The translations under genes and the position numbers were made by a program. Below, in pieces: positions 1 through 61,932 of a DNA stretch of 61,932 nucleotides. Position 1 is the stretch's first letter. Each line of letters opens with the position of its first letter. Source of the stretch: Flavobacteriales bacterium (GTDB lineage Bacteria > Bacteroidota > Bacteroidia > Flavobacteriales_D > Sanyastnellaceae); assembly GCA_002863125.1 (NCBI GenBank), contig PKEB01000009.1, positions 1 through 61,932 on the forward strand. The letters run 5' to 3'. Below the pieces are notes generated by a model. That model saw nothing but the letters and a program-made list of their open reading frames with translations. It was not told the DNA's origin and did no database searches.

Positions 1-56
1 AGTCTGCCCCTATTTGACCGGCCCGGTCGGCGGTTGACCTTTGATTGCGAATTCCT

Positions 57-64
57 TAGATTTG
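57..64 (+). promoter_or_regulatory. -7 box of the queA promoter
   Basis: TAGATTTG is a perfect match to the Bacteroidota sigma-70 box TAnnTTTG. A TTG at 34-36 lies 20 bases upstream, the expected place for the -33 element. The queA ATG follows 17 bases after the box. Confidence 0.6.
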
Positions 65-81
65 CCGCCTTAAACAGCGCC

Positions 82-1131
82 ATGAAGTTATCTTCCTTCA
101 AATACGAAATTTCACCCGACCTCATTGCTCAACGGCCCCTCGACAACCGAGACGACAGCCGCTTGATGGTCGTCCACAAGGACACCGGAAAGATTGAGCA
201 CAAGATGTTCAAGGACGTCCTAGATGAATTCGATGAAGGCGATGTGTTCGTGGCCAACGACACCAAGGTTTTCCCAGCCAAATTGTACGGCAACAAGGAG
301 AAGACGGGTGCCGTCATTGAGGTGTTTCTGCTCCGCGAGCTGAACCGCGAAAGCATTCTGTGGGATGTACTCGTGGACCCCGCCCGTAAAATCCGCATCG
401 GCAACAAGCTCTACTTCGGCGAGAACGACGAGTTGGTGGCAGAAGTCATCGACAACACCACGTCGCGCGGCCGAACCCTGCGTTTCTTGTTCGACGGTTC
501 GTACGAGGAGTTCATGGAGGTCATCTCCAAGTTGGGTGAGACCCCCATCCCCAAGTACCTCGAGCGGGAAGTGGAACCCGAAGACCGCGAGCGTTTCCAG
601 ACGATCTACGCAGACAAGCTCGGTGCCGTCGCCGTTCCCACCGCCGGTTTGCACTTCTCGAAGCAACTGCTGAAGCGCCTGGAAATCAAGGGCATCGACC
701 TGACCTTCCTAACCCTTCACATCGGTTTGGGCACGTTCCGTCCGGTTGAGGTGGAAGACCTGACCAAGCACAAGGTGGATTCCGAGCAGCTCATCATCCC
801 TGAAGATTGCGTTGCGCGCGTGAACCGTGCCAAAGCGGAAGGCCGTCGGGTCGTTTCCGTAGGAGCCACAGCCATGCGCGCCATGGAAACTTCCGTGAGC
901 ACCACCGACACGCTGAAGCCGTACAACGGATGGACGAACAAGTTCATCTTCCCCAAGTACGATTTCAAGATCTCGGATGCGTTGATCACCAACTTCCACA
1001 CGCCCCAGAGCACCCTGCTCATGCTCAGTTCAGCGTTTGGCGGTTACGACCTCATCATGGAGGCGTACAACGAAGCCATGAAAGAGAAGTACCGCTTCTT
1101 CGCATACGGTGACGCGCTGTTGATTCGATAA
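82..1131 (+). CDS. queA: S-adenosylmethionine:tRNA ribosyltransferase-isomerase QueA
   Basis: QueA transfers and isomerises the ribose of S-adenosylmethionine onto 7-aminomethyl-7-deazaguanine in tRNA, giving epoxyqueuosine in the cytoplasmic queuosine pathway. The protein is 349 aa, the usual QueA length. It opens with the family pattern around [12 protein letters not shown], carries [14 protein letters not shown] in the N-terminal third, [11 protein letters not shown] in the middle and the closing block [21 protein letters not shown] start at the ATG at 82 because the open frame before it lacks family similarity and because a -7 promoter box sits at 57-64, inside that upstream stretch. It appears monocistronic; the next gene starts about 95 bases downstream. 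Confidence 0.97.
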
Positions 1132-1226
1132 GCCCTGGGCGCCCCTTTGCATGCATTTGCAAATTTTCTGCGGCGCATTGGCCGTGGATGAACGAACTTC
1201 GTCGAAAACCAACGGTTATTGACGAT

Positions 1227-1889
1227 ATGAACTTCTTACTTTCTCCCATTAAAGGTGCCCTCGGTGTGGCTTCTGCCCTCGCCCTCGGTGTTTTCATGAC
1301 AAGCGCTGGCATTGCTGAGCCCCAGCCTGAATTGGCCATCGGCTCCAAAGCCCCGCTTGCCGACGTGCTCATGATGAATGTGAACGGCACGCAAATGAGC
1401 CTCAACACGGCCGCTGGCCCCAACGGATTGCTCGTGGTTTTCAGCTGCAACACGTGCCCCTTCGTAGTGGGCAACGGTGAAAAGAGCGATGGCTGGGAAG
1501 GCCGCTACAACGAGACCGGCCGCTTCGCCAAAGAAAACGGCGTTGCCATGGTGCTCGTCAACTCCAACGAAGCCAAGCGCGACAACCACGACAGCATGGA
1601 CGCGATGAAGGCACATGCCAAAGAGAACAACTACGGCATGCCTTACCTGCTCGACGCCAACCACCAGCTGGCCGATGCATTCGGTGCGTTGAAGACGCCC
1701 CATGTCTACCTGTTTGACGGCGACATGAACCTCGTGTACCGCGGCTCCATCGACGACAACGTGAGCGACGCAGAAGCGGTTTCAGCGCGCTATGTGCAGG
1801 ACGCGATCACGGCGGTTGCCAATGGCAAACCCGTAAGCGTGGCCGAGACCAAAGCCATCGGCTGCTCCATCAAGCGCGTTTCGAAGTAA
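1227..1889 (+). CDS. Secreted thioredoxin/peroxiredoxin-like protein
   Basis: This is a 220-aa redoxin-fold protein with an N-terminal hydrophobic export signal (roughly residues 5-30, ending near AGIAEPQ). The redox centre is FSCNTCPFV, a CxxC pair in the AhpC/TSA/thioredoxin-like arrangement. The later block GALKTPHVYLFD and the C-terminal TKAIGCSIKR are typical of small periplasmic redoxin-like proteins common in Bacteroidota; substrate unknown. I chose the ATG at 1227 because the signal peptide follows at once; an ATG at 1188 is in frame but adds a charged, non-signal extension. Its stop codon abuts the stop of the convergent carboxyltransferase gene. No perfect -7 box is seen upstream; an inverted repeat TTTGCA-N6-TGCAAA (1146-1163) lies in the gap after queA. 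Confidence 0.85.
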   Translation: MNFLLSPIKGALGVASALALGVFMTSAGIAEPQPELAIGSKAPLADVLMMNVNGTQMSLNTAAGPNGLLVVFSCNTCPFVVGNGEKSDGWEGRYNETGRFAKENGVAMVLVNSNEAKRDNHDSMDAMKAHAKENNYGMPYLLDANHQLADAFGALKTPHVYLFDGDMNLVYRGSIDDNVSDAEAVSARYVQDAITAVANGKPVSVAETKAIGCSIKRVSK

Positions 1890-3431
1890 TCAGAGCGGAA
1901 GGTTGCCGTGCTTCTTGCGCGGCAGGGTGTCCACTTTGTTCTGGAGCATTTCGAATGCTCGAATCAGTTTGGCCCGGGTGTTGTGTGGAAGGATAACCTC
2001 ATCCACATAACCTCGGGCCGCTGCATTGTAGGGGTGCGCAAACAGCTCCGCATATTCCGCTTCCTTCTCCTTCCACGTCGCTTCCGGATCGTCTGAAGCG
2101 GCGATTTCTCGCTTGAAAATAATCTCCGCCGCGCCCTTGGCGCCCATGACCGCAATCTCCGCCGTCGGCCACGCATAAACGAGGTCCGCGCCGATGTGCT
2201 GGCTGTTCATGACATCGTACGCACCACCGTATGCTTTGCGCGTGATGACCGTGATGCGCGGCACCGTGGCTTCACTGAAGGCGTACAGGAGTTTGGCGCC
2301 GTTGGTGATGATGCCGTTCCACTCCTGGTCGGTTCCAGGCAAGAAGCCCGGGACGTCTTCCAACACGAGCAACGGAACATTGAACGCATCGCACGTGCGC
2401 ACGAAACGCGCCGCCTTCGTCGATGCGTTGTTGTCCAATACCCCCGCCAAGAACGCCGGTTGGTTCGCCACCACACCGATGCTCTTACCAGCCAGACGTG
2501 CAAATCCGCAGACGATGTTCTCGGCGTAGTCCTTTTGAACTTCTGTAAACGACCCTGCGTCGCAGACCTGGTTCACCACCTCGCGGATGTCGTACGGCTG
2601 TTGCGCGCTCTCCGGCACGACCGCATCGAGTGCGGGCCGTTGTTCATCGCCCGGCGTATAATCCAACGCTTCTGGGTCCTCCTCGCAGTTTTGCGGAAGG
2701 AAGCTCAAGACGTCTTTGATGTGCTGAATCACACGGGCTTCGTTGGCCGCCGTGAAATGGGTAACCCCGGACTTACTCGCGTGGGTTTTCGCCCCACCCA
2801 ACTCTTCGCTCGTTACCTCCTCGTGCGTCACCGTTTTGACCACGTTGGGGCCAGTCACGAACATGTAGCTGGTGCCTTCGGCCATGAAAATGAAATCCGT
2901 TAAGGCCGGTGAGTACACCGCCCCGCCTGCGCACGGGCCCAGGATCGCACTCAACTGTGGAATCACGCCGCTAGCGCGCACGTTGCGGTAAAAAATATCC
3001 GCGTAGCCCCCCAGCGAAACAACGCCTTCTTGGATGCGCGCGCCACCGCTGTCGTTCAAGCCTATGAGGGGAGCGCCGTTCTTCATCGCCAGGTCCATGA
3101 CGCGGCAGATTTTCTTGGCGTGCGCCTCGGCAAGCGAGCCCCCCAACACCGTGAAGTCCTGCGAAAAGACATACACCAACCGGCCGTTGACCCGGCCATA
3201 ACCGGTGACGACGCCGTCACCGAGAAACTGCTGCTTGTCCAACCCGAAGTTGGTCGACCGGTGCTTCACGAGCATCCCCAACTCTTCGAAACTATCGGGA
3301 TCCAAGAGCAGGTTCAGGCGTTCGCGCGCCGTCAATTTGCCCTTGGCATGCTGGGCCTCAATGCGCTTCTCACCTCCACCTTGCACCGCTTGCTCGCTCA
3401 ATTCGTTGAGCCGATTTCTGTGCTGTTCCAT
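1890..3431 (-). CDS. Acyl-CoA carboxylase carboxyltransferase (beta) subunit, PccB-like
   Basis: This 513-aa protein is the carboxyltransferase subunit of a biotin-dependent acyl-CoA carboxylase (propionyl-CoA or methylmalonyl-CoA type). It moves the carboxyl group from biotin to an acyl-CoA. Recognisable blocks are GKLTARERLNLLLDP near the N-terminus, the oxyanion-hole region GGSLAEAHAKK, NDSGGARIQEGV, GPCAGGAVYSPALTDF and, in the second half, ITRKAYGGAYDVM. The length matches PccB/MmdA proteins. No biotin carboxylase or biotin carrier gene is in this window, so the partner is encoded elsewhere. It is divergent from aspS, with a -7 box only four bases before the ATG, suggesting a very short or no leader. 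Substrate cannot be fixed from sequence alone. Confidence 0.93.
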   Translation of the reverse strand: MEQHRNRLNELSEQAVQGGGEKRIEAQHAKGKLTARERLNLLLDPDSFEELGMLVKHRSTNFGLDKQQFLGDGVVTGYGRVNGRLVYVFSQDFTVLGGSLAEAHAKKICRVMDLAMKNGAPLIGLNDSGGARIQEGVVSLGGYADIFYRNVRASGVIPQLSAILGPCAGGAVYSPALTDFIFMAEGTSYMFVTGPNVVKTVTHEEVTSEELGGAKTHASKSGVTHFTAANEARVIQHIKDVLSFLPQNCEEDPEALDYTPGDEQRPALDAVVPESAQQPYDIREVVNQVCDAGSFTEVQKDYAENIVCGFARLAGKSIGVVANQPAFLAGVLDNNASTKAARFVRTCDAFNVPLLVLEDVPGFLPGTDQEWNGIITNGAKLLYAFSEATVPRITVITRKAYGGAYDVMNSQHIGADLVYAWPTAEIAVMGAKGAAEIIFKREIAASDDPEATWKEKEAEYAELFAHPYNAAARGYVDEVILPHNTRAKLIRAFEMLQNKVDTLPRKKHGNLPL

Positions 3432-3435
3432 GAGG

Positions 3436-3443
3436 CAAATCTA
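3436..3443 (-). promoter_or_regulatory. -7 box upstream of the carboxyltransferase gene
   Basis: On the minus strand this reads TAGATTTG, a perfect TAnnTTTG box. It ends four bases before the ATG at 3431, so the transcript would be nearly leaderless. Confidence 0.5.
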
Positions 3444-3481
3444 CGGAGATGGCGGCCTCCGAATGACCGGGCTTCGTGCCG

Positions 3482-3489
3482 TACCTTTG
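3482..3489 (+). promoter_or_regulatory. -7 box of the aspS promoter
   Basis: TACCTTTG matches TAnnTTTG perfectly and lies 28 bases before the aspS ATG. No convincing -33 TTG is seen at the expected spacing. Confidence 0.55.
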
Positions 3490-3517
3490 GGCGTCTGAAA
3501 AAAATCATTCAGGAACC

Positions 3518-5278
3518 ATGCATCGAACGCATACTTGCGGCGAACTGCGCGCCGACCACGCAGGCCAAACCGTCACCTTGAGCGGTTGGGTTCAACGCAC
3601 CCGCGACTTGGGTGGAATGACCTTTGTCGACGTCCGTGACCGCTACGGCCTGACCCAGTTGGCCTTCAACATGGATTCGAACGAGGCACTTTGCTTGAGC
3701 GCTCGCAAGCTCGGCCGGGAATTTGTCATCAAGGCGACCGGACTCGTCAAAATCCGCGAATCCAAAAACGCCCAGATGCCCACCGGGGACATCGAAATTG
3801 AAGTCACCCAGCTCGACGTATTGAATGCCAGCAAGACCCCGCCGTTTACCATCGAAGACGACACCGATGGCGGCGACGACCTGCGAATGCAATTCCGCTA
3901 CCTAGACTTGCGCCGCAAGCCGGTGCAGCGCAACCTCATGCTCCGCCACCGGTTGAGCATCGAAACGCGCAAGTACCTCGACGGGGTGGATTTCATCGAA
4001 GTTGAGACGCCGTATCTGATCAAGTCCACACCGGAAGGTGCACGGGACTTTGTCGTGCCTTCGCGCATGAACCCCGGACAGTTTTACGCGTTGCCTCAAA
4101 GCCCTCAGACATTCAAGCAACTCCTGATGGTCAGCGGGTACGACCGCTACTACCAGATCGTCAAGTGCTTCCGCGACGAAGACCTCCGCGCGGATCGCCA
4201 GCCAGAATTCACGCAGATTGACTGCGAGATGGCGTTTGTGGAGCAAGAAGACGTGCTGCAGACGTTTGAGCACCTCGTGCGTCACCTCTTCAAAACCGTC
4301 CTCGACGTCGAAATCGATGCGTTCCCGCGCATGACGTACGACAAGGCCATGGAGCGCTACGGAAGCGACAAGCCCGACGTGCGCTTCGGCATGGAGTTCG
4401 TCGACTTCGGACCGGTCGCACAAGGCCAAGGGTTCGGCGTCTTTGACAATGCTGAAGCCGTGCTCGGAATCGTAGCACCAGGATGTGCGAACTACACGCG
4501 CAAGCAACTGGATGCCCTGACCGATTGGGTGAAGCGCCCACAGATTGGAGCCAAGGGACTGGTCTACTGCAAGGTCAACGAAGACGGCACGTTCAAGTCG
4601 AGCGTGGACAAGTTCTTTGACGCGGAAAAACAAGCGGCATGGGCAGCCCATTCCGGCGCCAATGCAGGGGATTTGATCCTGATGCTCTCAGGGGACTTGA
4701 ACCACGTACGCCGCCAACTGAACGAATTGCGGCTTCACATGGGCAGTGCATTGGAGTTGCGCGACCCCAAGGTCTTCAAGCCATTGTGGGTGGTGGATTT
4801 CCCTCTCCTCGAATGGGACGAAGACACCGAACGCTACCACGCGATGCACCACCCCTTCACGTCACCAAAGCCCGAGCATTTCGACCTCATCGATTCCGAT
4901 CCCGGAGCGGTGAGGGCCAACGCATATGACATGGTCATCAACGGCGTGGAAATCGGCGGAGGATCCATCCGTATCCACGACAAAGCCATCCAGGCGCGAA
5001 TGTTCGACCTGCTCGGTTTTACCCCGGAAGAGGCGGAGGCCCAATTTGGCTTCTTGATGAACGCCTTCCAATACGGTGCTCCACCGCACGGCGGACTGGC
5101 ACTCGGCTTCGATCGCCTCTGCTCGCTCTTCGGCGGCAGCGACTCGATCCGGGATTTCATCGCCTTCCCCAAGAACAACTCGGGCCGCGATGTCATGATC
5201 GACGCGCCGAGCCCCATCCACGACGAACAATACGACGAACTGTACCTCCGTTCCACAGCAACGGAAGACGAAGCATAA
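3518..5278 (+). CDS. aspS: Aspartate--tRNA ligase
   Basis: This is class II aspartyl-tRNA synthetase, 586 aa, the bacterial type with a GAD insertion. The N-terminal OB-fold anticodon-binding domain is visible at [20 protein letters not shown]. Class II motif 2 is [18 protein letters not shown], and motif 3 is [15 protein letters not shown] near the C-terminus. [14 protein letters not shown] marks the catalytic core. I start at 3518 ([10 protein letters not shown]) because OB-fold homology starts there and the -7 box at 3482 lies upstream; a start at 3476 would sit before the promoter. The bacilliredoxin gene follows after nine bases, so the two are probably cotranscribed. Confidence 0.97.
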
Positions 5279-5287
5279 TTTCAAGCC

Positions 5288-5698
5288 ATGTACCCACCCG
5301 AACTCGTAGCTCCCATGAAAGCCGACCTCACCGAGGCCGGAATGACCGAATTGCTTTCACCCGAAGCGGTGGATGCCGCACTCAATGAATCCGGCACCAC
5401 CCTCGTGGTCATCAACAGCGTGTGCGGTTGCGCCGCAGGTGCCATGCGCCCCGGTGTCAAGCTCGCGTTGCAGCACAGCAAACTGCCCACCCACTTAACC
5501 ACAGCATTTGCCGGAGTGGACCGTGAAGCGGTTGACCGCGCACGCAAATTCATGTTGCCCTACCCGCCCAGCTCGCCGAGCATTGGGCTGTTCAAGGACG
5601 GCCGTTTGGTCCACATGATCGAGCGTCACCACATCGAAGGCCGCACCGCCGAGATGATCGCAGAAAACCTGCAAATGGCCTTCGACGAATACTGCTAA
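5288..5698 (+). CDS. BrxA/BrxB-family bacilliredoxin (YphP/YqiW-like)
   Basis: This 136-aa thioredoxin-fold protein carries the family CxC centre in SVCGCAAG (Cys46 and Cys48) and the start MYPPELVAPM that is characteristic of YphP/YqiW proteins. The family length is about 140-145 aa, so it is complete. In Firmicutes these proteins remove bacillithiol from protein thiols; in Bacteroidota the physiological thiol partner is less certain. It follows aspS by nine bases and is followed by a membrane protein gene nine bases later, so it probably sits inside the aspS transcript. Confidence 0.92.
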   Translation: MYPPELVAPMKADLTEAGMTELLSPEAVDAALNESGTTLVVINSVCGCAAGAMRPGVKLALQHSKLPTHLTTAFAGVDREAVDRARKFMLPYPPSSPSIGLFKDGRLVHMIERHHIEGRTAEMIAENLQMAFDEYC

Positions 5699-5707
5699 CT
5701 TCCGGGC

Positions 5708-7858
5708 ATGAAGCCCTGGAACAAAGCCATCCAACGCGTCTCACCGAGCTGGCAAGCAGCCGGATTGACTTGGCTCTGGGTGGCTTTGTTGCATCCGGAC
5801 GTCTTTTTTCGACCCAATTCCCTGCTGCTCGCTTCGAGCCGGGACGCCGTCAAGAACATCTACACCCTCGCTTGGCAATGGGCACACGGCGGCGCATTCA
5901 GCACGGAGTTCGCCGGCATGGGTTGGCCCTTTACCGAGCACGTTTTTTACACGGATGGGCATCCGCTGCTGGCGTGGCTAACGGGTGGCTGGCTCGTGCC
6001 CCATGTCCTTCCCGCCGAATGGACGGCAGGATTGGTACACGCCGCCATCATCGCCTCGTGGGGCCTGGCTGCCGCGCTGCTGGTTCGCATCTTGAATCAC
6101 TATGGCGCCCGCGGCACCGGCGTCGTTTTGGCGAGCAGTTTCATCGCCTTGAGCCATCCGCAGGTACTGCGTTGGACCGGGCACTACGCCATGGCCTACA
6201 CCGTTGCGCTGCCGCTCACGTGGTGGCTGCAACTCCAATGGCAAGCCTCTCCAACGTGGAAGAACGCCGGAAAACAAGTCGTCAACCTGTTGATTTGGTT
6301 GCTCACGCATGCCTACCTCGGCGCCATTGCCGCAGCATTTGCTGGATTGATGAGCGGGTTCCATTGGTTGGCCAACACGCAGCGAACGAGGCGTGAGCTC
6401 GCCCAGCTTGCCGTCGCTCCTGTAGCGCCGCTCGCAGGGTATTTGCTGCTTTTGGCGGTGAGCGACTCCCATCCGTTTCGCACGGATCGGCCATTCGGAT
6501 TTTGGGACAACGTCAGCCAGTGGAATGCTGCCGTCCTACCATCGCACGGCCCCCTCGGTGCGCTGCGCAAACAGTTGGGATGGGGGCTAACGGTATGGGA
6601 AGGCTGGGGCTACCTCGGCACGGGATTCTGGGTGGCATTGGGCATGGCTGCAGTTCGGGTCGTGCGCCTCCGCCGTTGGACGACCGTCAATGTCGGCGGA
6701 CCGTGGATTGCCGTCGCTGCTGCCCTTGTGCTCTATGGTATAGGCGTGGGCGAGCCGTTTCGAACAGGTGGCGAGGCGTGGTTAGATCAGGCCAAATTGT
6801 TCACGCAGTTCCGTGCCATTGGGCGGTTCACGTGGGCGGCAGTGTGGGTGTTTCCTGTGCTCGCCGTGTGGTGGGCGCGGCGCGATGCACGCTGGATGGC
6901 CATCGTGTTGGTGTGCTTCGGCCTGGATGCGTTTTGGATGCAACAAGAGGCGCGTGTGCAAATGGTGCCGATGACCAATGGCTTTCAAGTGGCGTCTCCG
7001 CAGGTCAAAAGCTTGGCTGAACTGGCGCAAACACACGGCGCACTTGCCATCCACCCCGTTCCCTGGTTTCAAATGGGCAGCGAAAGCGTTGGCCGGGAAG
7101 GGACCCAACCAGCACACAAGCGTACGTTGGAGGCATCCTTGCACACGGGCCTGCCCACAACTGCGACGCACCTGACCCGAATGAGCATTTCCGAATCGCG
7201 CACCTTGACCGAATGGATGGCGCGTGGAGGCAGTGCAACGGAGCTCCAGGAGGCGATTGGCGAATGGCCCGAAGGGGCAAGCATTCTGCTCTACGCGTGC
7301 GATTACGCCTCGACGTGGTCACCGGACGACCAACGCATGTGGCAAGCCGGAGAAGCAACGTCCGACCCAGCCGTACGCTTGTTGCGGCTCGACGCATTCT
7401 TTGCCCAGCCGCCCTCGGCCCACAACCCGCAACCCGGCGATTGGCATTGGAACGGCCTCAACCGCAGCCCTTACGCTGAGGCCTTGGAAGGCGGGCGCAT
7501 TGCGCGGGAACACCTCAACGGATACCTCATCACGGACACCCTGCAACCGGACAGTACCTGGTTGGGCCGGTCCATGGAAGCCAGCTGCTGGTTCTGGCAC
7601 GGGAGCGAGCATGCCGGCCGTGACGCCCTTCAATTCGAGTGGGTGTGCGAGGCCGAGTGGCCAGACGGATCGCGGAATTGGCTGGAGCACGTGCCGGTGG
7701 CGGCATGCGGAGAACACGCAGGGGATTGGACCCGGGCGGCCGTCAACGTGCAATTGCAGGATTTGCCCGAACGGCTGTACTTCTTTGCCGTCGGTTTTGA
7801 ATCGGATGGCGACAGCATTTATGCCGACGCGTTCCGGGTGAAGCCGCTGCCGCTGTAA
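5708..7858 (+). CDS. Large multi-pass membrane protein with extracytoplasmic C-terminal domain
   Basis: I do not recognise the family with certainty. The 716-aa protein has about ten hydrophobic segments between residues 15 and 410, including GLVHAAIIASWGLAAALLV, GVVLASSFIAL, APLAGYLLLLAV and AAVWVFPVLAVWWA. A soluble C-terminal region of about 300 residues follows. The layout (first loop with GMGWPFTEHVFYTDGHP, many helices, then a soluble tail) resembles GT-C-type membrane glycosyltransferases or DUF6311-like proteins, but no catalytic motif is clear to me. It is rich in Trp. It follows the bacilliredoxin by nine bases and precedes trpS by eleven, so it may share a transcript with both. Confidence 0.7.
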   Translation: MKPWNKAIQRVSPSWQAAGLTWLWVALLHPDVFFRPNSLLLASSRDAVKNIYTLAWQWAHGGAFSTEFAGMGWPFTEHVFYTDGHPLLAWLTGGWLVPHVLPAEWTAGLVHAAIIASWGLAAALLVRILNHYGARGTGVVLASSFIALSHPQVLRWTGHYAMAYTVALPLTWWLQLQWQASPTWKNAGKQVVNLLIWLLTHAYLGAIAAAFAGLMSGFHWLANTQRTRRELAQLAVAPVAPLAGYLLLLAVSDSHPFRTDRPFGFWDNVSQWNAAVLPSHGPLGALRKQLGWGLTVWEGWGYLGTGFWVALGMAAVRVVRLRRWTTVNVGGPWIAVAAALVLYGIGVGEPFRTGGEAWLDQAKLFTQFRAIGRFTWAAVWVFPVLAVWWARRDARWMAIVLVCFGLDAFWMQQEARVQMVPMTNGFQVASPQVKSLAELAQTHGALAIHPVPWFQMGSESVGREGTQPAHKRTLEASLHTGLPTTATHLTRMSISESRTLTEWMARGGSATELQEAIGEWPEGASILLYACDYASTWSPDDQRMWQAGEATSDPAVRLLRLDAFFAQPPSAHNPQPGDWHWNGLNRSPYAEALEGGRIAREHLNGYLITDTLQPDSTWLGRSMEASCWFWHGSEHAGRDALQFEWVCEAEWPDGSRNWLEHVPVAACGEHAGDWTRAAVNVQLQDLPERLYFFAVGFESDGDSIYADAFRVKPLPL

Positions 7859-7869
7859 ATTTACCGCGC

Positions 7870-8841
7870 ATGGCACGCATTCTCACCGGCATTCAAAGCA
7901 CAGGCACACCCCATTTGGGCAACCTGCTCGGCGCCATCCGGCCCGCCATTGACCTCGCTCACCAATCGGAAAACGAGTCGTTCTTGTTCATCGCCGATAT
8001 GCACTCCCTGACGCAGGTCAAGGACGGAGCGACACTGCGGGAAAATACCTACGCGGTGGCCGCTGCCTGGCTCGCGTTTGGCCTCGACACCGAGCGAACG
8101 GTCTTCTACCGCCAAAGCGATGTCGCAGAAGTGACCGAACTCGCGTGGTACCTGAATTGCTTTTTCCCGTACCAGCGCCTGACGCTCGCCCACAGTTTCA
8201 AGGACAAGGCGGATCGGCTGGAGGACGTGAACGGCGGGTTGTTCTCTTACCCCATGCTGATGGCCGCGGACATTTTGCTGTACGATGCGGATTTTGTGCC
8301 CGTAGGCAAAGACCAATTGCAGCACTTGGAGATGACCCGAGACGTGGCCAGCCGGTTCAACCACAAGATGGGCGAAACCTTCGTGGTTCCGAAGGAATTG
8401 ATCCGCGAGGAAACGCAACTCATCCCCGGATTGGATGGCGAAAAGATGTCCAAGTCCAAGGGCAACACCCTCGATATTTTTGCCGATGCTGGCGCATTGA
8501 AAAAGCGCATCAACAAAGAAATTGTCACCGACGCGACGCCGTTGGAGGACCCCAAAGATCCCGACGGAGCGGTCGTCTACAACCTGTACAAACTCGTGGC
8601 CTCGGAAGGCGACGCAGCGAACATGGCGGAATCCCTCCGCGCGGGTGGCTATGGTTGGGGGCACGCCAAGAAGGCCCTGCTGGAGGCTGTGGTTGATGGG
8701 TTCGCGAGCGAGCGCGAAGAGTTCAACCGCTGGATGAGTGACAAAGGCGCCCTCGACGCGGAATTGGCCAAAGGCGCCGAACGCGCCCGAGCCGTGGCCC
8801 AACCCGTCCTCGACCGGGTCCGTGAAAAGATCGGATTCTGA
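7870..8841 (+). CDS. trpS: Tryptophan--tRNA ligase
   Basis: This is class I tryptophanyl-tRNA synthetase, 323 aa, the usual length. The HIGH-like signature is TPHLGNLLGA near residue 13, and the KMSKS signature is GEKMSKSKGN near residue 195. Further family blocks are FIADMHSLT, YPMLMAADILLYDADFVPVG and the helix HLEMTRDVASRFN. A near-consensus -7 box TAAATTTA (7856-7863) lies just before the ATG and overlaps the stop codon of the upstream membrane-protein gene, so trpS could have its own start point as well as readthrough. It converges on the amidohydrolase gene. Confidence 0.97.
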   Translation: MARILTGIQSTGTPHLGNLLGAIRPAIDLAHQSENESFLFIADMHSLTQVKDGATLRENTYAVAAAWLAFGLDTERTVFYRQSDVAEVTELAWYLNCFFPYQRLTLAHSFKDKADRLEDVNGGLFSYPMLMAADILLYDADFVPVGKDQLQHLEMTRDVASRFNHKMGETFVVPKELIREETQLIPGLDGEKMSKSKGNTLDIFADAGALKKRINKEIVTDATPLEDPKDPDGAVVYNLYKLVASEGDAANMAESLRAGGYGWGHAKKALLEAVVDGFASEREEFNRWMSDKGALDAELAKGAERARAVAQPVLDRVREKIGF

Positions 8842-8871
8842 GCAAAGAACGCCACGTTCGGCTGAATTGAC

Positions 8872-10191
8872 TCAGTCCAGAATCGGAGCGCCATACTTGG
8901 CTTGGTACTTCCGGTACAGCTGCCGCTGGCGGTTGTCCAAGTCGATGGCTCGGCCCTGAATGAACGCCTCCGTCACATAATTGGTCCGCATATCGAGGGC
9001 GTCACCTTCTGAAATAAAGAGGGTGGCGTCCTTTCCGGTTTCGAGGCTGCCGCAAAAAGCGTCCACGCCGATGATCTTGGCGGCGTTCAGTGTGAGGCTC
9101 TGCACGGCCTGCTCATAAGTCAAACCGTAGGCGTGTGCCGTACCGGCATAGAAGGGCAGGTTGCGCACGCCCATGTGCTCCATGCCTCCTGCATTTTGCA
9201 AACAAAACAGCACGCCCTCGTCCTCGAGCTCCTTCGCCAACCGGAACGGGGCGTCGACGTCGTCCTCGGCAAAACGCGGCAACGAATGCAACCGCTTGAC
9301 CATGACCGGCACGTTGTTTTCGCGCAGCAAATCCGCCACTGCCGGTGCATCCGTACCGCCCACAATCACGAGGTGTGCAATGCCCATTTCCCGCTTAAAG
9401 TGCACGGCTTCGGTGATCTGGCGAACGTCGTTGGCGTGTACATAAAGACGCAAGCTGCCATCGAACAGTCCGCGCATCGCCTCTTGGCGGAGGTCGCGCA
9501 CCGCAGTGCTGGACCGATCACCGGCCTCGGCGTACGCCTTGGCTTCAGAGAAGAAGCGCTGGATTTCGTGGCGTTCTTGGTCGTACGTCTTCCGCTTGCG
9601 GATGTCAATCTTGCCGTCTTGCCAGTGGCGGTGGTGGGTCACCGGCCAATTCAAGTGGATGCCATCCACGGCCTTCAATGCCGCGTCCTCCCAGTTCCAT
9701 CCGTCGAAATGCACAAAGGCACTCGAGCCGCTAATGACGCCGCCGCGTGGGGTGATCTGCCCCATCAGTACGCCGTTGGACCGCACGGTTGGTGTAACCT
9801 CGCTGTCCGTATTGAAGGCGATGATGGAACGCACGTGCGGTTTGAACGTGCCCACCTCTGCGTCGTCTCGGGTAGCGCGCACGGCACCGATTTCCTGCAA
9901 TCCAAGGGTGGAGTTGGGAGCGATGAAGCCGGGGTAAATGTGGCGACCGTTCGCTTCAATGACGCGGTTGTAGCGCGCGCGATCCACCGTACGTGCGAAC
10001 CCGACGTAATCGATTTTTCCATCGCGAAAACCGATGGCCGCATTTTCCAAGGCGTCTCCAGTGCCCAAATGCGCCGTGCCGCCCAAAATCAATATGCTCT
10101 CCTTTTGATCGGGCGCTGGCGTCGGCTGAGCAACAGCTGTTACCGCCACTCCCACACCCAGAACGAGGGTCAATAGTGCTTTGTAATTCAT
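8872..10191 (-). CDS. Secreted amidohydrolase-like protein with degenerate metal site
   Basis: This 439-aa protein has a signal peptide (hydrophobic LLTLVLGVGVAVTAVA, cut near AQP) and the amidohydrolase superfamily layout, beginning with a beta-sandwich strand ENAAIGFRDGKIDYVG and ending with TLNAAKIIGVDAFCGSLETGKDATLFI. The usual N-terminal metal-binding HxH after YPGFI is replaced by APNSTLG. This argues against a standard binuclear site. LYVHANDVRQ keeps one possible ligand. The start overlaps the stop of the upstream 1,000-residue amidohydrolase by four bases (ATGA), so the two are translationally coupled and may form a periplasmic complex. Substrate unknown. Confidence 0.85.
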   Translation of the reverse strand: MNYKALLTLVLGVGVAVTAVAQPTPAPDQKESILILGGTAHLGTGDALENAAIGFRDGKIDYVGFARTVDRARYNRVIEANGRHIYPGFIAPNSTLGLQEIGAVRATRDDAEVGTFKPHVRSIIAFNTDSEVTPTVRSNGVLMGQITPRGGVISGSSAFVHFDGWNWEDAALKAVDGIHLNWPVTHHRHWQDGKIDIRKRKTYDQERHEIQRFFSEAKAYAEAGDRSSTAVRDLRQEAMRGLFDGSLRLYVHANDVRQITEAVHFKREMGIAHLVIVGGTDAPAVADLLRENNVPVMVKRLHSLPRFAEDDVDAPFRLAKELEDEGVLFCLQNAGGMEHMGVRNLPFYAGTAHAYGLTYEQAVQSLTLNAAKIIGVDAFCGSLETGKDATLFISEGDALDMRTNYVTEAFIQGRAIDLDNRQRQLYRKYQAKYGAPILD

Positions 10192-13100
10192 CGGTTCTCG
10201 TCGGTTAAGGTGTCACAGTGGTAGTGGGAGTGCATGCGTTCGGACGGGGTGCGTTCTCCTCCTTTCGCGGCCGCTTTCATCGCCTGCACGAGGCGTGCAC
10301 GCTCGCCACGCATCCATTCCCGCTTTGTTGCATCCTCTTCGAGGTCGTAGTACTTGGTGCCGTCCACGTAGGTCTGTTCAGCCCGCGCGTAGACGCTCAG
10401 CGGATGGTCATCCCAGAGGACGATGTCCGCGTCCTTTCCCACGGCGATAGAGCCCACGCGGTGATCGATGCGCAGCAGTTTCGCCGGATTGAGGGTCACA
10501 AATTTCAGGGCTTCTTCCTCGGAGACGCCGCCGTACTTCACAGCTTTGGCTGCTTCTTGGTTGAGGCGACGCGCCATCTCAGCGTCGTCTGAATTGAACG
10601 CCGTCACGATGCCTTGTCCGTGCAGGACCGCGCCGTTGTACGGGATGGCGTCCTTGACCTCGAATTTGTAGGCCCACCAATCGCTGAAACTCGAGCCGCC
10701 AGCGCCGTGTTCGGCCATCTTATCGGCCACCTTGTAGCCCTCGAGGATGTGGGTGAAGGTGTTGATGGTAAAACCCATGGAATCGGCCACGTGCATCAAC
10801 ATGTTGATCTCATCTTGGCGGTAGCTGTGGCAGGTGACAAACCGCTCTTCGTTCAGGATTTGAGCGAGGGTCTCCAGCTCCAAATCCCGGCGCGGTGCCG
10901 CGGGCAACGAGTTATTTCGGCGCGCCTTACGGCTGGCATTGCGAACGGTTTGGCGGTAGTCCTTCCAGGCCTGGTCGTACTCGCGCGCACGATAGAAATG
11001 GTCGTAGTATACCTGCTCCACCCCCATGCGGGTTTGGGGGAATCGCGAGCGGTAGTCGCTGCCCCAATTGCTCTGCTTCACGTTCTCGCCAAGCGCAAAC
11101 TTGATGAACGGTGAGGCCTCCTCAAAAAGCATTTCTTGTGGTGAGGCACCCCACCGGAATTTGATGATGGCGCTTTGGCCGCCGATGGGGTTGGCGGACC
11201 CGTGCAGGATCTGCGCCGTGGTGACGCCCCCGGCCAATTGGCGGTAGATGTTCACATCCTCGCTGTTCACGGAGGATTGAATGGTCACCTCGGCGCTGCT
11301 GGCTTGCGTGCCTTCGTTGATACCGCGTGTGGCGGCGATGTGCGTGTGTTCATCGACAATGCCCGGCGTCAGGTGCTTGCCACGTGCATCAATGCGTTCG
11401 TAGGTGGGCAAATTGGAGCCGAAGACCGAGGCCTCGTCCAACGCCTCCCCGACCGCCAAAATTTTGCCGTTGTGAATGACGACATCCGCCTGTTCGAGTT
11501 TGCCGGTTGCTTCGCATGTCCACACCGTCGCCCCTTCGAACCACACCGTGCGCTGAGCCGGCCGTTCGACATTGCCGTAGGCCACAAACGGATACATGAC
11601 CTCGCCTTGCACGGAGTCGGGCTGAGCTTGGTACGTAGAGGCCTCTTCCTCGGGCTCGCTCTGGCGAATGGCACTCCATTCAACCCACGTCCCATCGGAA
11701 CGCTGCCCGCGGCCTTCCCAAATACGGCTGTCCATCCAAACGTTGCCCGACAGGCGCCACCAGCCATCCAAACCGAGCGTATCAAGCTGCATTCCGAGGC
11801 TCACCGAACGCCCATCCGGTGCGAAGTCCACCTTGTAATCGGTCGAGTCGATGATCACTTTGGCTTTCGGCTTGGACAATTCGCCGGTGACCTCCAACGA
11901 CAACACGCGATCGGCCACGGCCAAGTTGTAGGTGCCGCGAACGTCTACCTCATGCCGGTTGACGTACGTGTGCTGCTCTCCCTGCACCCAGTTTTCGAGC
12001 AACTGCGCGTCGGGGTGGAAAATCGCCCCGTCGGTGATCAGTACGTTGGCCTCAAGACCTTTCGCAATCCGGCCCACGCGGTCGGATGCCCCAATCAATT
12101 TGGCGGGAATCTCGGTCAAGGCGGCAAGGGCGGCCACTTCAGGCAATCCGTGGCGCATGCTCGTCCACACGGCGCTTCGGATGCCCGATGGGCTTTCGAG
12201 TCCGTCCGCCGTCAGCGCGAATTCGATGCCCGCAGCATGAACCCGGGCGGCATTGGAAGGCGCCAATTCCCAGTGTTTCAATTCATCCAGCCCCACGAGG
12301 CGGCTGGTGTAGGGGTCGCTGACATCGTACGCTTTGGGGTAATCCAAGGAAAGCACGAGTGGAGCTCCCGTTGCTTGGAGTTCATCCAGGCGTTGGTATG
12401 CGTTGTTTCCGGCGATCAAAATGAACGCGTGGTCCACGTCCTCACCCACCTTCGCGGCGCGTAACCCGTCTTCCCATCCACCGGCGTCAAAAAACGAGGG
12501 CTTGGAACGGCTGGCATTGAAGGCCTCCAGCGACAAGTTAGTCTCCAATCGCTCATTCAAGCGGCTGGCATCCGCGTACCAGTTTGCATCGAAAAAAGTC
12601 TGCTTCAACAAGGCCGTTGCCCCCATGAGGGAACGGGGGTAATCCTGTGACGAAGTTCCCTTTCGGAAGCTGTAATGTGCTGAGGCCTCGGGCTGCAACA
12701 AGGCGCGCCGCGGATCTTCCGACAATGCGACCAGTGCCCCTGTGCCGCGAACGATGCCGTCCTGAACGTGGGATACCACGGCACCAAAGCCGCCTTTTTG
12801 GTAGGCGCTGCGGTCGGCCTCCGCTTCGGAAGGATCGAATACATCAGCCGCGCGTGTCTCTGGTCGAACGGCTTCGTTCCACCCAAAAGCGCCTTTCTTA
12901 TCGCTCAAATCCTGCGGTCCTCGTCCCCAGCCTTCGCGTTGGGCTTCCGGCATGGCGTAGTCGCTGTGGATGTCCACAAACGAAGGGTACACGTGCAAGC
13001 CATTCAGATCGTGTCGGATGACCGGACCATTGACTTGAATCACGCTGCTCAGTCCCACGGCTTCGATTCGGCCTTGGTAAAACACCACGGTGGCATCTTC

Positions 13101-13277
13101 GATCACTTCCGTCGAACTGACGTGCACGGTCGCGTGCTCCAAGGCCGTGCGGACCAACTGCTTGTTCACCACGCCGTTGACCGGAAAAGTCCCTTGGGCG
13201 GTGGTGCTGTGGACCATCGCCGTCGCCGCCAAAAGGGGCAGCATGCACGCGGTCCATCTTTGCAAATGTTTTCTCAT
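10188..13277 (-). CDS. Secreted tandem amidohydrolase protein
   Basis: This 1,029-aa exported protein contains two amidohydrolase modules. The first (about residues 30-420) has VDIHSDYAMP where active enzymes have HxH, so it looks degenerate. A beta-rich linker follows (LSKPKAKVIIDST, LDTLGLDGWWRLSG). The second module carries an intact set: VDEHTHIAA (HxH), CHSYRQDE, FTHILEGYK and FNSDDAEMAR, closing with TLNPAKLLRIDHRVGSIAVGKDADIVLW. I start at the ATG at 13277, directly before the signal peptide. The in-frame start at 13310 is a TTG with a non-signal lead. It is the first gene of a two-gene operon and overlaps the next gene by four bases. The substrate may be a cyclic amide or dipeptide; I cannot tell. 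Confidence 0.88.
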   Translation of the reverse strand: MRKHLQRWTACMLPLLAATAMVHSTTAQGTFPVNGVVNKQLVRTALEHATVHVSSTEVIEDATVVFYQGRIEAVGLSSVIQVNGPVIRHDLNGLHVYPSFVDIHSDYAMPEAQREGWGRGPQDLSDKKGAFGWNEAVRPETRAADVFDPSEAEADRSAYQKGGFGAVVSHVQDGIVRGTGALVALSEDPRRALLQPEASAHYSFRKGTSSQDYPRSLMGATALLKQTFFDANWYADASRLNERLETNLSLEAFNASRSKPSFFDAGGWEDGLRAAKVGEDVDHAFILIAGNNAYQRLDELQATGAPLVLSLDYPKAYDVSDPYTSRLVGLDELKHWELAPSNAARVHAAGIEFALTADGLESPSGIRSAVWTSMRHGLPEVAALAALTEIPAKLIGASDRVGRIAKGLEANVLITDGAIFHPDAQLLENWVQGEQHTYVNRHEVDVRGTYNLAVADRVLSLEVTGELSKPKAKVIIDSTDYKVDFAPDGRSVSLGMQLDTLGLDGWWRLSGNVWMDSRIWEGRGQRSDGTWVEWSAIRQSEPEEEASTYQAQPDSVQGEVMYPFVAYGNVERPAQRTVWFEGATVWTCEATGKLEQADVVIHNGKILAVGEALDEASVFGSNLPTYERIDARGKHLTPGIVDEHTHIAATRGINEGTQASSAEVTIQSSVNSEDVNIYRQLAGGVTTAQILHGSANPIGGQSAIIKFRWGASPQEMLFEEASPFIKFALGENVKQSNWGSDYRSRFPQTRMGVEQVYYDHFYRAREYDQAWKDYRQTVRNASRKARRNNSLPAAPRRDLELETLAQILNEERFVTCHSYRQDEINMLMHVADSMGFTINTFTHILEGYKVADKMAEHGAGGSSFSDWWAYKFEVKDAIPYNGAVLHGQGIVTAFNSDDAEMARRLNQEAAKAVKYGGVSEEEALKFVTLNPAKLLRIDHRVGSIAVGKDADIVLWDDHPLSVYARAEQTYVDGTKYYDLEEDATKREWMRGERARLVQAMKAAAKGGERTPSERMHSHYHCDTLTDENR

Positions 13278-13326
13278 TCTCGAGGTTTGAACTTCGTTTA
13301 GGAACGGCAATTTACAAGACGCCGAC

Positions 13327-13334
13327 TACCTTTG
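13327..13334 (+). promoter_or_regulatory. -7 box upstream of the NifU-domain gene
   Basis: TACCTTTG is a perfect TAnnTTTG box ending only four bases before the ATG at 13339, which implies a leaderless or nearly leaderless mRNA. Confidence 0.5.
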
Positions 13335-13338
13335 CACC

Positions 13339-13983
13339 ATGCCAATTCCAACCAGTGTATACGCGGAGATGACTCCCAATCCGGAGGTCATGAAATTCGT
13401 TGCTGACCGGGCCCTGATTGCCGATCAGCACCAAGTTGAATTCCGATCCAAGGCCGAGGCGGCTTTGTGTTCGCCGCTCGCTGAAGAGCTGTTCAATTTT
13501 CCTTTTGTCGAAGGCATTTTCATCAGCGGCGCCTTTGTCTCGGTCAAAAAAGACCAAAGCCTCGGTTGGGAAATGATTGTGCAGCAGCTGCGCGAATACA
13601 TCCGCGAATGGCTCATGGAAAACGAAACGGCGGTGGACACGGAGGCCTTCCTCAAGGTCCAAGACCAACTCGAACAGCCCAACGATCCTGCACCCGAGGC
13701 GGCACCTGCCCCCGGCGCAGAATTCATCGCAGAAGAGGACATCGTTCCTTCGGAACACGACGAAGAAATCAAGCGGTTGTTGGATGAGTTCGTTCGGCCC
13801 GCGGTCGAGCAGGACGGTGGCGCCATTGATTTCAAAGCATACAAAGAAGGCAAGGTCTACGTGCACATGCGCGGCGCCTGCAGCGGATGCCCGTCGAGCA
13901 TGCAGACGCTCAAGGGCGGCATCGAGCAGCTCCTGACTTCCAAAATCGACGCCATCACCGAAGTGGTGGCCTTGGGGGTTTAA
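13339..13983 (+). CDS. NifU-domain iron-sulfur cluster carrier (Nfu type)
   Basis: This 214-aa protein has an N-terminal Nfu_N domain (about residues 5-90, starting with YAEMTPNPEVMKF) and a C-terminal NifU domain (about 140-214). The cluster-binding CxxC is seen in GACSGCPSSMQTLK. An acidic Pro/Ala-rich linker joins the domains. Proteins with this layout, like mitochondrial NFU1, receive and pass on [4Fe-4S] clusters to target enzymes in the cytoplasm. It stands alone between divergent and convergent neighbours, with its own -7 box. It is not a NifU with an IscU domain, so nitrogen fixation is not implied. Confidence 0.93.
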   Translation: MPIPTSVYAEMTPNPEVMKFVADRALIADQHQVEFRSKAEAALCSPLAEELFNFPFVEGIFISGAFVSVKKDQSLGWEMIVQQLREYIREWLMENETAVDTEAFLKVQDQLEQPNDPAPEAAPAPGAEFIAEEDIVPSEHDEEIKRLLDEFVRPAVEQDGGAIDFKAYKEGKVYVHMRGACSGCPSSMQTLKGGIEQLLTSKIDAITEVVALGV

Positions 13984-13991
13984 CGCCGGCC

Positions 13992-14777
13992 CTAACGCCC
14001 GGCCTTGATGGCCTGGATTTCGGCCCGCAGCGAGTCCAACGTCCCTTGAATCCGCTCCATGCCCGAGAAAGCCGGCGTCGGCCAATTGAAAGCCAAATAC
14101 CCGCGCGCGCGCCACACTTCCACCACCTCTGAAGGCTTGACGGAATACGGAGGGTAATCCGGGTTATCGGAAATCAACCACAGGTCTTTGTGCTCCGAAT
14201 CCAGGCGGTTCTCGATGCGTTTGAATACGACGCCATCGTTGCGGGTCACCACGATGTACGGGCGCATGCCTCCGGCGCGATGCCAATCTTCCTCGTAGGT
14301 GCTCAAGATGTAACTGCCGCTTGGGATGGGCAGCATGCTCTCGCCCTCGATTTGAAACAACCGGTGGGTCAAGTTAGGGGTGACCTCGGGCAGCGGAAGG
14401 CCAAACGTTGGCAGCCCCTGCACATAGTCTGGATCGCCATAACCGTCGAGGTAACCGGCCGCGGCTTTCACCGGCACCACCGCCACGCGCTCCTCATCGC
14501 TCGAGGCATCTACCGGCACCGAAAGCACCCGCAACGACGTACCGCGTGCGCGACGCTCGCCCGATTCATCGCCTTTCAGCAACGCGTCCACGGACACGCC
14601 AAAAAACTCAGCGAACGCCACCACATTCACCAACCGCGGTTCGGCACGCCCCTCCTCGTAAGCTCCCAACGCCGCACGCTTCAAGCCGATGCGGTCGGCC
14701 AATTCTTGCTGGGTTAGTCCACGCGCTTTGCGCAAGGCTTTCAAGTGCTGGGCGAAGTGAGGAAGGGATTCCGGCAT
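13992..14777 (-). CDS. XRE-family repressor with S24 (LexA/CI-like) self-cleavage domain
   Basis: This 261-aa regulator has an N-terminal helix-turn-helix (about residues 8-62; LTQQELADRIGLKRAALGAY is the core) and a C-terminal S24 peptidase domain. The catalytic dyad is visible: Ser147 in EGESMLP and Lys186 in VVFKRI, 39 residues apart, close to LexA spacing. KAAAGYLDGY offers an Ala107-Gly108 bond, the type cut in LexA and CI. The last 30 residues look coiled (ERIQGTLDSLRAEIQAI). By family knowledge it should repress until DNA damage triggers self-cleavage. An inverted repeat just upstream of its start recurs before dinB, so it probably controls itself and the dinB-SRAP-dnaE operon. Cleavage and RecA dependence are inferred. 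Confidence 0.9.
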   Translation of the reverse strand: MPESLPHFAQHLKALRKARGLTQQELADRIGLKRAALGAYEEGRAEPRLVNVVAFAEFFGVSVDALLKGDESGERRARGTSLRVLSVPVDASSDEERVAVVPVKAAAGYLDGYGDPDYVQGLPTFGLPLPEVTPNLTHRLFQIEGESMLPIPSGSYILSTYEEDWHRAGGMRPYIVVTRNDGVVFKRIENRLDSEHKDLWLISDNPDYPPYSVKPSEVVEVWRARGYLAFNWPTPAFSGMERIQGTLDSLRAEIQAIKAGR

Positions 14778-14785
14778 GGGGTGGT

Positions 14786-14805
14786 TTTGCTAACAAAAGT
14801 AGCAA
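14786..14805. promoter_or_regulatory. Predicted operator (copy 1) of the XRE-S24 regulator
   Basis: Inverted repeat TTTGCT-N8-TAGCAA, nine bases upstream of the regulator's ATG. Its core TTGCTA-N7-TAGCAA is perfectly palindromic. The same 12 fixed bases with the same spacing recur at 16347-16366 before dinB. It lies where a bound repressor would block its own promoter. Confidence 0.6.
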
Positions 14806-14857
14806 TGCCACGAGAAAGAGGAAAATCATTGAGGGTACTGTATCTTGTATTCCCCAA

Positions 14858-16312
14858 ATGATTGCGATGATGCGTTGGCTAAACTTGAGCGGACTCGGCT
14901 GGGCCTTGGGCCTGAGCCTGTCGGTGATAAATACCGGTGTGGCTCAACGCGTCTGTGGCCTGCCTGCCGCTGCGATCTGCGGCCACCAAAATGCCGCGTG
15001 CGGAGCTGGCCTCGAGGGCATTCCGGTGGACGCCAACACCCACATTGGACCGCCCGCGTGGTACACACCAGATGCCCCACGGGACGCCACCGTGATCGTG
15101 AATTACAACGGATTTCCCGAAGAGGCCATGCTGGCTTTCGACTACGCCGTGGACATTTGGTCGGTGCTGCTGACCTCGGATGTGACGGTGCGCATCGATG
15201 CATTTTGGACGGATCTGGGTGCTGGTGCGCTGGCGCAAGCAGGGCCTTCGAACCTCCACCAGAATTTTGCCAATGCGCCCATCAGCGACACGTACTACCC
15301 CGCTGCTTTGGCCAACGCCCTTGCCGGCGAAGACCTCTCGGAACAGTCCGACCTCGAGTGCACATTCAACAGCACAGCCAATTGGTACCTCGGAACCGAT
15401 GGCAACACGCCCGTGGGCACCTACGATTTTGTGACCGCTGCCTTGCACGAATTGGCGCACGGATTCGGCTTCATTGGCAGCGCCTACTACACGAACGGAT
15501 TCGGCTTCTTGGGCACCGCCAACATCCCGTATCCGTATGACCATTTCACAGAGACGCAAGACTCCGTCGCTTTGCTCGATCTCCCGAACGGTTCGCAGAC
15601 CTTGGGAGCAGCATTGACATCGGATCACATTTACTGGAATGGGGCCAACGGAATGGAGGGCGTCGGCGGAGGACGTCCACGGTTGTATGCCCCGGCAAAT
15701 TATCAAGTCGGTTCAAGCTACTCCCACCTGAACGAAACCACCTACTCGCCGGGAACCCCCAACAGCTTGATGACCCCCGGGCTGAATACCGCAGAGTCCA
15801 ACCACAACCCTGGTCCTGCGTTGTTGGGCATGTTTGTCGACATGGGCTGGGTCATCGGCGGATGCCAAATCCTCGAAGTGGAAATTGGCGAGCAAGGCGC
15901 GTGCAACCCCGATTCGGACACCTACACGCAAGCGCTGGTGTTGACGTACCAAGCCCCGCCCACCACCGGGCTCATTCAAGTCAACGGCAGCCTGTTCTCC
16001 CTCGGCGACAGCCCCCAGACCATTGTCCTCACGGGCCTCCCTTCGGATGGACAAGCGGTGCATTTGGACATCGGCTTCACCGCCAATTCGGAATGCAGCG
16101 TGTTCATCCCTGAAGCCTTTACCGCACCGGCCTCGTGTTATTGCCTCACCGATTTGAGTGAAAACGGCCTCACGGAAGTACAGGACCTGCTATTGCTTTT
16201 AGCTGATTTCGGGTGTTTGGTGGGCTGCGAGGGCGATGTAAACGGCGACGGCGCAAGCAACGTGGAAGACGTACTGGCCGTGCTCTCAGCCTTTGGAGGC
16301 AGTTGTCCGTAA
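14858..16312 (+). CDS. Secreted zinc metalloprotease with dockerin-like C-terminus
   Basis: This 484-aa exported protein has a signal peptide (hydrophobic GLGWALGLSLSVI, cut near VAQ). The catalytic zinc motif HELAHGFGF (HExxHxxGF) lies about residue 200, as in zincin-type proteases, followed by SHLNETTYSPGTPNSLMTP, a Met-turn-like segment. The C-terminal ~55 residues carry two calcium-loop-like repeats, one degenerate (LSENGLTEVQDLLLLLADFG) and one canonical (DVNGDGASNVEDVLAVLSAFG), as in dockerin repeats. No type IX sorting tail is seen. Three ATGs are possible (14858, 14867, 14870); I use the first. It is divergent from the S24 regulator and precedes dinB in the same direction, but an operator-like repeat separates it from dinB. 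Confidence 0.85.
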   Translation: MIAMMRWLNLSGLGWALGLSLSVINTGVAQRVCGLPAAAICGHQNAACGAGLEGIPVDANTHIGPPAWYTPDAPRDATVIVNYNGFPEEAMLAFDYAVDIWSVLLTSDVTVRIDAFWTDLGAGALAQAGPSNLHQNFANAPISDTYYPAALANALAGEDLSEQSDLECTFNSTANWYLGTDGNTPVGTYDFVTAALHELAHGFGFIGSAYYTNGFGFLGTANIPYPYDHFTETQDSVALLDLPNGSQTLGAALTSDHIYWNGANGMEGVGGGRPRLYAPANYQVGSSYSHLNETTYSPGTPNSLMTPGLNTAESNHNPGPALLGMFVDMGWVIGGCQILEVEIGEQGACNPDSDTYTQALVLTYQAPPTTGLIQVNGSLFSLGDSPQTIVLTGLPSDGQAVHLDIGFTANSECSVFIPEAFTAPASCYCLTDLSENGLTEVQDLLLLLADFGCLVGCEGDVNGDGASNVEDVLAVLSAFGGSCP

Positions 16313-16346
16313 AATATTTTAGCATTCGGTTGCGTTTATTTTTGGC

Positions 16347-16366
16347 TTTGCTCATTATTTTAGCAA
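16347..16366. promoter_or_regulatory. Predicted operator (copy 2) upstream of dinB
   Basis: TTTGCT-N8-TAGCAA, identical in all 12 arm bases and in spacing to the repeat at 14786-14805, with an unrelated AT-rich spacer. It ends six bases before the dinB ATG, so binding would block the dinB-SRAP-dnaE promoter. Confidence 0.6.
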
Positions 16367-16372
16367 GCTCAA

Positions 16373-17605
16373 ATGAACGGAACACCGCCCCCTTCTGCCC
16401 GTGCGATTTTGCACTTGGACCTCGATACTTTTTTTGTGTCGGTCGAACGGCTCATGGACCGGCGGCTTGCCCACCAACCCATCCTCATCGGCGGCACCGG
16501 TGACCGCGGGGTCGTCGCAGCGTGCAGCTACGAGACGCGGGCATTTGGCGTGCACTCCGGCATGCCCATGCGGCAAGCGCGGTTGATGTGCCCCGAGGCG
16601 TTGGTCATCCGCGGCAACTCCATGAACTACATGAAGCATTCGCGTGCGGTGACCGAAATCGTCCAAGAGGCCGTTCCCGTTTGTGAGAAGACCTCCATCG
16701 ACGAGTTCTACGCCGACCTCAGCGGCATGGACCGGTTCTTTGGCTGTTGGCAATTCGCCCGGGAACTGCGTGATCGGGTCATCCGCGAGACCGGTTTGCC
16801 CATCTCATTCGGCATGAGCACCAGCAAAACCGTCAGCAAGGTGGCCACCGGGCAAGCCAAGCCCTCCGGCACCCTCAAAATCGACCACGGCACCGAACGC
16901 CCCTTCCTCGCGCCCCTCTCCGTTCGCAAAATCCCCATGGTCGGCACCCAGACCTACCAGACGCTGCGCAACCTCGGGGTCAAGCGCATCCAGACCGTCC
17001 AAGAAATGCCCCTCGAACTGATGGAGCAGGTCCTCGGCCAGAACGGCACCGCCATTTGGCGCAAGGCCCACGGCATCGACCCCAGCCCGGTCATCGCCTT
17101 CAACGAGCGCAAGTCCATCTCCACCGAACGCACCTTCTCCAAGGACACCACCGACGTCGAAAAGCTGAAAGGCATCCTCATCGCCATGACCGAGAACCTC
17201 GCCTACCAACTCCGGCGGGGACGCAAGCTCACGGCCTGCGTCGCCGTCAAGGTGCGCTACGCCGACTTCGACACCCGTTCCCTCCAAGCGCGCATTCCCT
17301 ATTCCTCGTCCGATCACGTCCTCATTCCCAAGGTCAAGTCCCTCTTCGATCAGCTGTACAATCGCCGCGTGCAGGTCCGCCTCATCGGCGTGCGCTTCAG
17401 CCACCTGGTCGAAGGTGGGTTCCAAATGGACCTGTTCGACGACGTGGACGAACGCCTCGAACTCTACCGTGCTCTCGATCGCATTCGGTCCCAGTACGGC
17501 GACCGCAGTGTCGTCACCGCCGCCGGGATGGAGGCGCGCACCATCGGACGCTCCAATCCCTTCAATGGCGATGCGCCCTTGCTTCTTGCCAACCGTCATC
17601 AGTAA
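16373..17605 (+). CDS. dinB: Y-family DNA polymerase IV (DinB)
   Basis: This 410-aa translesion polymerase copies damaged DNA with low fidelity. Catalytic carboxylates are seen in HLDLDTFF (Asp16) and SIDEFYAD (Asp110, Glu111). The middle carries SFGMSTSKTVSKVATGQAKP and the thumb/helix-hairpin region VRKIPMVGTQTYQTLRNLGVK. A little-finger domain follows (ISTERTFSKDT). A sliding-clamp-binding pentapeptide QMDLF is at residues 351-355. Length is slightly above E. coli DinB. It is the first gene of an operon with an SRAP protein (12 bases downstream) and a DnaE polymerase. The operator repeat just upstream suggests control by the nearby S24 repressor. It may fill the role played by ImuB in other mutagenesis cassettes. 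Confidence 0.95.
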   Translation: MNGTPPPSARAILHLDLDTFFVSVERLMDRRLAHQPILIGGTGDRGVVAACSYETRAFGVHSGMPMRQARLMCPEALVIRGNSMNYMKHSRAVTEIVQEAVPVCEKTSIDEFYADLSGMDRFFGCWQFARELRDRVIRETGLPISFGMSTSKTVSKVATGQAKPSGTLKIDHGTERPFLAPLSVRKIPMVGTQTYQTLRNLGVKRIQTVQEMPLELMEQVLGQNGTAIWRKAHGIDPSPVIAFNERKSISTERTFSKDTTDVEKLKGILIAMTENLAYQLRRGRKLTACVAVKVRYADFDTRSLQARIPYSSSDHVLIPKVKSLFDQLYNRRVQVRLIGVRFSHLVEGGFQMDLFDDVDERLELYRALDRIRSQYGDRSVVTAAGMEARTIGRSNPFNGDAPLLLANRHQ

Positions 17606-17617
17606 ATTCATTGCATC

Positions 17618-18454
17618 ATGTGTGGCCGCTACGTTACCGTCTCTACCGTTCAAACCATCGAAAGCCGCTTCCAGGTGCAGGCCGCACCCGACGTGTCTAA
17701 TCAGTGGCGCCCCAACGCCAACGTCAGCCACGGCGAGGCCGCGCCGGTCATCGCCAGTGACAGCCCGCGCACCCTGCAGATGCAGCAATTTGGTTTCACT
17801 CCGCGGTGGGCCAAAAAGCAATTCTACATGATCAACGCCCGCTCCGAGGGCGACCACAACAAAGAGGACCGGCCCGAGTACACCGGCGCGATGGGCATCC
17901 TCCAAAAACCCATGTTCCGCCAATCCATCCGCGACCGGCGCTGCATCGTCATCGCCGATGCCTTCATCGAGGGGCCGCGCCAAGAAAAACTCACCAAGCC
18001 CTACCTCGTCTACGCCCGGCACGGCCGACGACCGTTTGGCCTCGCGGGCATTTGGGACGAATGGGCCAACCCCGCTACAGGTGAGATCACCCGGTCGTTT
18101 GCCATCCTGACCACCGTCGCCAACGAACTCATGCAGGCCATCGGCCACCACCGCTCTCCCGTCGTGCTCGACGAGGAGCAAGAGCAGGCATGGGTCGACC
18201 TCTCGACGCCGCTCTCGGACATCACCGGAATGCTGCGGCCCTGTCCCGCTGCGAAACTGAACGCCTACCCCATCTCTCCAGACATCCGCGACCCGCGCGC
18301 CAACGGTTCCGACCTGCTCCAACCCACCGGCGCCCGCGTTTACCCGGAACACGGCTTCGAAATCCATCAGGAACTGGAGATGTTCGGCATGGGCGAGTCC
18401 CGGGCGCGCAACCGCCAATCCTCCGCCCCGGGCGCACAAGGCTCCCTCTTCTAA
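17618..18454 (+). CDS. SRAP/HMCES (YedK-like) abasic-site protein
   Basis: This 278-aa SOS-response-associated peptidase-type protein should form a covalent thiazolidine link with abasic sites in single-stranded DNA through its N-terminal Cys2, after Met1 removal. Family residues are visible: MCGRY start, Asn73 in MINARSE, Glu118 in DAFIEGP (family form is usually FYEW) and His177 in GHHRSP. It is longer than E. coli YedK (about 222 aa), with an extra C-terminal tail after residue 245. That tail ends in QGSLF (274-278), which matches the QxxLF clamp-binding pattern; human HMCES also ends in a clamp-binding (PIP) motif. It lies between dinB and dnaE with short spacers (12 and 21 bases), so the three gene products probably act together at stalled forks. 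Confidence 0.93.
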   Translation: MCGRYVTVSTVQTIESRFQVQAAPDVSNQWRPNANVSHGEAAPVIASDSPRTLQMQQFGFTPRWAKKQFYMINARSEGDHNKEDRPEYTGAMGILQKPMFRQSIRDRRCIVIADAFIEGPRQEKLTKPYLVYARHGRRPFGLAGIWDEWANPATGEITRSFAILTTVANELMQAIGHHRSPVVLDEEQEQAWVDLSTPLSDITGMLRPCPAAKLNAYPISPDIRDPRANGSDLLQPTGARVYPEHGFEIHQELEMFGMGESRARNRQSSAPGAQGSLF

Positions 18455-18475
18455 TCCCTGGCTGCCGGTCTTTCC

Positions 18476-21400
18476 ATGCACCTGCATTGCCACTCTTGGT
18501 TCAGCCTGCGCTATGGGCTGATGCAACCCCGCGAGTTGTTGGCCGAAGCCCAAGCCGCGGGGATCACGGCGTTGGCCCTAACCGACATCAACGCGACGTC
18601 CGCCCACTGGGACTTTGTGCGCGACGCTCCCGAGTACGGTATTCGCCCCGTCCTGGGCATCGATTTCCGCAACGCCTCCACCGACCGCGACCCCGCCGGA
18701 ACGCCCCTCTACATCGGCTACGCCCGCAACAACACCGGGTACGCCAACCTGTGCGCGCACCTCAACGCCCACCTGCATGCGCACCGGCCTTTTGAACCGG
18801 TGGCGCCCGCTCTCGAACACACCTTCATCGTGTACCCGTGGGCGCGGTGGAAGCACACACGTCCCCCGCTCCGGTCCAACGAATACATCGGCGTGCGGCC
18901 GTGGGAACAGGCCGAGCTCCGCCTGCTCGAAGGCGCTGCCGATGTGCCCCACGAGCGGCTCGTCGCCCTGCACACGTTCACGTTCCGGCACAAACGCGAT
19001 TGGAATTGCCACCGCATCCTGCGGGCCGTGGACCGCAAAGAGCTGCTGAGCAAGTTGCCCGAAACCGCCACCGGCCACCCGTATGACCGGCTGCTCTCGC
19101 CCGCCGATTTTCACCAGGCGTTCGCCGAGCATCCCCACTGGGTGGAGCGGGCCGAGTCGCTGCTCAACGCATGCGAGATCGCTTTGCCTGACCCTCCGGA
19201 CGGCCGATCGCACAACAACCAACACACCTACACCGAGTCGGAAGACGAGGACGAACAGCTCATCCGAGCGCTGTGTGCTGAAGGATTGGCCTACCGCTAC
19301 CCCGACCACGAAGAACACGTCCTCGAGCGAATGGAAATGGAGCTGGCGGTCATCCGGCAGCAGGGGTATTTGGCCTATTTCCTCATCAATTGGGACATCA
19401 CCAGCTATGCGCGCAGCCGTGGGTACTTCTACGTGGGACGTGGAAGCGGGGCCAACAGCCTCGTCGCCTATTTGCTGCGCATCACGGACGTAGACCCCAT
19501 TGAACTCGACCTCTACTTCGAACGGTTCATCAACCTGTACCGCACGAATCCGCCGGACTTCGACATCGACTTCTCGTGGACCGATCGAGACGACGTGACG
19601 GAATACATCTTCAAGCGGTTCCCCCACGTAGCGCTGGTGGGGGCGTACAGCACCTTCCAGTACCGTGCGGTCATCCGGGAATTGGGGAAGGTCTTCGGCC
19701 TGCCCAAACACGATATCGACCGCATCGCCGATGGCAAACTCCTGCGGCCCGGCACCGACGACATGGAAGCCCTCGTGGTGCGGTACGCCGGCTACCTCCA
19801 GGACTTCCCGAACGCCCTGACCATCCACGCGTGTGGCATCCTCATCGCCGATCGGCCCATCCACCATTTCGGCGGGACGTTCATGCCGCCCAAGGGCTTC
19901 CCCACGACGCAGTTTGACATGGTCGTCGCGGAAGACGTGGGCCTGTACAAATTCGACATCCTCAGCCAGCGGGGACTGGGCAAAATCCGCGACACCATCG
20001 ACCTCATCGCCGAGCACCAACCCCAAGTCGCTGCCCAAATCGACATCCACGACATGGCGCGGTTCAAGCGCGACCCGCGCATCCAACACCTGCTCCGAGA
20101 AGCCTTGGCGGTCGGGTGTTTCTACGTCGAATCGCCCGCCATGCGGATGCTGATGCGCAAGCTCCGCGTCGACAACTACCTCGGACTCGTCGCAGCGAGT
20201 TCGGTCATTCGGCCCGGTGTGTCGCGCAGCGGGATGATGCGCGCCTACATCGAGCGGCACCGGCACCCCGAACGGCGCGACGACGCCCACCCCGTCCTCC
20301 TCGAATTGATGCCAGAAACGTACGGGGTCATGGTGTACCAGGAGGACGTCATCAAGGTGGCTCACCACTTCGCCGGGCTCGACCTCGGTGAAGCGGATGT
20401 GCTGCGCCGCGGCATGAGCGGGAAGTTCCGGTCGCGGGAAGAGTTTGCCAGGGCGCGGGACGCCTTCCACCAAAAGGCCATCGAACGCGGGCGGGACCCG
20501 GTGCTCGTCGAAGAGGTTTGGCGCCAAGTGGAAAGCTTCGCCGGCTACGCCTTTGCCAAGGGCCACTCCGCCTCGTACGCCGTGGAAAGTTACCAGAGCC
20601 TGTACCTGAAGGCGCATTGGCCCATCGAGTACATGGCCGCGTGCATCAACAACTTTGGCGGGTTCTACCGTACGGAATTCTACGTGCACGAAGCCCGTAT
20701 GGTGGGAGGGCGCATCGAGGCCCCGTGCGTCAACCGCGGGGGCTGGGAAGCGTGTGTGGAACCGCATTGCCGCACCATTTTGCTGGGCTTCAACCTCGTC
20801 CGGGGCATCCACGCCCAAACCATCGCTCGCATCATGCACGAGCGCCAACAGGGCGGCACCTACGCGTCACTGGAAGATGCCATCGAACGCACCGGACTCG
20901 GCCTTGAGCAATGCCTGCTCATCATCCGGTGCGGCGGGTTTCGGTTCACCGGCAAGAACCCCCAACAACTTCAGTGGGAAGCGCATTTTCTGCTTGGCTA
21001 CACCCAAAAAGGAACCACCGACGGCACCCTCTTCACGCCGGACATTACCCGGTTCACCCTGCCCCGCTTTGAGGCCAACGACCTCGAAGTCGCCTTCGAC
21101 CAGATCGAATTGTTTGGGTTTCCACTGATTTCACCTTTCCGGTTGCTGACCCCCGAGGCCCAGGCCGTTGCCGAGCGCGGCGTGCGCAGCGAAGCGCTGC
21201 CGGACTGCATTGGGCGGACGGTCGAAGTGGTAGGATACCTGGTCACCGTCAAAGAAACCCACACCGCGCGACGGGAGCGCATGAGTTTTGGGTGTTTCGT
21301 GGATGTCGAAGGCCAATGGTTGGACACTGTCCACTTCCCCCCGTCGTTGAAGCAGTTTGCCTTCCGCGGGCGCGGGATCTACTTGGTGCGCGGCGTGGTC

Positions 21401-21592
21401 AAAGAGGAGTTCGGATGCATCCACGTCGAGGCCGCCTTCATGCAAAAGCTCGACTACATTCCCGATCCACGGTACGCGGAGGACGGGCTACCCGGTCGAG
21501 AGCCGCGCCCCAACAACGCCAGTGCGGCACGGCGCCGACAAACGATGGGCGCCCGAAGCGGCGGCGGTCTGCTCAAGCGCTCGTTGCGCTGA
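18476..21592 (+). CDS. DNA polymerase III alpha subunit, accessory (DnaE2/ImuC-like) form
   Basis: This is a 1,038-aa C-family polymerase, shorter than the housekeeping alpha subunit (about 1,160 aa or more). An N-terminal PHP domain starts with MHLHCHSWFSLRYG, but the later PHP ligand motif usually written TDH reads TDIN, so the PHP metal site is probably incomplete. Catalytic Asp residues are in PPDFDIDFSW (359-368). GRGSGANSLVAYLLRITDVDP and GYAFAKGHSASYA are core polymerase blocks. A C-terminal OB domain follows (VVGYLVTVKETHTARRERMSFG). QIELF at 876-880 resembles a clamp motif but sits at the conserved LGF position, so I give it little weight. Its place behind dinB and SRAP indicates a translesion role, as for DnaE2/ImuC. 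Confidence 0.92.
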   Translation: MHLHCHSWFSLRYGLMQPRELLAEAQAAGITALALTDINATSAHWDFVRDAPEYGIRPVLGIDFRNASTDRDPAGTPLYIGYARNNTGYANLCAHLNAHLHAHRPFEPVAPALEHTFIVYPWARWKHTRPPLRSNEYIGVRPWEQAELRLLEGAADVPHERLVALHTFTFRHKRDWNCHRILRAVDRKELLSKLPETATGHPYDRLLSPADFHQAFAEHPHWVERAESLLNACEIALPDPPDGRSHNNQHTYTESEDEDEQLIRALCAEGLAYRYPDHEEHVLERMEMELAVIRQQGYLAYFLINWDITSYARSRGYFYVGRGSGANSLVAYLLRITDVDPIELDLYFERFINLYRTNPPDFDIDFSWTDRDDVTEYIFKRFPHVALVGAYSTFQYRAVIRELGKVFGLPKHDIDRIADGKLLRPGTDDMEALVVRYAGYLQDFPNALTIHACGILIADRPIHHFGGTFMPPKGFPTTQFDMVVAEDVGLYKFDILSQRGLGKIRDTIDLIAEHQPQVAAQIDIHDMARFKRDPRIQHLLREALAVGCFYVESPAMRMLMRKLRVDNYLGLVAASSVIRPGVSRSGMMRAYIERHRHPERRDDAHPVLLELMPETYGVMVYQEDVIKVAHHFAGLDLGEADVLRRGMSGKFRSREEFARARDAFHQKAIERGRDPVLVEEVWRQVESFAGYAFAKGHSASYAVESYQSLYLKAHWPIEYMAACINNFGGFYRTEFYVHEARMVGGRIEAPCVNRGGWEACVEPHCRTILLGFNLVRGIHAQTIARIMHERQQGGTYASLEDAIERTGLGLEQCLLIIRCGGFRFTGKNPQQLQWEAHFLLGYTQKGTTDGTLFTPDITRFTLPRFEANDLEVAFDQIELFGFPLISPFRLLTPEAQAVAERGVRSEALPDCIGRTVEVVGYLVTVKETHTARRERMSFGCFVDVEGQWLDTVHFPPSLKQFAFRGRGIYLVRGVVKEEFGCIHVEAAFMQKLDYIPDPRYAEDGLPGREPRPNNASAARRRQTMGARSGGGLLKRSLR

Positions 21593-21595
21593 AGC

Positions 21596-23977
21596 TTACT
21601 CGTTCTTTTTGGGAGGCAGGATGCCCCAACGCAGCCCCGCATAGAACATGCGGCCGAAGATGGGGCCGTACACCAACCTCGCGTCGAAGTACTGGTTGAA
21701 GTCCTGTTGCGCCACGGGGTTGTCCCCATAATCCGCGCCGATGATCGGGCGGTCTTGCTTGTAATTCAGCGCGTTTTCGACGCCGAGGTACACCGAGAAT
21801 TCCGGCGTGAATTGCCGCGTGAGTTGAGCATTCAACTGGTAGAAATCCGGAGCATAGTCCGGGCGGCTGAACGGCTCGGGGTTCGCAGCTGTCGTCGGCA
21901 GGCGTTGAGCACCGATCCATTGGAAGGTGGCATCCGCACGCCATTGGCCCTCGCGGTCGTCGAGCTGCGATGCATAGCTGATTTGGCTGAAACCACGGTG
22001 CTTGGAGACGAACGGGTCCTCGGTGGGGTTGCCGAGGATGCGGTCCGTGTGCGCGTTCACCCAACGGTACGCGAGGCGCACGTCCCACCGGCGGTGCATG
22101 TCCCAATTGAACTCTGCCTGAGCCGTGTTGGCGAAGGAACTCCCGGACAGGTTGTACAGGTGAATGGCATCCGTGGCCTGGTCGAGATCCACCACGAGCT
22201 TGTTCTCGAAACGCGTAGAATAGGCATCCAACGTCAAGGATGCCTCGCGGTAGTTCAGGCGGAACTTGCTCGTGAGGTTGGTGCCGAAGTTGGTGGCGAT
22301 TTCGGGCTGAAGGCCCCGGCTATCGTATCCCCAATACCACTGGCGTTGGCTGGCCCAAGTCCCGAGCTGTTCCATGAAGGGGTTGGGTGTTCGGAAGCCA
22401 CGACCGGCCGCGATTTTCCACGACACGTTTTCAGTGACACTCCAACGTGCGTGCAGTCGCGGGCTCAGTATGCCGCCGAACAAATTGTGTTGGTCATACC
22501 GCACGCCGCCAATGACACTCCAACGCTCGTTTCCGGACCACGTGTACTCGGCGAAAACCCCCGGCACCTGTTCCTCTCGCTCTGGGCTGTATTGGAGGTC
22601 TAAGCTGTCATTTACTTCAAACTGAAGTTGCTCATCAAAGGCATTGTAGACGTAGCTCAGGCCCGTTGTAAAGCTGTGGTTCGTATTGCCGATGATGTCC
22701 GCGTACAAGATGTTGCCGCGGAAGAAGCGTTCGTGGCCATCGTAATGATTGCTTCCAAAGCGGTGTGTGTGCCGGTGGTCGTAAAATGTAAGTTGCGTTC
22801 CGATGCTGCGCCATACCGCATCCGGAAATACATACCCCGTTTTAGCTGTTGCTTCAACGCGATCGATTTGCGTAACTGCAGACCAAGCAGCAGTAGGCGC
22901 ATCGAGTAAGCTCCGCCACGTTTCAGGCAAGGTAAGCCCTTCGTAGGCAACCGTCTGACCCGCTCCGCTGCCGGTTTCCAAGACTGTGATTGCATACTCC
23001 CCGCGTATTCCGCGGTCACCCTTGAATTTCCACTCATTCCGGCCAATGAGGTGGCGATGAAGAGGAGCATCCAGAAATCCATCCCCATTCCGATCGTTCA
23101 AGCGTTCATTTCTGAGGCCGTGTAGTAGCACTGTTGTGCTCCAGCGCCGCGACACCTTCTGATTGGTGACCACATTTACTTCTGAACGACCCATCCGATT
23201 GAAATACACATTGGCGTGCAAAGGGTCCGCCGTCTCGGGGTTTTTCATCGCCACGTTGATCTGCCCTGTAATGCTCTCATAACCTTGTGTTGCGCTCCCG
23301 GCGCCTTTGCTGATGTGGATTGCATGCACCCAATCCCCGGGTATGTATTCCAGTCCTTTAATCACATTGAGGCCTCTCGGGCCAGGCATGTTATCCACCT
23401 GAAGCTGGCTGTATTTTCCATGCAGACCCAGCATGCGAATTTGACGGGTTCCGGTGACTGCATCCGTGAACGAGGCGTCCACCGAGGCGTTGGTTTCAAA
23501 AGCCTCCGACAGGTTGCAACAAGCCGCTTTGACGAGCTCCTTTCGATTCAGGTACTGAACGTCCAATGGTGATAGCAAGGAAAGTTGAGTTGCAGCTTTC
23601 TTTTCTACCACCTCGGCAGATTCCAATTCCACCCCCGACTTCAACGGAATATCCACGTACGATTCGCCGTTGTACACCCATCCAACGGTTTCAAAGCCCG
23701 CCATTGACACGACCAGCGTGTCGCCTACCCCAGCTTTGCTGATTTTGAAAAACCCGAACCCATCCGAGACAGTCGTGCTGGTTTCGTCGTGCGACCAGCG
23801 CACGTAGGCCCCGGGCAGTGGAATGTACGTGGGTTCTCCGCGGCGAGCGCCGGCAGCGTGGTCGTGATCTTCATGGGCTTCCTCCGTGAGGACTTTCCCT
23901 TTCAGGAAATTGAATTGAGATAAGGCAACATCCGGCACCCAAAGTCCGAGCATACAGATGAGCAGGAGCCGCTTCAT
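21596..23977 (-). CDS. TonB-dependent outer-membrane receptor, metal-linked group
   Basis: This 793-aa receptor has a signal peptide (MKRLLLICMLGLWVPDVALSQ region), an N-terminal carboxypeptidase-D-like domain, a plug domain and a 22-strand-type barrel to the C-terminus. Two features hint at metals: an acidic His-rich insert EEAHEDHDHAAG right after the signal peptide, and a Cys pair ACCNLSEAFETN at the start of the plug. I start at the ATG at 23977; the longer frame begins with TTG at 23986. It follows the HMA-domain gene by nine bases in the same direction, so the two are probably cotranscribed. A copper or other heavy-metal ligand is my inference; the substrate is not shown by sequence. 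Confidence 0.9.
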   Translation of the reverse strand: MKRLLLICMLGLWVPDVALSQFNFLKGKVLTEEAHEDHDHAAGARRGEPTYIPLPGAYVRWSHDETSTTVSDGFGFFKISKAGVGDTLVVSMAGFETVGWVYNGESYVDIPLKSGVELESAEVVEKKAATQLSLLSPLDVQYLNRKELVKAACCNLSEAFETNASVDASFTDAVTGTRQIRMLGLHGKYSQLQVDNMPGPRGLNVIKGLEYIPGDWVHAIHISKGAGSATQGYESITGQINVAMKNPETADPLHANVYFNRMGRSEVNVVTNQKVSRRWSTTVLLHGLRNERLNDRNGDGFLDAPLHRHLIGRNEWKFKGDRGIRGEYAITVLETGSGAGQTVAYEGLTLPETWRSLLDAPTAAWSAVTQIDRVEATAKTGYVFPDAVWRSIGTQLTFYDHRHTHRFGSNHYDGHERFFRGNILYADIIGNTNHSFTTGLSYVYNAFDEQLQFEVNDSLDLQYSPEREEQVPGVFAEYTWSGNERWSVIGGVRYDQHNLFGGILSPRLHARWSVTENVSWKIAAGRGFRTPNPFMEQLGTWASQRQWYWGYDSRGLQPEIATNFGTNLTSKFRLNYREASLTLDAYSTRFENKLVVDLDQATDAIHLYNLSGSSFANTAQAEFNWDMHRRWDVRLAYRWVNAHTDRILGNPTEDPFVSKHRGFSQISYASQLDDREGQWRADATFQWIGAQRLPTTAANPEPFSRPDYAPDFYQLNAQLTRQFTPEFSVYLGVENALNYKQDRPIIGADYGDNPVAQQDFNQYFDARLVYGPIFGRMFYAGLRWGILPPKKNE

Positions 23978-23986
23978 CCGAATCAA

Positions 23987-24364
23987 TTATTCCGGTCGGT
24001 AATCGTCGTGATCCTGGTCATCCCCACCGGTGCAGCTGCTACCTCCTTCACGGTACTTGCAGCATCCGTGCATGTTGGCGTAGGCCTCATCGGTCGCTTT
24101 GATTTTCTCCGTGTCGTGGCCGACGTTGGCAATCAGCTGGTGGATTTGCTCTTCGGAAAGGACCTTGGTCTTGTAGGCAACGGTAGCCTTTTTGGTTTCT
24201 ACGTCCCATTCCGCCATGATGACTCCGGGTACATCCAATGCCTTTTCAATGCGTGCTTCGCACATCCCGCATACCCCGCTCACTTGAAATTCAATCTGCG
24301 CCTTTTTTTGGGCAAACGAGGCCGTGGACAAGGCCAAAGCCATCAAAATCAATACGTACTTCAT
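23987..24364 (-). CDS. Exported heavy-metal-associated (HMA) domain protein
   Basis: This 125-aa protein has a signal peptide (MKYVLILMALALSTASFAQ) and an HMA fold of about 70 residues. The metal-binding loop is GVCGMCEARIEKAL, a CxxC variant of the MxCxxC motif. The C-terminal tail adds MHGCCKYR, a further Cys, and an Asp/His-rich end (DDQDHDDYRPE), all possible soft-metal ligands. I start at the ATG at 24364 because the signal peptide begins there; a longer frame up to 24439 would run into sdhB. A near-consensus -7 box lies five bases upstream. Adjacent to the TonB receptor, it probably binds a periplasmic metal ion for delivery or detoxification. Confidence 0.9.
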   Translation of the reverse strand: MKYVLILMALALSTASFAQKKAQIEFQVSGVCGMCEARIEKALDVPGVIMAEWDVETKKATVAYKTKVLSEEQIHQLIANVGHDTEKIKATDEAYANMHGCCKYREGGSSCTGGDDQDHDDYRPE

Positions 24365-24368
24365 AGAG

Positions 24369-24376
24369 TAAAGATA
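24369..24376 (-). promoter_or_regulatory. Near-consensus -7 box upstream of the HMA gene
   Basis: Minus strand TATCTTTA differs from TAnnTTTG only in the last base. The identical octamer lies upstream of sdhC (27921-27928), which supports both. Confidence 0.4.
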
Positions 24377-24438
24377 AGCGAAATGTCCCTTTCGAAGGCG
24401 CAAACACTCACAACTCCTGCAAACGCGGCTACCCTGCA

Positions 24439-25188
24439 TTATTCCTCCGACGCGCTGGCAGATAGGAAGTCGCGGTTCATGCGCGCGATGTTACTGAGAT
24501 CGATTCCCTTCGGACATTCGACGGCGCACGCACCGGTGTTGGTGCAGTTGCCAAAGCCTTCTTTGTCCATTTGGTCAACCATGCGCTGGACACGGGAAGC
24601 ACGCTCAGGCTGGCCCTGTGGCAACAGAGCAAACTGAGACACCTTGGCTGATACGAAGAGCATCGCAGAGGCGTTCTTGCATGTCGCTACGCAAGCACCG
24701 CAACCGATGCACGTTGCTGCGTTGAACGCTTCATCGGCTTGCGCTTTGGGCACGGGGATGGCGTTTGCGTCCAACGTCTCACCGGACGTGTTAACGGAGA
24801 TGTAGCCGCCCGCCTGAATGACCCGGTCGAATGCACTTCGATCCACCGCCAAGTCTTTCACGACAGGGAACGCCGATGCACGCCAAGGCTCGATGGTGAT
24901 GGTGTCTCCATCCTTGAAGGAGCGCATGTGCAGCTGGCACGTCGTGACGCCGCGATTCGGCCCGTGGGCTTCGCCGTTGATGAACATAGAGCACATACCA
25001 CAAATGCCTTCGCGGCAATCGTGGTCGAAAGCCACAGGATCGCCACCGTCTCGGATGATTTGGTCATTCAACATGTCCATCATCTCCAAAAACGACATGT
25101 CCGGAGAAACGCCGCTAACAGGATAGGTCTCAATTCGGCCCTTGTCATTCGGACCGTTCTGCCGCCAAACTTTCAATGTCAAATCCAT
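24439..25188 (-). CDS. sdhB: Succinate dehydrogenase/fumarate reductase iron-sulfur subunit
   Basis: This 249-aa subunit carries electrons between the flavin and the quinone site of complex II. The [2Fe-2S] ligands are in [15 protein letters not shown], with a further Cys in TTCQLHMR. The C-terminal half has [13 protein letters not shown] for one cubane cluster and [15 protein letters not shown] for the others. It is the last gene of the order sdhC-sdhA-sdhB typical of Bacteroidota menaquinone-linked (type B) enzymes. It starts nine bases after sdhA. Direction of catalysis cannot be decided from sequence. Confidence 0.96.
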
Positions 25189-25197
25189 GGCAATCTC

Positions 25198-27195
25198 TTA
25201 TTTGTAGCTGCGCTGTTTCAGCTCGATGTTTTCAAACTTCAAATCCTCCTTGTGGAGGTTGGCTTCACTCGGATCGCCGGTGTACTCCCATGCAGAGACG
25301 AAGGCAAACTGCTCGTCGTCTCGCAAGGCTTCACCTTCCGGCGTCTGGTATTCTTCGCGGAAGTGACCGCCGCACGATTCGTTTCGCTCAAGGGCGTCCT
25401 TGCACATCAATTCGCCCAGTTCCAGCAGGTCCGCTACCCGGCCCGCTTTGTCCAATTCCGGATTGAACTGGTCTGCGGTTCCCGGAACGCGAACGTCGCT
25501 GTAGAACTCATCCCGCAGGGCGCGAATGTCCGCAATGGCCTTCTTCAATCCGGCTTCGCTGCGCGACATCCCGCATTCGTTCCACATGATGCGGCCCAAG
25601 CGGCGGTGGAAATCGTCCACCGGCTTCGAACCGTTGTTGTTGATCAGGTGGTCAATGCGGTCCTGAACGCCTTTCTCGGCGGCTTCGAATTCCGGGGTGT
25701 CGGCCGAAATGGCCCCTGTGCGAATGTCGCTCGCGAGGTAGTCGCCAATGGTGTACGGCAACACGAAGTAGCCGTCCGCAAGGCCTTGCATAAGTGCCGA
25801 TGCGCCCAAACGGTTAGCTCCGTGGTCGGAGAAATTCGCCTCGCCAGCGGCATACAAGCCGGGCACCGAAGTCATGAGGTTGTAGTCCACCCACAATCCA
25901 CCCATGGTGTAGTGCACCGCGGGGTAAATCTTCATGGGTGTCTCGTACGGATCGTCCGCGGCAATCTGCTTGTACATGTCAAACAAGTTGCCATACTTCG
26001 CCTTCACAACCTCTTTCCCGAGTTTGGTGATTTCGGCTTCTGAAGGGTTGCGTAATCCGCGAATGTTCGCTTCTGTTTTGCCGTAGCGTTGGATGGCTGA
26101 AGCGTAATCCAAGAACACGGCTTCGCCCGTCTCATTCACGCCGAAACCGGCATCGCAACGTTCCTTGGCAGCACGAGAAGCAACGTCTCTCGGAACGAGG
26201 TTTCCGAAGGCTGGGTAACGGCGCTCCAAGTAGTAGTCACGGTCTTCTTCTGGGATGTCATTGGCGCGCATGGTGCCTTTGCGGATCGCTTCCGCGTCTT
26301 CCTTTTTGGCCGGCACCCAGATGCGGCCGTCATTGCGCAACGACTCCGACATGAGCGTCAGCTTCGACTGGTGCTCTCCGGATACTGGAATGCATGTTGG
26401 GTGAATCTGCGTGAAGCAGGGATTCGCCATGTACGCGCCTTTCTTGTGGGCCTTCCACGCCGCGGAGACGTTGGAGCCCATGGCATTGGTGCTCAAGAAA
26501 AAGACGTTGCCGTATCCGCCAGAGGCGAGCACAACCGCGTGTGCTGCGTGGCGTTCCAACTCGCCGGTAATCAAGTTGCGGGCAATGATGCCACGGCACT
26601 TCCCGTCGACGATGACCACGTCCATCATCTCGTGGCGGGTGAACATCTCCACCTTGCCCTTCGAAATTTGTCGACTCAGCGCGGAGTAAGCGCCCAGCAG
26701 GAGCTGCTGACCGGTTTGGCCTTTGGCATAAAACGTTCGTGAGACCTGTACCCCACCGAAGCTGCGGTTATCGAGCAAGCCCCCGTATTCACGGGCAAAC
26801 GGAACCCCTTGGGCCACGCACTGGTCAATGATGCTGGTTGACACCTCGGCCAGGCGGTGGACGTTGGCCTCGCGGCTTCGGTAATCGCCACCTTTGATGG
26901 TGTCATAGAATAGGCGGTATACAGAGTCTCCGTCGTTCTGGTAATTCTTGGCTGCGTTGATCCCGCCCTGGGCCGCGATGGAGTGCGCGCGGCGCGGTGA
27001 GTCTTGGAAGCAAAACGCTTTGACGTTGTACCCCATCTCCGCAAGCGAAGCGGCTGCCGAGCTACCGGCCAAACCCGTTCCCACCACGATGACGTCGATG
27101 AGGCGTTTGTTGGCGGGGTTGACCAGGTTGATGTGGTTCTTGTGCGAAGTCCACTTCTCCGCTAAAGGTCCCGATGGAATTTTAGATTCGAACAT
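25198..27195 (-). CDS. sdhA: Succinate dehydrogenase/fumarate reductase flavoprotein subunit
   Basis: This 665-aa catalytic subunit oxidises succinate or reduces fumarate. The FAD-binding Rossmann start is [21 protein letters not shown], and the flavin-linking His lies in [16 protein letters not shown]. The substrate-binding region includes [13 protein letters not shown]. The family block [14 protein letters not shown] and the sequence [19 protein letters not shown] follow. Length fits the Bacteroidota type-B enzyme, which is longer than E. coli SdhA. It lies between sdhC (12 bases upstream) and sdhB. Confidence 0.97.
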
Positions 27196-27207
27196 GATGG
27201 TCTCCGA

Positions 27208-27900
27208 TTACAATTGGGTGATGTACAAGAAAACGGGGATGGCAGCAAACAGTGCCGGCACGAGCAAGGCAAAAGTCATACCGGCCTTCTCGATAACCGG
27301 CGTGTACTTGGCATGACGGAAGCCCAAAGACTGGAATCCACTTTGGAAGCCATGGGACAAGTGAAACGCCAAAGCGGCTTGAGCAAGCACATATCCCACT
27401 ACTGCGATGAGTCCGATGGAGTTGTCGGGCGAGAAAAATTCAACCACGACCGTGTGCAAGTCCTTCAATCCATTGTGCATCGGCATCGCACCGAAATGCA
27501 TTTTGTACCAGAAGGTTTGCATGTGGCTGACCAGGAAGACCAAGATGATGGTTCCGAGGATGCCCATGTTTCGGCTTGACCACTTGGCATTGGCAGCGCC
27601 GTTTTCCTTCACATAACCCACAGGCCGCGCTTTGCGGTTTTGCATGGACAGCACGATGCCGTCGATCACGTGGAACAAAACGCTGGCATAAGTGAGGTAA
27701 CTCAGCAGCTTCACCAACGGGAAGGTGGTCATGAATTCCGCGTATTCATTGAACGCTTGTTGACCTGCTTCACCTGTTTTCAGGAGCAACTGGAGGTTGC
27801 CCGCAAGGTGACCCGCCAGAAAGAGGCATAGAAAAAGGCCTGTCAGGGCCATCACGTACTTCTTAGCCAGCGAAGATTTGAGTATTCCGGTGTTGCTCAT
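27208..27900 (-). CDS. sdhC: Succinate dehydrogenase cytochrome b subunit (type B)
   Basis: This 230-aa membrane anchor has five hydrophobic segments (for example KYVMALTGLFLCLFLAGHLAGN and IGLIAVVGYVLAQAALAFHLSHGFQS). Conserved histidines in GHLAGN, LFHVIDG, VSHMQTFW and FHLSHG are the expected ligands for two haems b, as in the diheme type-B enzymes that use menaquinone. It is the first gene of the sdhCAB operon and has a near-consensus -7 box about 20 bases upstream. Confidence 0.94.
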   Translation of the reverse strand: MSNTGILKSSLAKKYVMALTGLFLCLFLAGHLAGNLQLLLKTGEAGQQAFNEYAEFMTTFPLVKLLSYLTYASVLFHVIDGIVLSMQNRKARPVGYVKENGAANAKWSSRNMGILGTIILVFLVSHMQTFWYKMHFGAMPMHNGLKDLHTVVVEFFSPDNSIGLIAVVGYVLAQAALAFHLSHGFQSGFQSLGFRHAKYTPVIEKAGMTFALLVPALFAAIPVFLYITQL

Positions 27901-27920
27901 GGGTTATTGGAATGGAGACG

Positions 27921-27928
27921 TAAAGATA
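27921..27928 (-). promoter_or_regulatory. Near-consensus -7 box of the sdhCAB operon
   Basis: Minus strand TATCTTTA, one base off TAnnTTTG, 20 bases before the sdhC ATG. Confidence 0.4.
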
Positions 27929-28031
27929 ACGCCTCCCCGACCGGCCGCCAACGTCAAGTGACAGAACTGCAGAACACCGGGATTCAGTGGAAGAAATGGG
28001 GGACGAAACCCTCGAATCGCCCCCCAATCGG

Positions 28032-28385
28032 TCAGCTGCCTTCCGAATCGGGTTTGCGGTCGAGCATCAGCATTTCACCCGCCACAACCTCAGTAACATA
28101 CCGCGTATGCCCTTCCGAATCCTCGTACGTCCGGTACGCCAACCGACCTTCGATGGCAACTTCAGTGCCCTTTTTCAAGTATTGACCTGCGATCTCCGCT
28201 AACGCGCCCCACATGACCACGTCGTGCCATTGGGTGCGCTCTACACGTTCACCTTCACCATTGCGGAATGATTCGTTGGTCGCCACGGGAAAAGCACATT
28301 TCACCTTGCCTTCATCGAAGCTCATCAATTCGGGATCCTTCCCGAGTCGTCCAATCAATTGGACCTTGTTTCTCAATGCATTCAT
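28032..28385 (-). CDS. Single-stranded DNA-binding protein without acidic tip
   Basis: This 117-aa protein is an OB-fold SSB: NKVQLIGRLGKDPEL, TQWHDVVMWGALAEIAGQYLKKGTEVAIEGRLAYR and RYVTEVVAGEMLMLD are the classic blocks. I start at the ATG at 28385 (MNALRNKVQLIG); the longer frame only adds an Arg/Cys-rich lead. The protein ends right after the OB domain (RKPDSEGS) and lacks the acidic DDxxF tip that normally recruits repair proteins. It may therefore be a secondary SSB, with the housekeeping copy elsewhere. It stands alone, divergent from gltX. Confidence 0.92.
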   Translation of the reverse strand: MNALRNKVQLIGRLGKDPELMSFDEGKVKCAFPVATNESFRNGEGERVERTQWHDVVMWGALAEIAGQYLKKGTEVAIEGRLAYRTYEDSEGHTRYVTEVVAGEMLMLDRKPDSEGS

Positions 28386-28505
28386 TTTGTTAGAAATTCT
28401 GCCAGCAAACCTGCGGCAACACCGCTGCGGCATCCGTATCCGCAACGGCTTGATTCAGTTCTGACCGGGCCTGCTTTGCAGATGCCCAGCCGCCGAATTC
28501 GACCC

Positions 28506-28513
28506 TATCTTTG
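28506..28513 (+). promoter_or_regulatory. -7 box of the gltX promoter
   Basis: TATCTTTG, a perfect TAnnTTTG box, 24 bases before the gltX ATG at 28538. Confidence 0.55.
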
Positions 28514-28537
28514 CGCACCGCCTTGAAGACCATTGCC

Positions 28538-30055
28538 ATGAGCTCATCCATTCGCGTACGATTTGCCCCCAGCCCCACTGGCCCGTTGCACATGGGTGGG
28601 GTGCGCACGGCCTTGTACAATTACCTCTTTGCCAAAAAACACGGCGGCACCTTCATCCTCCGCATCGAGGACACCGACCAAACGCGTTTTGTCGAAGGAG
28701 CCGAAGACTACATCCGTGAAGCGCTGGATTGGTGCGGCATTGCCCCGGACGAAGGCGTCAAAGCCGGCGGGGAGTTCGGGCCCTACAAGCAGTCCGAGCG
28801 GAGCGCCCTCTACCAGGAAGAAATTCAACGCTTGCTCGAAAGCGGTGCCGCATACAAGGCCTTCGATGCAACGGAGGACATGGCCGCCAAGCGTTCGGAA
28901 GCTGAAGCGAAAGGAGAAGTGTGGCAATACGACGCCACCACCCGCATGGGCATGCGCAACTCCCTCTCCTTGGCTCCGGAAGAAGTGGCGCAACTCGAAG
29001 CCGATGGCCACCCGTACACGGTCCGTTTCAAGATGCCCGACACCGCCCGCGAAGTGCTGGTGCAGGACGAAATCCGCGGCGAAATCCGCATTTCCACCCA
29101 CGTGCTCGACGACAAGGTCCTCATGAAAACCGACGGGCTGCCGACCTACCACCTCGCCAACGTCGTCGACGATCACCACATGCGCATCAGCCACGTCATC
29201 CGCGGCGAAGAATGGCTGCCCAGTGCGCCGTTGCACGTCCTGCTCTACGAAGCGTTTGGCTGGGACGCGCCCAAATTCGCGCACCTGCCACTCATCCTCA
29301 AACCCACCGGAAACGGCAAACTGAGCAAGCGAGACGGCGACAAAGGGGGCTTCCCCATTTTCCCATTGGAATGGAATGACCCGGCCACAGGCAACACCTC
29401 CATCGGCTACCGCGAGCAGGGGTACTTGCCCGAAGCCTTCCTCAACATGCTCTTGCTGTTGGGCTGGAGCAGTGGGGACGACGAAGAATTGTACACCTTG
29501 GAGGAGGCCGTCGCAGCGTTTGACTTGCCGCGTGTGGTCAAAGCCGGTGCTCGATTCAACCCCGACAAAACGCTGTGGTTCAACGAGCAATACCTGCGCC
29601 AAGGCGACACGAGCCGGTGGATCGATCCCCTCAAAACGGCTGCTAAAGGAAAGATGGACGGCTGGTCCGGCGGCCAGTGCCAAGCGGTGTTGGACATGTT
29701 CCTCGAGCGCGTGCAGTTCCTGCATGAAATCCCGGCGACCGGTTACCTCTTCGACGCGCCCGAGGCGTACGATGAGAAACTGGTCCGCAAAAAGTGGAAG
29801 CCCGAAACGGCCGGTTACCTGAACGACCTCGCGGAGGTGCTTCGCGGCATCGAGGCGTTCGACTCGGCCACGGTGGAGCGTGAATTCAAGGCGTTTTTGG
29901 AAGCACGCGAACTCGGGTTCGGCGCCGTGCTGTTGCCGTTCCGGTTGGTGTTAACTGGCACGGGAGGCGGCCCTTCGATGTTCGATTTTGCGGCCTTTCT
30001 CGGGAAAGCGGAAACACTGGCGCGCCTGGAGAAAGGGGTCGCCGCCCTCAGCTGA
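28538..30055 (+). CDS. gltX: Glutamate--tRNA ligase
   Basis: This is class I glutamyl-tRNA synthetase, 505 aa. The HIGH-like motif is in FAPSPTGPLHMGGVRTAL, and the KMSKS-like motif is KLSKRDG. FILRIEDTDQTR and THVIRGEEW-type blocks (here SHVIRGEEWLPS) confirm the family. I start at 28538 because family homology begins with SSIRVRFAPSP and because the -7 box at 28506 overlaps the earlier in-frame ATG. The 3' end overlaps the convergent CoA-transferase gene by eight bases. Whether it also charges tRNA-Gln (non-discriminating form) cannot be told here. Confidence 0.96.
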   Translation: MSSSIRVRFAPSPTGPLHMGGVRTALYNYLFAKKHGGTFILRIEDTDQTRFVEGAEDYIREALDWCGIAPDEGVKAGGEFGPYKQSERSALYQEEIQRLLESGAAYKAFDATEDMAAKRSEAEAKGEVWQYDATTRMGMRNSLSLAPEEVAQLEADGHPYTVRFKMPDTAREVLVQDEIRGEIRISTHVLDDKVLMKTDGLPTYHLANVVDDHHMRISHVIRGEEWLPSAPLHVLLYEAFGWDAPKFAHLPLILKPTGNGKLSKRDGDKGGFPIFPLEWNDPATGNTSIGYREQGYLPEAFLNMLLLLGWSSGDDEELYTLEEAVAAFDLPRVVKAGARFNPDKTLWFNEQYLRQGDTSRWIDPLKTAAKGKMDGWSGGQCQAVLDMFLERVQFLHEIPATGYLFDAPEAYDEKLVRKKWKPETAGYLNDLAEVLRGIEAFDSATVEREFKAFLEARELGFGAVLLPFRLVLTGTGGGPSMFDFAAFLGKAETLARLEKGVAALS

Positions 30056-30704
30056 TCTGCATTTCCGGCACATCGTCCGGTACGACCAGGGTGCCGGCGG
30101 TCGCGGCGACAATCTCCTCGACCGTCACCCCGGGAGCACGCTCGACCAGGTGGAAAGCGCCTTCTCGAATGTCGAGCACAGCGAGGTTGGTGACCACCCG
30201 CTTGACGCATCCGACGCCTGTCAACGGGAGGGAGCAGGCCTCCAATAGCTTCGACTGCCCCGCACGGTTCGTGTGCATCATGGCCACGATGATGTTCTCG
30301 GCGCTGGCGACGAGGTCCATCGCACCGCCCATGCCCTTGACCATTTTGCCCGGGATCTTCCAGTTGGCGATGTCCCCGTTTTGGGCCACCTCCATGGCGC
30401 CGAGCACCGTGAGTTGGACGTGTTGGCCGCGGATCATGGCAAACGATGTGGCGCTGTCAAAGTACACCGCGCCCGGCATGGCCGTGATAGTTTGCTTTCC
30501 GGCGTTGATGAGGTCGGCGTCTTCGTCTCCTTCCAACGGGAAGGGGCCCATGCCGAGGATGCCGTTTTCGGATTGAAACTCCACCTCCATCCCATCGGGA
30601 ATGTAGTTGGCCACCAAGGTGGGGATACCGATGCCGAGGTTGACGTACCAACCGTTTCGGACTTCTTGCGCAATGCGCTTTGCGATTCCGTTTTTATCGA
30701 GCAT
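30048..30704 (-). CDS. scoB: CoA transferase subunit B (3-oxoacid type)
   Basis: This 218-aa beta subunit of a two-subunit family I CoA transferase carries the catalytic Glu in the QSENGILGMG motif. NLGIGIPTLVANY at the N-terminus and VKGMGGAMDLV in the middle are further family blocks. With subunit A it would move CoA between succinyl-CoA and acetoacetate or a related acid, linking ketone or amino-acid breakdown to the TCA cycle. It starts three bases after the stop of scoA, so the two are translationally linked. Confidence 0.94.
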   Translation of the reverse strand: MLDKNGIAKRIAQEVRNGWYVNLGIGIPTLVANYIPDGMEVEFQSENGILGMGPFPLEGDEDADLINAGKQTITAMPGAVYFDSATSFAMIRGQHVQLTVLGAMEVAQNGDIANWKIPGKMVKGMGGAMDLVASAENIIVAMMHTNRAGQSKLLEACSLPLTGVGCVKRVVTNLAVLDIREGAFHLVERAPGVTVEEIVAATAGTLVVPDDVPEMQIS

Positions 30705-30707
30705 GGC

Positions 30708-31427
30708 TCAGGCGTTTGATTCAGTTTGACGCGGGCGAACGGTGCGCTGCTCGATGCGTTTTTCGTAGCCCTCCCCTTTGAAAATGCGCTGCACGAAAAT
30801 CCCCGGCGTGTGGATTTCATTGGGGTTGAGGGTCCCTTCTGGCACCAATTCCTCGACCTCTGCAATGGTGATTTTGCCGGCCATGGCCATCATGGGGTTG
30901 AAGTTGCGGGCCGTGGCCTTGTAGACCAGGTTGCCCGCCGTGTCCCCTTTCCACGCTTTGACAAATGCAAAGTCTGCGGTCAGGGCGCTTTCCAAAATGT
31001 GGGGTTTGCCATTGAACTTCCGCACTTCCTTGCCCTCCGCCACTTCTGTTCCAAAGCCTGCAGGTGTGTAAAATGCAGGAATGCCCGCACCACCGGCGCG
31101 GCAGCGCTCGGCCAAAGAGCCTTGGGGAATCAGGTCCACTTCCAATTCTCCACTGAGCATTTGGCGTTCAAACTCGTCGTTCTCGCCGACGTAGGAGCTG
31201 ATCATTTTACGGATTTGGCGCTTCTGCAAGAGCAAGCCCAAGCCAAAATCATCCACCCCAGCGTTGTTTGAGATGCACGTGAGGTCGTTCACCTCCAGCC
31301 GGACCAATTCGGCAATGCTGCACTCGGGAATGCCGCACAGTCCGAAGCCGCCCAGCATGAGCGTCATGCCCGATTGGACCCCGGAACACGCGGCTGCGCT
31401 GCCCGTTACCACTTTTGAAATAGCCAT
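30708..31427 (-). CDS. scoA: CoA transferase subunit A (3-oxoacid type)
   Basis: This 239-aa alpha subunit has the CoA-binding glycine-rich block TLMLGGFGLCGIPE and the family sequence ISNNAGVDDFGLGLLL. GIPAFYTPAGFGTEVAEGKE marks the substrate side. I start at the ATG at 31427 (MAISKVV); a longer frame adds 20 residues that would nearly overlap the PBP gene and have no family match. It sits 13 bases after the PBP1A gene on the same strand and directly before scoB, so all three may share a transcript. Confidence 0.94.
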   Translation of the reverse strand: MAISKVVTGSAAACSGVQSGMTLMLGGFGLCGIPECSIAELVRLEVNDLTCISNNAGVDDFGLGLLLQKRQIRKMISSYVGENDEFERQMLSGELEVDLIPQGSLAERCRAGGAGIPAFYTPAGFGTEVAEGKEVRKFNGKPHILESALTADFAFVKAWKGDTAGNLVYKATARNFNPMMAMAGKITIAEVEELVPEGTLNPNEIHTPGIFVQRIFKGEGYEKRIEQRTVRPRQTESNA

Positions 31428-31440
31428 GTCGTTTTGTTGA

Positions 31441-33912
31441 TCATTGAAACAAATCGTCGTCGTCAAAGCCCGCGCCGCTGCCACCAAACGTCGCTTGGTT
31501 GAGCTCCATCAATTGCCGGCAATCGAGCGAATCCAAGCCCATGCCCTCCGGCCGCACAAAATCAGCTTGGCTCAACCCGAGGCTCTCATCGGCGTAGGCC
31601 GCGTTCATGTAAAATCCGTAAATCGGCAAAGCCGTGTTCGCGCCCTGGCCATTGGCGATGGTGCTGAAACGAACTGCCGGATCCTGAGCGCCGACCCACA
31701 CGCCGGTGACCAAGTCTGGTGTCATGCCCATGAACCACCCGTCCGAGTGGCCCTGCGTCGTGCCCGTCTTCCCGGCCATGGGAACTTTGATGTTGTCGTA
31801 CAGCCGGCGTTCGATGTCCATGCGGAGGCGGATGCCCGTGCCTTTGCGCTCACCCGTTTTGGGGTTGTAGGCGCCATCGACCACGCCCTTCATCATGTCG
31901 ACCACCGTGTAAGCGGTCCGCTCATCCAAGCCTTGGCGAAGCACCGGTTCCGGCGTCCAAATCACGTTGCCGTACTTGTCCTCAATCCGCGTGATGATGG
32001 TCGGTTTGACGTACACGCCTCCATTCACCAAGGCCGCGTTGGCCGAAGTGATTTCCTTCAACGTTAACTGCGAGGCTCCCAGCGCAATGGATGGAACCGC
32101 CGGTATTTTCGATTCAATGCCCAAAGCACGGGCCAGCTGGATCACCCGCTCCGGCCCAAACTCCTTGATCAGCTTGGCCGAAATGGTGTTCATCGAATTG
32201 GCCAAAGCGTACTCCAGCGTCACGACTTCGCCGTACTCGAAGTCACTGTTGTCCGGGCACCAATCGGGCTGGTCGCCGGGCATTTCAACGCAGATGCGTT
32301 GGTTGGGCAATTCCGTGCACCGCTCCATGCCGTAGCGCAGCGCCGTGGCGTAAACGAACGGCTTGAAAATGGACCCCACCTGGCGCTTGGATTGCGACAC
32401 GTTGTCGTACTTGAAGTAGCGGTAATCCATCCCGCCAACCCACGCTTTGACATGACCGGTCTGAGGTTCAATGGACATCAACCCCGCATGCAGCAGGCTC
32501 TTGTGGTAGAGAATGGAGTCGAGCGGGCTCAATACGGTGTCGCGCGGTCCTTGGTGGGTGAAGACCCGCATCGCGACCGGCTCCTTGAACTTGGCGTCAA
32601 TTTCTTTGGTCGATGGCCGGTGCCACGTGTGGCTGCACCCGCCTTTCTCCTCATCGCAGTGCCAGATGGGATCGCCTTCGGCGTTGTCCTCCTTTTCGAT
32701 GTAGAAGCCCGGACGTTCACATTCGGGGCAGAACTTTCCGGCGTAGACGCGGTAGCGCTCGCTCTGCTTCTTCGCTTGGTTGATAATCAAGTCGCGGTCG
32801 CTCCGTTCAATGCCTTCGTAGAACGGCCATTCCGACTTGCTCCGCGTCCGGAGATCGCGGTTGAGGGTGGCCTGCAACTCTTCGCCGAGGTGGCGTTGTA
32901 CCGCCGTTTCGGCCGCGGCCTGCAGCCTGCTGTCGAGGGTCGTGTGCACCTGAATGCCGTCACGGTACAAGTCGTACGGGGCGCCGTCTGCTTTGGCAAG
33001 CACCCAGTCACCTTGGGCGTCTTTCGCGCCGAACAATTCCTTCAATTCTGCCCGCAGGGCTTCGCGGAAGTACGGCGCCAAGCCTTCGTCGTGGCTGACT
33101 TTTTGGTAATTCAACCCCAGAGGGAGGGCCCGCAACGAGTCGGCTTCGGTGTCGGTGATGCGGCCGTAGCGCTGCATTTGACCAAACACCACATTCCGCC
33201 GGTTGAGCACGAGCTCGGGACGCCGCAGCGGGTTGAACAACGAACTGTTTTTGAGCATGCCCACCAACATAGCCGATTCATGCAGCTCCAATTCGCTCAC
33301 GTCCTTGTCGAAGTAGATGTTGGCGGCGGACTTCACCCCGACCGCCTGGTTCAAGAAGTCGTAGCGGTTGAGGTAGAGGGCGACGATTTCGTCTTTGGTG
33401 TAGAACCGTTCGAGGCGCGCCGCGATGATCCACTCTTTCGGTTTTTGGAGGAACGCCCGCTCCAACCTGCTCGTCCGGTCGTACTGCTCCGTAAAGAGCT
33501 GTTTGGCCAATTGCTGGGTGAGGGTCGACCCGCCGCCGCGCTTGCCCATGTAAGCGATGGCCCGTGCCAAACCGATGAAGTCGATGCCGCTGTGCCCCGC
33601 GAAGCGTGCGTCCTCGGTGCTGATGAGGGCGTCGACGAGGTTGGCTGGTAGTTCACCATACCGAGCGTCCGCTCGGTTCTCGGCATAGTACCGGCCGATG
33701 AGCTTTCCGTCGGTCGTGAACACCCGGGTGGCGAGGTCCGTTTTAGGGTTGGCCAAGGTGTCCGTATCCGGCAATTCACCGAACGAAGCCAAGACCGTCA
33801 AGCCGGCGAGGCCCAGCAACGGACCCAAACCGATCAGCCAGGTCCACACCTTCTGCCGGGTGAACGATGGCTGGGCTTTTTTCTTGAAGGATTTCGCGCT
33901 TTTCTTGGCCAT
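31441..33912 (-). CDS. Class A penicillin-binding protein (PBP1A-like) with Cys4 insertion
   Basis: This 823-aa bifunctional peptidoglycan synthase has a short cytoplasmic Lys-rich N-terminus and one membrane helix (about 21-45). A glycosyltransferase domain follows, with catalytic Glu100 in STEDARF and GGGSTLTQQLAKQLF. The transpeptidase domain has SIFK (Ser514), SMN and KTGTT. Between the two domains lies an unusual segment with CPEC (Cys395, Cys398), then HC (His418-Cys419) and GGCSH (Cys426, His428), which looks like a zinc-ribbon-type insertion. The C-terminus is acidic (FDDDDLFQ). An imperfect -7 box TATTCTTG lies eight bases upstream (33921-33928, minus strand). scoA follows 13 bases later. 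Confidence 0.94.
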   Translation of the reverse strand: MAKKSAKSFKKKAQPSFTRQKVWTWLIGLGPLLGLAGLTVLASFGELPDTDTLANPKTDLATRVFTTDGKLIGRYYAENRADARYGELPANLVDALISTEDARFAGHSGIDFIGLARAIAYMGKRGGGSTLTQQLAKQLFTEQYDRTSRLERAFLQKPKEWIIAARLERFYTKDEIVALYLNRYDFLNQAVGVKSAANIYFDKDVSELELHESAMLVGMLKNSSLFNPLRRPELVLNRRNVVFGQMQRYGRITDTEADSLRALPLGLNYQKVSHDEGLAPYFREALRAELKELFGAKDAQGDWVLAKADGAPYDLYRDGIQVHTTLDSRLQAAAETAVQRHLGEELQATLNRDLRTRSKSEWPFYEGIERSDRDLIINQAKKQSERYRVYAGKFCPECERPGFYIEKEDNAEGDPIWHCDEEKGGCSHTWHRPSTKEIDAKFKEPVAMRVFTHQGPRDTVLSPLDSILYHKSLLHAGLMSIEPQTGHVKAWVGGMDYRYFKYDNVSQSKRQVGSIFKPFVYATALRYGMERCTELPNQRICVEMPGDQPDWCPDNSDFEYGEVVTLEYALANSMNTISAKLIKEFGPERVIQLARALGIESKIPAVPSIALGASQLTLKEITSANAALVNGGVYVKPTIITRIEDKYGNVIWTPEPVLRQGLDERTAYTVVDMMKGVVDGAYNPKTGERKGTGIRLRMDIERRLYDNIKVPMAGKTGTTQGHSDGWFMGMTPDLVTGVWVGAQDPAVRFSTIANGQGANTALPIYGFYMNAAYADESLGLSQADFVRPEGMGLDSLDCRQLMELNQATFGGSGAGFDDDDLFQ

Positions 33913-34015
33913 TCGTTCTACAAGAATAAGGCACGAAACGCGAGTCGAAGCGTTGAAATTTTGAGATTCAACTTTATTCGCAACCTCCCCCCGGGGTGGC
34001 CGTGGAAATGCATCC

Positions 34016-34023
34016 TAAATTTG
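34016..34023 (+). promoter_or_regulatory. -7 box of the rseP promoter
   Basis: TAAATTTG, a perfect TAnnTTTG box, 18 bases before the rseP ATG. The 130-base divergent gap from the PBP gene holds nothing else I can name. Confidence 0.55.
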
Positions 34024-34041
34024 CCGCTCTAAACGTTTCCC

Positions 34042-35379
34042 ATGGTCGCACTCATCAAAGCCGCTCAACTTCTGCTCAGCCTGTCCATTTTGGTGGTGCT
34101 TCACGAATTTGGTCACTACTGGGCGGCGCGTGCGTTCAAGACCCGGGTGGAGAAATTTTACCTCTTCATGAACCCCGGTTTTTCGCTCTTCAAAAAGCAA
34201 ATCGGCGAGACCGAATGGGGCATTGGTTGGTTGCCACTTGGGGGCTACGTCAAAATCTCCGGGATGATCGATGAGTCGATGGATACCGAGCAGATGCAGC
34301 AGCCTCCGCAGCCGTGGGAATTTCGATCCAAGCCTGCATGGCAGCGCCTCATCATCATGTTGGGGGGGATCATCGTCAACCTCATCCTCGGCTTTGCCAT
34401 TTACAGCATGGTCCTGCTCGTTTGGGGCGAAACCGTCCTGCCCGCAGAACGCATCCCCTACGGATTGGAGGTGGATGAGCGCCTGAAGCCACTGGGCTTT
34501 GAAGACGGCGACCAAGTCGTCAGCATCAACGGCGAAACCCCGGCTTCGTTTACCGAAATCCGGCGGTCCCTGTTTTTCGACCCCGTGAGCGAGGTCGAAC
34601 TCACACGCAATGGCGAGCGCGTGCAGCTCGTGTTCGAAGAGGACCTGGGGCAGTTTTTGGTGGACAGCTCGATTCGGAGGCCGTTTGGTTTGCGCGTACC
34701 CGCGCTGGTGGAAACCATCAGCCCCGGTTCCGGCGCGGAAGCAGGCGGGCTGATGCCCGGTGACCGCATTGTGACGCTCGACGGTGCTGCAGTTGGTTTT
34801 CATGGCGATGTACTGGAATACCTCCGGGCGCATCCGGCGACCGACATCGAGGTGGGGGTGATTCGCGGGGCGTACGAACGCCTGCAATTGACCTGCCGAA
34901 CCGACAGCAGCGGCGAACTGGGATTCCTGCAAAAGGACCCCATGACCATGCCGGAATTCCAATTGGAAGAGCGCACCTACGGCCCCGGGGAAGCACTCGT
35001 TAGCGGGTTCGCCCTCGCGTGGACCACCTTGGAAGAATACGTGCTTTCGATGCGGTTTTTGTTCAGCCGTTCCGGGGCGAGTCAGGTGGGCAGTTTGGTG
35101 ACCTTTGGAAGCATTTTTGATGCCGGGTGGAATTGGGAAATCTTTTGGCGCAATACCGCCTTTTTCTCCTTGATTTTGGCCTTCATGAACCTGCTGCCTA
35201 TTCCCGCGTTGGACGGGGGCCACGTGGTCTTCTTGCTGTACGAGATGGTCGTGGGCCGACCGGCGCCTGACAAATTTCTCGAATGGGCCCAAACGGTGGG
35301 CATTGTCCTGCTCTTGGGCTTAATGGCCTTGGCGCTGGGCAATGACATTTGGCGGGTCATCACCGGCCAGTTCGGTTGA
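34042..35379 (+). CDS. rseP: RIP metalloprotease RseP (site-2 protease)
   Basis: This 445-aa intramembrane zinc protease cleaves anti-sigma factors or signal-peptide remnants within the membrane. The zinc motif HEFGH lies in the first helix (SILVVLHEFGHYWAAR), and the second site is in the last third, MNLLPIPALDGGHVV. Two PDZ-like regions follow the second helix (GFEDGDQVVSINGE and GLMPGDRIVTLDGA). The family block GIGWLPLGGYVKISGM is present. It is followed after 19 bases by a Na+/H+ antiporter gene on the same strand. Confidence 0.95.
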   Translation: MVALIKAAQLLLSLSILVVLHEFGHYWAARAFKTRVEKFYLFMNPGFSLFKKQIGETEWGIGWLPLGGYVKISGMIDESMDTEQMQQPPQPWEFRSKPAWQRLIIMLGGIIVNLILGFAIYSMVLLVWGETVLPAERIPYGLEVDERLKPLGFEDGDQVVSINGETPASFTEIRRSLFFDPVSEVELTRNGERVQLVFEEDLGQFLVDSSIRRPFGLRVPALVETISPGSGAEAGGLMPGDRIVTLDGAAVGFHGDVLEYLRAHPATDIEVGVIRGAYERLQLTCRTDSSGELGFLQKDPMTMPEFQLEERTYGPGEALVSGFALAWTTLEEYVLSMRFLFSRSGASQVGSLVTFGSIFDAGWNWEIFWRNTAFFSLILAFMNLLPIPALDGGHVVFLLYEMVVGRPAPDKFLEWAQTVGIVLLLGLMALALGNDIWRVITGQFG

Positions 35380-35398
35380 ACCTGCGTACCTTACCTGC

Positions 35399-36748
35399 AT
35401 GACCGTCGCTGACATCAACGCTTACGGCCTCGTCATTGGGGGCTCGCTGGTGATCATCCTGAGCTACTTCGCCAACCTGCTTGCGAAGCGCACGAACATT
35501 CCAAGCGTTTTGGTTTTGATTGGCATGGGCATCGCTTTGCGCGAGGGTTTGAACGCCATTGGCTTAACCTCTATCCCATTTGAATCCTTGGTCCTTGAAT
35601 TGCTCGGTACCATCGGATTGATTTTCATCGTCCTCGAAGCCGCGCTGGAATTGGATTTAACCCGGGACAAAATGCCCTTGATCGTCAAAAGTGCGACTAT
35701 GGCGTTGTTGGCGTTGCTCGGAAGCTCAGCTGCCATTGCCGCCTTCCTCAACATGTCCATGGGCATCCCCACGTTTGAAGGTTGGGTGTACGCCATCCCG
35801 CTGTCGATCATGAGCAGCGCCATCATCATCCCCAGCGTCTCGGGTTTGGATAAGAATGACCGAGAATTCATGGTGTACGAGAGCACGTTCTCTGACATTT
35901 TTGGCATCATGGCTTTCTACATTTTGCTCGGAAATTCGGATGCAGAAAGCACGAATTCTGTCATTGCAAGCATCGGAACCAACCTAGTTGTGACCCTCGT
36001 GCTGGCCGTGCTTGTGAGCTACCTGCTGGTTTACATCCTTCAAAAGATCACCAGTTCCGTGAAGCTATTCTTGAGCATCGCCGTACTCCTCCTGATCTAC
36101 TCCATCCAAAAATTGCTCCACCTGAGTCCGCTTGTGCTCATCCTGATTTTTGGGTTGATGCTTAATAACCACCGGATTTTCTTTCCGAACTGGACATTAA
36201 AAAAGAAGCGCCTGCAGTGGCTGCCATCGCCTGCCAAACTGCTCGACGACCAGCGTATGCATGAATTGCACCGGGATTACCATTTGCTTACGCTTGAGAC
36301 GGCCTTTGTCATAAGAACATTCTTTTTTGTCCTCTTTGGGATGACCGTATCATTGGTGTCGTTGACGGACCTGCACGTCATTACGGAAGGACTGATTATC
36401 TGCTGCGTGCTCTTCGGTGTGCGCTTCATCAGCCTGCTGCTGTTCCAACGCAAGCGAATTTTCCCGTTGTTGTATATCGCACCGCGTGGCCTGATCACGA
36501 TCCTTTTGTTCTTCCAAATTCAAGGGGCTTATTCTCAGTTTGCGCAGCCGCAATTCGACCAGGGCATTCTGCTTGTAATCATCCTTGTGACCAGCATCAT
36601 AATGACCATTGCGCTGGTACAAAACGGGATCACCTTGCGCGGCGTCACCTTGGTGCCCGACATGGTTCAAGGAGAAGGGGAAAGTGATTCCGAAGAAGCC
36701 CTGGATGAACCTGCAGAAGCGGAAAGCGAGCCCCCGGCTGAATCCTAA
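35399..36748 (+). CDS. CPA1-type cation:proton antiporter
   Basis: This 449-aa membrane protein has about 12 hydrophobic segments and a soluble acidic tail (ESDSEEALDEPAEAESEP). The CPA1-type ion-site motif ESxxSD is seen at residues 161-166 (YESTFSDIFG), and the early helix ILSYFANLLAKRTNIPSVLVLI is typical of NhaP/KefB-like carriers. It should exchange Na+ or K+ for H+ across the inner membrane. I start at 35399 (MTVADINAYG); the longer frame overlaps rseP. Its stop overlaps the stop of the convergent dprA by four bases. The ion cannot be fixed from sequence. Confidence 0.88.
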   Translation: MTVADINAYGLVIGGSLVIILSYFANLLAKRTNIPSVLVLIGMGIALREGLNAIGLTSIPFESLVLELLGTIGLIFIVLEAALELDLTRDKMPLIVKSATMALLALLGSSAAIAAFLNMSMGIPTFEGWVYAIPLSIMSSAIIIPSVSGLDKNDREFMVYESTFSDIFGIMAFYILLGNSDAESTNSVIASIGTNLVVTLVLAVLVSYLLVYILQKITSSVKLFLSIAVLLLIYSIQKLLHLSPLVLILIFGLMLNNHRIFFPNWTLKKKRLQWLPSPAKLLDDQRMHELHRDYHLLTLETAFVIRTFFFVLFGMTVSLVSLTDLHVITEGLIICCVLFGVRFISLLLFQRKRIFPLLYIAPRGLITILLFFQIQGAYSQFAQPQFDQGILLVIILVTSIIMTIALVQNGITLRGVTLVPDMVQGEGESDSEEALDEPAEAESEPPAES

Positions 36749-37812
36749 ATTTTCAAGGGAACGTACCAGCCCCCCGGCATCCTTCGCACCCAGCCCCCCA
36801 ACTCCATGGCGTGCAATTGCTTTTGCAGGCTTGCGGCATCGGTGCCGGTGCGCATCGCAAGGACATCCAGCTGAGCGCCCCTGGTTTGCATGATGTGACG
36901 CCAGGTAGACCGGAATGCCGGAGGCAGCCCGCTTTCCGCAACGAAAGCATTCACGATGCCATGGCCCTTGGTAATCCGTTCAGCCAACGCTTCGACCGAA
37001 TGCCAGCCCATGGACGGGAACTCATCGAGCAGTTTTCGATTCCCTGCCCACGGTGGAGTGTCCAGTCCCTTATCCGGTCGGTATACCCAACAGGTCACGC
37101 CCGAATCCAATGCGAGTTGCGCCGAAATCAACGCCCCGCCCTTGGCCGGACTCTGGACCACGACCACGGCATCGGATAGCCCAACCACAAGTCGGTTGCG
37201 GGCCGCAAAATGCCACCGATGAACTGGCTCCCCCGTAACGCGCTCCGACAGGACGGCACCCCCCAGCTCCACCATGCGCGTAGCAATGGGAACACTTGAT
37301 CGCGGCTGAACGTTGCCGACGCCTCCGCCCAAGATTCCGACCGTTCGGTGGCCTAAGTAACAAGCTCCACGGTGCGCTGCGGCATCCACTCCGCGCGCCA
37401 AGCCGCTGACAACCGTTGCACTCCGCTGTGCCAATGTCTTGCCCAATTCAAATGCCACACGTTGGGCCTCATCAGAGCATTTGCGGGTTCCAACAATCGC
37501 GGTGTGGCAGCTGGAATCCTCCACGCTGAATGGTACTCCCTCGCCAAAAACCACCAACGGCGGGTCGGGAAGCTCTCGCCACGCCTGCGGGAAATCGGGG
37601 TCGTCCCAAGCCATTGCCCAACGCCCTCGAGCCCGTTCCGTATGCAACTCGCGCAGCCGGTTGGAAAGCCAATCATCCGCATTGGGCAGCCGCGGGAGCG
37701 CCCGTTCCACTGCCCGATCGAGTGACCCCGCGTGGCGAACTGCCCGCTCGACTTGCTTCGGGCCCCACCCGGGAATTCCCGCCAATATCCACCACGCTTC
37801 CAACCGGTCCAC
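36745..37812 (-). CDS. dprA: DNA-processing protein DprA
   Basis: This 355-aa protein loads RecA on incoming single-stranded DNA in natural transformation. The Rossmann-like core is visible at AIVGTRKCSDEAQ, VSGLARGVDAAAHRGA, TVGILGGGV and ERVTGEPVHRWHFAARNRLVVGLSDAVVVVQ. A helix-hairpin-helix-like start (LAGIPGWGPKQVERAV) and a C-terminal winged-helix-like region (about 290-355) complete the usual layout. The start appears to be GTG at 37812: no ATG or TTG lies between it and an in-frame TGA 14 codons upstream. It stands alone, with no other competence gene in the window. Confidence 0.94.
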   Translation of the reverse strand: MDRLEAWWILAGIPGWGPKQVERAVRHAGSLDRAVERALPRLPNADDWLSNRLRELHTERARGRWAMAWDDPDFPQAWRELPDPPLVVFGEGVPFSVEDSSCHTAIVGTRKCSDEAQRVAFELGKTLAQRSATVVSGLARGVDAAAHRGACYLGHRTVGILGGGVGNVQPRSSVPIATRMVELGGAVLSERVTGEPVHRWHFAARNRLVVGLSDAVVVVQSPAKGGALISAQLALDSGVTCWVYRPDKGLDTPPWAGNRKLLDEFPSMGWHSVEALAERITKGHGIVNAFVAESGLPPAFRSTWRHIMQTRGAQLDVLAMRTGTDAASLQKQLHAMELGGWVRRMPGGWYVPLKI

Positions 37813-37906
37813 ACCGTAAGTTCTGTCAAGAATTCCACCGCCGCTGGCTCAGTTTCCCCGCGCAGCGCAAAAACTCACTTTCGTTCAAATGTTGCATCTT
37901 GCAGGA

Positions 37907-40378
37907 ATGATGCCACGACATTTGTTGTTGCTGTTCGCCTTGATTTTGGCTTTCAGCAGCTCCGCACAAACCTTCTCCGGTGCGGTCACTGACGATGCAG
38001 GAGGGGGCTTACCCGGCGCCTTCATCACCGCCAAAAATCCTGCCGGCGACGTGCTCGGCGACGTCAGTCTTCCCGATGGGACCTATACCCTGGACCTCCG
38101 AGCATGGGCAGGACAACGCGTCACCTTGAGTTGCAGCTACATCGGAATGGAAACCTTGGAGCGGGAAATCGCACAGTTGGTTGCAGGCAAAAGCTACGCC
38201 TTGGATTGGTCGCTCTCTTCCACAGCTGAAGCGCTCGACATTGTTGTTGTGTCCGCCGGTCGTTTCGAACAATCCGCAGCTGAGGTCACTGTCTCGGTCG
38301 ACGTTCTCCCACCTCGCATTGTGGAAAGCCGAGGAACGACCACCTTGGAAACGGCCCTCGAAATGACCCCCGGTGTAACTTTTGTCAACGGTGAGCCGCA
38401 AATCCGAAGCGGAAGCGGATTCAGCTACGGAGCCGGGTCGCGTGTCATGATCATGGTCGATGACCTGCCCGTCCTCAGCGGCGACGCCGGTAGACCAACC
38501 TGGGGCTTTTTACCGCTCGAAAACCTGGAGCAAATTGAAATCATCAAAGGCGCATCGAGTGTGTTGTACGGTAGTGCCGCTTTAAGCGGGGTAATCAATG
38601 TTCGCACCCGTTTTCCTGATGCGCGGCCCTTGACGCGTATCACACGGCAAGTGGGCTTTTATTCTGACCCGAGGACTGAGCAAGCCAAAACGTGGAACGT
38701 CAGGCCTCAGCAGTCCAACCTGCGTTTCTTGCACAGCCAACAACTCGGTAAGTGGGACATCGTCATTGGCGGTAACATTCTCCGTGACGATGGCTTCCTT
38801 GCGCCAGAAGAAGACGCCCAATTCAATGTACGAGACTACCACTTCTCCCCTTCATTAATCGGAGTTGAATTGCTCGACCGTACCGTCGATCGTTATGGGG
38901 CAGAACATCGTACTCGCATTAATACGAACCTCCGCAAGCGAGATACCAAGGTGGAAGGCCTTGTGTACGGACTCAATGCCAATTGGCAACTCGGGGAATC
39001 CCTGAACACCTTGATTTGGCAAGTCGCGCCCGACTCGATCTACGGGGCCTTTGGTGGAGCAGCGACACGCACCAACCAATTAATTGGAACCGTCGACCCG
39101 TATGTGCAATACCTCACGCCCGACGGGACCCGGCACAGCTTCCGCAACCGCTGGCAATACCTCAACAACGACAACGACAACGAGCAATCGAACGGCTCCC
39201 ATGTAATTTATTCAGAGTACCAGGTTCACACCACCGGAGAGCAGTGGGGCATCGAGGGGCTCAACCTAACGACAGGCTTGGTGAATATGGTGGCACTGAG
39301 CCGCGCAGAATTGTACTCCGGCGGCTCCTCAGATGGTATCAACTCCGCGTCCAATCGCGCGGCCTACATTCAGGTGGACCAGTCGCTTGGCGAACGCGTC
39401 AAGTTAGCCGGTGGCGCGCGGTACGAGCATTTCTCCGTCAACGGCAAAGGGGCGGGAAAGCCTGTTTTCCGTTTGGGCGCGAATTACCAAGTCGCTGAAG
39501 CCACATTCATTCGCAGCTGTTTCGGCCAAGGATTCCGCTTCCCTACCATCGCCGAACGCTACATCCGCACAGGCCTCGGAGCCCTGCAGATTTATCCGAA
39601 TGAGGAGCTTCGACCTGAATTTTCATGGTCGGCAGAAGTAGCGGTCAAGCAGGGATTCGCCTTCAAAAATACCCGCATTGGCAACATCGTAGGCTTTTTC
39701 GACCTGGCCTTGTTCAGACAGGATTACGAGGACTTCATCGAATTCACATTCGGCCAATGGGGGCCAGATGAAGGTGAAGTGCCGAGCTTGGACAATGCGT
39801 ATGGATTGGGATTCATGAGTGCGAATACGGGAGGCAGCCGTGTCACGGGCGTTGAATCATCAATCACCGGACGCCTGACAACACCAACCTTTCAAGCCGA
39901 CTTCATGACAGGCTATACCTATACGAATCCAATTAGCACCACACCCGACTACAATTACAACCCCGATCCGGATGGTACGCCTACCACCTACCTCAGCACC
40001 AGCTACAATTCTGAGGGCATGTTGCTGAAGTACCGTTCCCCTCACGTATTCCGGTTTGATGTTCAAGTTTCAGGGCAGAAATTTTTCGGCGGACTCAGTG
40101 CGCGGTACCAAACCGCTTTGAAAAATTTCGACGCTGCCTTTATCGAATTCGAAGAGGACTCCAACCTATCTGGAATCAATTGGGGCGTAAGAGGCTGGCT
40201 TGAAGAAAATCCCGAATTGCCCTGGATTTTTGATGCGCGCATCGGACGGGAGTGGACCAACGGCCATAAATTATCATTGGTCATTAGCAACTTGACCAAC
40301 GCTGAATATTCCATTCGGCCCCTATCCATGGAAGCCCCGCGCCTAACCTCGTTGATGTACACCTATCAAATCGACTGA
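37907..40378 (+). CDS. TonB-dependent outer-membrane receptor
   Basis: This 823-aa receptor has a signal peptide (PRHLLLLFALILAFSSSAQ), a carboxypeptidase-D-like domain (FSGAVTDDAGGGLPGAF) and a plug domain with the TonB-box-like stretch DIVVVSAGR. The plug motifs LEQIEIIKGASSVLYGSAALSGVI are canonical, and the barrel ends in the usual aromatic-rich strand. No SusD partner is adjacent, so a polysaccharide system is unlikely; siderophore, cobalamin or metal uptake are all possible. I start at the first of two adjacent ATGs (37907, 37910). Its stop overlaps the kdsB start by one base (TGATG). Confidence 0.91.
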   Translation: MMPRHLLLLFALILAFSSSAQTFSGAVTDDAGGGLPGAFITAKNPAGDVLGDVSLPDGTYTLDLRAWAGQRVTLSCSYIGMETLEREIAQLVAGKSYALDWSLSSTAEALDIVVVSAGRFEQSAAEVTVSVDVLPPRIVESRGTTTLETALEMTPGVTFVNGEPQIRSGSGFSYGAGSRVMIMVDDLPVLSGDAGRPTWGFLPLENLEQIEIIKGASSVLYGSAALSGVINVRTRFPDARPLTRITRQVGFYSDPRTEQAKTWNVRPQQSNLRFLHSQQLGKWDIVIGGNILRDDGFLAPEEDAQFNVRDYHFSPSLIGVELLDRTVDRYGAEHRTRINTNLRKRDTKVEGLVYGLNANWQLGESLNTLIWQVAPDSIYGAFGGAATRTNQLIGTVDPYVQYLTPDGTRHSFRNRWQYLNNDNDNEQSNGSHVIYSEYQVHTTGEQWGIEGLNLTTGLVNMVALSRAELYSGGSSDGINSASNRAAYIQVDQSLGERVKLAGGARYEHFSVNGKGAGKPVFRLGANYQVAEATFIRSCFGQGFRFPTIAERYIRTGLGALQIYPNEELRPEFSWSAEVAVKQGFAFKNTRIGNIVGFFDLALFRQDYEDFIEFTFGQWGPDEGEVPSLDNAYGLGFMSANTGGSRVTGVESSITGRLTTPTFQADFMTGYTYTNPISTTPDYNYNPDPDGTPTTYLSTSYNSEGMLLKYRSPHVFRFDVQVSGQKFFGGLSARYQTALKNFDAAFIEFEEDSNLSGINWGVRGWLEENPELPWIFDARIGREWTNGHKLSLVISNLTNAEYSIRPLSMEAPRLTSLMYTYQID

Positions 40379-41133
40379 TGCCCGAACGTTCAGCCGCCCT
40401 TGTTGCTGTCATCCCAGCGCGCATTGGTTCCACGCGTTTTCCCGAGAAGCCCTTGGCGCGGATTGCCGGCGTACCGATGATCGCGCGCGTGGTTGAACGC
40501 GTGCGCGAATCGGGGGCGTTCGACCACATCCTCGTCGCCACAGACGATGAGCGCATTGCGAGCGCTGCACGCGATGCGGGGGCAGATGCACGGATGACCG
40601 GCTCCGACCTGGCCAATGGAACGCTGCGCTGCCATGCGGCGCTGTGCCAATGGGAAGCAGAGGTCGGGTACGAAGCTACATGGGTGGTAAATGTGCAGGG
40701 CGATGAGCCGTTTGTCCATCCAGAGCAATTGCAGAAACTCGCCCAACTCATCCGCAAGGCCGGTACATCAATCGCCACGCTCGCCCGTCCCAAGTCCGTA
40801 GACGACCCCGAGCGGACGAATGCGAACCGGGTCAAGGTGGTGTGTGACCTGAACGGGCACGCGCTGTATTTCAGCCGCCTGCCCCTGCCCTCCGGGGAGG
40901 GACCTTGGTTGGAACACGTCGGACTGTATGCGTTTGCCCGAGGCACCCTTGATGCCCTCACTCACCTGCACCCCACAGCCCTGGAAAAAGCCGAGCGCCT
41001 GGAGCAGCTCCGGTGGTTGGAACACGGCTGGCGCATCAGCGTCGGACGCACCACACACCCCACCCACGCCGTTGATACCCCGGACGACCTGAAAGCCTTG
41101 GAGGAGCGCATCGCGAGGGGAGAAGTCGATTAA
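40378..41133 (+). CDS. kdsB: 3-deoxy-manno-octulosonate cytidylyltransferase
   Basis: KdsB activates Kdo with CTP to give CMP-Kdo for lipopolysaccharide core synthesis in the cytoplasm. The 251-aa protein opens with VAVIPARIGSTRFPEKPLARIAG and carries the family blocks ILVATDDERI, WVVNVQGDEPFV and HVGLYAFARG. The length is standard. It overlaps the upstream TonB receptor stop by one base, so it is probably translated from the same mRNA. Its TAA stop is also the TA of the next gene's -7 box. Confidence 0.96.
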   Translation: MPERSAALVAVIPARIGSTRFPEKPLARIAGVPMIARVVERVRESGAFDHILVATDDERIASAARDAGADARMTGSDLANGTLRCHAALCQWEAEVGYEATWVVNVQGDEPFVHPEQLQKLAQLIRKAGTSIATLARPKSVDDPERTNANRVKVVCDLNGHALYFSRLPLPSGEGPWLEHVGLYAFARGTLDALTHLHPTALEKAERLEQLRWLEHGWRISVGRTTHPTHAVDTPDDLKALEERIARGEVD

Positions 41134-41138
41134 CTTTG
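41131..41138 (+). promoter_or_regulatory. -7 box of the oligopeptidase promoter, overlapping the kdsB stop
   Basis: TAACTTTG is a perfect TAnnTTTG box, 19 bases before the ATG at 41158. Its first three bases are the kdsB stop codon. Confidence 0.55.
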
Positions 41139-41157
41139 CGGCCCAAACCGCAGATTC

Positions 41158-43359
41158 ATGCACACTTCATTTCGATCCTTGGCCATTGTCAGTTTTGCTG
41201 CATTTGGCCTGTTTTCCTGCTCAACTTCTGATTCCAACATGAACGATTCGACCCAACCCGAATTCAATGAATCCCAGTTTTCCGCTGCCCCGGTAGCCGA
41301 GAAACAAGAGCACATCACTGAAATCCACGGCCTCCAGCTTAAGGATGATTACTTCTGGATGCGCCTCAGCGACGCGCAAAAAGAAGCAGAGACTCCGGAT
41401 GCACAGACCACCGCTGTCGTCGATTACCTCAACGCCGAGAACGACTACAAAACAGAAGTATTGAAGCCAACCGAGGCATTCCAGGAATCCCTCTTTGAAG
41501 AAATCGTTGGCCGCATCAAGCAAGACGACCAAAGCGTTCCGTTGTTGGACAACGGATACTACTACTACACCCGGTATGAGGAAGGCAAGGAATACCCAAT
41601 CCACTGCCGCAAGAAGGGCAGTCTCGATGCCGAAGAAGAAATCATGCTCAACGTCAATGAAATGGCGGAAGGGTACAGCTACTTCGCCGTTGGTGGACGC
41701 TCTGTAAGCACCAACAACAACTTGCTTGCGTTCAGCGTGGACACCGTTAGCCGCCGAGAATACACCTTGCAGTTCAAGGATTTGGCCACCGGAGAAATCC
41801 TCGACGACCGCATCCCCAACATCAGCGGAGGCGCCACATGGGCCAACGACAACCGCACGGTTTTCTACACCAAGAAGGACCCGGTTACCCTGCGTTCTTA
41901 CCGCATCTACAAGCACGTTTTGGGCACCGATGCCACCGCAGACGAACTGGTCTACGAAGAAGCCGATGAGACCTTTTCTTGCGGAGTCGGCAAAACCAAG
42001 AGCGAGGCCTACCTCATGATTGGAAGCTACTCCACCGTGAGCAGCGAGTGGCGTTTCCTCGATGCCAACACCCCCGAGGGCGCGTGGCAAATCATTCAAC
42101 CGCGCGAACGCGACCTGGAGTACGGATGCAGCCACTACGGTGACCACTTCTACATCACGACCAACCGCGATGCCAAGAACTTCAAGCTGGTCCGCACTCC
42201 GGTTAACGCAACGACCTACGACAACTGGGAGGACGTGTTGCCGCACCGCGATGACGTGTTGCTCGAAGGCATTGACATCTTCCAGGATTACCTCGTGGTC
42301 TCCGAGCGCTCCAACGGTTTGAACCAAATCCGAGTCAAGCGCTGGGACGACGCCGCAGATTACTACATCGAGTTCCCCGACCCGGCGTACTCTGCGTATG
42401 TCGGCGCCAACCCTGATTTCAATACCCAACGCCTGCGCTACGGGTACACCAGCATGACCACGCCGAGCACCGTCTTCGAAACGGACATGGCGACCAAGGA
42501 CACCGAAACGCTGAAGCAAGCCGAGGTCTTGGGCGGCGAATTTGACCCGGCCAACTACCAAAGCGAACGCGTCATGGTGGAAGCGCGGGACGGTACGATG
42601 GTGCCTGTCTCGGTTGTCTACCGCAAGGGCATTGAGAAAAACGGCAACAACCCCTTCTTGCTCTACGCCTACGGCAGCTACGGCTACAGCATGGATGCTG
42701 GGTTCTCCAGCACACGCTTGAGCCTGCTTGACCGCGGATTCGTCTACGCCATGGCACACATCCGCGGCGGACAGGAAATGGGCCGCGCGTGGTACGAAGA
42801 CGGCAAGATGTTCAATAAAATGAACACGTTCACCGACTTCGTCGACTGCGGCAAGGCCATGTGTGAACTCGGCTTCACCTCGCCTGATCACCTCTACGCC
42901 ATGGGCGGATCAGCCGGTGGCTTGTTGATGGGTGCTGTCATCAACATGGCGCCTGAATTGTTCAACGGCGTCATCGCCGCGGTGCCATTTGTCGATGTCA
43001 TCAACACCATGTTGGACGAGACCATTCCACTGACCACGGGTGAATTTGACGAGTGGGGCAATCCCAAAAACAAGGACAGCTTTGATTACATGATGTCCTA
43101 CAGCCCCTACGACAATGTCACGGCTCAAGATTACCCCCACATGCTCGTCACCACGGGCTACTGGGACAGCCAAGTGCAATACTGGGAACCCGCCAAATGG
43201 GTGGCCAAGTTGCGCGAAGTGAAGAAGGACGACAACCTGCTCATCATGGACTGCAACATGGAAACCGGACACGGCGGTGCATCCGGTCGTTTCAAGCGCT
43301 TGCGTGAGACGGCCATGGAGTATGCGTTCTTCATGATGCTGGAAGGCATCAACGAATAA
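41158..43359 (+). CDS. S9 prolyl oligopeptidase-family lipoprotein (oligopeptidase B-like)
   Basis: This 733-aa serine peptidase should cut short peptides in the periplasm. A lipobox (FGLFSCSTS, Cys about residue 21) predicts an outer-membrane or periplasmic lipoprotein, unlike cytosolic oligopeptidase B. A seven-bladed propeller covers about residues 60-470, and the alpha/beta-hydrolase domain follows. The catalytic Ser is in YAMGGSAGGLLMG, with Asp in TTGYWDSQV and His in ETGHGGASGRF. Substrate entry features VPVSVVYRKG and AHIRGGQEMGRAWYEDG are typical of S9A enzymes. A -7 box lies directly upstream, and the small DUF-type gene follows after eight bases. Confidence 0.93.
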   Translation: MHTSFRSLAIVSFAAFGLFSCSTSDSNMNDSTQPEFNESQFSAAPVAEKQEHITEIHGLQLKDDYFWMRLSDAQKEAETPDAQTTAVVDYLNAENDYKTEVLKPTEAFQESLFEEIVGRIKQDDQSVPLLDNGYYYYTRYEEGKEYPIHCRKKGSLDAEEEIMLNVNEMAEGYSYFAVGGRSVSTNNNLLAFSVDTVSRREYTLQFKDLATGEILDDRIPNISGGATWANDNRTVFYTKKDPVTLRSYRIYKHVLGTDATADELVYEEADETFSCGVGKTKSEAYLMIGSYSTVSSEWRFLDANTPEGAWQIIQPRERDLEYGCSHYGDHFYITTNRDAKNFKLVRTPVNATTYDNWEDVLPHRDDVLLEGIDIFQDYLVVSERSNGLNQIRVKRWDDAADYYIEFPDPAYSAYVGANPDFNTQRLRYGYTSMTTPSTVFETDMATKDTETLKQAEVLGGEFDPANYQSERVMVEARDGTMVPVSVVYRKGIEKNGNNPFLLYAYGSYGYSMDAGFSSTRLSLLDRGFVYAMAHIRGGQEMGRAWYEDGKMFNKMNTFTDFVDCGKAMCELGFTSPDHLYAMGGSAGGLLMGAVINMAPELFNGVIAAVPFVDVINTMLDETIPLTTGEFDEWGNPKNKDSFDYMMSYSPYDNVTAQDYPHMLVTTGYWDSQVQYWEPAKWVAKLREVKKDDNLLIMDCNMETGHGGASGRFKRLRETAMEYAFFMMLEGINE

Positions 43360-43367
43360 GCGAACCC

Positions 43368-43805
43368 ATGCAGCGCTACCGCAGGCTCACCATCGAAGAG
43401 CTCGAGGCCGTGCGCCCGGAATTTGTCAAGTTCCTCGCGTCCGAAGGCATCGCGGCAGATGATTGGGAACGAAAACTCCGGGAAGGCTCGACCGATGTCG
43501 AGGCCTGCCTCGATGAATTCAGTGAGAAGTTCTGGGACGGTGCTACGGCTGCCATCGCGTGCCTCGAACACCGGCCCGATTCGGACAGCCTGTGGGTGTT
43601 CCACTTCGGGGAATCCGCCGCACACGTGATCCAATGCACGAAGCAAAACGGGCGCGTTCAATGGTCGCAAGGCGGAAAGAACTACGCCGAAGAGGCCCGA
43701 GGTCGGGAGGTTTTCTTGCTGCTCGAACAAGGCGCCCAACCCTGCTCAGAAGACCGGTTCAAGGAAGTGCACGACCAGATGACCGCGGCTGCGAATCAGG
43801 CCTGA
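43368..43805 (+). CDS. Small conserved protein, DUF6495-like
   Basis: This 145-aa protein begins QRYRRLTIEELEAVRPEFVKFL and contains ASEGIAADDWERK and SLWVFHFGESAAHVIQC. The start resembles the Bacteroidota family DUF6495, recalled from memory and not checked. Function unknown. It has no signal peptide or membrane segment and is mostly acidic and helical. It follows the oligopeptidase by eight bases and its last ten bases overlap the end of the convergent HAD gene. Confidence 0.75.
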   Translation: MQRYRRLTIEELEAVRPEFVKFLASEGIAADDWERKLREGSTDVEACLDEFSEKFWDGATAAIACLEHRPDSDSLWVFHFGESAAHVIQCTKQNGRVQWSQGGKNYAEEARGREVFLLLEQGAQPCSEDRFKEVHDQMTAAANQA

Positions 43806-44461
43806 TTGCGGTAAGCGGCTTCCGGGATGTCGAATCCACGCTTCGCCAACCACACCGCCACGTCCCGGTCGACGGGATGGTGCCAATGGGCTTCCAACCC
43901 CGTTTGTGCAGCGCCGTCGACATGCTGCTTCGAATCGTCGATAAACAACGTCCGTTCCGGCGAGATGCCATGGCCCTTGCAAATAGCGAGGAAGGCCGCA
44001 GGATCGGGTTTGCGCATGCCGAGTTCATGGCTGTAGTGAATCCCTTCGAACGCTGATCGAAACGCACTCAGCCCAAACGCCTGTTCCATCCAGGCCTCGA
44101 ACACGTGCGCGTGGATGACGTTGGTGTTGGAAAAGATGTAGAGCCGCGTTTGCAGGCCGAGCGCCTGCACCAACTCCACGCGAGAGGGGTGCATGCCGAT
44201 CAAGATGCTGTTCCACGCGTCCACGACGGCTTGGCGCGTCGTCCCGTGTGCACAGTGGCTTTCCATAAACCGGTAAAACGCCTCGGGAGCGATGCGTCCG
44301 CTTTCCAAGTCATCGAATTCAGGGGATTGGCCGGCTTGCTTGTAGAGCCCCGCAAAATCATCCACGCCCAGCGCCTTGAAAGCACGAACGGGAGCATCGT
44401 AATCGATGTCGTAAAGCACCCCGCCAAAATCGAGGATGACCGCTTCCGGGAGCGCCGTCAT
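43796..44461 (-). CDS. HAD-superfamily (IA) phosphatase-like protein
   Basis: This 221-aa cytoplasmic protein has the HAD fold. Motif I is ILDFGGVL (nucleophile Asp11), where the usual second Asp is Gly, as in the YihX-like group. Motif II is YIFSNTNV, motif III includes ELGMRKPDPAAF and motif IV FIDDSKQHVDGA. YihX-like proteins dephosphorylate sugar phosphates, but the substrate here is unknown. It begins one base after the stop of the SPOR-domain gene, so the two are probably translated together. Its 3' end overlaps the convergent DUF gene by ten bases. Confidence 0.9.
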   Translation of the reverse strand: MTALPEAVILDFGGVLYDIDYDAPVRAFKALGVDDFAGLYKQAGQSPEFDDLESGRIAPEAFYRFMESHCAHGTTRQAVVDAWNSILIGMHPSRVELVQALGLQTRLYIFSNTNVIHAHVFEAWMEQAFGLSAFRSAFEGIHYSHELGMRKPDPAAFLAICKGHGISPERTLFIDDSKQHVDGAAQTGLEAHWHHPVDRDVAVWLAKRGFDIPEAAYRNQA

Positions 44462-44462
44462 G

Positions 44463-45479
44463 TTATCGGATGACTTTCCAAGGCTTCAGCCATGCATTCT
44501 GAGAAATCTCCTGCTTTCGCAATTCCTCGAGGTGCATGCGGGCACTTTGCTCCTCCAAATGGGTCGCATAGGTCACGATGTGCAGCCCTCCGTCTTGTTC
44601 GAAAACTTCCGCATCGAAACCATTGGCTGCCAACTGATTGGCGAGCGCCTGCGCATTGGCCTCTACCGAAAACGCCCCAGCCACCAGCATGTACAGCCCG
44701 GGGTTATCCTCCAGAGCTACCGGTACGCCGATCTCTTCGGTTGTTGGCCGTTCCACAGCGGCTTCCACTTCTGGCGCTAAGGCCGCCGTTTCTTCCAGCG
44801 CTTCTACATCGCTCCAGCTCGGAACCGCCTCTCCTTCAAACCGGGGCTCAAACGCGGCCACAGCCGCAGGCACGTTGATAGCGCTCATGCGCGCGTCCTG
44901 CACGTCCCAGCTATCGGCAACGAACATTCCCAGTCCACCGAGGACCGGCACGGCCAACGCCGCGGCAATGCGCGCCAATGGCGCCGAAACAGGTGGCGAA
45001 GGCATCTGAATCACCTTCCCTTTCGCGGGTTGATGAATGGGCGGTTTCGCTGTAGCCTCGGCGATGGGTCGCAGCGGGATGTTGCGCAATCCAAAGGACC
45101 GCAGCATGCGTTCCATCTCTTCGTCTGCCAAAAATTGAACCCGCTCGTTGCGGCCCTTGTACAACCGGCCAACTCGCTCAATCGCAACGGTGCTGCCACC
45201 GGTGATGTCCGTCTTCAGTTGGGCCACTTCCAGCTCAATCGCCTTAACAGCTTGGTCAAATGTCATGCCTTGGGCGCGTGATACAGCTTGCGCCAACACG
45301 CCATCGTGGTGCACAAGCCGTTCGTTGAACAAAACCGAACGGTACGGAGGCGTCAACTCCTGTCGCCCTTCGTCGTACTGCGCAGGCTGTCGGTTGCATA
45401 CGAAGCCTCCCAGTCCGGGCACTACGATGCAGTCGTGGTCCAAAAAGAGCGGATGAAGGTATTGGTCAAGGATGCGCAT
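44463..45479 (-). CDS. CCDC81-type HU domain and SPOR domain envelope protein
   Basis: This 338-aa protein has an N-terminal pair of CCDC81-like HU domains (about 1-55 and 60-125; LDHDCIVVPGLGGFVCN and TFDQAVKAIELEVAQLK), a membrane segment (about 163-185, ARIAAALAVPVLGGLGMFVA) and a C-terminal SPOR domain (about 255-338; GLYMLVAGAFSVEANAQALANQL). Proteins with this layout are typical of Bacteroidota. The SPOR part should bind denuded glycan strands at the division site. I start at the ATG at 45479, where the HU domain begins. An imperfect -7 box TACTTTCG lies 17 bases upstream (45497-45504). The HAD gene follows after one base. Confidence 0.9.
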   Translation of the reverse strand: MRILDQYLHPLFLDHDCIVVPGLGGFVCNRQPAQYDEGRQELTPPYRSVLFNERLVHHDGVLAQAVSRAQGMTFDQAVKAIELEVAQLKTDITGGSTVAIERVGRLYKGRNERVQFLADEEMERMLRSFGLRNIPLRPIAEATAKPPIHQPAKGKVIQMPSPPVSAPLARIAAALAVPVLGGLGMFVADSWDVQDARMSAINVPAAVAAFEPRFEGEAVPSWSDVEALEETAALAPEVEAAVERPTTEEIGVPVALEDNPGLYMLVAGAFSVEANAQALANQLAANGFDAEVFEQDGGLHIVTYATHLEEQSARMHLEELRKQEISQNAWLKPWKVIR

Positions 45480-45536
45480 GGCGTGCAATCGTGCACCGAA
45501 AGTAGGCGAATCCCGCCTATCCTGCAAGCATTTCCA

Positions 45537-48500
45537 CTACCGAACGAGGGTCACGGTTCCCTCGACAAGCCGCGGCCCATCCCGCAATTCAAACCGCAGC
45601 CGCCACGGATACACCCCGTCCGGAACGAAGTAATCCGAATCCTGTACCTGGCGGTTGCCGATCCACGGTTCAGTGGGGTCTTCGCTGTAAAACAGCAATT
45701 CACCCCAGCGGTTGTAAATCTCGAGCCGGTAGCCCCGTGCCTCGACCCCCTCGACAAAAAAGGCGTCGTTCACACCGTCGTTGTTCGGGGTGAAGGAATT
45801 GGGGACATACACGGGGTAAAAGACGTCGATGAACGTGCTATCGCGAGCGATGCATCCTTCAGGTGAGACCGATTCCAGCACAAACCACTGCGGGCCAGTC
45901 ACGAAGACTTCCGGCGTCAAGCAATCGCTGCAACTCAGATTTTCTGCCGGGGACCACCACAGCGTGTCCGCGTCCACGGTCCCAAACAACCGGACCTCAT
46001 CCAACCAATCCACCTCGCGGTCCGGCCCTGCGTCCACGTAGGGCGGCTGCCAGACGTACACCGTGATTTCCGAACTGCCCGTGCAGCCGAACTGGTCGGT
46101 CGCGAAAATGGTGAAGGTGGTGGTCTCGATGGGGAATACCTGGGTGGTTTGGGCGTTGGGGTTGGCAACCAAGGCTGCAGGTGACCACGTGTACGACACT
46201 GCGTCCGATGAGCTCAACTCCATGGTCTCACCCCGGCACATCCACCCGCCGCCGGTTGCTGAGGCGGTGGGGGCAACCAGTTCCACCGATACGCTGTCCG
46301 TTCCCACGCCGCAGGCGTTGGAGATGGAGACGTAATACGTCGTGTTTTGCGATGGGGAGGTGTACGGATTCTGGCTGTACGGATTGGTCACGAGGTCTTC
46401 CGGGGTCCACAGGTAGCTATCTCCCTCTGCGGCTTCCAAAAATACGCCCTGTCCCGTGCACAGGTAAATCGTTGGGTAGGTCTGTCCGCCAGGGGCTGAT
46501 TGGATGACGTTGATGGTGACGTCCTCTTCACCGAGGCATCCTGCCGGGGTGGAAATCGTGGCTGTGTAAGTCGTGGTCTCCGAAGGGCTGGCAGTCGTGG
46601 TTCCTGAGGTGGGCGAACCCAACCCGGCTGTCGGGCTCCAGATTACTTCGGCGCCGCCCGTTGCTTCCAGCTCCACCACCTCGCCATTGCAAATGGTCAT
46701 GTCCGGCGAAATGTCGGTCACCAGGACTTCCACCACCACCGTAACCGAAGCTTGGCCCACCCCACACTGGTTGCTGTCCTCCACTGTATACGTGGTGGTT
46801 TCCGTCGGCGTCACCAAGGGGTTGGGGACCGTTGGATTATCCATCGTGGGGTCCGGTTGCCATTGGAGGGCGTCGGTGCCGTAGGCCTGCAGATTGACCG
46901 ATTCGCCCTCGCAAATGGGGGGGATTTCGTCAATTAAGGGCTGGGGGGGGTCCTCGATGAATAGATAGGCAAATGCGGTGTCCGGCTCCAAGCATCCGGC
47001 AGACCCGCTGACGTCTGAAACAATCAGCATGATTTCCCACTCACCCGGTGTCGCATAGATGTACTCGGGGTTCTCTTCATCGCTCGAATTCAAATCCCCA
47101 AACAACCACTCGTATTCCGTGCCGCCAATGCTGTTGTTGATGAATTGAATCGGATCCCCGGCGCAAATCAGGTCCGGCGCCTCAATCTCAATGTCCGCCA
47201 CCAATGAGCCCAGGTTGAATTTGAACACCCCGAGGTTGCAGTTGCCCGCGTCGTTGGTCGTGGACCAGGCGCCCGTGGTTGTGGGGAAATCATCCCATCC
47301 GCCACAGCCCGCGCAAACCGCTTGATACACCGTGCCGTTTTTGTCAAAGCGCGAGGTGCCGCCGTCCACGTGTTCGTTCGAAAACGGCCCGCCGAAGTAG
47401 GTTCCGTAGGTCAAGTCCGCCCCGTCCGGTGCGAGCACCCCCAGCCAAAAATCACTCCCGTCCGTGCTAAGCTGGAACGCGCCTTCGGTCGTGGGCAGTC
47501 CACTGGTGGTGGATTGGGAAGCATAGGCGCTGTTGGACGAGTTCGTTTGACCGCCCCAACCGCTGATGTACATCTCGTCGCAATCGGAAACCAGGAAGGC
47601 CGTCGGGCTGATGTCGACGCCGGACATGGGCAATCCAACGCGGGTGACAAACTCGGCGGTCTCCAGGTTCTCACTCAACCGCACAACGAAGGTGCTGCCG
47701 TTGGGGTTGGCATCGTACACATCACCCACGAGGGCCATGTCGCTGCCCACGGTTTGGCCGCATAGGTGCGGGCGGTTATCGGTGTCGAGCTGGACGAAAT
47801 ACGATTGGTCGTAATCGTCTGTTCCGAAATAGGTCGCGGTTGACAAGAACGGCAGGCCTTCATAGTCCATGGAGAAAATGTAGCCGTCCACATCCCCTGC
47901 CAAATCGGGTTGGTAGGCCCCCGGTGTGGTCGGTAGGTCGTTGCTTTTGGTGCCTCCCGTGACGTAAGCGAGGGCTTGCGCCGAAGAAAACTGAATGGCA
48001 AATGCCGCATCGTCCGATTCCCCGCCGAAATACGTCGAAAACTCGAGGCTTGAGAGGTCATTGGACAATCGAAACACCACGGCGTCGCTCGGACCGCTGA
48101 GCCCCGGATCGAAGGCATCCACCATGGGGAAGTCATCGCTGCGTGTACTCGACGCCACCCACACGGACCCTGTCGGGTCGATCACCACTTCACCGCGGCA
48201 CACGTCGCCGTAATTGTAGTTGAGTTTTTGACCGAGGTTGAGGCCGTCGTTCTCGGACCCTCCAACAAACGTGGAGGCCTCCAGCGCACCGTCCACGCCG
48301 TCAATTTTGGCGACCACCATGTCACTCCCGTTTTCGAACATCCCGAAGAAACTGAACACCCCCAAATCGAGGAATGGCCCCCCGATGAAACTCGGTTCGT
48401 AGGCATCCGCGGTGGTCGGGAAATTCTGGGACCCCGTGGTGCCCATGACGTAGATGTCGCCGGTCTCGTCCGTCACCAAGCTGTGCGGGTATTCGCGCTG

Positions 48501-49553
48501 CGAACCGCCGAGGTAGGTGCTGTATTCCAACATGGAGCCATCGGAGGAGAAAACACTGATACCAAAGTCAAAATCCCCGCCGCTGAAGGTGGTGCTAATC
48601 GCTCCCGCGGTGGTTGGGTAGCCGTTATCGCGGACCCCCGATCCCCCAATCAGTCGTCCTTCGTCGTCGTATGCAGCTGTAAATCCCCAACTGTCTGCCG
48701 TTGAACCCACGAACGAGCCAAATTCAATTTCCGGGTCGATGATCAGATCACGCGTCGGGTCGTAATCGCCCAAGACAAAGCGGATGCGATGGGTACCATC
48801 TCCCAGGGGTTCCAAGGCGTATTCGCAGGATACTTCTTCGAGGCGGGTGCCGTTCAGTTGGTAGGCGAAAGGTTTGGCCTCGACCAGGTGCCCCCATGCG
48901 CCTGTGGCCGCATCGCCATCGCCCACGCGCGGGCCGATGAAATGCTTGAGTGAGCCGTCGGATTGCACCTCGGATTCCAGCCCCTCGTACCGCAGTGAAA
49001 TCACCCCGGGGTCGGCACCGGCAGCGACGTGCCAATCGCATTTGATGTGCGCTGCATCGCCCCGCTCACCGTCAATGACCGCCTTGATGCCCGGCCACAC
49101 TTCGAGCGCTTCTAATTTGCTGTTCGGCTTGAGTTTGGATGCCCAGCGCGAAGGATCGTTCCCTCGGTAGTACGACACGTGGTGCGTGGCTTGGGTTCCA
49201 GATTCTGCGAAAGCGACCGCCGGTTGACAGCCTTCCCACTGCACGTCAAGCACATAGGAGACCAGCGGCCCTGAGGGCGATTCGTGGCGACCGAGGGCAT
49301 CGTATCCGGAGCCCAGCATCTCCACTTTCCAACCGGATTCGGTCAACCACCAGTCTCCGCCATTTACACGAGCGGCATACCGCGCCTCGTCCGCCCACTG
49401 CCCGCCGTTGGGCACAAACCACACCCCTACTGGAGCTTTGGCGTGCTGCACGGTTCGGGGATTCGATGGGCGCGTGGCGCGCGCCGTTTGGCTCGAACCC
49501 ACCAGTGCCGTAAAAAGGGCACACCACATCACTATGTATTGGGCAGAGCGCAT
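45537..49553 (-). CDS. Giant secreted propeller/PKD protein with gliding-motility CHU_C domain
   Basis: This 1,338-aa protein is exported by the type IX system. A signal peptide (about residues 1-28) is followed by a DUF7948-like region (about 45-240, starting WFVPNGGQWADEARY). SBBP-type propeller repeats come next (about 280-760; STYLGGSQREYPHSL, FSTYFGGESDDAAF). A PKD domain follows (ICAGDPIQFINNS), then about five Ig/PKD-like repeats, and finally the C-terminal CHU_C domain with VYVPNSFTPNNDGVND and LEIYNRWGELLF. Such cargo proteins are often surface adhesins. I start at the ATG at 49553; the longer frame begins with TTG. It lies directly upstream of nothing on its strand except the SPOR gene 57 bases away. 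Confidence 0.92.
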   Translation of the reverse strand: MRSAQYIVMWCALFTALVGSSQTARATRPSNPRTVQHAKAPVGVWFVPNGGQWADEARYAARVNGGDWWLTESGWKVEMLGSGYDALGRHESPSGPLVSYVLDVQWEGCQPAVAFAESGTQATHHVSYYRGNDPSRWASKLKPNSKLEALEVWPGIKAVIDGERGDAAHIKCDWHVAAGADPGVISLRYEGLESEVQSDGSLKHFIGPRVGDGDAATGAWGHLVEAKPFAYQLNGTRLEEVSCEYALEPLGDGTHRIRFVLGDYDPTRDLIIDPEIEFGSFVGSTADSWGFTAAYDDEGRLIGGSGVRDNGYPTTAGAISTTFSGGDFDFGISVFSSDGSMLEYSTYLGGSQREYPHSLVTDETGDIYVMGTTGSQNFPTTADAYEPSFIGGPFLDLGVFSFFGMFENGSDMVVAKIDGVDGALEASTFVGGSENDGLNLGQKLNYNYGDVCRGEVVIDPTGSVWVASSTRSDDFPMVDAFDPGLSGPSDAVVFRLSNDLSSLEFSTYFGGESDDAAFAIQFSSAQALAYVTGGTKSNDLPTTPGAYQPDLAGDVDGYIFSMDYEGLPFLSTATYFGTDDYDQSYFVQLDTDNRPHLCGQTVGSDMALVGDVYDANPNGSTFVVRLSENLETAEFVTRVGLPMSGVDISPTAFLVSDCDEMYISGWGGQTNSSNSAYASQSTTSGLPTTEGAFQLSTDGSDFWLGVLAPDGADLTYGTYFGGPFSNEHVDGGTSRFDKNGTVYQAVCAGCGGWDDFPTTTGAWSTTNDAGNCNLGVFKFNLGSLVADIEIEAPDLICAGDPIQFINNSIGGTEYEWLFGDLNSSDEENPEYIYATPGEWEIMLIVSDVSGSAGCLEPDTAFAYLFIEDPPQPLIDEIPPICEGESVNLQAYGTDALQWQPDPTMDNPTVPNPLVTPTETTTYTVEDSNQCGVGQASVTVVVEVLVTDISPDMTICNGEVVELEATGGAEVIWSPTAGLGSPTSGTTTASPSETTTYTATISTPAGCLGEEDVTINVIQSAPGGQTYPTIYLCTGQGVFLEAAEGDSYLWTPEDLVTNPYSQNPYTSPSQNTTYYVSISNACGVGTDSVSVELVAPTASATGGGWMCRGETMELSSSDAVSYTWSPAALVANPNAQTTQVFPIETTTFTIFATDQFGCTGSSEITVYVWQPPYVDAGPDREVDWLDEVRLFGTVDADTLWWSPAENLSCSDCLTPEVFVTGPQWFVLESVSPEGCIARDSTFIDVFYPVYVPNSFTPNNDGVNDAFFVEGVEARGYRLEIYNRWGELLFYSEDPTEPWIGNRQVQDSDYFVPDGVYPWRLRFELRDGPRLVEGTVTLVR

Positions 49554-49603
49554 TCCTAACAAATAACGGCAAAAAGCAGGCTCAGGTTGCCTGTCCTGTG
49601 GAC

Positions 49604-50599
49604 TTATGCCAACTCCTCCGTGAGCAGGCGCATCTCAATCACCGGGGACATCCGCTCGTGCAAAATCCGGTACACGGCATCGGCAATGGGCATCTCGACC
49701 TCGAATTTTTTATTCAAATGGAAAATCCCAGCAGAACCATTGAACCCTTCGGCGACCATGTTCATCTCCATGATGGCGCCCTTGACGCTGTAGCCTTTGC
49801 CGATCATCATGCCCAAGGTGCGGTTGCGGCTGTGAGGGCTGTACGCCGTCACGAGCAGGTCGCCGAGGTAGGCGCTTTCCTTCACGTCCCGGTCGTGTTC
49901 GTGAATGGCCGCCAAGAACCGCTTCATCTCTTGCGAGGCGTTGGAAATGAGTACGCTCAGGAAGTTGTCGCCGTACCCGAGGCCCATGGCGATTCCCGCG
50001 CCGATGGCGTAGATGTTTTTCAGCACGGCAGCGAGCTCCGCGCCGAAAACGTCCTCGCTCGTTTGGATCTTGATGTAGCGTGTGGCCATGGCGTCTGCGA
50101 CCGTCTGTGCGATGGTCTGGTCCGGGCACGCCACCGTGAGGTAGCTGAGTTTTTCCCTGGCCACTTCCTCCGCGTGGCACGGTCCGGCAACCAACCCAAT
50201 GCGCTCATACGGCACCCCGAATTCTTTGTGCAGGTACCGAGCGGGAATGCTGTGGTATTCCACCATGCCCTTGATGGCATTGATGAGGATTTTGTCGCCG
50301 ACCCGTTGCGGTTTGTGTTCCTGAATGGTCGCGTCCAAATAGCCCGAGGGGATGGCAAAAATCAATACATCACTCGCATCCACGACCGCTTGCATGTCCG
50401 TGGTGACATGGATGCGACTGGTATCAAACTCAATGCTTTGGATGTAATTGGGGTTGCGGCCATACTGGAGCAAATGGTCTTTGGTTTCCTCTCGGCGCAC
50501 CCACCAATTCAATTCATCGGTATTGGTGAGCAACATCTTGGCGATGGCCGTGGCCCACGAACCGCTTCCAATCAGTCCAAAACGGGGGTTGGAATCCAT
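49604..50599 (-). CDS. gpsA: Glycerol-3-phosphate dehydrogenase (NAD(P)+)
   Basis: This 331-aa cytoplasmic enzyme makes glycerol-3-phosphate from dihydroxyacetone phosphate for phospholipids. The NAD-binding motif is FGLIGSGSWATAIAKML, the active-site Lys region is LINAIKGMVE and the block LVAGPCHAEEVA is the family GPS region. GAELAAVLKNIYAIGAGIA is the C-terminal signature. I start at the ATG at 50599; the longer frame crosses the divergent glyS promoter. A perfect -7 box lies four bases upstream, so the leader is very short. It is divergent from glyS. Confidence 0.96.
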   Translation of the reverse strand: MDSNPRFGLIGSGSWATAIAKMLLTNTDELNWWVRREETKDHLLQYGRNPNYIQSIEFDTSRIHVTTDMQAVVDASDVLIFAIPSGYLDATIQEHKPQRVGDKILINAIKGMVEYHSIPARYLHKEFGVPYERIGLVAGPCHAEEVAREKLSYLTVACPDQTIAQTVADAMATRYIKIQTSEDVFGAELAAVLKNIYAIGAGIAMGLGYGDNFLSVLISNASQEMKRFLAAIHEHDRDVKESAYLGDLLVTAYSPHSRNRTLGMMIGKGYSVKGAIMEMNMVAEGFNGSAGIFHLNKKFEVEMPIADAVYRILHERMSPVIEMRLLTEELA

Positions 50600-50603
50600 G
50601 CGC

Positions 50604-50611
50604 CAAAGGTA
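50604..50611 (-). promoter_or_regulatory. -7 box of the gpsA promoter
   Basis: Minus strand TACCTTTG, a perfect TAnnTTTG box, ending four bases before the gpsA ATG. It lies back to back with the glyS box 20 bases away. Confidence 0.55.
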
Positions 50612-50631
50612 ATGGACTCGGGATTGCGCGC

Positions 50632-50639
50632 TACCTTTG
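50632..50639 (+). promoter_or_regulatory. -7 box of the glyS promoter
   Basis: TACCTTTG, a perfect TAnnTTTG box, 27 bases before the glyS ATG at 50667. Confidence 0.55.
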
Positions 50640-50666
50640 CTGCTGCATTTGTCAGAACGTAAACTC

Positions 50667-52202
50667 ATGAGCGACGACCTCCTCAAAAAAGTCATCAGCC
50701 ACGCCAAAGAATACGGTTTTGTATTCCCTTCAAGCGAAATCTACGACGGGCTCTCCGCGGCTTATGACTATGGCCAACTGGGTGCCGAATTGAAGAACAA
50801 CATCAAGCAGTACTGGTGGACCGCCATGGTGCGCATGCACGAAAACATCGTGGGCATTGACGCCAGCATCTTCATGCACCCCACCACTTGGAAGGCCTCC
50901 GGTCACGTAGATGCCTTCAACGACCCGCTCATTGACAACAAGGACAGCAAGAAGCGCTACCGCGCCGACGTCCTCATCGAGGACCACATTGCCAAGATCG
51001 AGGCGAAAATCAACAAGGACGTTGTGAAGGCCGCCAAGCGGTTCGGAGACGCTTTTGACGAGGCACAGTTCCGCAGCACCAACGGCCGCATCCTCGACCG
51101 CCAAGCCCAAATCGACAGCATCAACAGCCGGTTCAAGGCCGCGATGGATGCCGAGGACTTGGCCGCCGTGAAGACGCTCATCGAAGACCTCGAAATTGCC
51201 GATCCCGACACAGGAAGCCGCAATTGGACCGACGTGCGCCAGTTCAACCTCATGTTCAAAACCGAATTGGGCGCCGTGAGCGGCGACAGCGGCATCATTT
51301 ACCTGCGGCCCGAAACGGCGCAAGGCATTTTCGTGAACTACCTCAACGTGCAGAAAAGCGGCCGCATGAAGCTGCCTTTCGGCATTGCCCAAATCGGCAA
51401 GGCGTTCCGAAACGAAATCATCGCGCGTCAGTTCATTTTCCGCATGCGCGAATTCGAGCAGATGGAGATGCAATTCTTCGTCAAGCCCGGCACGCAAGGC
51501 GAGTGGTACGAGTACTGGAAGGAAGCCCGCTTAAAGTGGCACAAGGCCCTCGGCTTCGGCGATGGAATGCACCGCTTCCACGACCACATCAAATTGGCGC
51601 ACTACGCCGACGCAGCAGCCGACATCGAATTCAACTTCCCGATGGGCTTCAAAGAATTGGAAGGCATCCACTCGCGAACTGATTTTGATTTGAGCCAGCA
51701 CGAGGAGCACAGCGGCCGCAAGCTCCGCTACTTCGATCCGGAGACGCAAGAGAGCTATGTGCCGTTCGTTGTGGAGACCTCCATCGGCCTCGACCGCATG
51801 TTCCTTGCCACATTGAGCGCGGCGTACAACGAGGAGACGTTGGAAGACAGATCGCAGCGTACCGTCATGAACATTCCTGCCCCGTTGGCACCGGTGAAAG
51901 CGGCCGTGTTGCCGTTGTTGAAGAAGGATGGTTTGCCGGAGAAAGCGCGCGAGGTGCTCAACCTGTTGAAACTGAACCACAACGTACAGTACGACGAGAA
52001 GGACGCCATCGGCCGCCGCTACCGCCGGCAAGATGCCATCGGCACGCCGCTCTGCATCACCGTCGATCACGACTCCCTGACCGACAACGCAGTCACCATC
52101 CGCGACCGGGACACCATGGCCCAAGAGCGCGTGGCCATTGCTGATTTGGCCGCCCGCGTGGAAGAAAAAGTAGGACTCGCCCAATTGTTTGCTGACGCAT
52201 GA
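50667..52202 (+). CDS. glyS: Glycine--tRNA ligase (dimeric type)
   Basis: This class II enzyme, 511 aa, is the alpha2 type also found in eukaryotes, unlike the two-chain alpha/beta enzyme. It opens with YGFVFPSSEIYDGLSAAYDYGQLG. Catalytic blocks are LRPETAQGIFVNYLNV, IGKAFRNEIIARQFIFRMRE and PFVVETSIGLDRM. The C-terminal anticodon-binding domain starts at IPAPLAPVKAAVLPL. I start at 50667 because the longer frame would begin before the -7 box ends. The pgk start overlaps its stop by four bases (ATGA), so the two are coupled. Confidence 0.97.
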   Translation: MSDDLLKKVISHAKEYGFVFPSSEIYDGLSAAYDYGQLGAELKNNIKQYWWTAMVRMHENIVGIDASIFMHPTTWKASGHVDAFNDPLIDNKDSKKRYRADVLIEDHIAKIEAKINKDVVKAAKRFGDAFDEAQFRSTNGRILDRQAQIDSINSRFKAAMDAEDLAAVKTLIEDLEIADPDTGSRNWTDVRQFNLMFKTELGAVSGDSGIIYLRPETAQGIFVNYLNVQKSGRMKLPFGIAQIGKAFRNEIIARQFIFRMREFEQMEMQFFVKPGTQGEWYEYWKEARLKWHKALGFGDGMHRFHDHIKLAHYADAAADIEFNFPMGFKELEGIHSRTDFDLSQHEEHSGRKLRYFDPETQESYVPFVVETSIGLDRMFLATLSAAYNEETLEDRSQRTVMNIPAPLAPVKAAVLPLLKKDGLPEKAREVLNLLKLNHNVQYDEKDAIGRRYRRQDAIGTPLCITVDHDSLTDNAVTIRDRDTMAQERVAIADLAARVEEKVGLAQLFADA

Positions 52203-53386
52203 ACCTCACCGACCTCGACCTCCAAGGCCAGCGCGCCTTGATCCGCGTGGACTTCAACGTCCCGCTGAACGAAGCCCGAGAAGTAACCGATGACACGCGC
52301 ATCCGCGCCGCACTGCCCACCATCCAATACGTCTTGGAGCAAGGCGGTTCGGCCGTACTCATGTCCCACCTCGGCCGCCCCAAAGGCCGCGATGAGGGAT
52401 TCAGCTTGAAGCACATCCTGCCTCGGCTCGAGGCGTTGCTTGGTCGGTCCGTCAAGTTTGCCTCCGACTGCGTGGAAGACGCCGCGCTGGACGTCACCCA
52501 GTCCTTGAAGCCCGGTGAAGTCGCGCTGTTGGAAAACCTCCGCTTCCACCCGGAAGAGAAGAGCGGCGACGAATTCTTCGCCGGTCAACTCGCCGAGAAC
52601 GGCGACGTCTACATCAACGATGCGTTCGGCACGGCCCACCGCGCCCACGCCTCTACCGCAGTCATTGCCAAGTTTTTCCCAGAAGACAAAGCCTTCGGCA
52701 CGCTGCTCGCCGGTGAAATCGATGCCTTGGACAAGGTGTTGGCCAACCCCGAAAAGCCCTTGACCGCCATCATCGGTGGCGCCAAGGTCAGCTCTAAGCT
52801 CGGCATCATCGAACACCTCATCGGCCGCGTGGACCGCTTGATTGTGGGCGGCGGCATGGCCTACACATTCGTGCAAGCTCAAGGCGGCTCCATCGGCAAC
52901 AGCCTGGTCGAGCCGGAGATGCACGCCCAAGCCTTGGCCATCCTCGAGAAGGCCCAATCCAGCGGAACGGAATTGCTCCTGCCGGCCGATACGTTGTGCG
53001 CCGATGCGTTTGCGCCAGATGCCAACACCCAGGTCGTCCCCACCAACGCCATTCCAGCGGACTGGATGGGCCTCGACATCGGTCCCGAAACCACCGCACG
53101 CTTTGTCGATGCGGTGCTGACCAGCAAGACGGTGCTCTGGAACGGCCCCATGGGCGTGTTTGAAATGGCCACTTTTGCGAACGGCACGAACGCCGTCGCA
53201 GCCGCCTTGGCGAAGGCCACTGCCGACAGCGGCGCCTTCACGCTAATCGGAGGCGGGGATTCCGTTGCGGCCATCAACCAAGCGGGCTTAGCGGACGAAG
53301 TCAGTTACGTGAGCACCGGCGGCGGCGCCATGCTGGAGTGTTTGGAAGGCAAGGTGTTGCCCGGCATCGCTGCCATCCGCGATTAA
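52199..53386 (+). CDS. pgk: Phosphoglycerate kinase
   Basis: This 395-aa glycolytic enzyme makes ATP from 1,3-bisphosphoglycerate. The N-terminal substrate domain has RALIRVDFNVPLN and LMSHLGRPKG, with ENLRFHPEEKSGDEFF in the middle. The nucleotide-binding domain has AIIGGAKVSSKLG, VLWNGPMGVFE and the closing GGGDSVAAINQAGLADEVSYVSTGGGA. Full length. It overlaps glyS by four bases and is the end of that operon. Pairing with glyS is a local arrangement, not a functional pathway. Confidence 0.97.
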   Translation: MNLTDLDLQGQRALIRVDFNVPLNEAREVTDDTRIRAALPTIQYVLEQGGSAVLMSHLGRPKGRDEGFSLKHILPRLEALLGRSVKFASDCVEDAALDVTQSLKPGEVALLENLRFHPEEKSGDEFFAGQLAENGDVYINDAFGTAHRAHASTAVIAKFFPEDKAFGTLLAGEIDALDKVLANPEKPLTAIIGGAKVSSKLGIIEHLIGRVDRLIVGGGMAYTFVQAQGGSIGNSLVEPEMHAQALAILEKAQSSGTELLLPADTLCADAFAPDANTQVVPTNAIPADWMGLDIGPETTARFVDAVLTSKTVLWNGPMGVFEMATFANGTNAVAAALAKATADSGAFTLIGGGDSVAAINQAGLADEVSYVSTGGGAMLECLEGKVLPGIAAIRD

Positions 53387-53391
53387 ACACC

Positions 53392-53841
53392 TCAGCGCTC
53401 GAGCACCTCGCTCATCACGAAGGAACTCTGCACCGTGCCGATGTTGTCCATCGCCGCGAGTTTGTGGGAGATGAATTCGTGATAGGCGTCCATGTCCGGC
53501 ACATCCACGGCGATGAGGTAGTCAAACGCCCCGGCGATGTGGTAGCAGCTCTGCACTTCCCTGAAATCGCCGATGTTCGCTTCGAATTCCTTGAGGAAGC
53601 GGGCGTCGTGCTGTTTGAGTTGGACGTTGCAAAAAGCCCGGATTTGAAGTCCCAGCGCGCGGCGGTTGGTTTGGGCAGCATAGCCGGTTATCACACCGTC
53701 ATGTTCCAACCTCCGGACCCGCGTAAACACGGCTGATCGACTCAGGCCGGTCTCGTTGCTCAGATCTTGCATGGAGGCGCGACCGTTTGCCTGAAGCAAT
53801 TTCACCAGCTGGCGGTCCAAGGTGTCAAGTGGGCTTTTCAT
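53392..53841 (-). CDS. Lrp/AsnC-family transcriptional regulator
   Basis: This 149-aa regulator has an N-terminal winged helix (about residues 5-55; LDTLDRQLVKLLQANGRASMQDLSN then TGLSRSAVFTRVRRLEHDGVI) and a C-terminal RAM domain (about 65-145) that usually senses amino acids and forms octamers. CYHIAGAFDYLIAVDVPD is the RAM signature. I start at the ATG at 53841; the earlier in-frame ATG at 54015 would overlap the divergent gene. It is divergent from a trans-sulfuration enzyme gene, with a palindrome between them, so methionine or cysteine is a likely signal (inferred). Confidence 0.93.
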   Translation of the reverse strand: MKSPLDTLDRQLVKLLQANGRASMQDLSNETGLSRSAVFTRVRRLEHDGVITGYAAQTNRRALGLQIRAFCNVQLKQHDARFLKEFEANIGDFREVQSCYHIAGAFDYLIAVDVPDMDAYHEFISHKLAAMDNIGTVQSSFVMSEVLER

Positions 53842-53880
53842 TTGTTTCGTTTTGGCCGGATAAAAGCTTCCATTACAATA

Positions 53881-53888
53881 CAAACGTA
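53881..53888 (-). promoter_or_regulatory. -7 box of the Lrp-family regulator gene
   Basis: Minus strand TACGTTTG, a perfect TAnnTTTG box, 39 bases before the regulator's ATG. The palindrome at 53896-53911 lies directly upstream. Confidence 0.5.
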
Positions 53889-53895
53889 CTTTATT

Positions 53896-53911
53896 TTCTG
53901 TTTTTACAGAA
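53896..53911. promoter_or_regulatory. Palindromic operator candidate between the Lrp and PLP-enzyme genes
   Basis: TTCTGT-TTTT-ACAGAA is a perfect 6+4+6 inverted repeat in the 120-base divergent gap. It sits between the -7 and -33 regions of the regulator's own promoter, a good site for autoregulation and control of the partner gene. Confidence 0.45.
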
Positions 53912-53961
53912 CAAATGATATTATCAAACAGCAAATTCCGGCTTTTTGATGAATTTGAGGT

Positions 53962-55188
53962 ATGGCACACCGCGAAACCACCGCTCCATTCGTCGGCCAC
54001 CACCCGGCCGACCACGAAGGATCCATCAAGACGCCCATCTACCCCACGAGCACGTTCAAGTTCTCCTCAGCGGAAGAAGGCGCAGCCCACATGGAAACCG
54101 CCTACGGCGTTCCCGGTGCTGCTGCCCCCAAAGGCCCCAACGCCATCTACAGCCGCCTGAGCAACCCTACGCTCAGCGCTGCCGAACAACGGTTATCGGC
54201 GTGGGACGAATCGGAAGATGCGGCATTTTTTGCGAGCGGCATGGCGGCTATTAGCACCACATTTTTGGCCTGGACAAGCGCCGATCGACCCTTGTGGTTC
54301 TGCCCCCCTCTGTACGGCGGCTCGGAGCACTTCATCCGCGAAATCCTGCCCGGCATGGGGGTGCACGTCGTCGAAGTGGATCACCTCGATCATTTGGATG
54401 CCATCCTGGAACGCGAGGGTGGACGCAAACCCGGGATGATCTACTTGGAAACCCCTGCGAACCCCACGATGCAGATCCACCGCATCCGCACCGCGGCCGA
54501 TTGGGCACGGCAACACGAGCCCGAAGGCCACCGCATGATTGTGGGGGTTGACAACACCTACCTCGGTCCCATCCTCCAGCGGCCCTTGGAGCACGGCGCT
54601 GACGTGCTGGTGTACTCGGCGACGAAATACATCGGCGGGCACAGCGACCTCATTGCCGGTGCTGCGAGCGGCAAGGCCGACGCCGTGGCGCGCATTCGCG
54701 AATACCGCCATTTCCTCGGAGGCATGGCCGATCCCAACACGTGCTGGATGCTCATGCGCAGCATGGAGACCCTGGCCATTCGCGTCCGGCACCAGCAGGA
54801 CGTAGCTGAACAGGTCTTTGCCCACCTCCGCAACCACCCCAAAGTCCAGCGGTTCATCAGCGCTTGGTCCGTGGACCTTCCTGACGGCGATAAGGCCATC
54901 GCTGAAGAGCAGATGCTCGGTGGAGGGGCCATGGCCGCTTTTGAAGTTACCGGCGGGCGGGCGGGCGCCTTCCGGGTGCTGAATGCCTTCAACCATTTCC
55001 AATTGGCGGTGAGTTTGGGATCCACGGAGTCGTTGGCTGAACACCCCGCGAGTATGACCCACGCCGGAGTACCGCCGGAAGTAAAAGCCCAGTATGGCAT
55101 TTCGGAGGGGCTCATTCGCATCAGTGTTGGCATCGAGCGGGCAGAGGACTTGATCGCAGATTTGGATCACGCGCTGACGCACGTTTGA
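53962..55188 (+). CDS. PLP-dependent trans-sulfuration enzyme (methionine gamma-lyase/cystathionine gamma-synthase family)
   Basis: This 408-aa cytoplasmic enzyme belongs to the Cys/Met metabolism PLP family. The PLP Lys lies in VYSATKYIGGHSDLIAG. SRLSNPTLSAAEQRLSAWD, AFFASGMAAISTTF and YLETPANPTMQIHRI are family blocks. The closing LIRISVGIERAEDLIADL is also typical. Substrate preference (gamma-lyase, gamma-synthase or beta-lyase) cannot be decided from these motifs. It is divergent from the Lrp-family regulator, which fits a lyase induced by its amino-acid substrate. A one-mismatch -7 box TGAATTTG (53950-53957) lies just before the ATG. Confidence 0.92.
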   Translation: MAHRETTAPFVGHHPADHEGSIKTPIYPTSTFKFSSAEEGAAHMETAYGVPGAAAPKGPNAIYSRLSNPTLSAAEQRLSAWDESEDAAFFASGMAAISTTFLAWTSADRPLWFCPPLYGGSEHFIREILPGMGVHVVEVDHLDHLDAILEREGGRKPGMIYLETPANPTMQIHRIRTAADWARQHEPEGHRMIVGVDNTYLGPILQRPLEHGADVLVYSATKYIGGHSDLIAGAASGKADAVARIREYRHFLGGMADPNTCWMLMRSMETLAIRVRHQQDVAEQVFAHLRNHPKVQRFISAWSVDLPDGDKAIAEEQMLGGGAMAAFEVTGGRAGAFRVLNAFNHFQLAVSLGSTESLAEHPASMTHAGVPPEVKAQYGISEGLIRISVGIERAEDLIADLDHALTHV

Positions 55189-55210
55189 GGCGAAAGACGT
55201 AGCTTCGGGT

Positions 55211-55717
55211 ATGCGCTTGTTGCTTTTGACCGGCCTGATTCTCGGCACCGCCGCCGTTTCCGCTCAAACCCGGGTTGAAGTTTATCCGGACGACCGCATG
55301 CTATGGAGCGACATGCTCCTGCACGCGGAAAATGGTGTAGTGCGAGAAGGGCGCGATTGGCGCGGGCAAGTGCTGTGGACCACACAACCAGAGAAAATTT
55401 TTGCTGGCTATTCAACCAGTGCCTTTGACCTTGCCTATTCGGTGCGGGAAGGCCAGCTCATCCAAGGCGACTCCTACTTCAGCGACGCCATTCTGTACAC
55501 TGCGGAGGTGCGGGGAGACGAGCTCCAGGTGTTCATTGGGGACAGCTCGTTCCCTTTGGATTTGGTGTACACGATTCGGCCCCATCCGTTTGATGAGGGA
55601 GCGTTCGGACTGTACAAAGAAGATAGCATCAGCGCGTTCGACCGCATTTGTGTCTTTCGCGGGATGCCTGCTCCGGAGGAGCTTTTCGCGTTGCTCCTAG
55701 CGCAAGGGTTGTTGTAA
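55211..55717 (+). CDS. Secreted protein of unknown function
   Basis: I do not recognise this 168-aa protein. It has a clear signal peptide (MRLLLLTGLILGTAAVSAQ) and a soluble, probably beta-rich body with three notable stretches: EVYPDDRMLWSD, YSTSAFDLAYSV and AEVRGDELQVFIG. No Cys pair except one near the end, no lipobox and no type IX sorting tail. It lies 22 bases after the PLP enzyme, with its own imperfect -7 box TAGCTTCG (55200-55207) just before the ATG, and converges on purS with a three-base gap. Confidence 0.75.
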   Translation: MRLLLLTGLILGTAAVSAQTRVEVYPDDRMLWSDMLLHAENGVVREGRDWRGQVLWTTQPEKIFAGYSTSAFDLAYSVREGQLIQGDSYFSDAILYTAEVRGDELQVFIGDSSFPLDLVYTIRPHPFDEGAFGLYKEDSISAFDRICVFRGMPAPEELFALLLAQGLL

Positions 55718-55720
55718 CGC

Positions 55721-55984
55721 TTAGGCGACAGCCTCAACGGCCTCCACACGGAACTCAAACTGTTCCATGATCTGGTTGGCCAACAGCTTCTCGCACGCGG
55801 TTTTGACCTGCTCCTCTGCCTCCGCTTGGCTTCCCGCTTCTACCTCGAGGGTGATGTGCTTGCCAATGCGCACGTTGTCGATGGAAGACAATCCGATGTT
55901 CTTCATGTTGCTTGAAACGGCTTTCCCCTGGGGGTCAAGCAAAGCAGGCAAAGGCATGATGTCAATGGAAGCTCGGAATTTCAT
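55721..55984 (-). CDS. purS: Phosphoribosylformylglycinamidine synthase subunit PurS
   Basis: This 87-aa protein is the small subunit of the three-part FGAM synthase (PurS, PurL, PurQ) in purine synthesis. FRASIDIMPLPALLDPQGKAV and the later NVRIGKHITLEVEAG match the family pattern, and length is standard. It implies a split, short PurL elsewhere, as opposed to the single long PurL of many Bacteroidota and proteobacteria. It starts six bases after the stop of pssA on the same strand. Confidence 0.9.
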   Translation of the reverse strand: MKFRASIDIMPLPALLDPQGKAVSSNMKNIGLSSIDNVRIGKHITLEVEAGSQAEAEEQVKTACEKLLANQIMEQFEFRVEAVEAVA

Positions 55985-55990
55985 GATCGG

Positions 55991-56821
55991 CTATCGGTTG
56001 GTTTTTTGAATATAGGCTCCGCCTAACGCATACAAAAGTAACCCCACGAGCATTCCCAACCCGAGCGCACGGCCAAAAAATGCTGACACACCACCCGCGG
56101 TTACAATAGCTCCCAGAAAGATGGCTCGGCGGCGGTCAAACCCGGGGTTCTTCCCCCACCCTTTTAGGTCCAACATGGGCCGGCGGCTCACCATCCACCA
56201 CGGGATCAGCGTGCTCCCAATGAAAATCGCTACCAGCACCGTGAATATGCCGCCCAAACCATACAACCCCCAAGAGCCGTGCATCTCGTATTGAGCGCCC
56301 ACGAGCAAAATCCCGATCCACCACAGGGCACCTGCCGGGGCCGGCATGCCACTGAAACCTGACGTGCTCTGTCCAGCTGCCGCTTCGACATTGAATCGAG
56401 CCAACCGGTAGGCAGCAGCCATGGCCATCGTCAGCGGCAGAAATTTCAACGGTGCGGGGATGGCCGGCGCCCATACGTGCAGCATCATCACACCGACGAC
56501 GGCCGGCGTCACACCGCTGCTCACCGCATCCGCGATGCTGTCCAACTGCGTGCCCATCGCCCCATCCGAACCGGACCAGCGCGCCGCGATGCCGTCGAAC
56601 AAATCGAACAGCTGCCCGAGCAGCCATATGCTCGCCAGCGCCAACATGCCCCAACCGAGCCATTCTTGGGCCAGCGCACCGTACTCGTAGAACGGCTCAG
56701 CGTCCAAGTGTCTTTGCACCGATGCGCCGTAGGGCCATATGAATAAACCCACAATGACCAGCACTCCACTCAGCAAGTTGCCCATCGTCAAAGCATTGGC
56801 CACGTAGTTCTTCGCGCTCAT
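55991..56821 (-). CDS. pssA: CDP-diacylglycerol--serine O-phosphatidyltransferase
   Basis: This 276-aa integral membrane enzyme makes phosphatidylserine, the precursor of phosphatidylethanolamine. It starts MSAKNYVANALTMGNLLSG. The CDP-alcohol phosphatidyltransferase motif DGxxAR...G...D is seen as LFDGIAARWSGSDGAMGTQLDSIAD. About seven hydrophobic segments follow the usual layout. I start at 56821; an ATG at 56836 (MYIRT) is also possible. The much longer open frame upstream crosses the tRNA-Cys gene on the other strand and is not real. purS follows after six bases. Confidence 0.92.
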   Translation of the reverse strand: MSAKNYVANALTMGNLLSGVLVIVGLFIWPYGASVQRHLDAEPFYEYGALAQEWLGWGMLALASIWLLGQLFDLFDGIAARWSGSDGAMGTQLDSIADAVSSGVTPAVVGVMMLHVWAPAIPAPLKFLPLTMAMAAAYRLARFNVEAAAGQSTSGFSGMPAPAGALWWIGILLVGAQYEMHGSWGLYGLGGIFTVLVAIFIGSTLIPWWMVSRRPMLDLKGWGKNPGFDRRRAIFLGAIVTAGGVSAFFGRALGLGMLVGLLLYALGGAYIQKTNR

Positions 56822-56876
56822 GGTGCGAATGTACATTTCCCACGGGTTGGATGTAACCTCAGCGCGTTCGTTTTCG

Positions 56877-56884
56877 TATATTTG
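56877..56884 (+). promoter_or_regulatory. -7 box of the tRNA-Cys promoter
   Basis: TATATTTG is a perfect TAnnTTTG box ending 26 bases before the first base of the mature tRNA. Confidence 0.5.
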
Positions 56885-56910
56885 CCAACCCGGCGCGTGT
56901 CGGTTTTGAT

Positions 56911-56984
56911 GGTCCGATGGCCGAGTGGCTAGGCTCAGCTCTGCAAAAGCTGCTACAGCGGTTCGAATCCGCTTCGGACCTCCA
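56911..56984 (+). tRNA. tRNA-Cys(GCA)
   Basis: All four arms fold. Acceptor stem GGTCCGA/TCGGACC, anticodon stem CAGCT/AGCTG with loop CTGCAAA (anticodon GCA), T arm AGCGG-TTCGAAT-CCGCT. The discriminator base is T73, the main identity element of tRNA-Cys, and the CCA end is encoded. Confidence 0.96.
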
Positions 56985-56996
56985 ACCCTCAAGAAG

Positions 56997-57023
56997 CCCC
57001 AGGCTACCGCTTGGGGTTTTTTT
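56997..57023 (+). terminator. Rho-independent terminator of tRNA-Cys
   Basis: CCCCAGGC-TACC-GCTTGGGG is an eight-base stem (one G-T pair) with a four-base loop, followed directly by seven T. It sits 12 bases after the tRNA. Confidence 0.85.
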
Positions 57024-57099
57024 GTGCGCAGTGCGGAAGCGCAAGCTTGCTTGCGATTGGTTGAGGAAGTCAATACATTAGGGGTCTAACCCTTACGTA

Positions 57100-58425
57100 A
57101 TGAAGAACCTGTTTTTATGTGCGGCGCTGTCGCTCCCTTTCCTCGCATGGGCCCAGCCTGATAACGACATCTGCTCGGATGCATTAGACATTTCAGAAAT
57201 CCTAGTGGGCGACATTGGTGAGCAAATCTCCTTAGGGCCTTTTGTAAACCTTGAGGCCACAGGCGAGCCAGAATTGGCTGATGACCTGGCCGGATTTTGG
57301 TTTGATATCGCTCCGGGAGCAAGCAGCCCCGCCGTTGATCAATCGGTCTGGTTTAAATTCACAGGGGATGGAAACACCTACCAAATTTTGACTTGGATCT
57401 GTCCCGGATCTGCATTTTACAGTAATGATTTACAGCTAGCACTGTATGCCGGGTCGTGTGACAATTTATCCCTTGTAACCGCCAACGATGATATGCAAGT
57501 ATGGTGGGGGTGGTGGCATTCCGTTTTGAATTTCACCGCGGAAGAGGGTGTAGAGTACTGGCTGATGGCTGACGGTTTTAATCATTACGATGGAGATGAA
57601 TGGCAAGGTGTTGGCCAAGGAACATTTTGTCTGGCTGGAATGCAGCTTGAACCGCTTACAGACCACGTAACCTGCGATGCATCCAGAAATATCAGTGCTC
57701 TATTCGAAGAGACCTCAGCTTCATCTCCCGGTTTCATAGGGCCATTTGACGATACTGAGCTCGGGAGTGGAATAGGAATGAATCTAGAAGCCGATATGCT
57801 CGGAACGGAATGCTGGAATGATGGTGTAGATGATGGCTCGGTCTGGTTTAGTTGGACCGGTGATGGCAATTCGTACACAATCTCCCACTCCCAATGCCAA
57901 GAAGACCTCACTGAAACCTGGTTATATTATTTCTCTTGGGATAGTCAAATGGCCCTTTACCGAGGTGATTGTGATGAACTTGTCCCGATTGCCTGTTCTG
58001 AAGACTTGAATTTTGATGAAACCCAGTTTTGGTCTCAAATTGGATTTGATAGCGAAGAAGGTGAGGAATATCATTTGCGGTTTGACGGTTTTCACTGGAC
58101 GGCTGCAGGCTTTGAATGGTCTGCTGAAGGTGCGTTCTGCCTGCGAGCAGACATAGGTAACGTCAACACCATGGAGGAACACGCAAAAGAACTTGTACTT
58201 GACGTCTATCCCAACCCCGCGATGGATCGTGTCACGGTCTCTTGGTCTGGATCTGAATCCATGGCGGATGTGCGCGTGTTCAATATGGCAGGAAAGGAGG
58301 TGGCCTTCTGGCCCATGGTCCGCAGGGGGACGCAACACGCATTTGATCTTCCATCCGGATTTTACACGCTCCAAATCGAAACGGCGCACGCGCGAAACAC
58401 GAAGCAATTGCAAATTTTGAAATAA
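57100..58425 (+). CDS. Secreted protein with type IX (type A) C-terminal sorting domain
   Basis: This 441-aa protein has a signal peptide (MKNLFLCAALSLPFLAWAQ) and a C-terminal type IX sorting domain of about 75 residues, recognisable by LDVYPNPAMDRVTVSW, VRVFNMAGKEV and the end GFYTLQIET...KQLQIL. The middle has two similar repeats of about 170 residues. Each carries a SVWF-F/SWTGDGN-Y-I core (near residues 86 and 247), an aromatic stretch, a line of the type ALYxGxCDxL, and a weak GxFCLA/R end. This recalls pre-peptidase-like carbohydrate-binding modules. Ligand unknown. Base composition is visibly more AT-rich than in the upstream genes. Confidence 0.88.
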   Translation: MKNLFLCAALSLPFLAWAQPDNDICSDALDISEILVGDIGEQISLGPFVNLEATGEPELADDLAGFWFDIAPGASSPAVDQSVWFKFTGDGNTYQILTWICPGSAFYSNDLQLALYAGSCDNLSLVTANDDMQVWWGWWHSVLNFTAEEGVEYWLMADGFNHYDGDEWQGVGQGTFCLAGMQLEPLTDHVTCDASRNISALFEETSASSPGFIGPFDDTELGSGIGMNLEADMLGTECWNDGVDDGSVWFSWTGDGNSYTISHSQCQEDLTETWLYYFSWDSQMALYRGDCDELVPIACSEDLNFDETQFWSQIGFDSEEGEEYHLRFDGFHWTAAGFEWSAEGAFCLRADIGNVNTMEEHAKELVLDVYPNPAMDRVTVSWSGSESMADVRVFNMAGKEVAFWPMVRRGTQHAFDLPSGFYTLQIETAHARNTKQLQILK

Positions 58426-58433
58426 GGAAAAAA

Positions 58434-58849
58434 ATGGCCTCTTCAATGCTCGACGTAACCACATGGGCCGCCTTGGCCGGAGCCTATTTGTCTGTAATTC
58501 TGTTCCTGGTCGCTGTTCTTCTCATCGCCAGTTGGAAGATTTTTATCAAAGCCGGCCAGCCCGGTTGGGCTGCGCTCATCCCGTTTTACAACATCTACGT
58601 GTACACCCAAGTGCTGAGCCGACCCAAATGGTGGATTTTACTCTATTTTTCGGTTTTGTGCCGTTCGTCGGGTCGTTGGTTGTTTTGTTTGTGAGCATTA
58701 TTGACAGCGTTCGGATGGCCAAAGTGTTCGGGAAATCACGGGTGTTCGGTGTTGGTCTGTTGCTGCTGCCCTTCATCTTTTACTTGGTGCTCGCTTTCGG
58801 TAGTGCCGACCACGATGAGTGCCGTGTAGCTCAAGGCGAAGTAATCTAA
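58434..58849 (+). pseudogene. DUF5684-like small membrane protein, frameshifted
   Basis: Two reading frames together give one small membrane protein of about 139 aa. The first runs from the ATG at 58434 through IASWKIFIKAGQPGWAALIPFYNI and SRPKWWILLYF; the second continues in another frame with GFVPFVGSLVVLFVSIIDSV and FGKSRVFGVGLLLLPFIFYLVLAFG. This is the layout of DUF5684-type proteins. The break lies at a run of five T (58646-58650); one extra T would restore the frame (reading YFFGFVPF). It may be a true mutation or a sequencing error, since the contig becomes doubtful shortly downstream. Confidence 0.75.
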
Positions 58850-59144
58850 CGTTCCCTTGTCCTCTCGCACCCAAAGAGCTAAAACCCCTTAATCACCGCA
58901 ATTTTCATCGACTTAAGGTCGCAGTCAGCACAGTTATGGTTTCGTGGTGAATCCACTAGACTCTGCATTTGGTTCGTGCGTCCCGTTGAAAAATTCAAAT
59001 GACGACTATTCGCCAGCCTAGGACGGAATAACTCGAAATTTGCACAAAAATGATCTGGGACTTGGACAAAGCCGACAAATTTCTTAATTTGTGCGGCCAA
59101 TGGGCAAATAAACTAGACAAAATTAAATTACTAAAAACGCTATC
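58850..59144. other. Intergenic stretch, AT-rich, no gene seen
   Basis: I see no credible coding region in these 295 bases; the only frame of note (58879-59100, minus) has no family pattern. It contains one hairpin (59071-59097). No clear -7 box precedes the next start. Composition shifts towards AT along it. Confidence 0.6.
59071..59097. repeat. Inverted repeat/hairpin
   Basis: GCCG-ACAAATT-TCTT-AATTTGT-G-CGGC: an 11-base stem with a single bulged G and a TCTT loop. No T run follows on either strand, so it is not a standard terminator. It lies about 50 bases before the ATG at 59145. Confidence 0.45.
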
Positions 59145-60236
59145 ATGAAGAAAATTCTCCTATTCATGGTGCTAACAGGAGCTTGCCAAGCCGTGTTCGC
59201 CCAATCACAAATGACGATTCCTAGGATTCTTCAATCACAAACAATTACAAACCCGGACGGGACTATTCAGTCAATCAATGTTGAGCTGAATCCATTTGAT
59301 GTTCAATCCGCAAATGACTCTGTTGAGTTACTGCATCAATTTGATGGTTTAGAGTGGTTTGGCAAGCAACACGCAAAAGGTCAAAACTTGGTTGAAGCCG
59401 TGCTAGCCCCCTCATCAAGTTTAGTGGGCACCACGTTAAAAGACTCTCGATTTCGTGAAGAGTATGATGCCGCCGTCATGGCGATTCGCCGTGGAAATAT
59501 GCCGCTAAAAGGTGGCCTTGGCGATATCGTGTTGCAGCCAGGAGATGTATTACTGCTTACCCCCGGAGATCGTTTTTCAAAATGCCCAAATTTAAGCAGT
59601 GATTTTGCAGCAATTAGCGGTTTAGATCTCAATGTACGCCTAGATGAAAAGCGCGGGACATGGGTGTTAGCGGGTTTTGCGTTAACCATTTTAGCCAGTA
59701 TTTTTGAATTACTCCCTTTAGCTAAAGGATTAGTGTTATTGCTGCTTAGTTATGTGGCGATTGGCGCGGTGTCCTTAACTGAGCTTAAGCGCCGATTCCC
59801 GTTAGAATTGGTGATTATAGTGGGTAGTGCCTTAGGCTTGGCCAATTTAATGGTGACGACTGGTTTAGCAGATCAGATGGCACAAAGCTTATTAAGTCTG
59901 TTTGATGGTTATGGTGTGTTTGCTGCCTTTGTTGGCGTTTATTTTATCACGTTGATTGTGACTGAGTTGATCACTAATAATGCCGCCGCCGCGTTAGCGT
60001 TCCCGGTTGCTTATGCCGTCGCGACAAGTTTTGGCGTTGATCCTCGTCCATTTATTATGGCTGTGGTGTTTGGTGCAAGTGCGAGCTTTATTTCTCCTTA
60101 CGGTTATCAAACTAACCTTATGGTATACAACGCGGGTAACTATAAATTAAGCGACTTTGTGCGTTTAGGTTTACCGTTATCCATTTTGTATTCAGTCATA
60201 GTATTAATGGCCGTACCGTATTTTTTCCCGTTTTAG
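59145..60236 (+). CDS. Chimeric ORF: Bacteroidota secretion signal joined to C-terminal half of an SLC13 permease
   Basis: The 363-aa open frame has two parts that do not belong together. Residues 1 to about 55 are a signal peptide (MKKILLFMVLTGACQAVFAQ) and a short stretch of a secreted Bacteroidota protein. From about residue 60 (LLHQFDGLEWFGKQHAKG) it is the TrkA-C-like domain and C-terminal transmembrane half of an SLC13-family anion permease, with the carboxylate/sulfate-carrier motif TELITNNAAAALAFPVA and VVFGASASFISPYGYQTNL. The N-terminal half of the permease is missing. The downstream codon use and the following cysC point to Shewanella-like origin. I read the join, at about 59300-59345, as a contig artefact. 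Confidence 0.8.
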   Translation: MKKILLFMVLTGACQAVFAQSQMTIPRILQSQTITNPDGTIQSINVELNPFDVQSANDSVELLHQFDGLEWFGKQHAKGQNLVEAVLAPSSSLVGTTLKDSRFREEYDAAVMAIRRGNMPLKGGLGDIVLQPGDVLLLTPGDRFSKCPNLSSDFAAISGLDLNVRLDEKRGTWVLAGFALTILASIFELLPLAKGLVLLLLSYVAIGAVSLTELKRRFPLELVIIVGSALGLANLMVTTGLADQMAQSLLSLFDGYGVFAAFVGVYFITLIVTELITNNAAAALAFPVAYAVATSFGVDPRPFIMAVVFGASASFISPYGYQTNLMVYNAGNYKLSDFVRLGLPLSILYSVIVLMAVPYFFPF

Positions 60237-60280
60237 TATGAGTTTAATGCGGTGTGTATTGCCGTAAATCAGGAGCTGTT

Positions 60281-60904
60281 ATGAGCAATATTGTTTGGCA
60301 TCAACATTCTATAGACCAAGCTGCCCGAGGGGCACAAAAAGGCCAAAATCCAGTGTTGTTATGGTTTACTGGTTTGTCTGGATCAGGCAAGTCAACGCTT
60401 GCTGGCGCCTTAGAGAGAGCGTTATTTGAGCATGGCTTTCATACTTATTTGTTAGACGGTGATAACGTTCGTCATGGTTTATGTAAGGATCTAGGCTTTA
60501 GTCTTGAAGACCGTGATGAAAACTTACGTCGTGTCGGCGAAGTGGCTAAATTGATGGTGGACTCTGGTTTAGTGGTACTGTCGGCATTTATTTCACCAAC
60601 CCGTGAAGAGCGTGATCGGGTTCGTGCTTTATTTCCACAAGGTCAATTTATCGAAGTGCACGTTTCTACGCCATTAAGTGTGTGTGAATCGCGTGATCCT
60701 AAAGGATTGTACGCAAAAGCACGTAAAGGCGAGATAGCTAACTTTACTGGTATTTCATCACCATATGAGGTGCCAGAGTCAGCTGAGTTAACCATAGACA
60801 CTAGTAAAGGTGACCTTGAGACTCAAGTAAATGGTTTATTAGCTTATTTAAAAGCCATTGAGGTATTAAATCCTCCTAGGCAAATTGCTGGTGCGGGTAT
60901 TTAA
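60281..60904 (+). CDS. cysC: Adenylylsulfate kinase
   Basis: CysC phosphorylates adenylyl sulfate to PAPS in assimilatory sulfate reduction. The 207-aa protein has the P-loop [19 protein letters not shown], the [16 protein letters not shown] block, [11 protein letters not shown] and the lid region [25 protein letters not shown] (60271-60275) before the ATG is a Shine-Dalgarno sequence, not used by the Bacteroidota genes in the rest of the window. The order SLC13 permease then cysC, 44 bases apart, is the gammaproteobacterial (Shewanella-like) arrangement, where cysD-cysN usually precede. The gene is AT-rich compared with the first 57 kb. Confidence 0.95.
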
Positions 60905-60929
60905 GGTTTAATGCGGCCTTAGTCGTAGC

Positions 60930-60975
60930 AATAAAAGGCTGATATTTGATTAAATATCAGCCTTTTATTATTTTT
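60930..60975. terminator. Bidirectional terminator between cysC and the convergent gene
   Basis: An 18-base perfect stem (AATAAAAGGCTGATATTT and its complement) around a GATT loop. AT-rich flanks give T runs on both strands, so it can serve cysC and the convergent minus-strand gene. Confidence 0.85.
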
Positions 60976-60997
60976 ACATGTATCAGTAGCAGGCCTA

Positions 60998-61932
60998 TTA
61001 TGAGGTTTTAATTAAGCTCATAGATGCTGGGAGTGTTGTGAGGTTATATTCCGTTAAGATATCTTGTATACGCTCGCTGAATTTGGGTTTATGTTGCCTT
61101 ACAACATGATAAACCTGAAAGCACTTAATTATATCATCTTGCGTTAATCCTTTTTTATTGTTGTATAAGGCACTGAGATAGCATCTGACCATAAAACAAT
61201 CAATTACCAGTTGCTGAAAAACCTGCTCTGGGTTTTGCTCACTATGCATTGGAAAGTGATTATGGAACATGGAATAAAGTAAAAACTTAGTGAATATTTC
61301 ATCAAAGTTGGCCACTTGTTTTTCGATCATTTCATTCCAAGTCGCGTTGATTGTTTCAATAGAGTAGTTATTTTCTTCATTACACAATGAGTTTACCGCG
61401 TCATTAATTGACATAAAACGAGGTCTTGTACTTCTTGAATGCATAGTGCATAACGCATCATGAATAGCGACAAACGTGTGGGTCTGAGATAATTCTGAAT
61501 ATGGAATCGTATCCAGTTGTTGTGAAACCATTCCTAATTGAGCCATGTGGGTGAGTTGTTGGTATCGATTATCAAGTTGTTCAATTTTGACTTTGTTGTT
61601 TTTTACTTCGTGACTTGTTTTAATTAATAAACCGATGGTAAAAATCGCTTCTTGCCAATGTAAGCCTGAATTTAATAATAAATCTAGACTGTATTCATAT
61701 GATTTTTCTAACCAGGCTGGGCTGGGAGGAATCGCAGTTTTATTACCACTAGCATTTGCTGCAAACTGGAATGCTTCATCTTCAAATAAAACGATCCGAG
61801 TGACTTCTGGACAGGATAAATACAGGCTGTTGTATTTGTCTGGCCCAATAAATTGATCTCTTTTGGGGTAGGTTTTACAGGTGTGACTGAGAGCATCGAC
61901 TCCGGCTTTAGCATGAATGTTGCAGAGTTTTT
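60998..61932 (-). CDS. Hypothetical protein, N-terminus beyond the window
   Basis: I do not recognise this gene. The minus-strand frame is open from the stop at 60998 to the right edge, at least 311 codons, so the start lies outside the window. Inner ATGs such as 61546 are not the likely start: upstream residues in the same frame (for example LNSGLHWQEAIFTIGLLIKTSHEVKN read backwards from there, in part) continue the protein without a break. Near the edge it reads HAKAGVDALSHTCKTYP. The C-terminal half is helical and rich in Phe, His and Asn, with no membrane segment. AT-rich gammaproteobacterial codon use, like cysC. It may be a conserved Shewanella protein of unknown role. Confidence 0.7.
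   Translation of the reverse strand, partial: KLCNIHAKAGVDALSHTCKTYPKRDQFIGPDKYNSLYLSCPEVTRIVLFEDEAFQFAANASGNKTAIPPSPAWLEKSYEYSLDLLLNSGLHWQEAIFTIGLLIKTSHEVKNNKVKIEQLDNRYQQLTHMAQLGMVSQQLDTIPYSELSQTHTFVAIHDALCTMHSRSTRPRFMSINDAVNSLCNEENNYSIETINATWNEMIEKQVANFDEIFTKFLLYSMFHNHFPMHSEQNPEQVFQQLVIDCFMVRCYLSALYNNKKGLTQDDIIKCFQVYHVVRQHKPKFSERIQDILTEYNLTTLPASMSLIKTS

Follow-up and report, generated by a model that had tools for sequence, protein, structure and literature searches.

The 61,932-nucleotide stretch of DNA analysed here (the window) carries a gene for a 261-residue repressor with HTH_3 and Peptidase_S24 domains (13992..14777, minus strand; PF01381, 3.3e-16; PF00717, 1.9e-06) and an operon of three plus-strand genes. 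These encode DinB, an active-looking Y-family polymerase (16373..17605; PF00817, 4.3e-42; PF11799, 6.7e-26), an SOS response associated peptidase, SRAP (17618..18454; PF02586, 2.3e-45), and, as the last gene, a second DnaE-type polymerase which is DnaE2-like by context (18476..21592; PF07733, 2.8e-58). A secreted metalloprotease-like gene (14858..16312, plus strand) lies between two copies of an inverted repeat, TTGCT-N9-AGCAA. The first copy (operator 1, 14787..14805, reading TTGCTACTTTTGTTAGCAA on the minus strand) is 9 bp before the regulator start, and the second (operator 2, 16348..16366, TTGCTCATTATTTTAGCAA) is 6 bp before dinB. The metalloprotease-like gene diverges from the regulator, and operator 1 lies in the interval separating them.

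The regulator has the features of a self-cleaving repressor. The predicted scissile bond Ala107-Gly108 (codons 14454..14459) and the predicted catalytic residues Ser147, in the motif GESM (14337..14339), and Lys186 (14220..14222), all on the minus strand, were found at the positions given in the original prediction, and the same residues occur in 81/81 aligned sequences. The N-terminal domain of the structural model has helices within residues 6-68 and no strands, in keeping with a wingless, CI-like fold, and in structure comparison matched the P22 c2 repressor (3jxb; Z 11.8, rmsd 1.3, 65 aligned), while the S24 domain matched LexA (3k2z; Z 12.2, rmsd 2.9, 122 aligned). Past the S24 domain the model has a C-terminal helix at residues 240-260, of middling confidence (mean pLDDT 62 for 241-250 and 77 for 251-260). 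Phosphonate epoxidases also appeared in the structure comparison, with a match confined to the common HTH part. The regulator is the only S24 match in the genome. The winged-helix LexA DNA-binding domain (LexA_DNA_bind, PF01726) had no match in the regulator. A genome-wide search for it at E<=1, which gave a signal in 14/14 controls and exceeded the cut-off in 9, was also negative, in line with the proposed lack of a canonical LexA.

The Y-family protein of the operon retains DLDTFF and SIDE, which we take to be the acidic motifs of an active polymerase. It also contains QMDLF (17423-17437, plus strand, read from the sequence), presumably a clamp-type motif, and a segment (17471-17527, plus strand; ALDRIRSQYGDRSVV) that by eye resembles the N-terminus of the genome's own RecA (TLDRMDKTYGKGTVM). 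SRAP has Cys2 within its start MCGRYV, and the dnaE of the operon is one of two PF07733 matches in the genome. Neither imuA nor imuB was found in the operon. We rejected an ImuA-ImuB-DnaE2 mutasome, as the Y-family protein keeps its acidic motifs and the operon is without imuA. The arrangement resembles the putative PolY2-DnaE2 or DnaE2B-PolY-RecA mutasome described in Bacteroidetes (PMC6511836, PMC12926913), with which it shares an active-looking Y-family polymerase and a second DnaE in one operon, the absence of imuA and imuB from that operon, and, as judged by eye, a RecA-N-terminus-like segment in the polymerase. It differs from those descriptions in having the SRAP gene in mid-operon. DinB and the DnaE2-type polymerase may form a complex.

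The repeat had been proposed as TTTGCT-N8-TAGCAA, and both copies are exact in that form, at 14786-14805 and 16347-16366. The inverted repeat is real, but this register is off-centre, and the two-fold symmetric element is TTGCT-N9-AGCAA. The nine bases to the regulator start (14777) hold for the symmetric dyad at 14787, and are eight when counted from 14786, whereas the six bases from 16366 to the dinB start at 16373 needed no correction. The spacers, described as unrelated, are so between the two sites, but among congeners each site's own spacer is conserved (mean major-base frequency 0.93 and 0.92). Taken alone, the 62-kb window is weak evidence for an operator pair, because shuffled sequences reach both the match count and the dyad symmetry seen: there were 6 matches with two mismatches or fewer against 3.26 +/- 1.86 expected, a number reached by 13/100 shuffles, and dyad symmetry of at least 6/7 pairs arose anywhere within 60 bp in 5.0% and 2.7% of shuffles (252 and 134 of 5,000). 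Stronger support than these window statistics comes from the word shared by the two sites, from its rarity in the genome and from its conservation in the genus. An identical 6-N8-6 word common to both 60-bp upstream stretches occurred in 5/20,000 shuffled pairs (single-base shuffles).

Scanning the genome for the repeat revealed no scattered matches of the full 14-base palindrome. TTGCTAA-N5-TTAGCAA with one mismatch or fewer has two sites only in the 2.27-Mb genome, operators 1 and 2, and the sole site with two mismatches (C14:5546) has no SOS gene seen adjoining. For TTGCT-N9-AGCAA with one mismatch allowed, the scan was without usable signal, at 65 places against 57 in the reversed control. 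A third exact TTGCT-N9-AGCAA, at C12:85997 upstream of an ORF that by eye is glycosyltransferase-like, has three mismatches to the 14-base motif and was taken as chance. One single-mismatch place (C5:24375) is less than 500 bp before recA and falls within an upstream peroxiredoxin-like ORF; no operator was found before recA. These genome-wide scans are also the basis for placing recN, uvrA, ruvB and the like outside the regulon, which apparently consists of the regulator itself and one operon, with no predicted site at recA.

Both operators are kept in the 18 genus genomes in which the regulator was found, its own genome included, and comparison of orthologous loci revealed no loss of the repeat in close relatives with the genes. 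Operator 1 has 11-13 of the 14 consensus bases in 18/18 of these genomes, and operator 2 has 12-13 of 14 in all 17 that have sequence before dinB; in the eighteenth (G011) a similar site lies at a contig end. Among 22 genus genomes, 29 of the 31 palindromes with one mismatch or fewer are at the regulator or dinB, and the reversed control gave 12. The two exceptions are a perfect palindrome within dnaE (G009) and a site in G004 with no SOS gene adjoining by eye. Conservation of the operator arms was 0.99 and 0.98 compared with 0.58-0.71 in the 40-bp flanks, and the 20 bp to the left of the dinB site are likewise well conserved (0.82). The gene order nfu-regulator-metalloprotease-dinB-SRAP-dnaE is found in the genus and in G023, from another genus of the same family. 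Four congeners (G002, G003, G004 and G021) are without regulator and dinB; we did not accept this as co-loss, since nfu is also absent and the region may be missing from incomplete genomes. In relatives from outside the genus, retention of the operator is imperfect, with 12/14 bases at dinB and 10/14 at the regulator in G023, and 11 at each in G022. Three further relatives (G024, G031 and G034) have dinB and no regulator match; that no more than 8-10 of 14 operator bases precede their dinB genes fits the absence of a regulator match there.

Operator 1 contains a probable -7 promoter box of the regulator gene, TACTTTTG (14794..14801, minus strand), which follows the consensus TAnnTTTG given in PMC9723704. 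The sequence TANNTTTG was present within operator 1 in 18/18 genus genomes and in 0/17 dinB sites. Operator 1 thus probably overlaps the regulator's own -7 box, with promoter activity predicted from this consensus.

Systems of this kind were published in 2021, and the one described here is not new as such. Sanchez-Osuna et al. 2021 (PMC8565304) describe non-canonical LexA proteins of Bacteroidetes as HTH_3 plus S24 repressors whose own genes and dinB/dnaE are preceded by CTAA-N5-TTAG or GGA-N5-TCC, with gel-shift data and induction by mitomycin C reported for three family members. That paper reports self-binding for the members tested, and substitutions in either dyad abolished binding in the two members so tested. 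Each of our sites matches CTAA-N5-TTAG with one mismatch (7/8 core bases), shares its axis and continues outwards into TTG...CAA. The exact CTAA-N5-TTAG is absent from both promoters, and GGA-N5-TCC is at neither site nor elsewhere upstream of dinB. In the genome as a whole, exact CTAA-N5-TTAG has two places against 35 for the reversed control; these lie just before tuf and within an SmpB-like ORF (both named by eye), which are not SOS genes. The inexact core bars the published group label but not the family, because in Elizabethkingia, according to PMC8565304, a divergent palindrome is functional. Since the sites depart from CTAA-N5-TTAG and the published dyad substitutions abolish binding, the recognised bases would have to have shifted.

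Among homologous loci, an exact CTAA-N5-TTAG core was found upstream in 53/80 (the 80 best of at least 582 confirmed stretches; 1.0% of shuffles) and in 19/44 loci of a second homologue set (0.6% of shuffles), two sets that overlap (L192 = G012, L193 = G019, L198 = G020) and are not fully independent. No exact core was present in 27/80 (again the 80 best of at least 582), 25/44 and 19/20 more distant homologues. In a first tree the genus grouped with L078 and with L188, the one GGA-bearing row (97/99), on a tree in which the L188 branch is 3.34 long; in a tree without L188 the genus fell in the half holding 19/20 CTAA rows (midpoint root, 94/91). Both trees leave out 12/18 congeners, which are near-copies, and the very divergent L091 and L092, and have no published reference proteins among their rows. 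L188, with three GGA sites, is 32% identical to the regulator, compared with 50% for L081, the best CTAA-bearing homologue. By operator and sequence, the regulator appears nearer to the CTAA-N5-TTAG homologues than to the GGA-N5-TCC one.

With the CTAA-N5-TTAG group as described in PMC8565304 the regulator shares the HTH_3 domain, an S24 domain with Ala-Gly and Ser-Lys, the C-terminal helix, an operator before its own gene and dinB, and the palindrome axis with a core one mismatch off. It differs in that one core half is degenerate here and the outer TTG/CAA nearly invariant, and in an apparent regulon of self and one operon, without recA. In the GGA-N5-TCC group of the same paper the domain architecture is the same and the dominant target is dinB, in many cases together with a DnaE gene, but neither site here has that group's motif. 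HdiR and UmuDAb (PMC8565304) and FddR (PMC13148647) are also S24 repressors with small regulons that have their own gene and an error-prone polymerase as output; according to those papers they are of independent origins, with other motifs (GTG-N11-CAC for FddR). The original prediction of a LexA/CI-like self-cleaving repressor is supported by the invariant residues, and that of a damage-induced regulon fits the homologues that carry the published SOS motif. The regulator is very probably a non-canonical LexA of Bacteroidota, a predicted phage-type self-cleaving repressor of the kind that takes the place of LexA in this phylum.

Very probably, the locus is a minimal SOS module in which the S24 repressor shuts off its own gene and dinB-SRAP-dnaE via a shared site, and damage-triggered cleavage would relieve this repression. 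A regulator dimer would occupy TTGCT(A)-N7-(T)AGCAA, a dyad of 19 bp, both at 14787-14805, where the probable -7 box of the regulator gene would be covered, and at 16348-16366 just before dinB, and binding at both would repress the regulator gene and the operon. Upon DNA damage, RecA filaments would prompt the Ser147/Lys186 dyad to cut the Ala107-Gly108 bond, and the resulting derepression would allow the translesion pair of DinB and the DnaE2-type polymerase, with SRAP, to be made until the damage is gone. Binding by the regulator, RecA-dependent cleavage and damage induction are putative and rest on homology. The small mutagenesis regulon without canonical LexA envisaged in the original prediction is in line with the single S24 match, the missing LexA_DNA_bind domain, and the two operators found genome-wide and conserved in the genus.

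The shared dyad might instead be bound by another regulator, of which the S24 protein is merely one target. This is improbable, since 29/31 sites of the dyad in the genus are at the regulator gene or dinB, since its axis and nearly its core are those of the motif proven for homologues of the regulator (PMC8565304), and since self-binding is reported for the members tested. A role of the repeat in promoter function or translation start, in place of an operator, is less probable still. Both sites are near start codons and TANNTTTG is constant in operator 1, yet a general element would recur in the genome beyond the two close matches found, the symmetric arms outside the -7 box are conserved, and the dinB sites lack TANNTTTG. 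We consider it extremely improbable that a prophage or defence-island repressor lies beside repair genes by coincidence: the N-terminal domain does match phage repressors and, weakly, CapH/RmrA profiles, but these matches span the HTH only, adjacent genes with a Pfam match are housekeeping-type genes (nfu, amidohydrolases, a TonB receptor), and the locus is conserved through the genus.

A further reading, compatible with a minimal SOS module, concerns the metalloprotease-like gene, which had no Pfam match at 0.01 and matched NF038122 (metallo_LGF) at 1.2e-17 and 64.9 bits, under the cut-off of 80, on the longer ORF 14408-16312. Operator 1 might also serve this divergent gene, with read-through into dinB, so that the regulon includes a secreted protease. 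Operator 1 begins 71 bp before the metalloprotease-like start; in congeners that allowed the measurement, its distance to the aligned start is 58-83 bp. Congeners retain the gene between regulator and dinB. However, its product is less conserved in congeners than that of dinB (60-96% vs 82-99%), and in L194 and L195 the gene was not found between regulator and dinB, which there diverges directly from the regulator. Inclusion of the protease in the regulon is therefore unlikely; the gene is probably a bystander that may be co-repressed from operator 1.

The minimal SOS module is very probably a small and slightly divergent instance of a DNA-damage switch already known, and its apparently new part is modest: a drifted operator conserved across the genus, overlapping a probable -7 box, with an apparently minimal regulon. 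The open-access literature consulted, PMC8565304 included, gave no description of the TTGCT-type operator, and the main text of PMC8565304 does not name Cryomorphaceae, Crocinitomicaceae or Schleiferiaceae. It is a real but tentative possibility that the genus represents a further operator specificity of non-canonical LexA, in which the outer TTGCT/AGCAA has taken over recognition from the inner CTAA/TTAG, the -7 box of the regulator gene lies within its operator, and a single mutagenesis operon is what remains of the regulon, recA having been left out. If so, relatives such as L195 would be intermediate: a single intergenic region there holds imperfect TTGCT-type dyads as well as an exact CTAA-N5-TTAG core. 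A link between operator drift and small regulons was proposed in the 2021 paper (PMC8565304), and outgroups with the exact CTAA core, together with the drifted core and small regulon here, provide a comparative series for such drift. The locus extends the Bacteroidota SOS system to a genus of uncultured marine Flavobacteriales, whose named members are metagenome-assembled genomes. It also suggests that SOS output in these small genomes may consist of induced mutagenesis alone; were the shift in specificity and the omission of recA true, the whole SOS response would be error-prone synthesis.

The original prediction had placed an inverted repeat before the regulator gene and again before dinB; both copies were found exactly, although its register was one base off the symmetric element, TTGCT-N9-AGCAA. 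Operator 1 (14787-14805, TTGCTAACAAAAGTAGCAA) precedes the gene for the 261-aa regulator (13992-14777, minus strand) and operator 2 (16348-16366, TTGCTCATTATTTTAGCAA) precedes the dinB-SRAP-dnaE operon; each has one mismatch when read as TTG-CTAA-N5-TTAG-CAA. Within the window, matches with up to two mismatches were no more numerous than in shuffles, so proof of an operator could not come from the window by itself. The whole-genome scan (2,274,441 bases), which the prediction had proposed as a check, confined matches to TTGCTAA-N5-TTAGCAA with at most one mismatch to these two sites. Two mismatches added one further place, and up to three gave 34 places, against 92 for the same scan with the reversed motif.

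The repeat was also conserved at orthologous loci of the genus, a second check proposed with the prediction. Apart from the window's own genome, 21 congeneric genomes were searched and the regulator was found in 17 (32/40 over all genomes searched, own included). As far as contigs reach, nfu, regulator, metalloprotease-like gene, dinB, SRAP and dnaE follow one another in that order throughout the genus. Of the 14 consensus bases, operator 1 retains 11-13 in 18/18 genomes of the genus and operator 2 retains 12-13 in 17/17. Mean major-base frequency over the ten arm bases is 0.99 at operator 1 and 0.98 at operator 2, against 0.58-0.71 in the 40-bp flanks; it reaches 0.82 over the 20 bp on the left side of the dinB site. 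Allowing at most one mismatch, 31 sites were found across 22 genomes of the genus, of which 29 lie at the regulator or dinB; the other two lie within dnaE and, in one genome (G004), where no SOS gene adjoined by eye. The reversed control gave 12 sites in all. Conservation is weaker beyond the genus: G023, from another genus of the family, has TTGCTCATTATTTTAGCAG before dinB (12 of 14) and 10 of 14 at the regulator, and G022 has 11 of 14 at each site.

Profile searches assigned HTH_3 and Peptidase_S24 domains to the regulator, the sole S24 match in the genome. The LexA DNA-binding domain profile had no match in the genome, in agreement with the proposal of a regulon without canonical LexA. The residues of the proposed Ser147/Lys186 dyad and Ala107-Gly108 bond are located as predicted and are invariant in 81/81 aligned sequences (the window and 80 named loci, the best 80 of 582 confirmed stretches). 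An AlphaFold2 model (35 sequences, mean pLDDT 79.2, pTM 0.56) has an N-terminal part of five helices without a wing, resembling P22 c2 repressor (3jxb, Z 11.8, rmsd 1.3, 65 aligned), and a C-terminal S24 beta domain followed by a helix (240-260), resembling LexA (3k2z, Z 12.2, rmsd 2.9, 122 aligned). Model confidence is low around the cleavage bond (pLDDT about 58-66). The top Foldseek match was lambda repressor (3bdn, E 3.5e-07); the low pTM leaves the domains' mutual placing unfixed, hence large whole-chain rmsd values.

HTH_3-S24 repressors with conserved Ala-Gly and Ser-Lys and a C-terminal helix have been described in Bacteroidetes, with the motifs CTAA-N5-TTAG and GGA-N5-TCC. Among their targets are the repressor's own gene, dinB (frequently alongside a DnaE gene) and SRAP; three members were studied by gel shift and mitomycin-C induction, and the family includes a divergent yet functional palindrome and small regulons (PMC8565304). 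Exact CTAA-N5-TTAG occurred within 200 bp upstream of the regulator homologue at 53 of the 80 named loci (best 80 of 582; many from Mucilaginibacter, Pedobacter and Sphingobacterium), against 1.0% of shuffled upstreams, at 19/44 loci of a second, partly overlapping set (shuffles 0.6%) and at 1/20 more distant homologues. One of these 20 (L188) carries the other published motif, GGA-N5-TCC, at three sites. The upstreams of many distant homologues (L174-L187, families f15 and f16) share, by eye, sequences such as TTTGCTGATACAAATTGTATCA or TTATAAATTATAACA, possibly further types of operator. At L205 and L206, in Phaeocystidibacter luteus and a Flavobacteriia genome, a tandem pair of operator-like dyads (TTGCTAAAAAT... 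and ATTCTTATTATTTTAGCA) precedes the regulator, which is followed by dinB, SRAP and dnaE on the same strand.

In a 68-row tree the genus formed a single clade (96/97) and CTAA labels clustered (4 changes, against 17.6 in shuffles); homologues L078 and L188 grouped with the genus (97/99), L188 on a branch of length 3.34. Without L188 the genus was again a single clade (100/96), lying with the CTAA-bearing L081 within a starred set of 11 rows (98/94) and, under midpoint rooting, in the half holding 19/20 CTAA rows (94/91). Because the genus joins L078 and L188 in one tree and the CTAA half in the other, a place for the regulator among CTAA-type repressors is suggested and not settled. At L194 and L195 (regulator identity to the window's 66 and 63%), regulator and dinB are directly divergent, and the intergenic regions hold imperfect TTGCT-type dyads, with an exact CTAA core also in L195. 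This arrangement suggests CTAA-N5-TTAG as the ancestor of the drifted operator, and a later insertion of the metalloprotease-like gene. That gene (14858-16312, plus strand), secreted and with a dockerin-like tail by eye, sits between both operators in the genus and was not found at L194 or L195.

On the strand of the regulator, operator 1 has TANNTTTG in 18/18 genomes; this is the -7 consensus known from Flavobacterium promoters (PMC9723704). The box was not found in operator 2 (0/17). Repressor bound at operator 1 would block polymerase at the regulator's own probable -7 box.

Among the output genes, dinB has Y-family domains with intact acidic motifs, SRAP retains Cys2, and the genome has two DnaE genes, one of them in this operon. 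In a module described from Bacteroidetes, an active Y-family polymerase is joined by DnaE2 and, presumably, by RecA (PMC6511836, PMC12926913). The window's DinB bears, by eye, a segment like the RecA N-terminus. No operator was seen at recA. Beside the operon, a TonB-dependent receptor (21596-24439, minus strand) preceded by a heavy-metal-associated domain protein is possibly a metal-uptake pair. Two amidohydrolase-family genes (8872-10191 and 10188-13310, minus strand) overlap by a few bases, the longer (1040 aa) having more than one amidohydrolase stretch.

The predicted operator pair is thus real and, as far as comparison can tell, its meaning was read correctly. Homology and comparative evidence point to a repressor acting through these operators. 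The locus belongs to an already published kind of repressor and is set apart by its drifted operator, with a regulon that looks limited to one operon.
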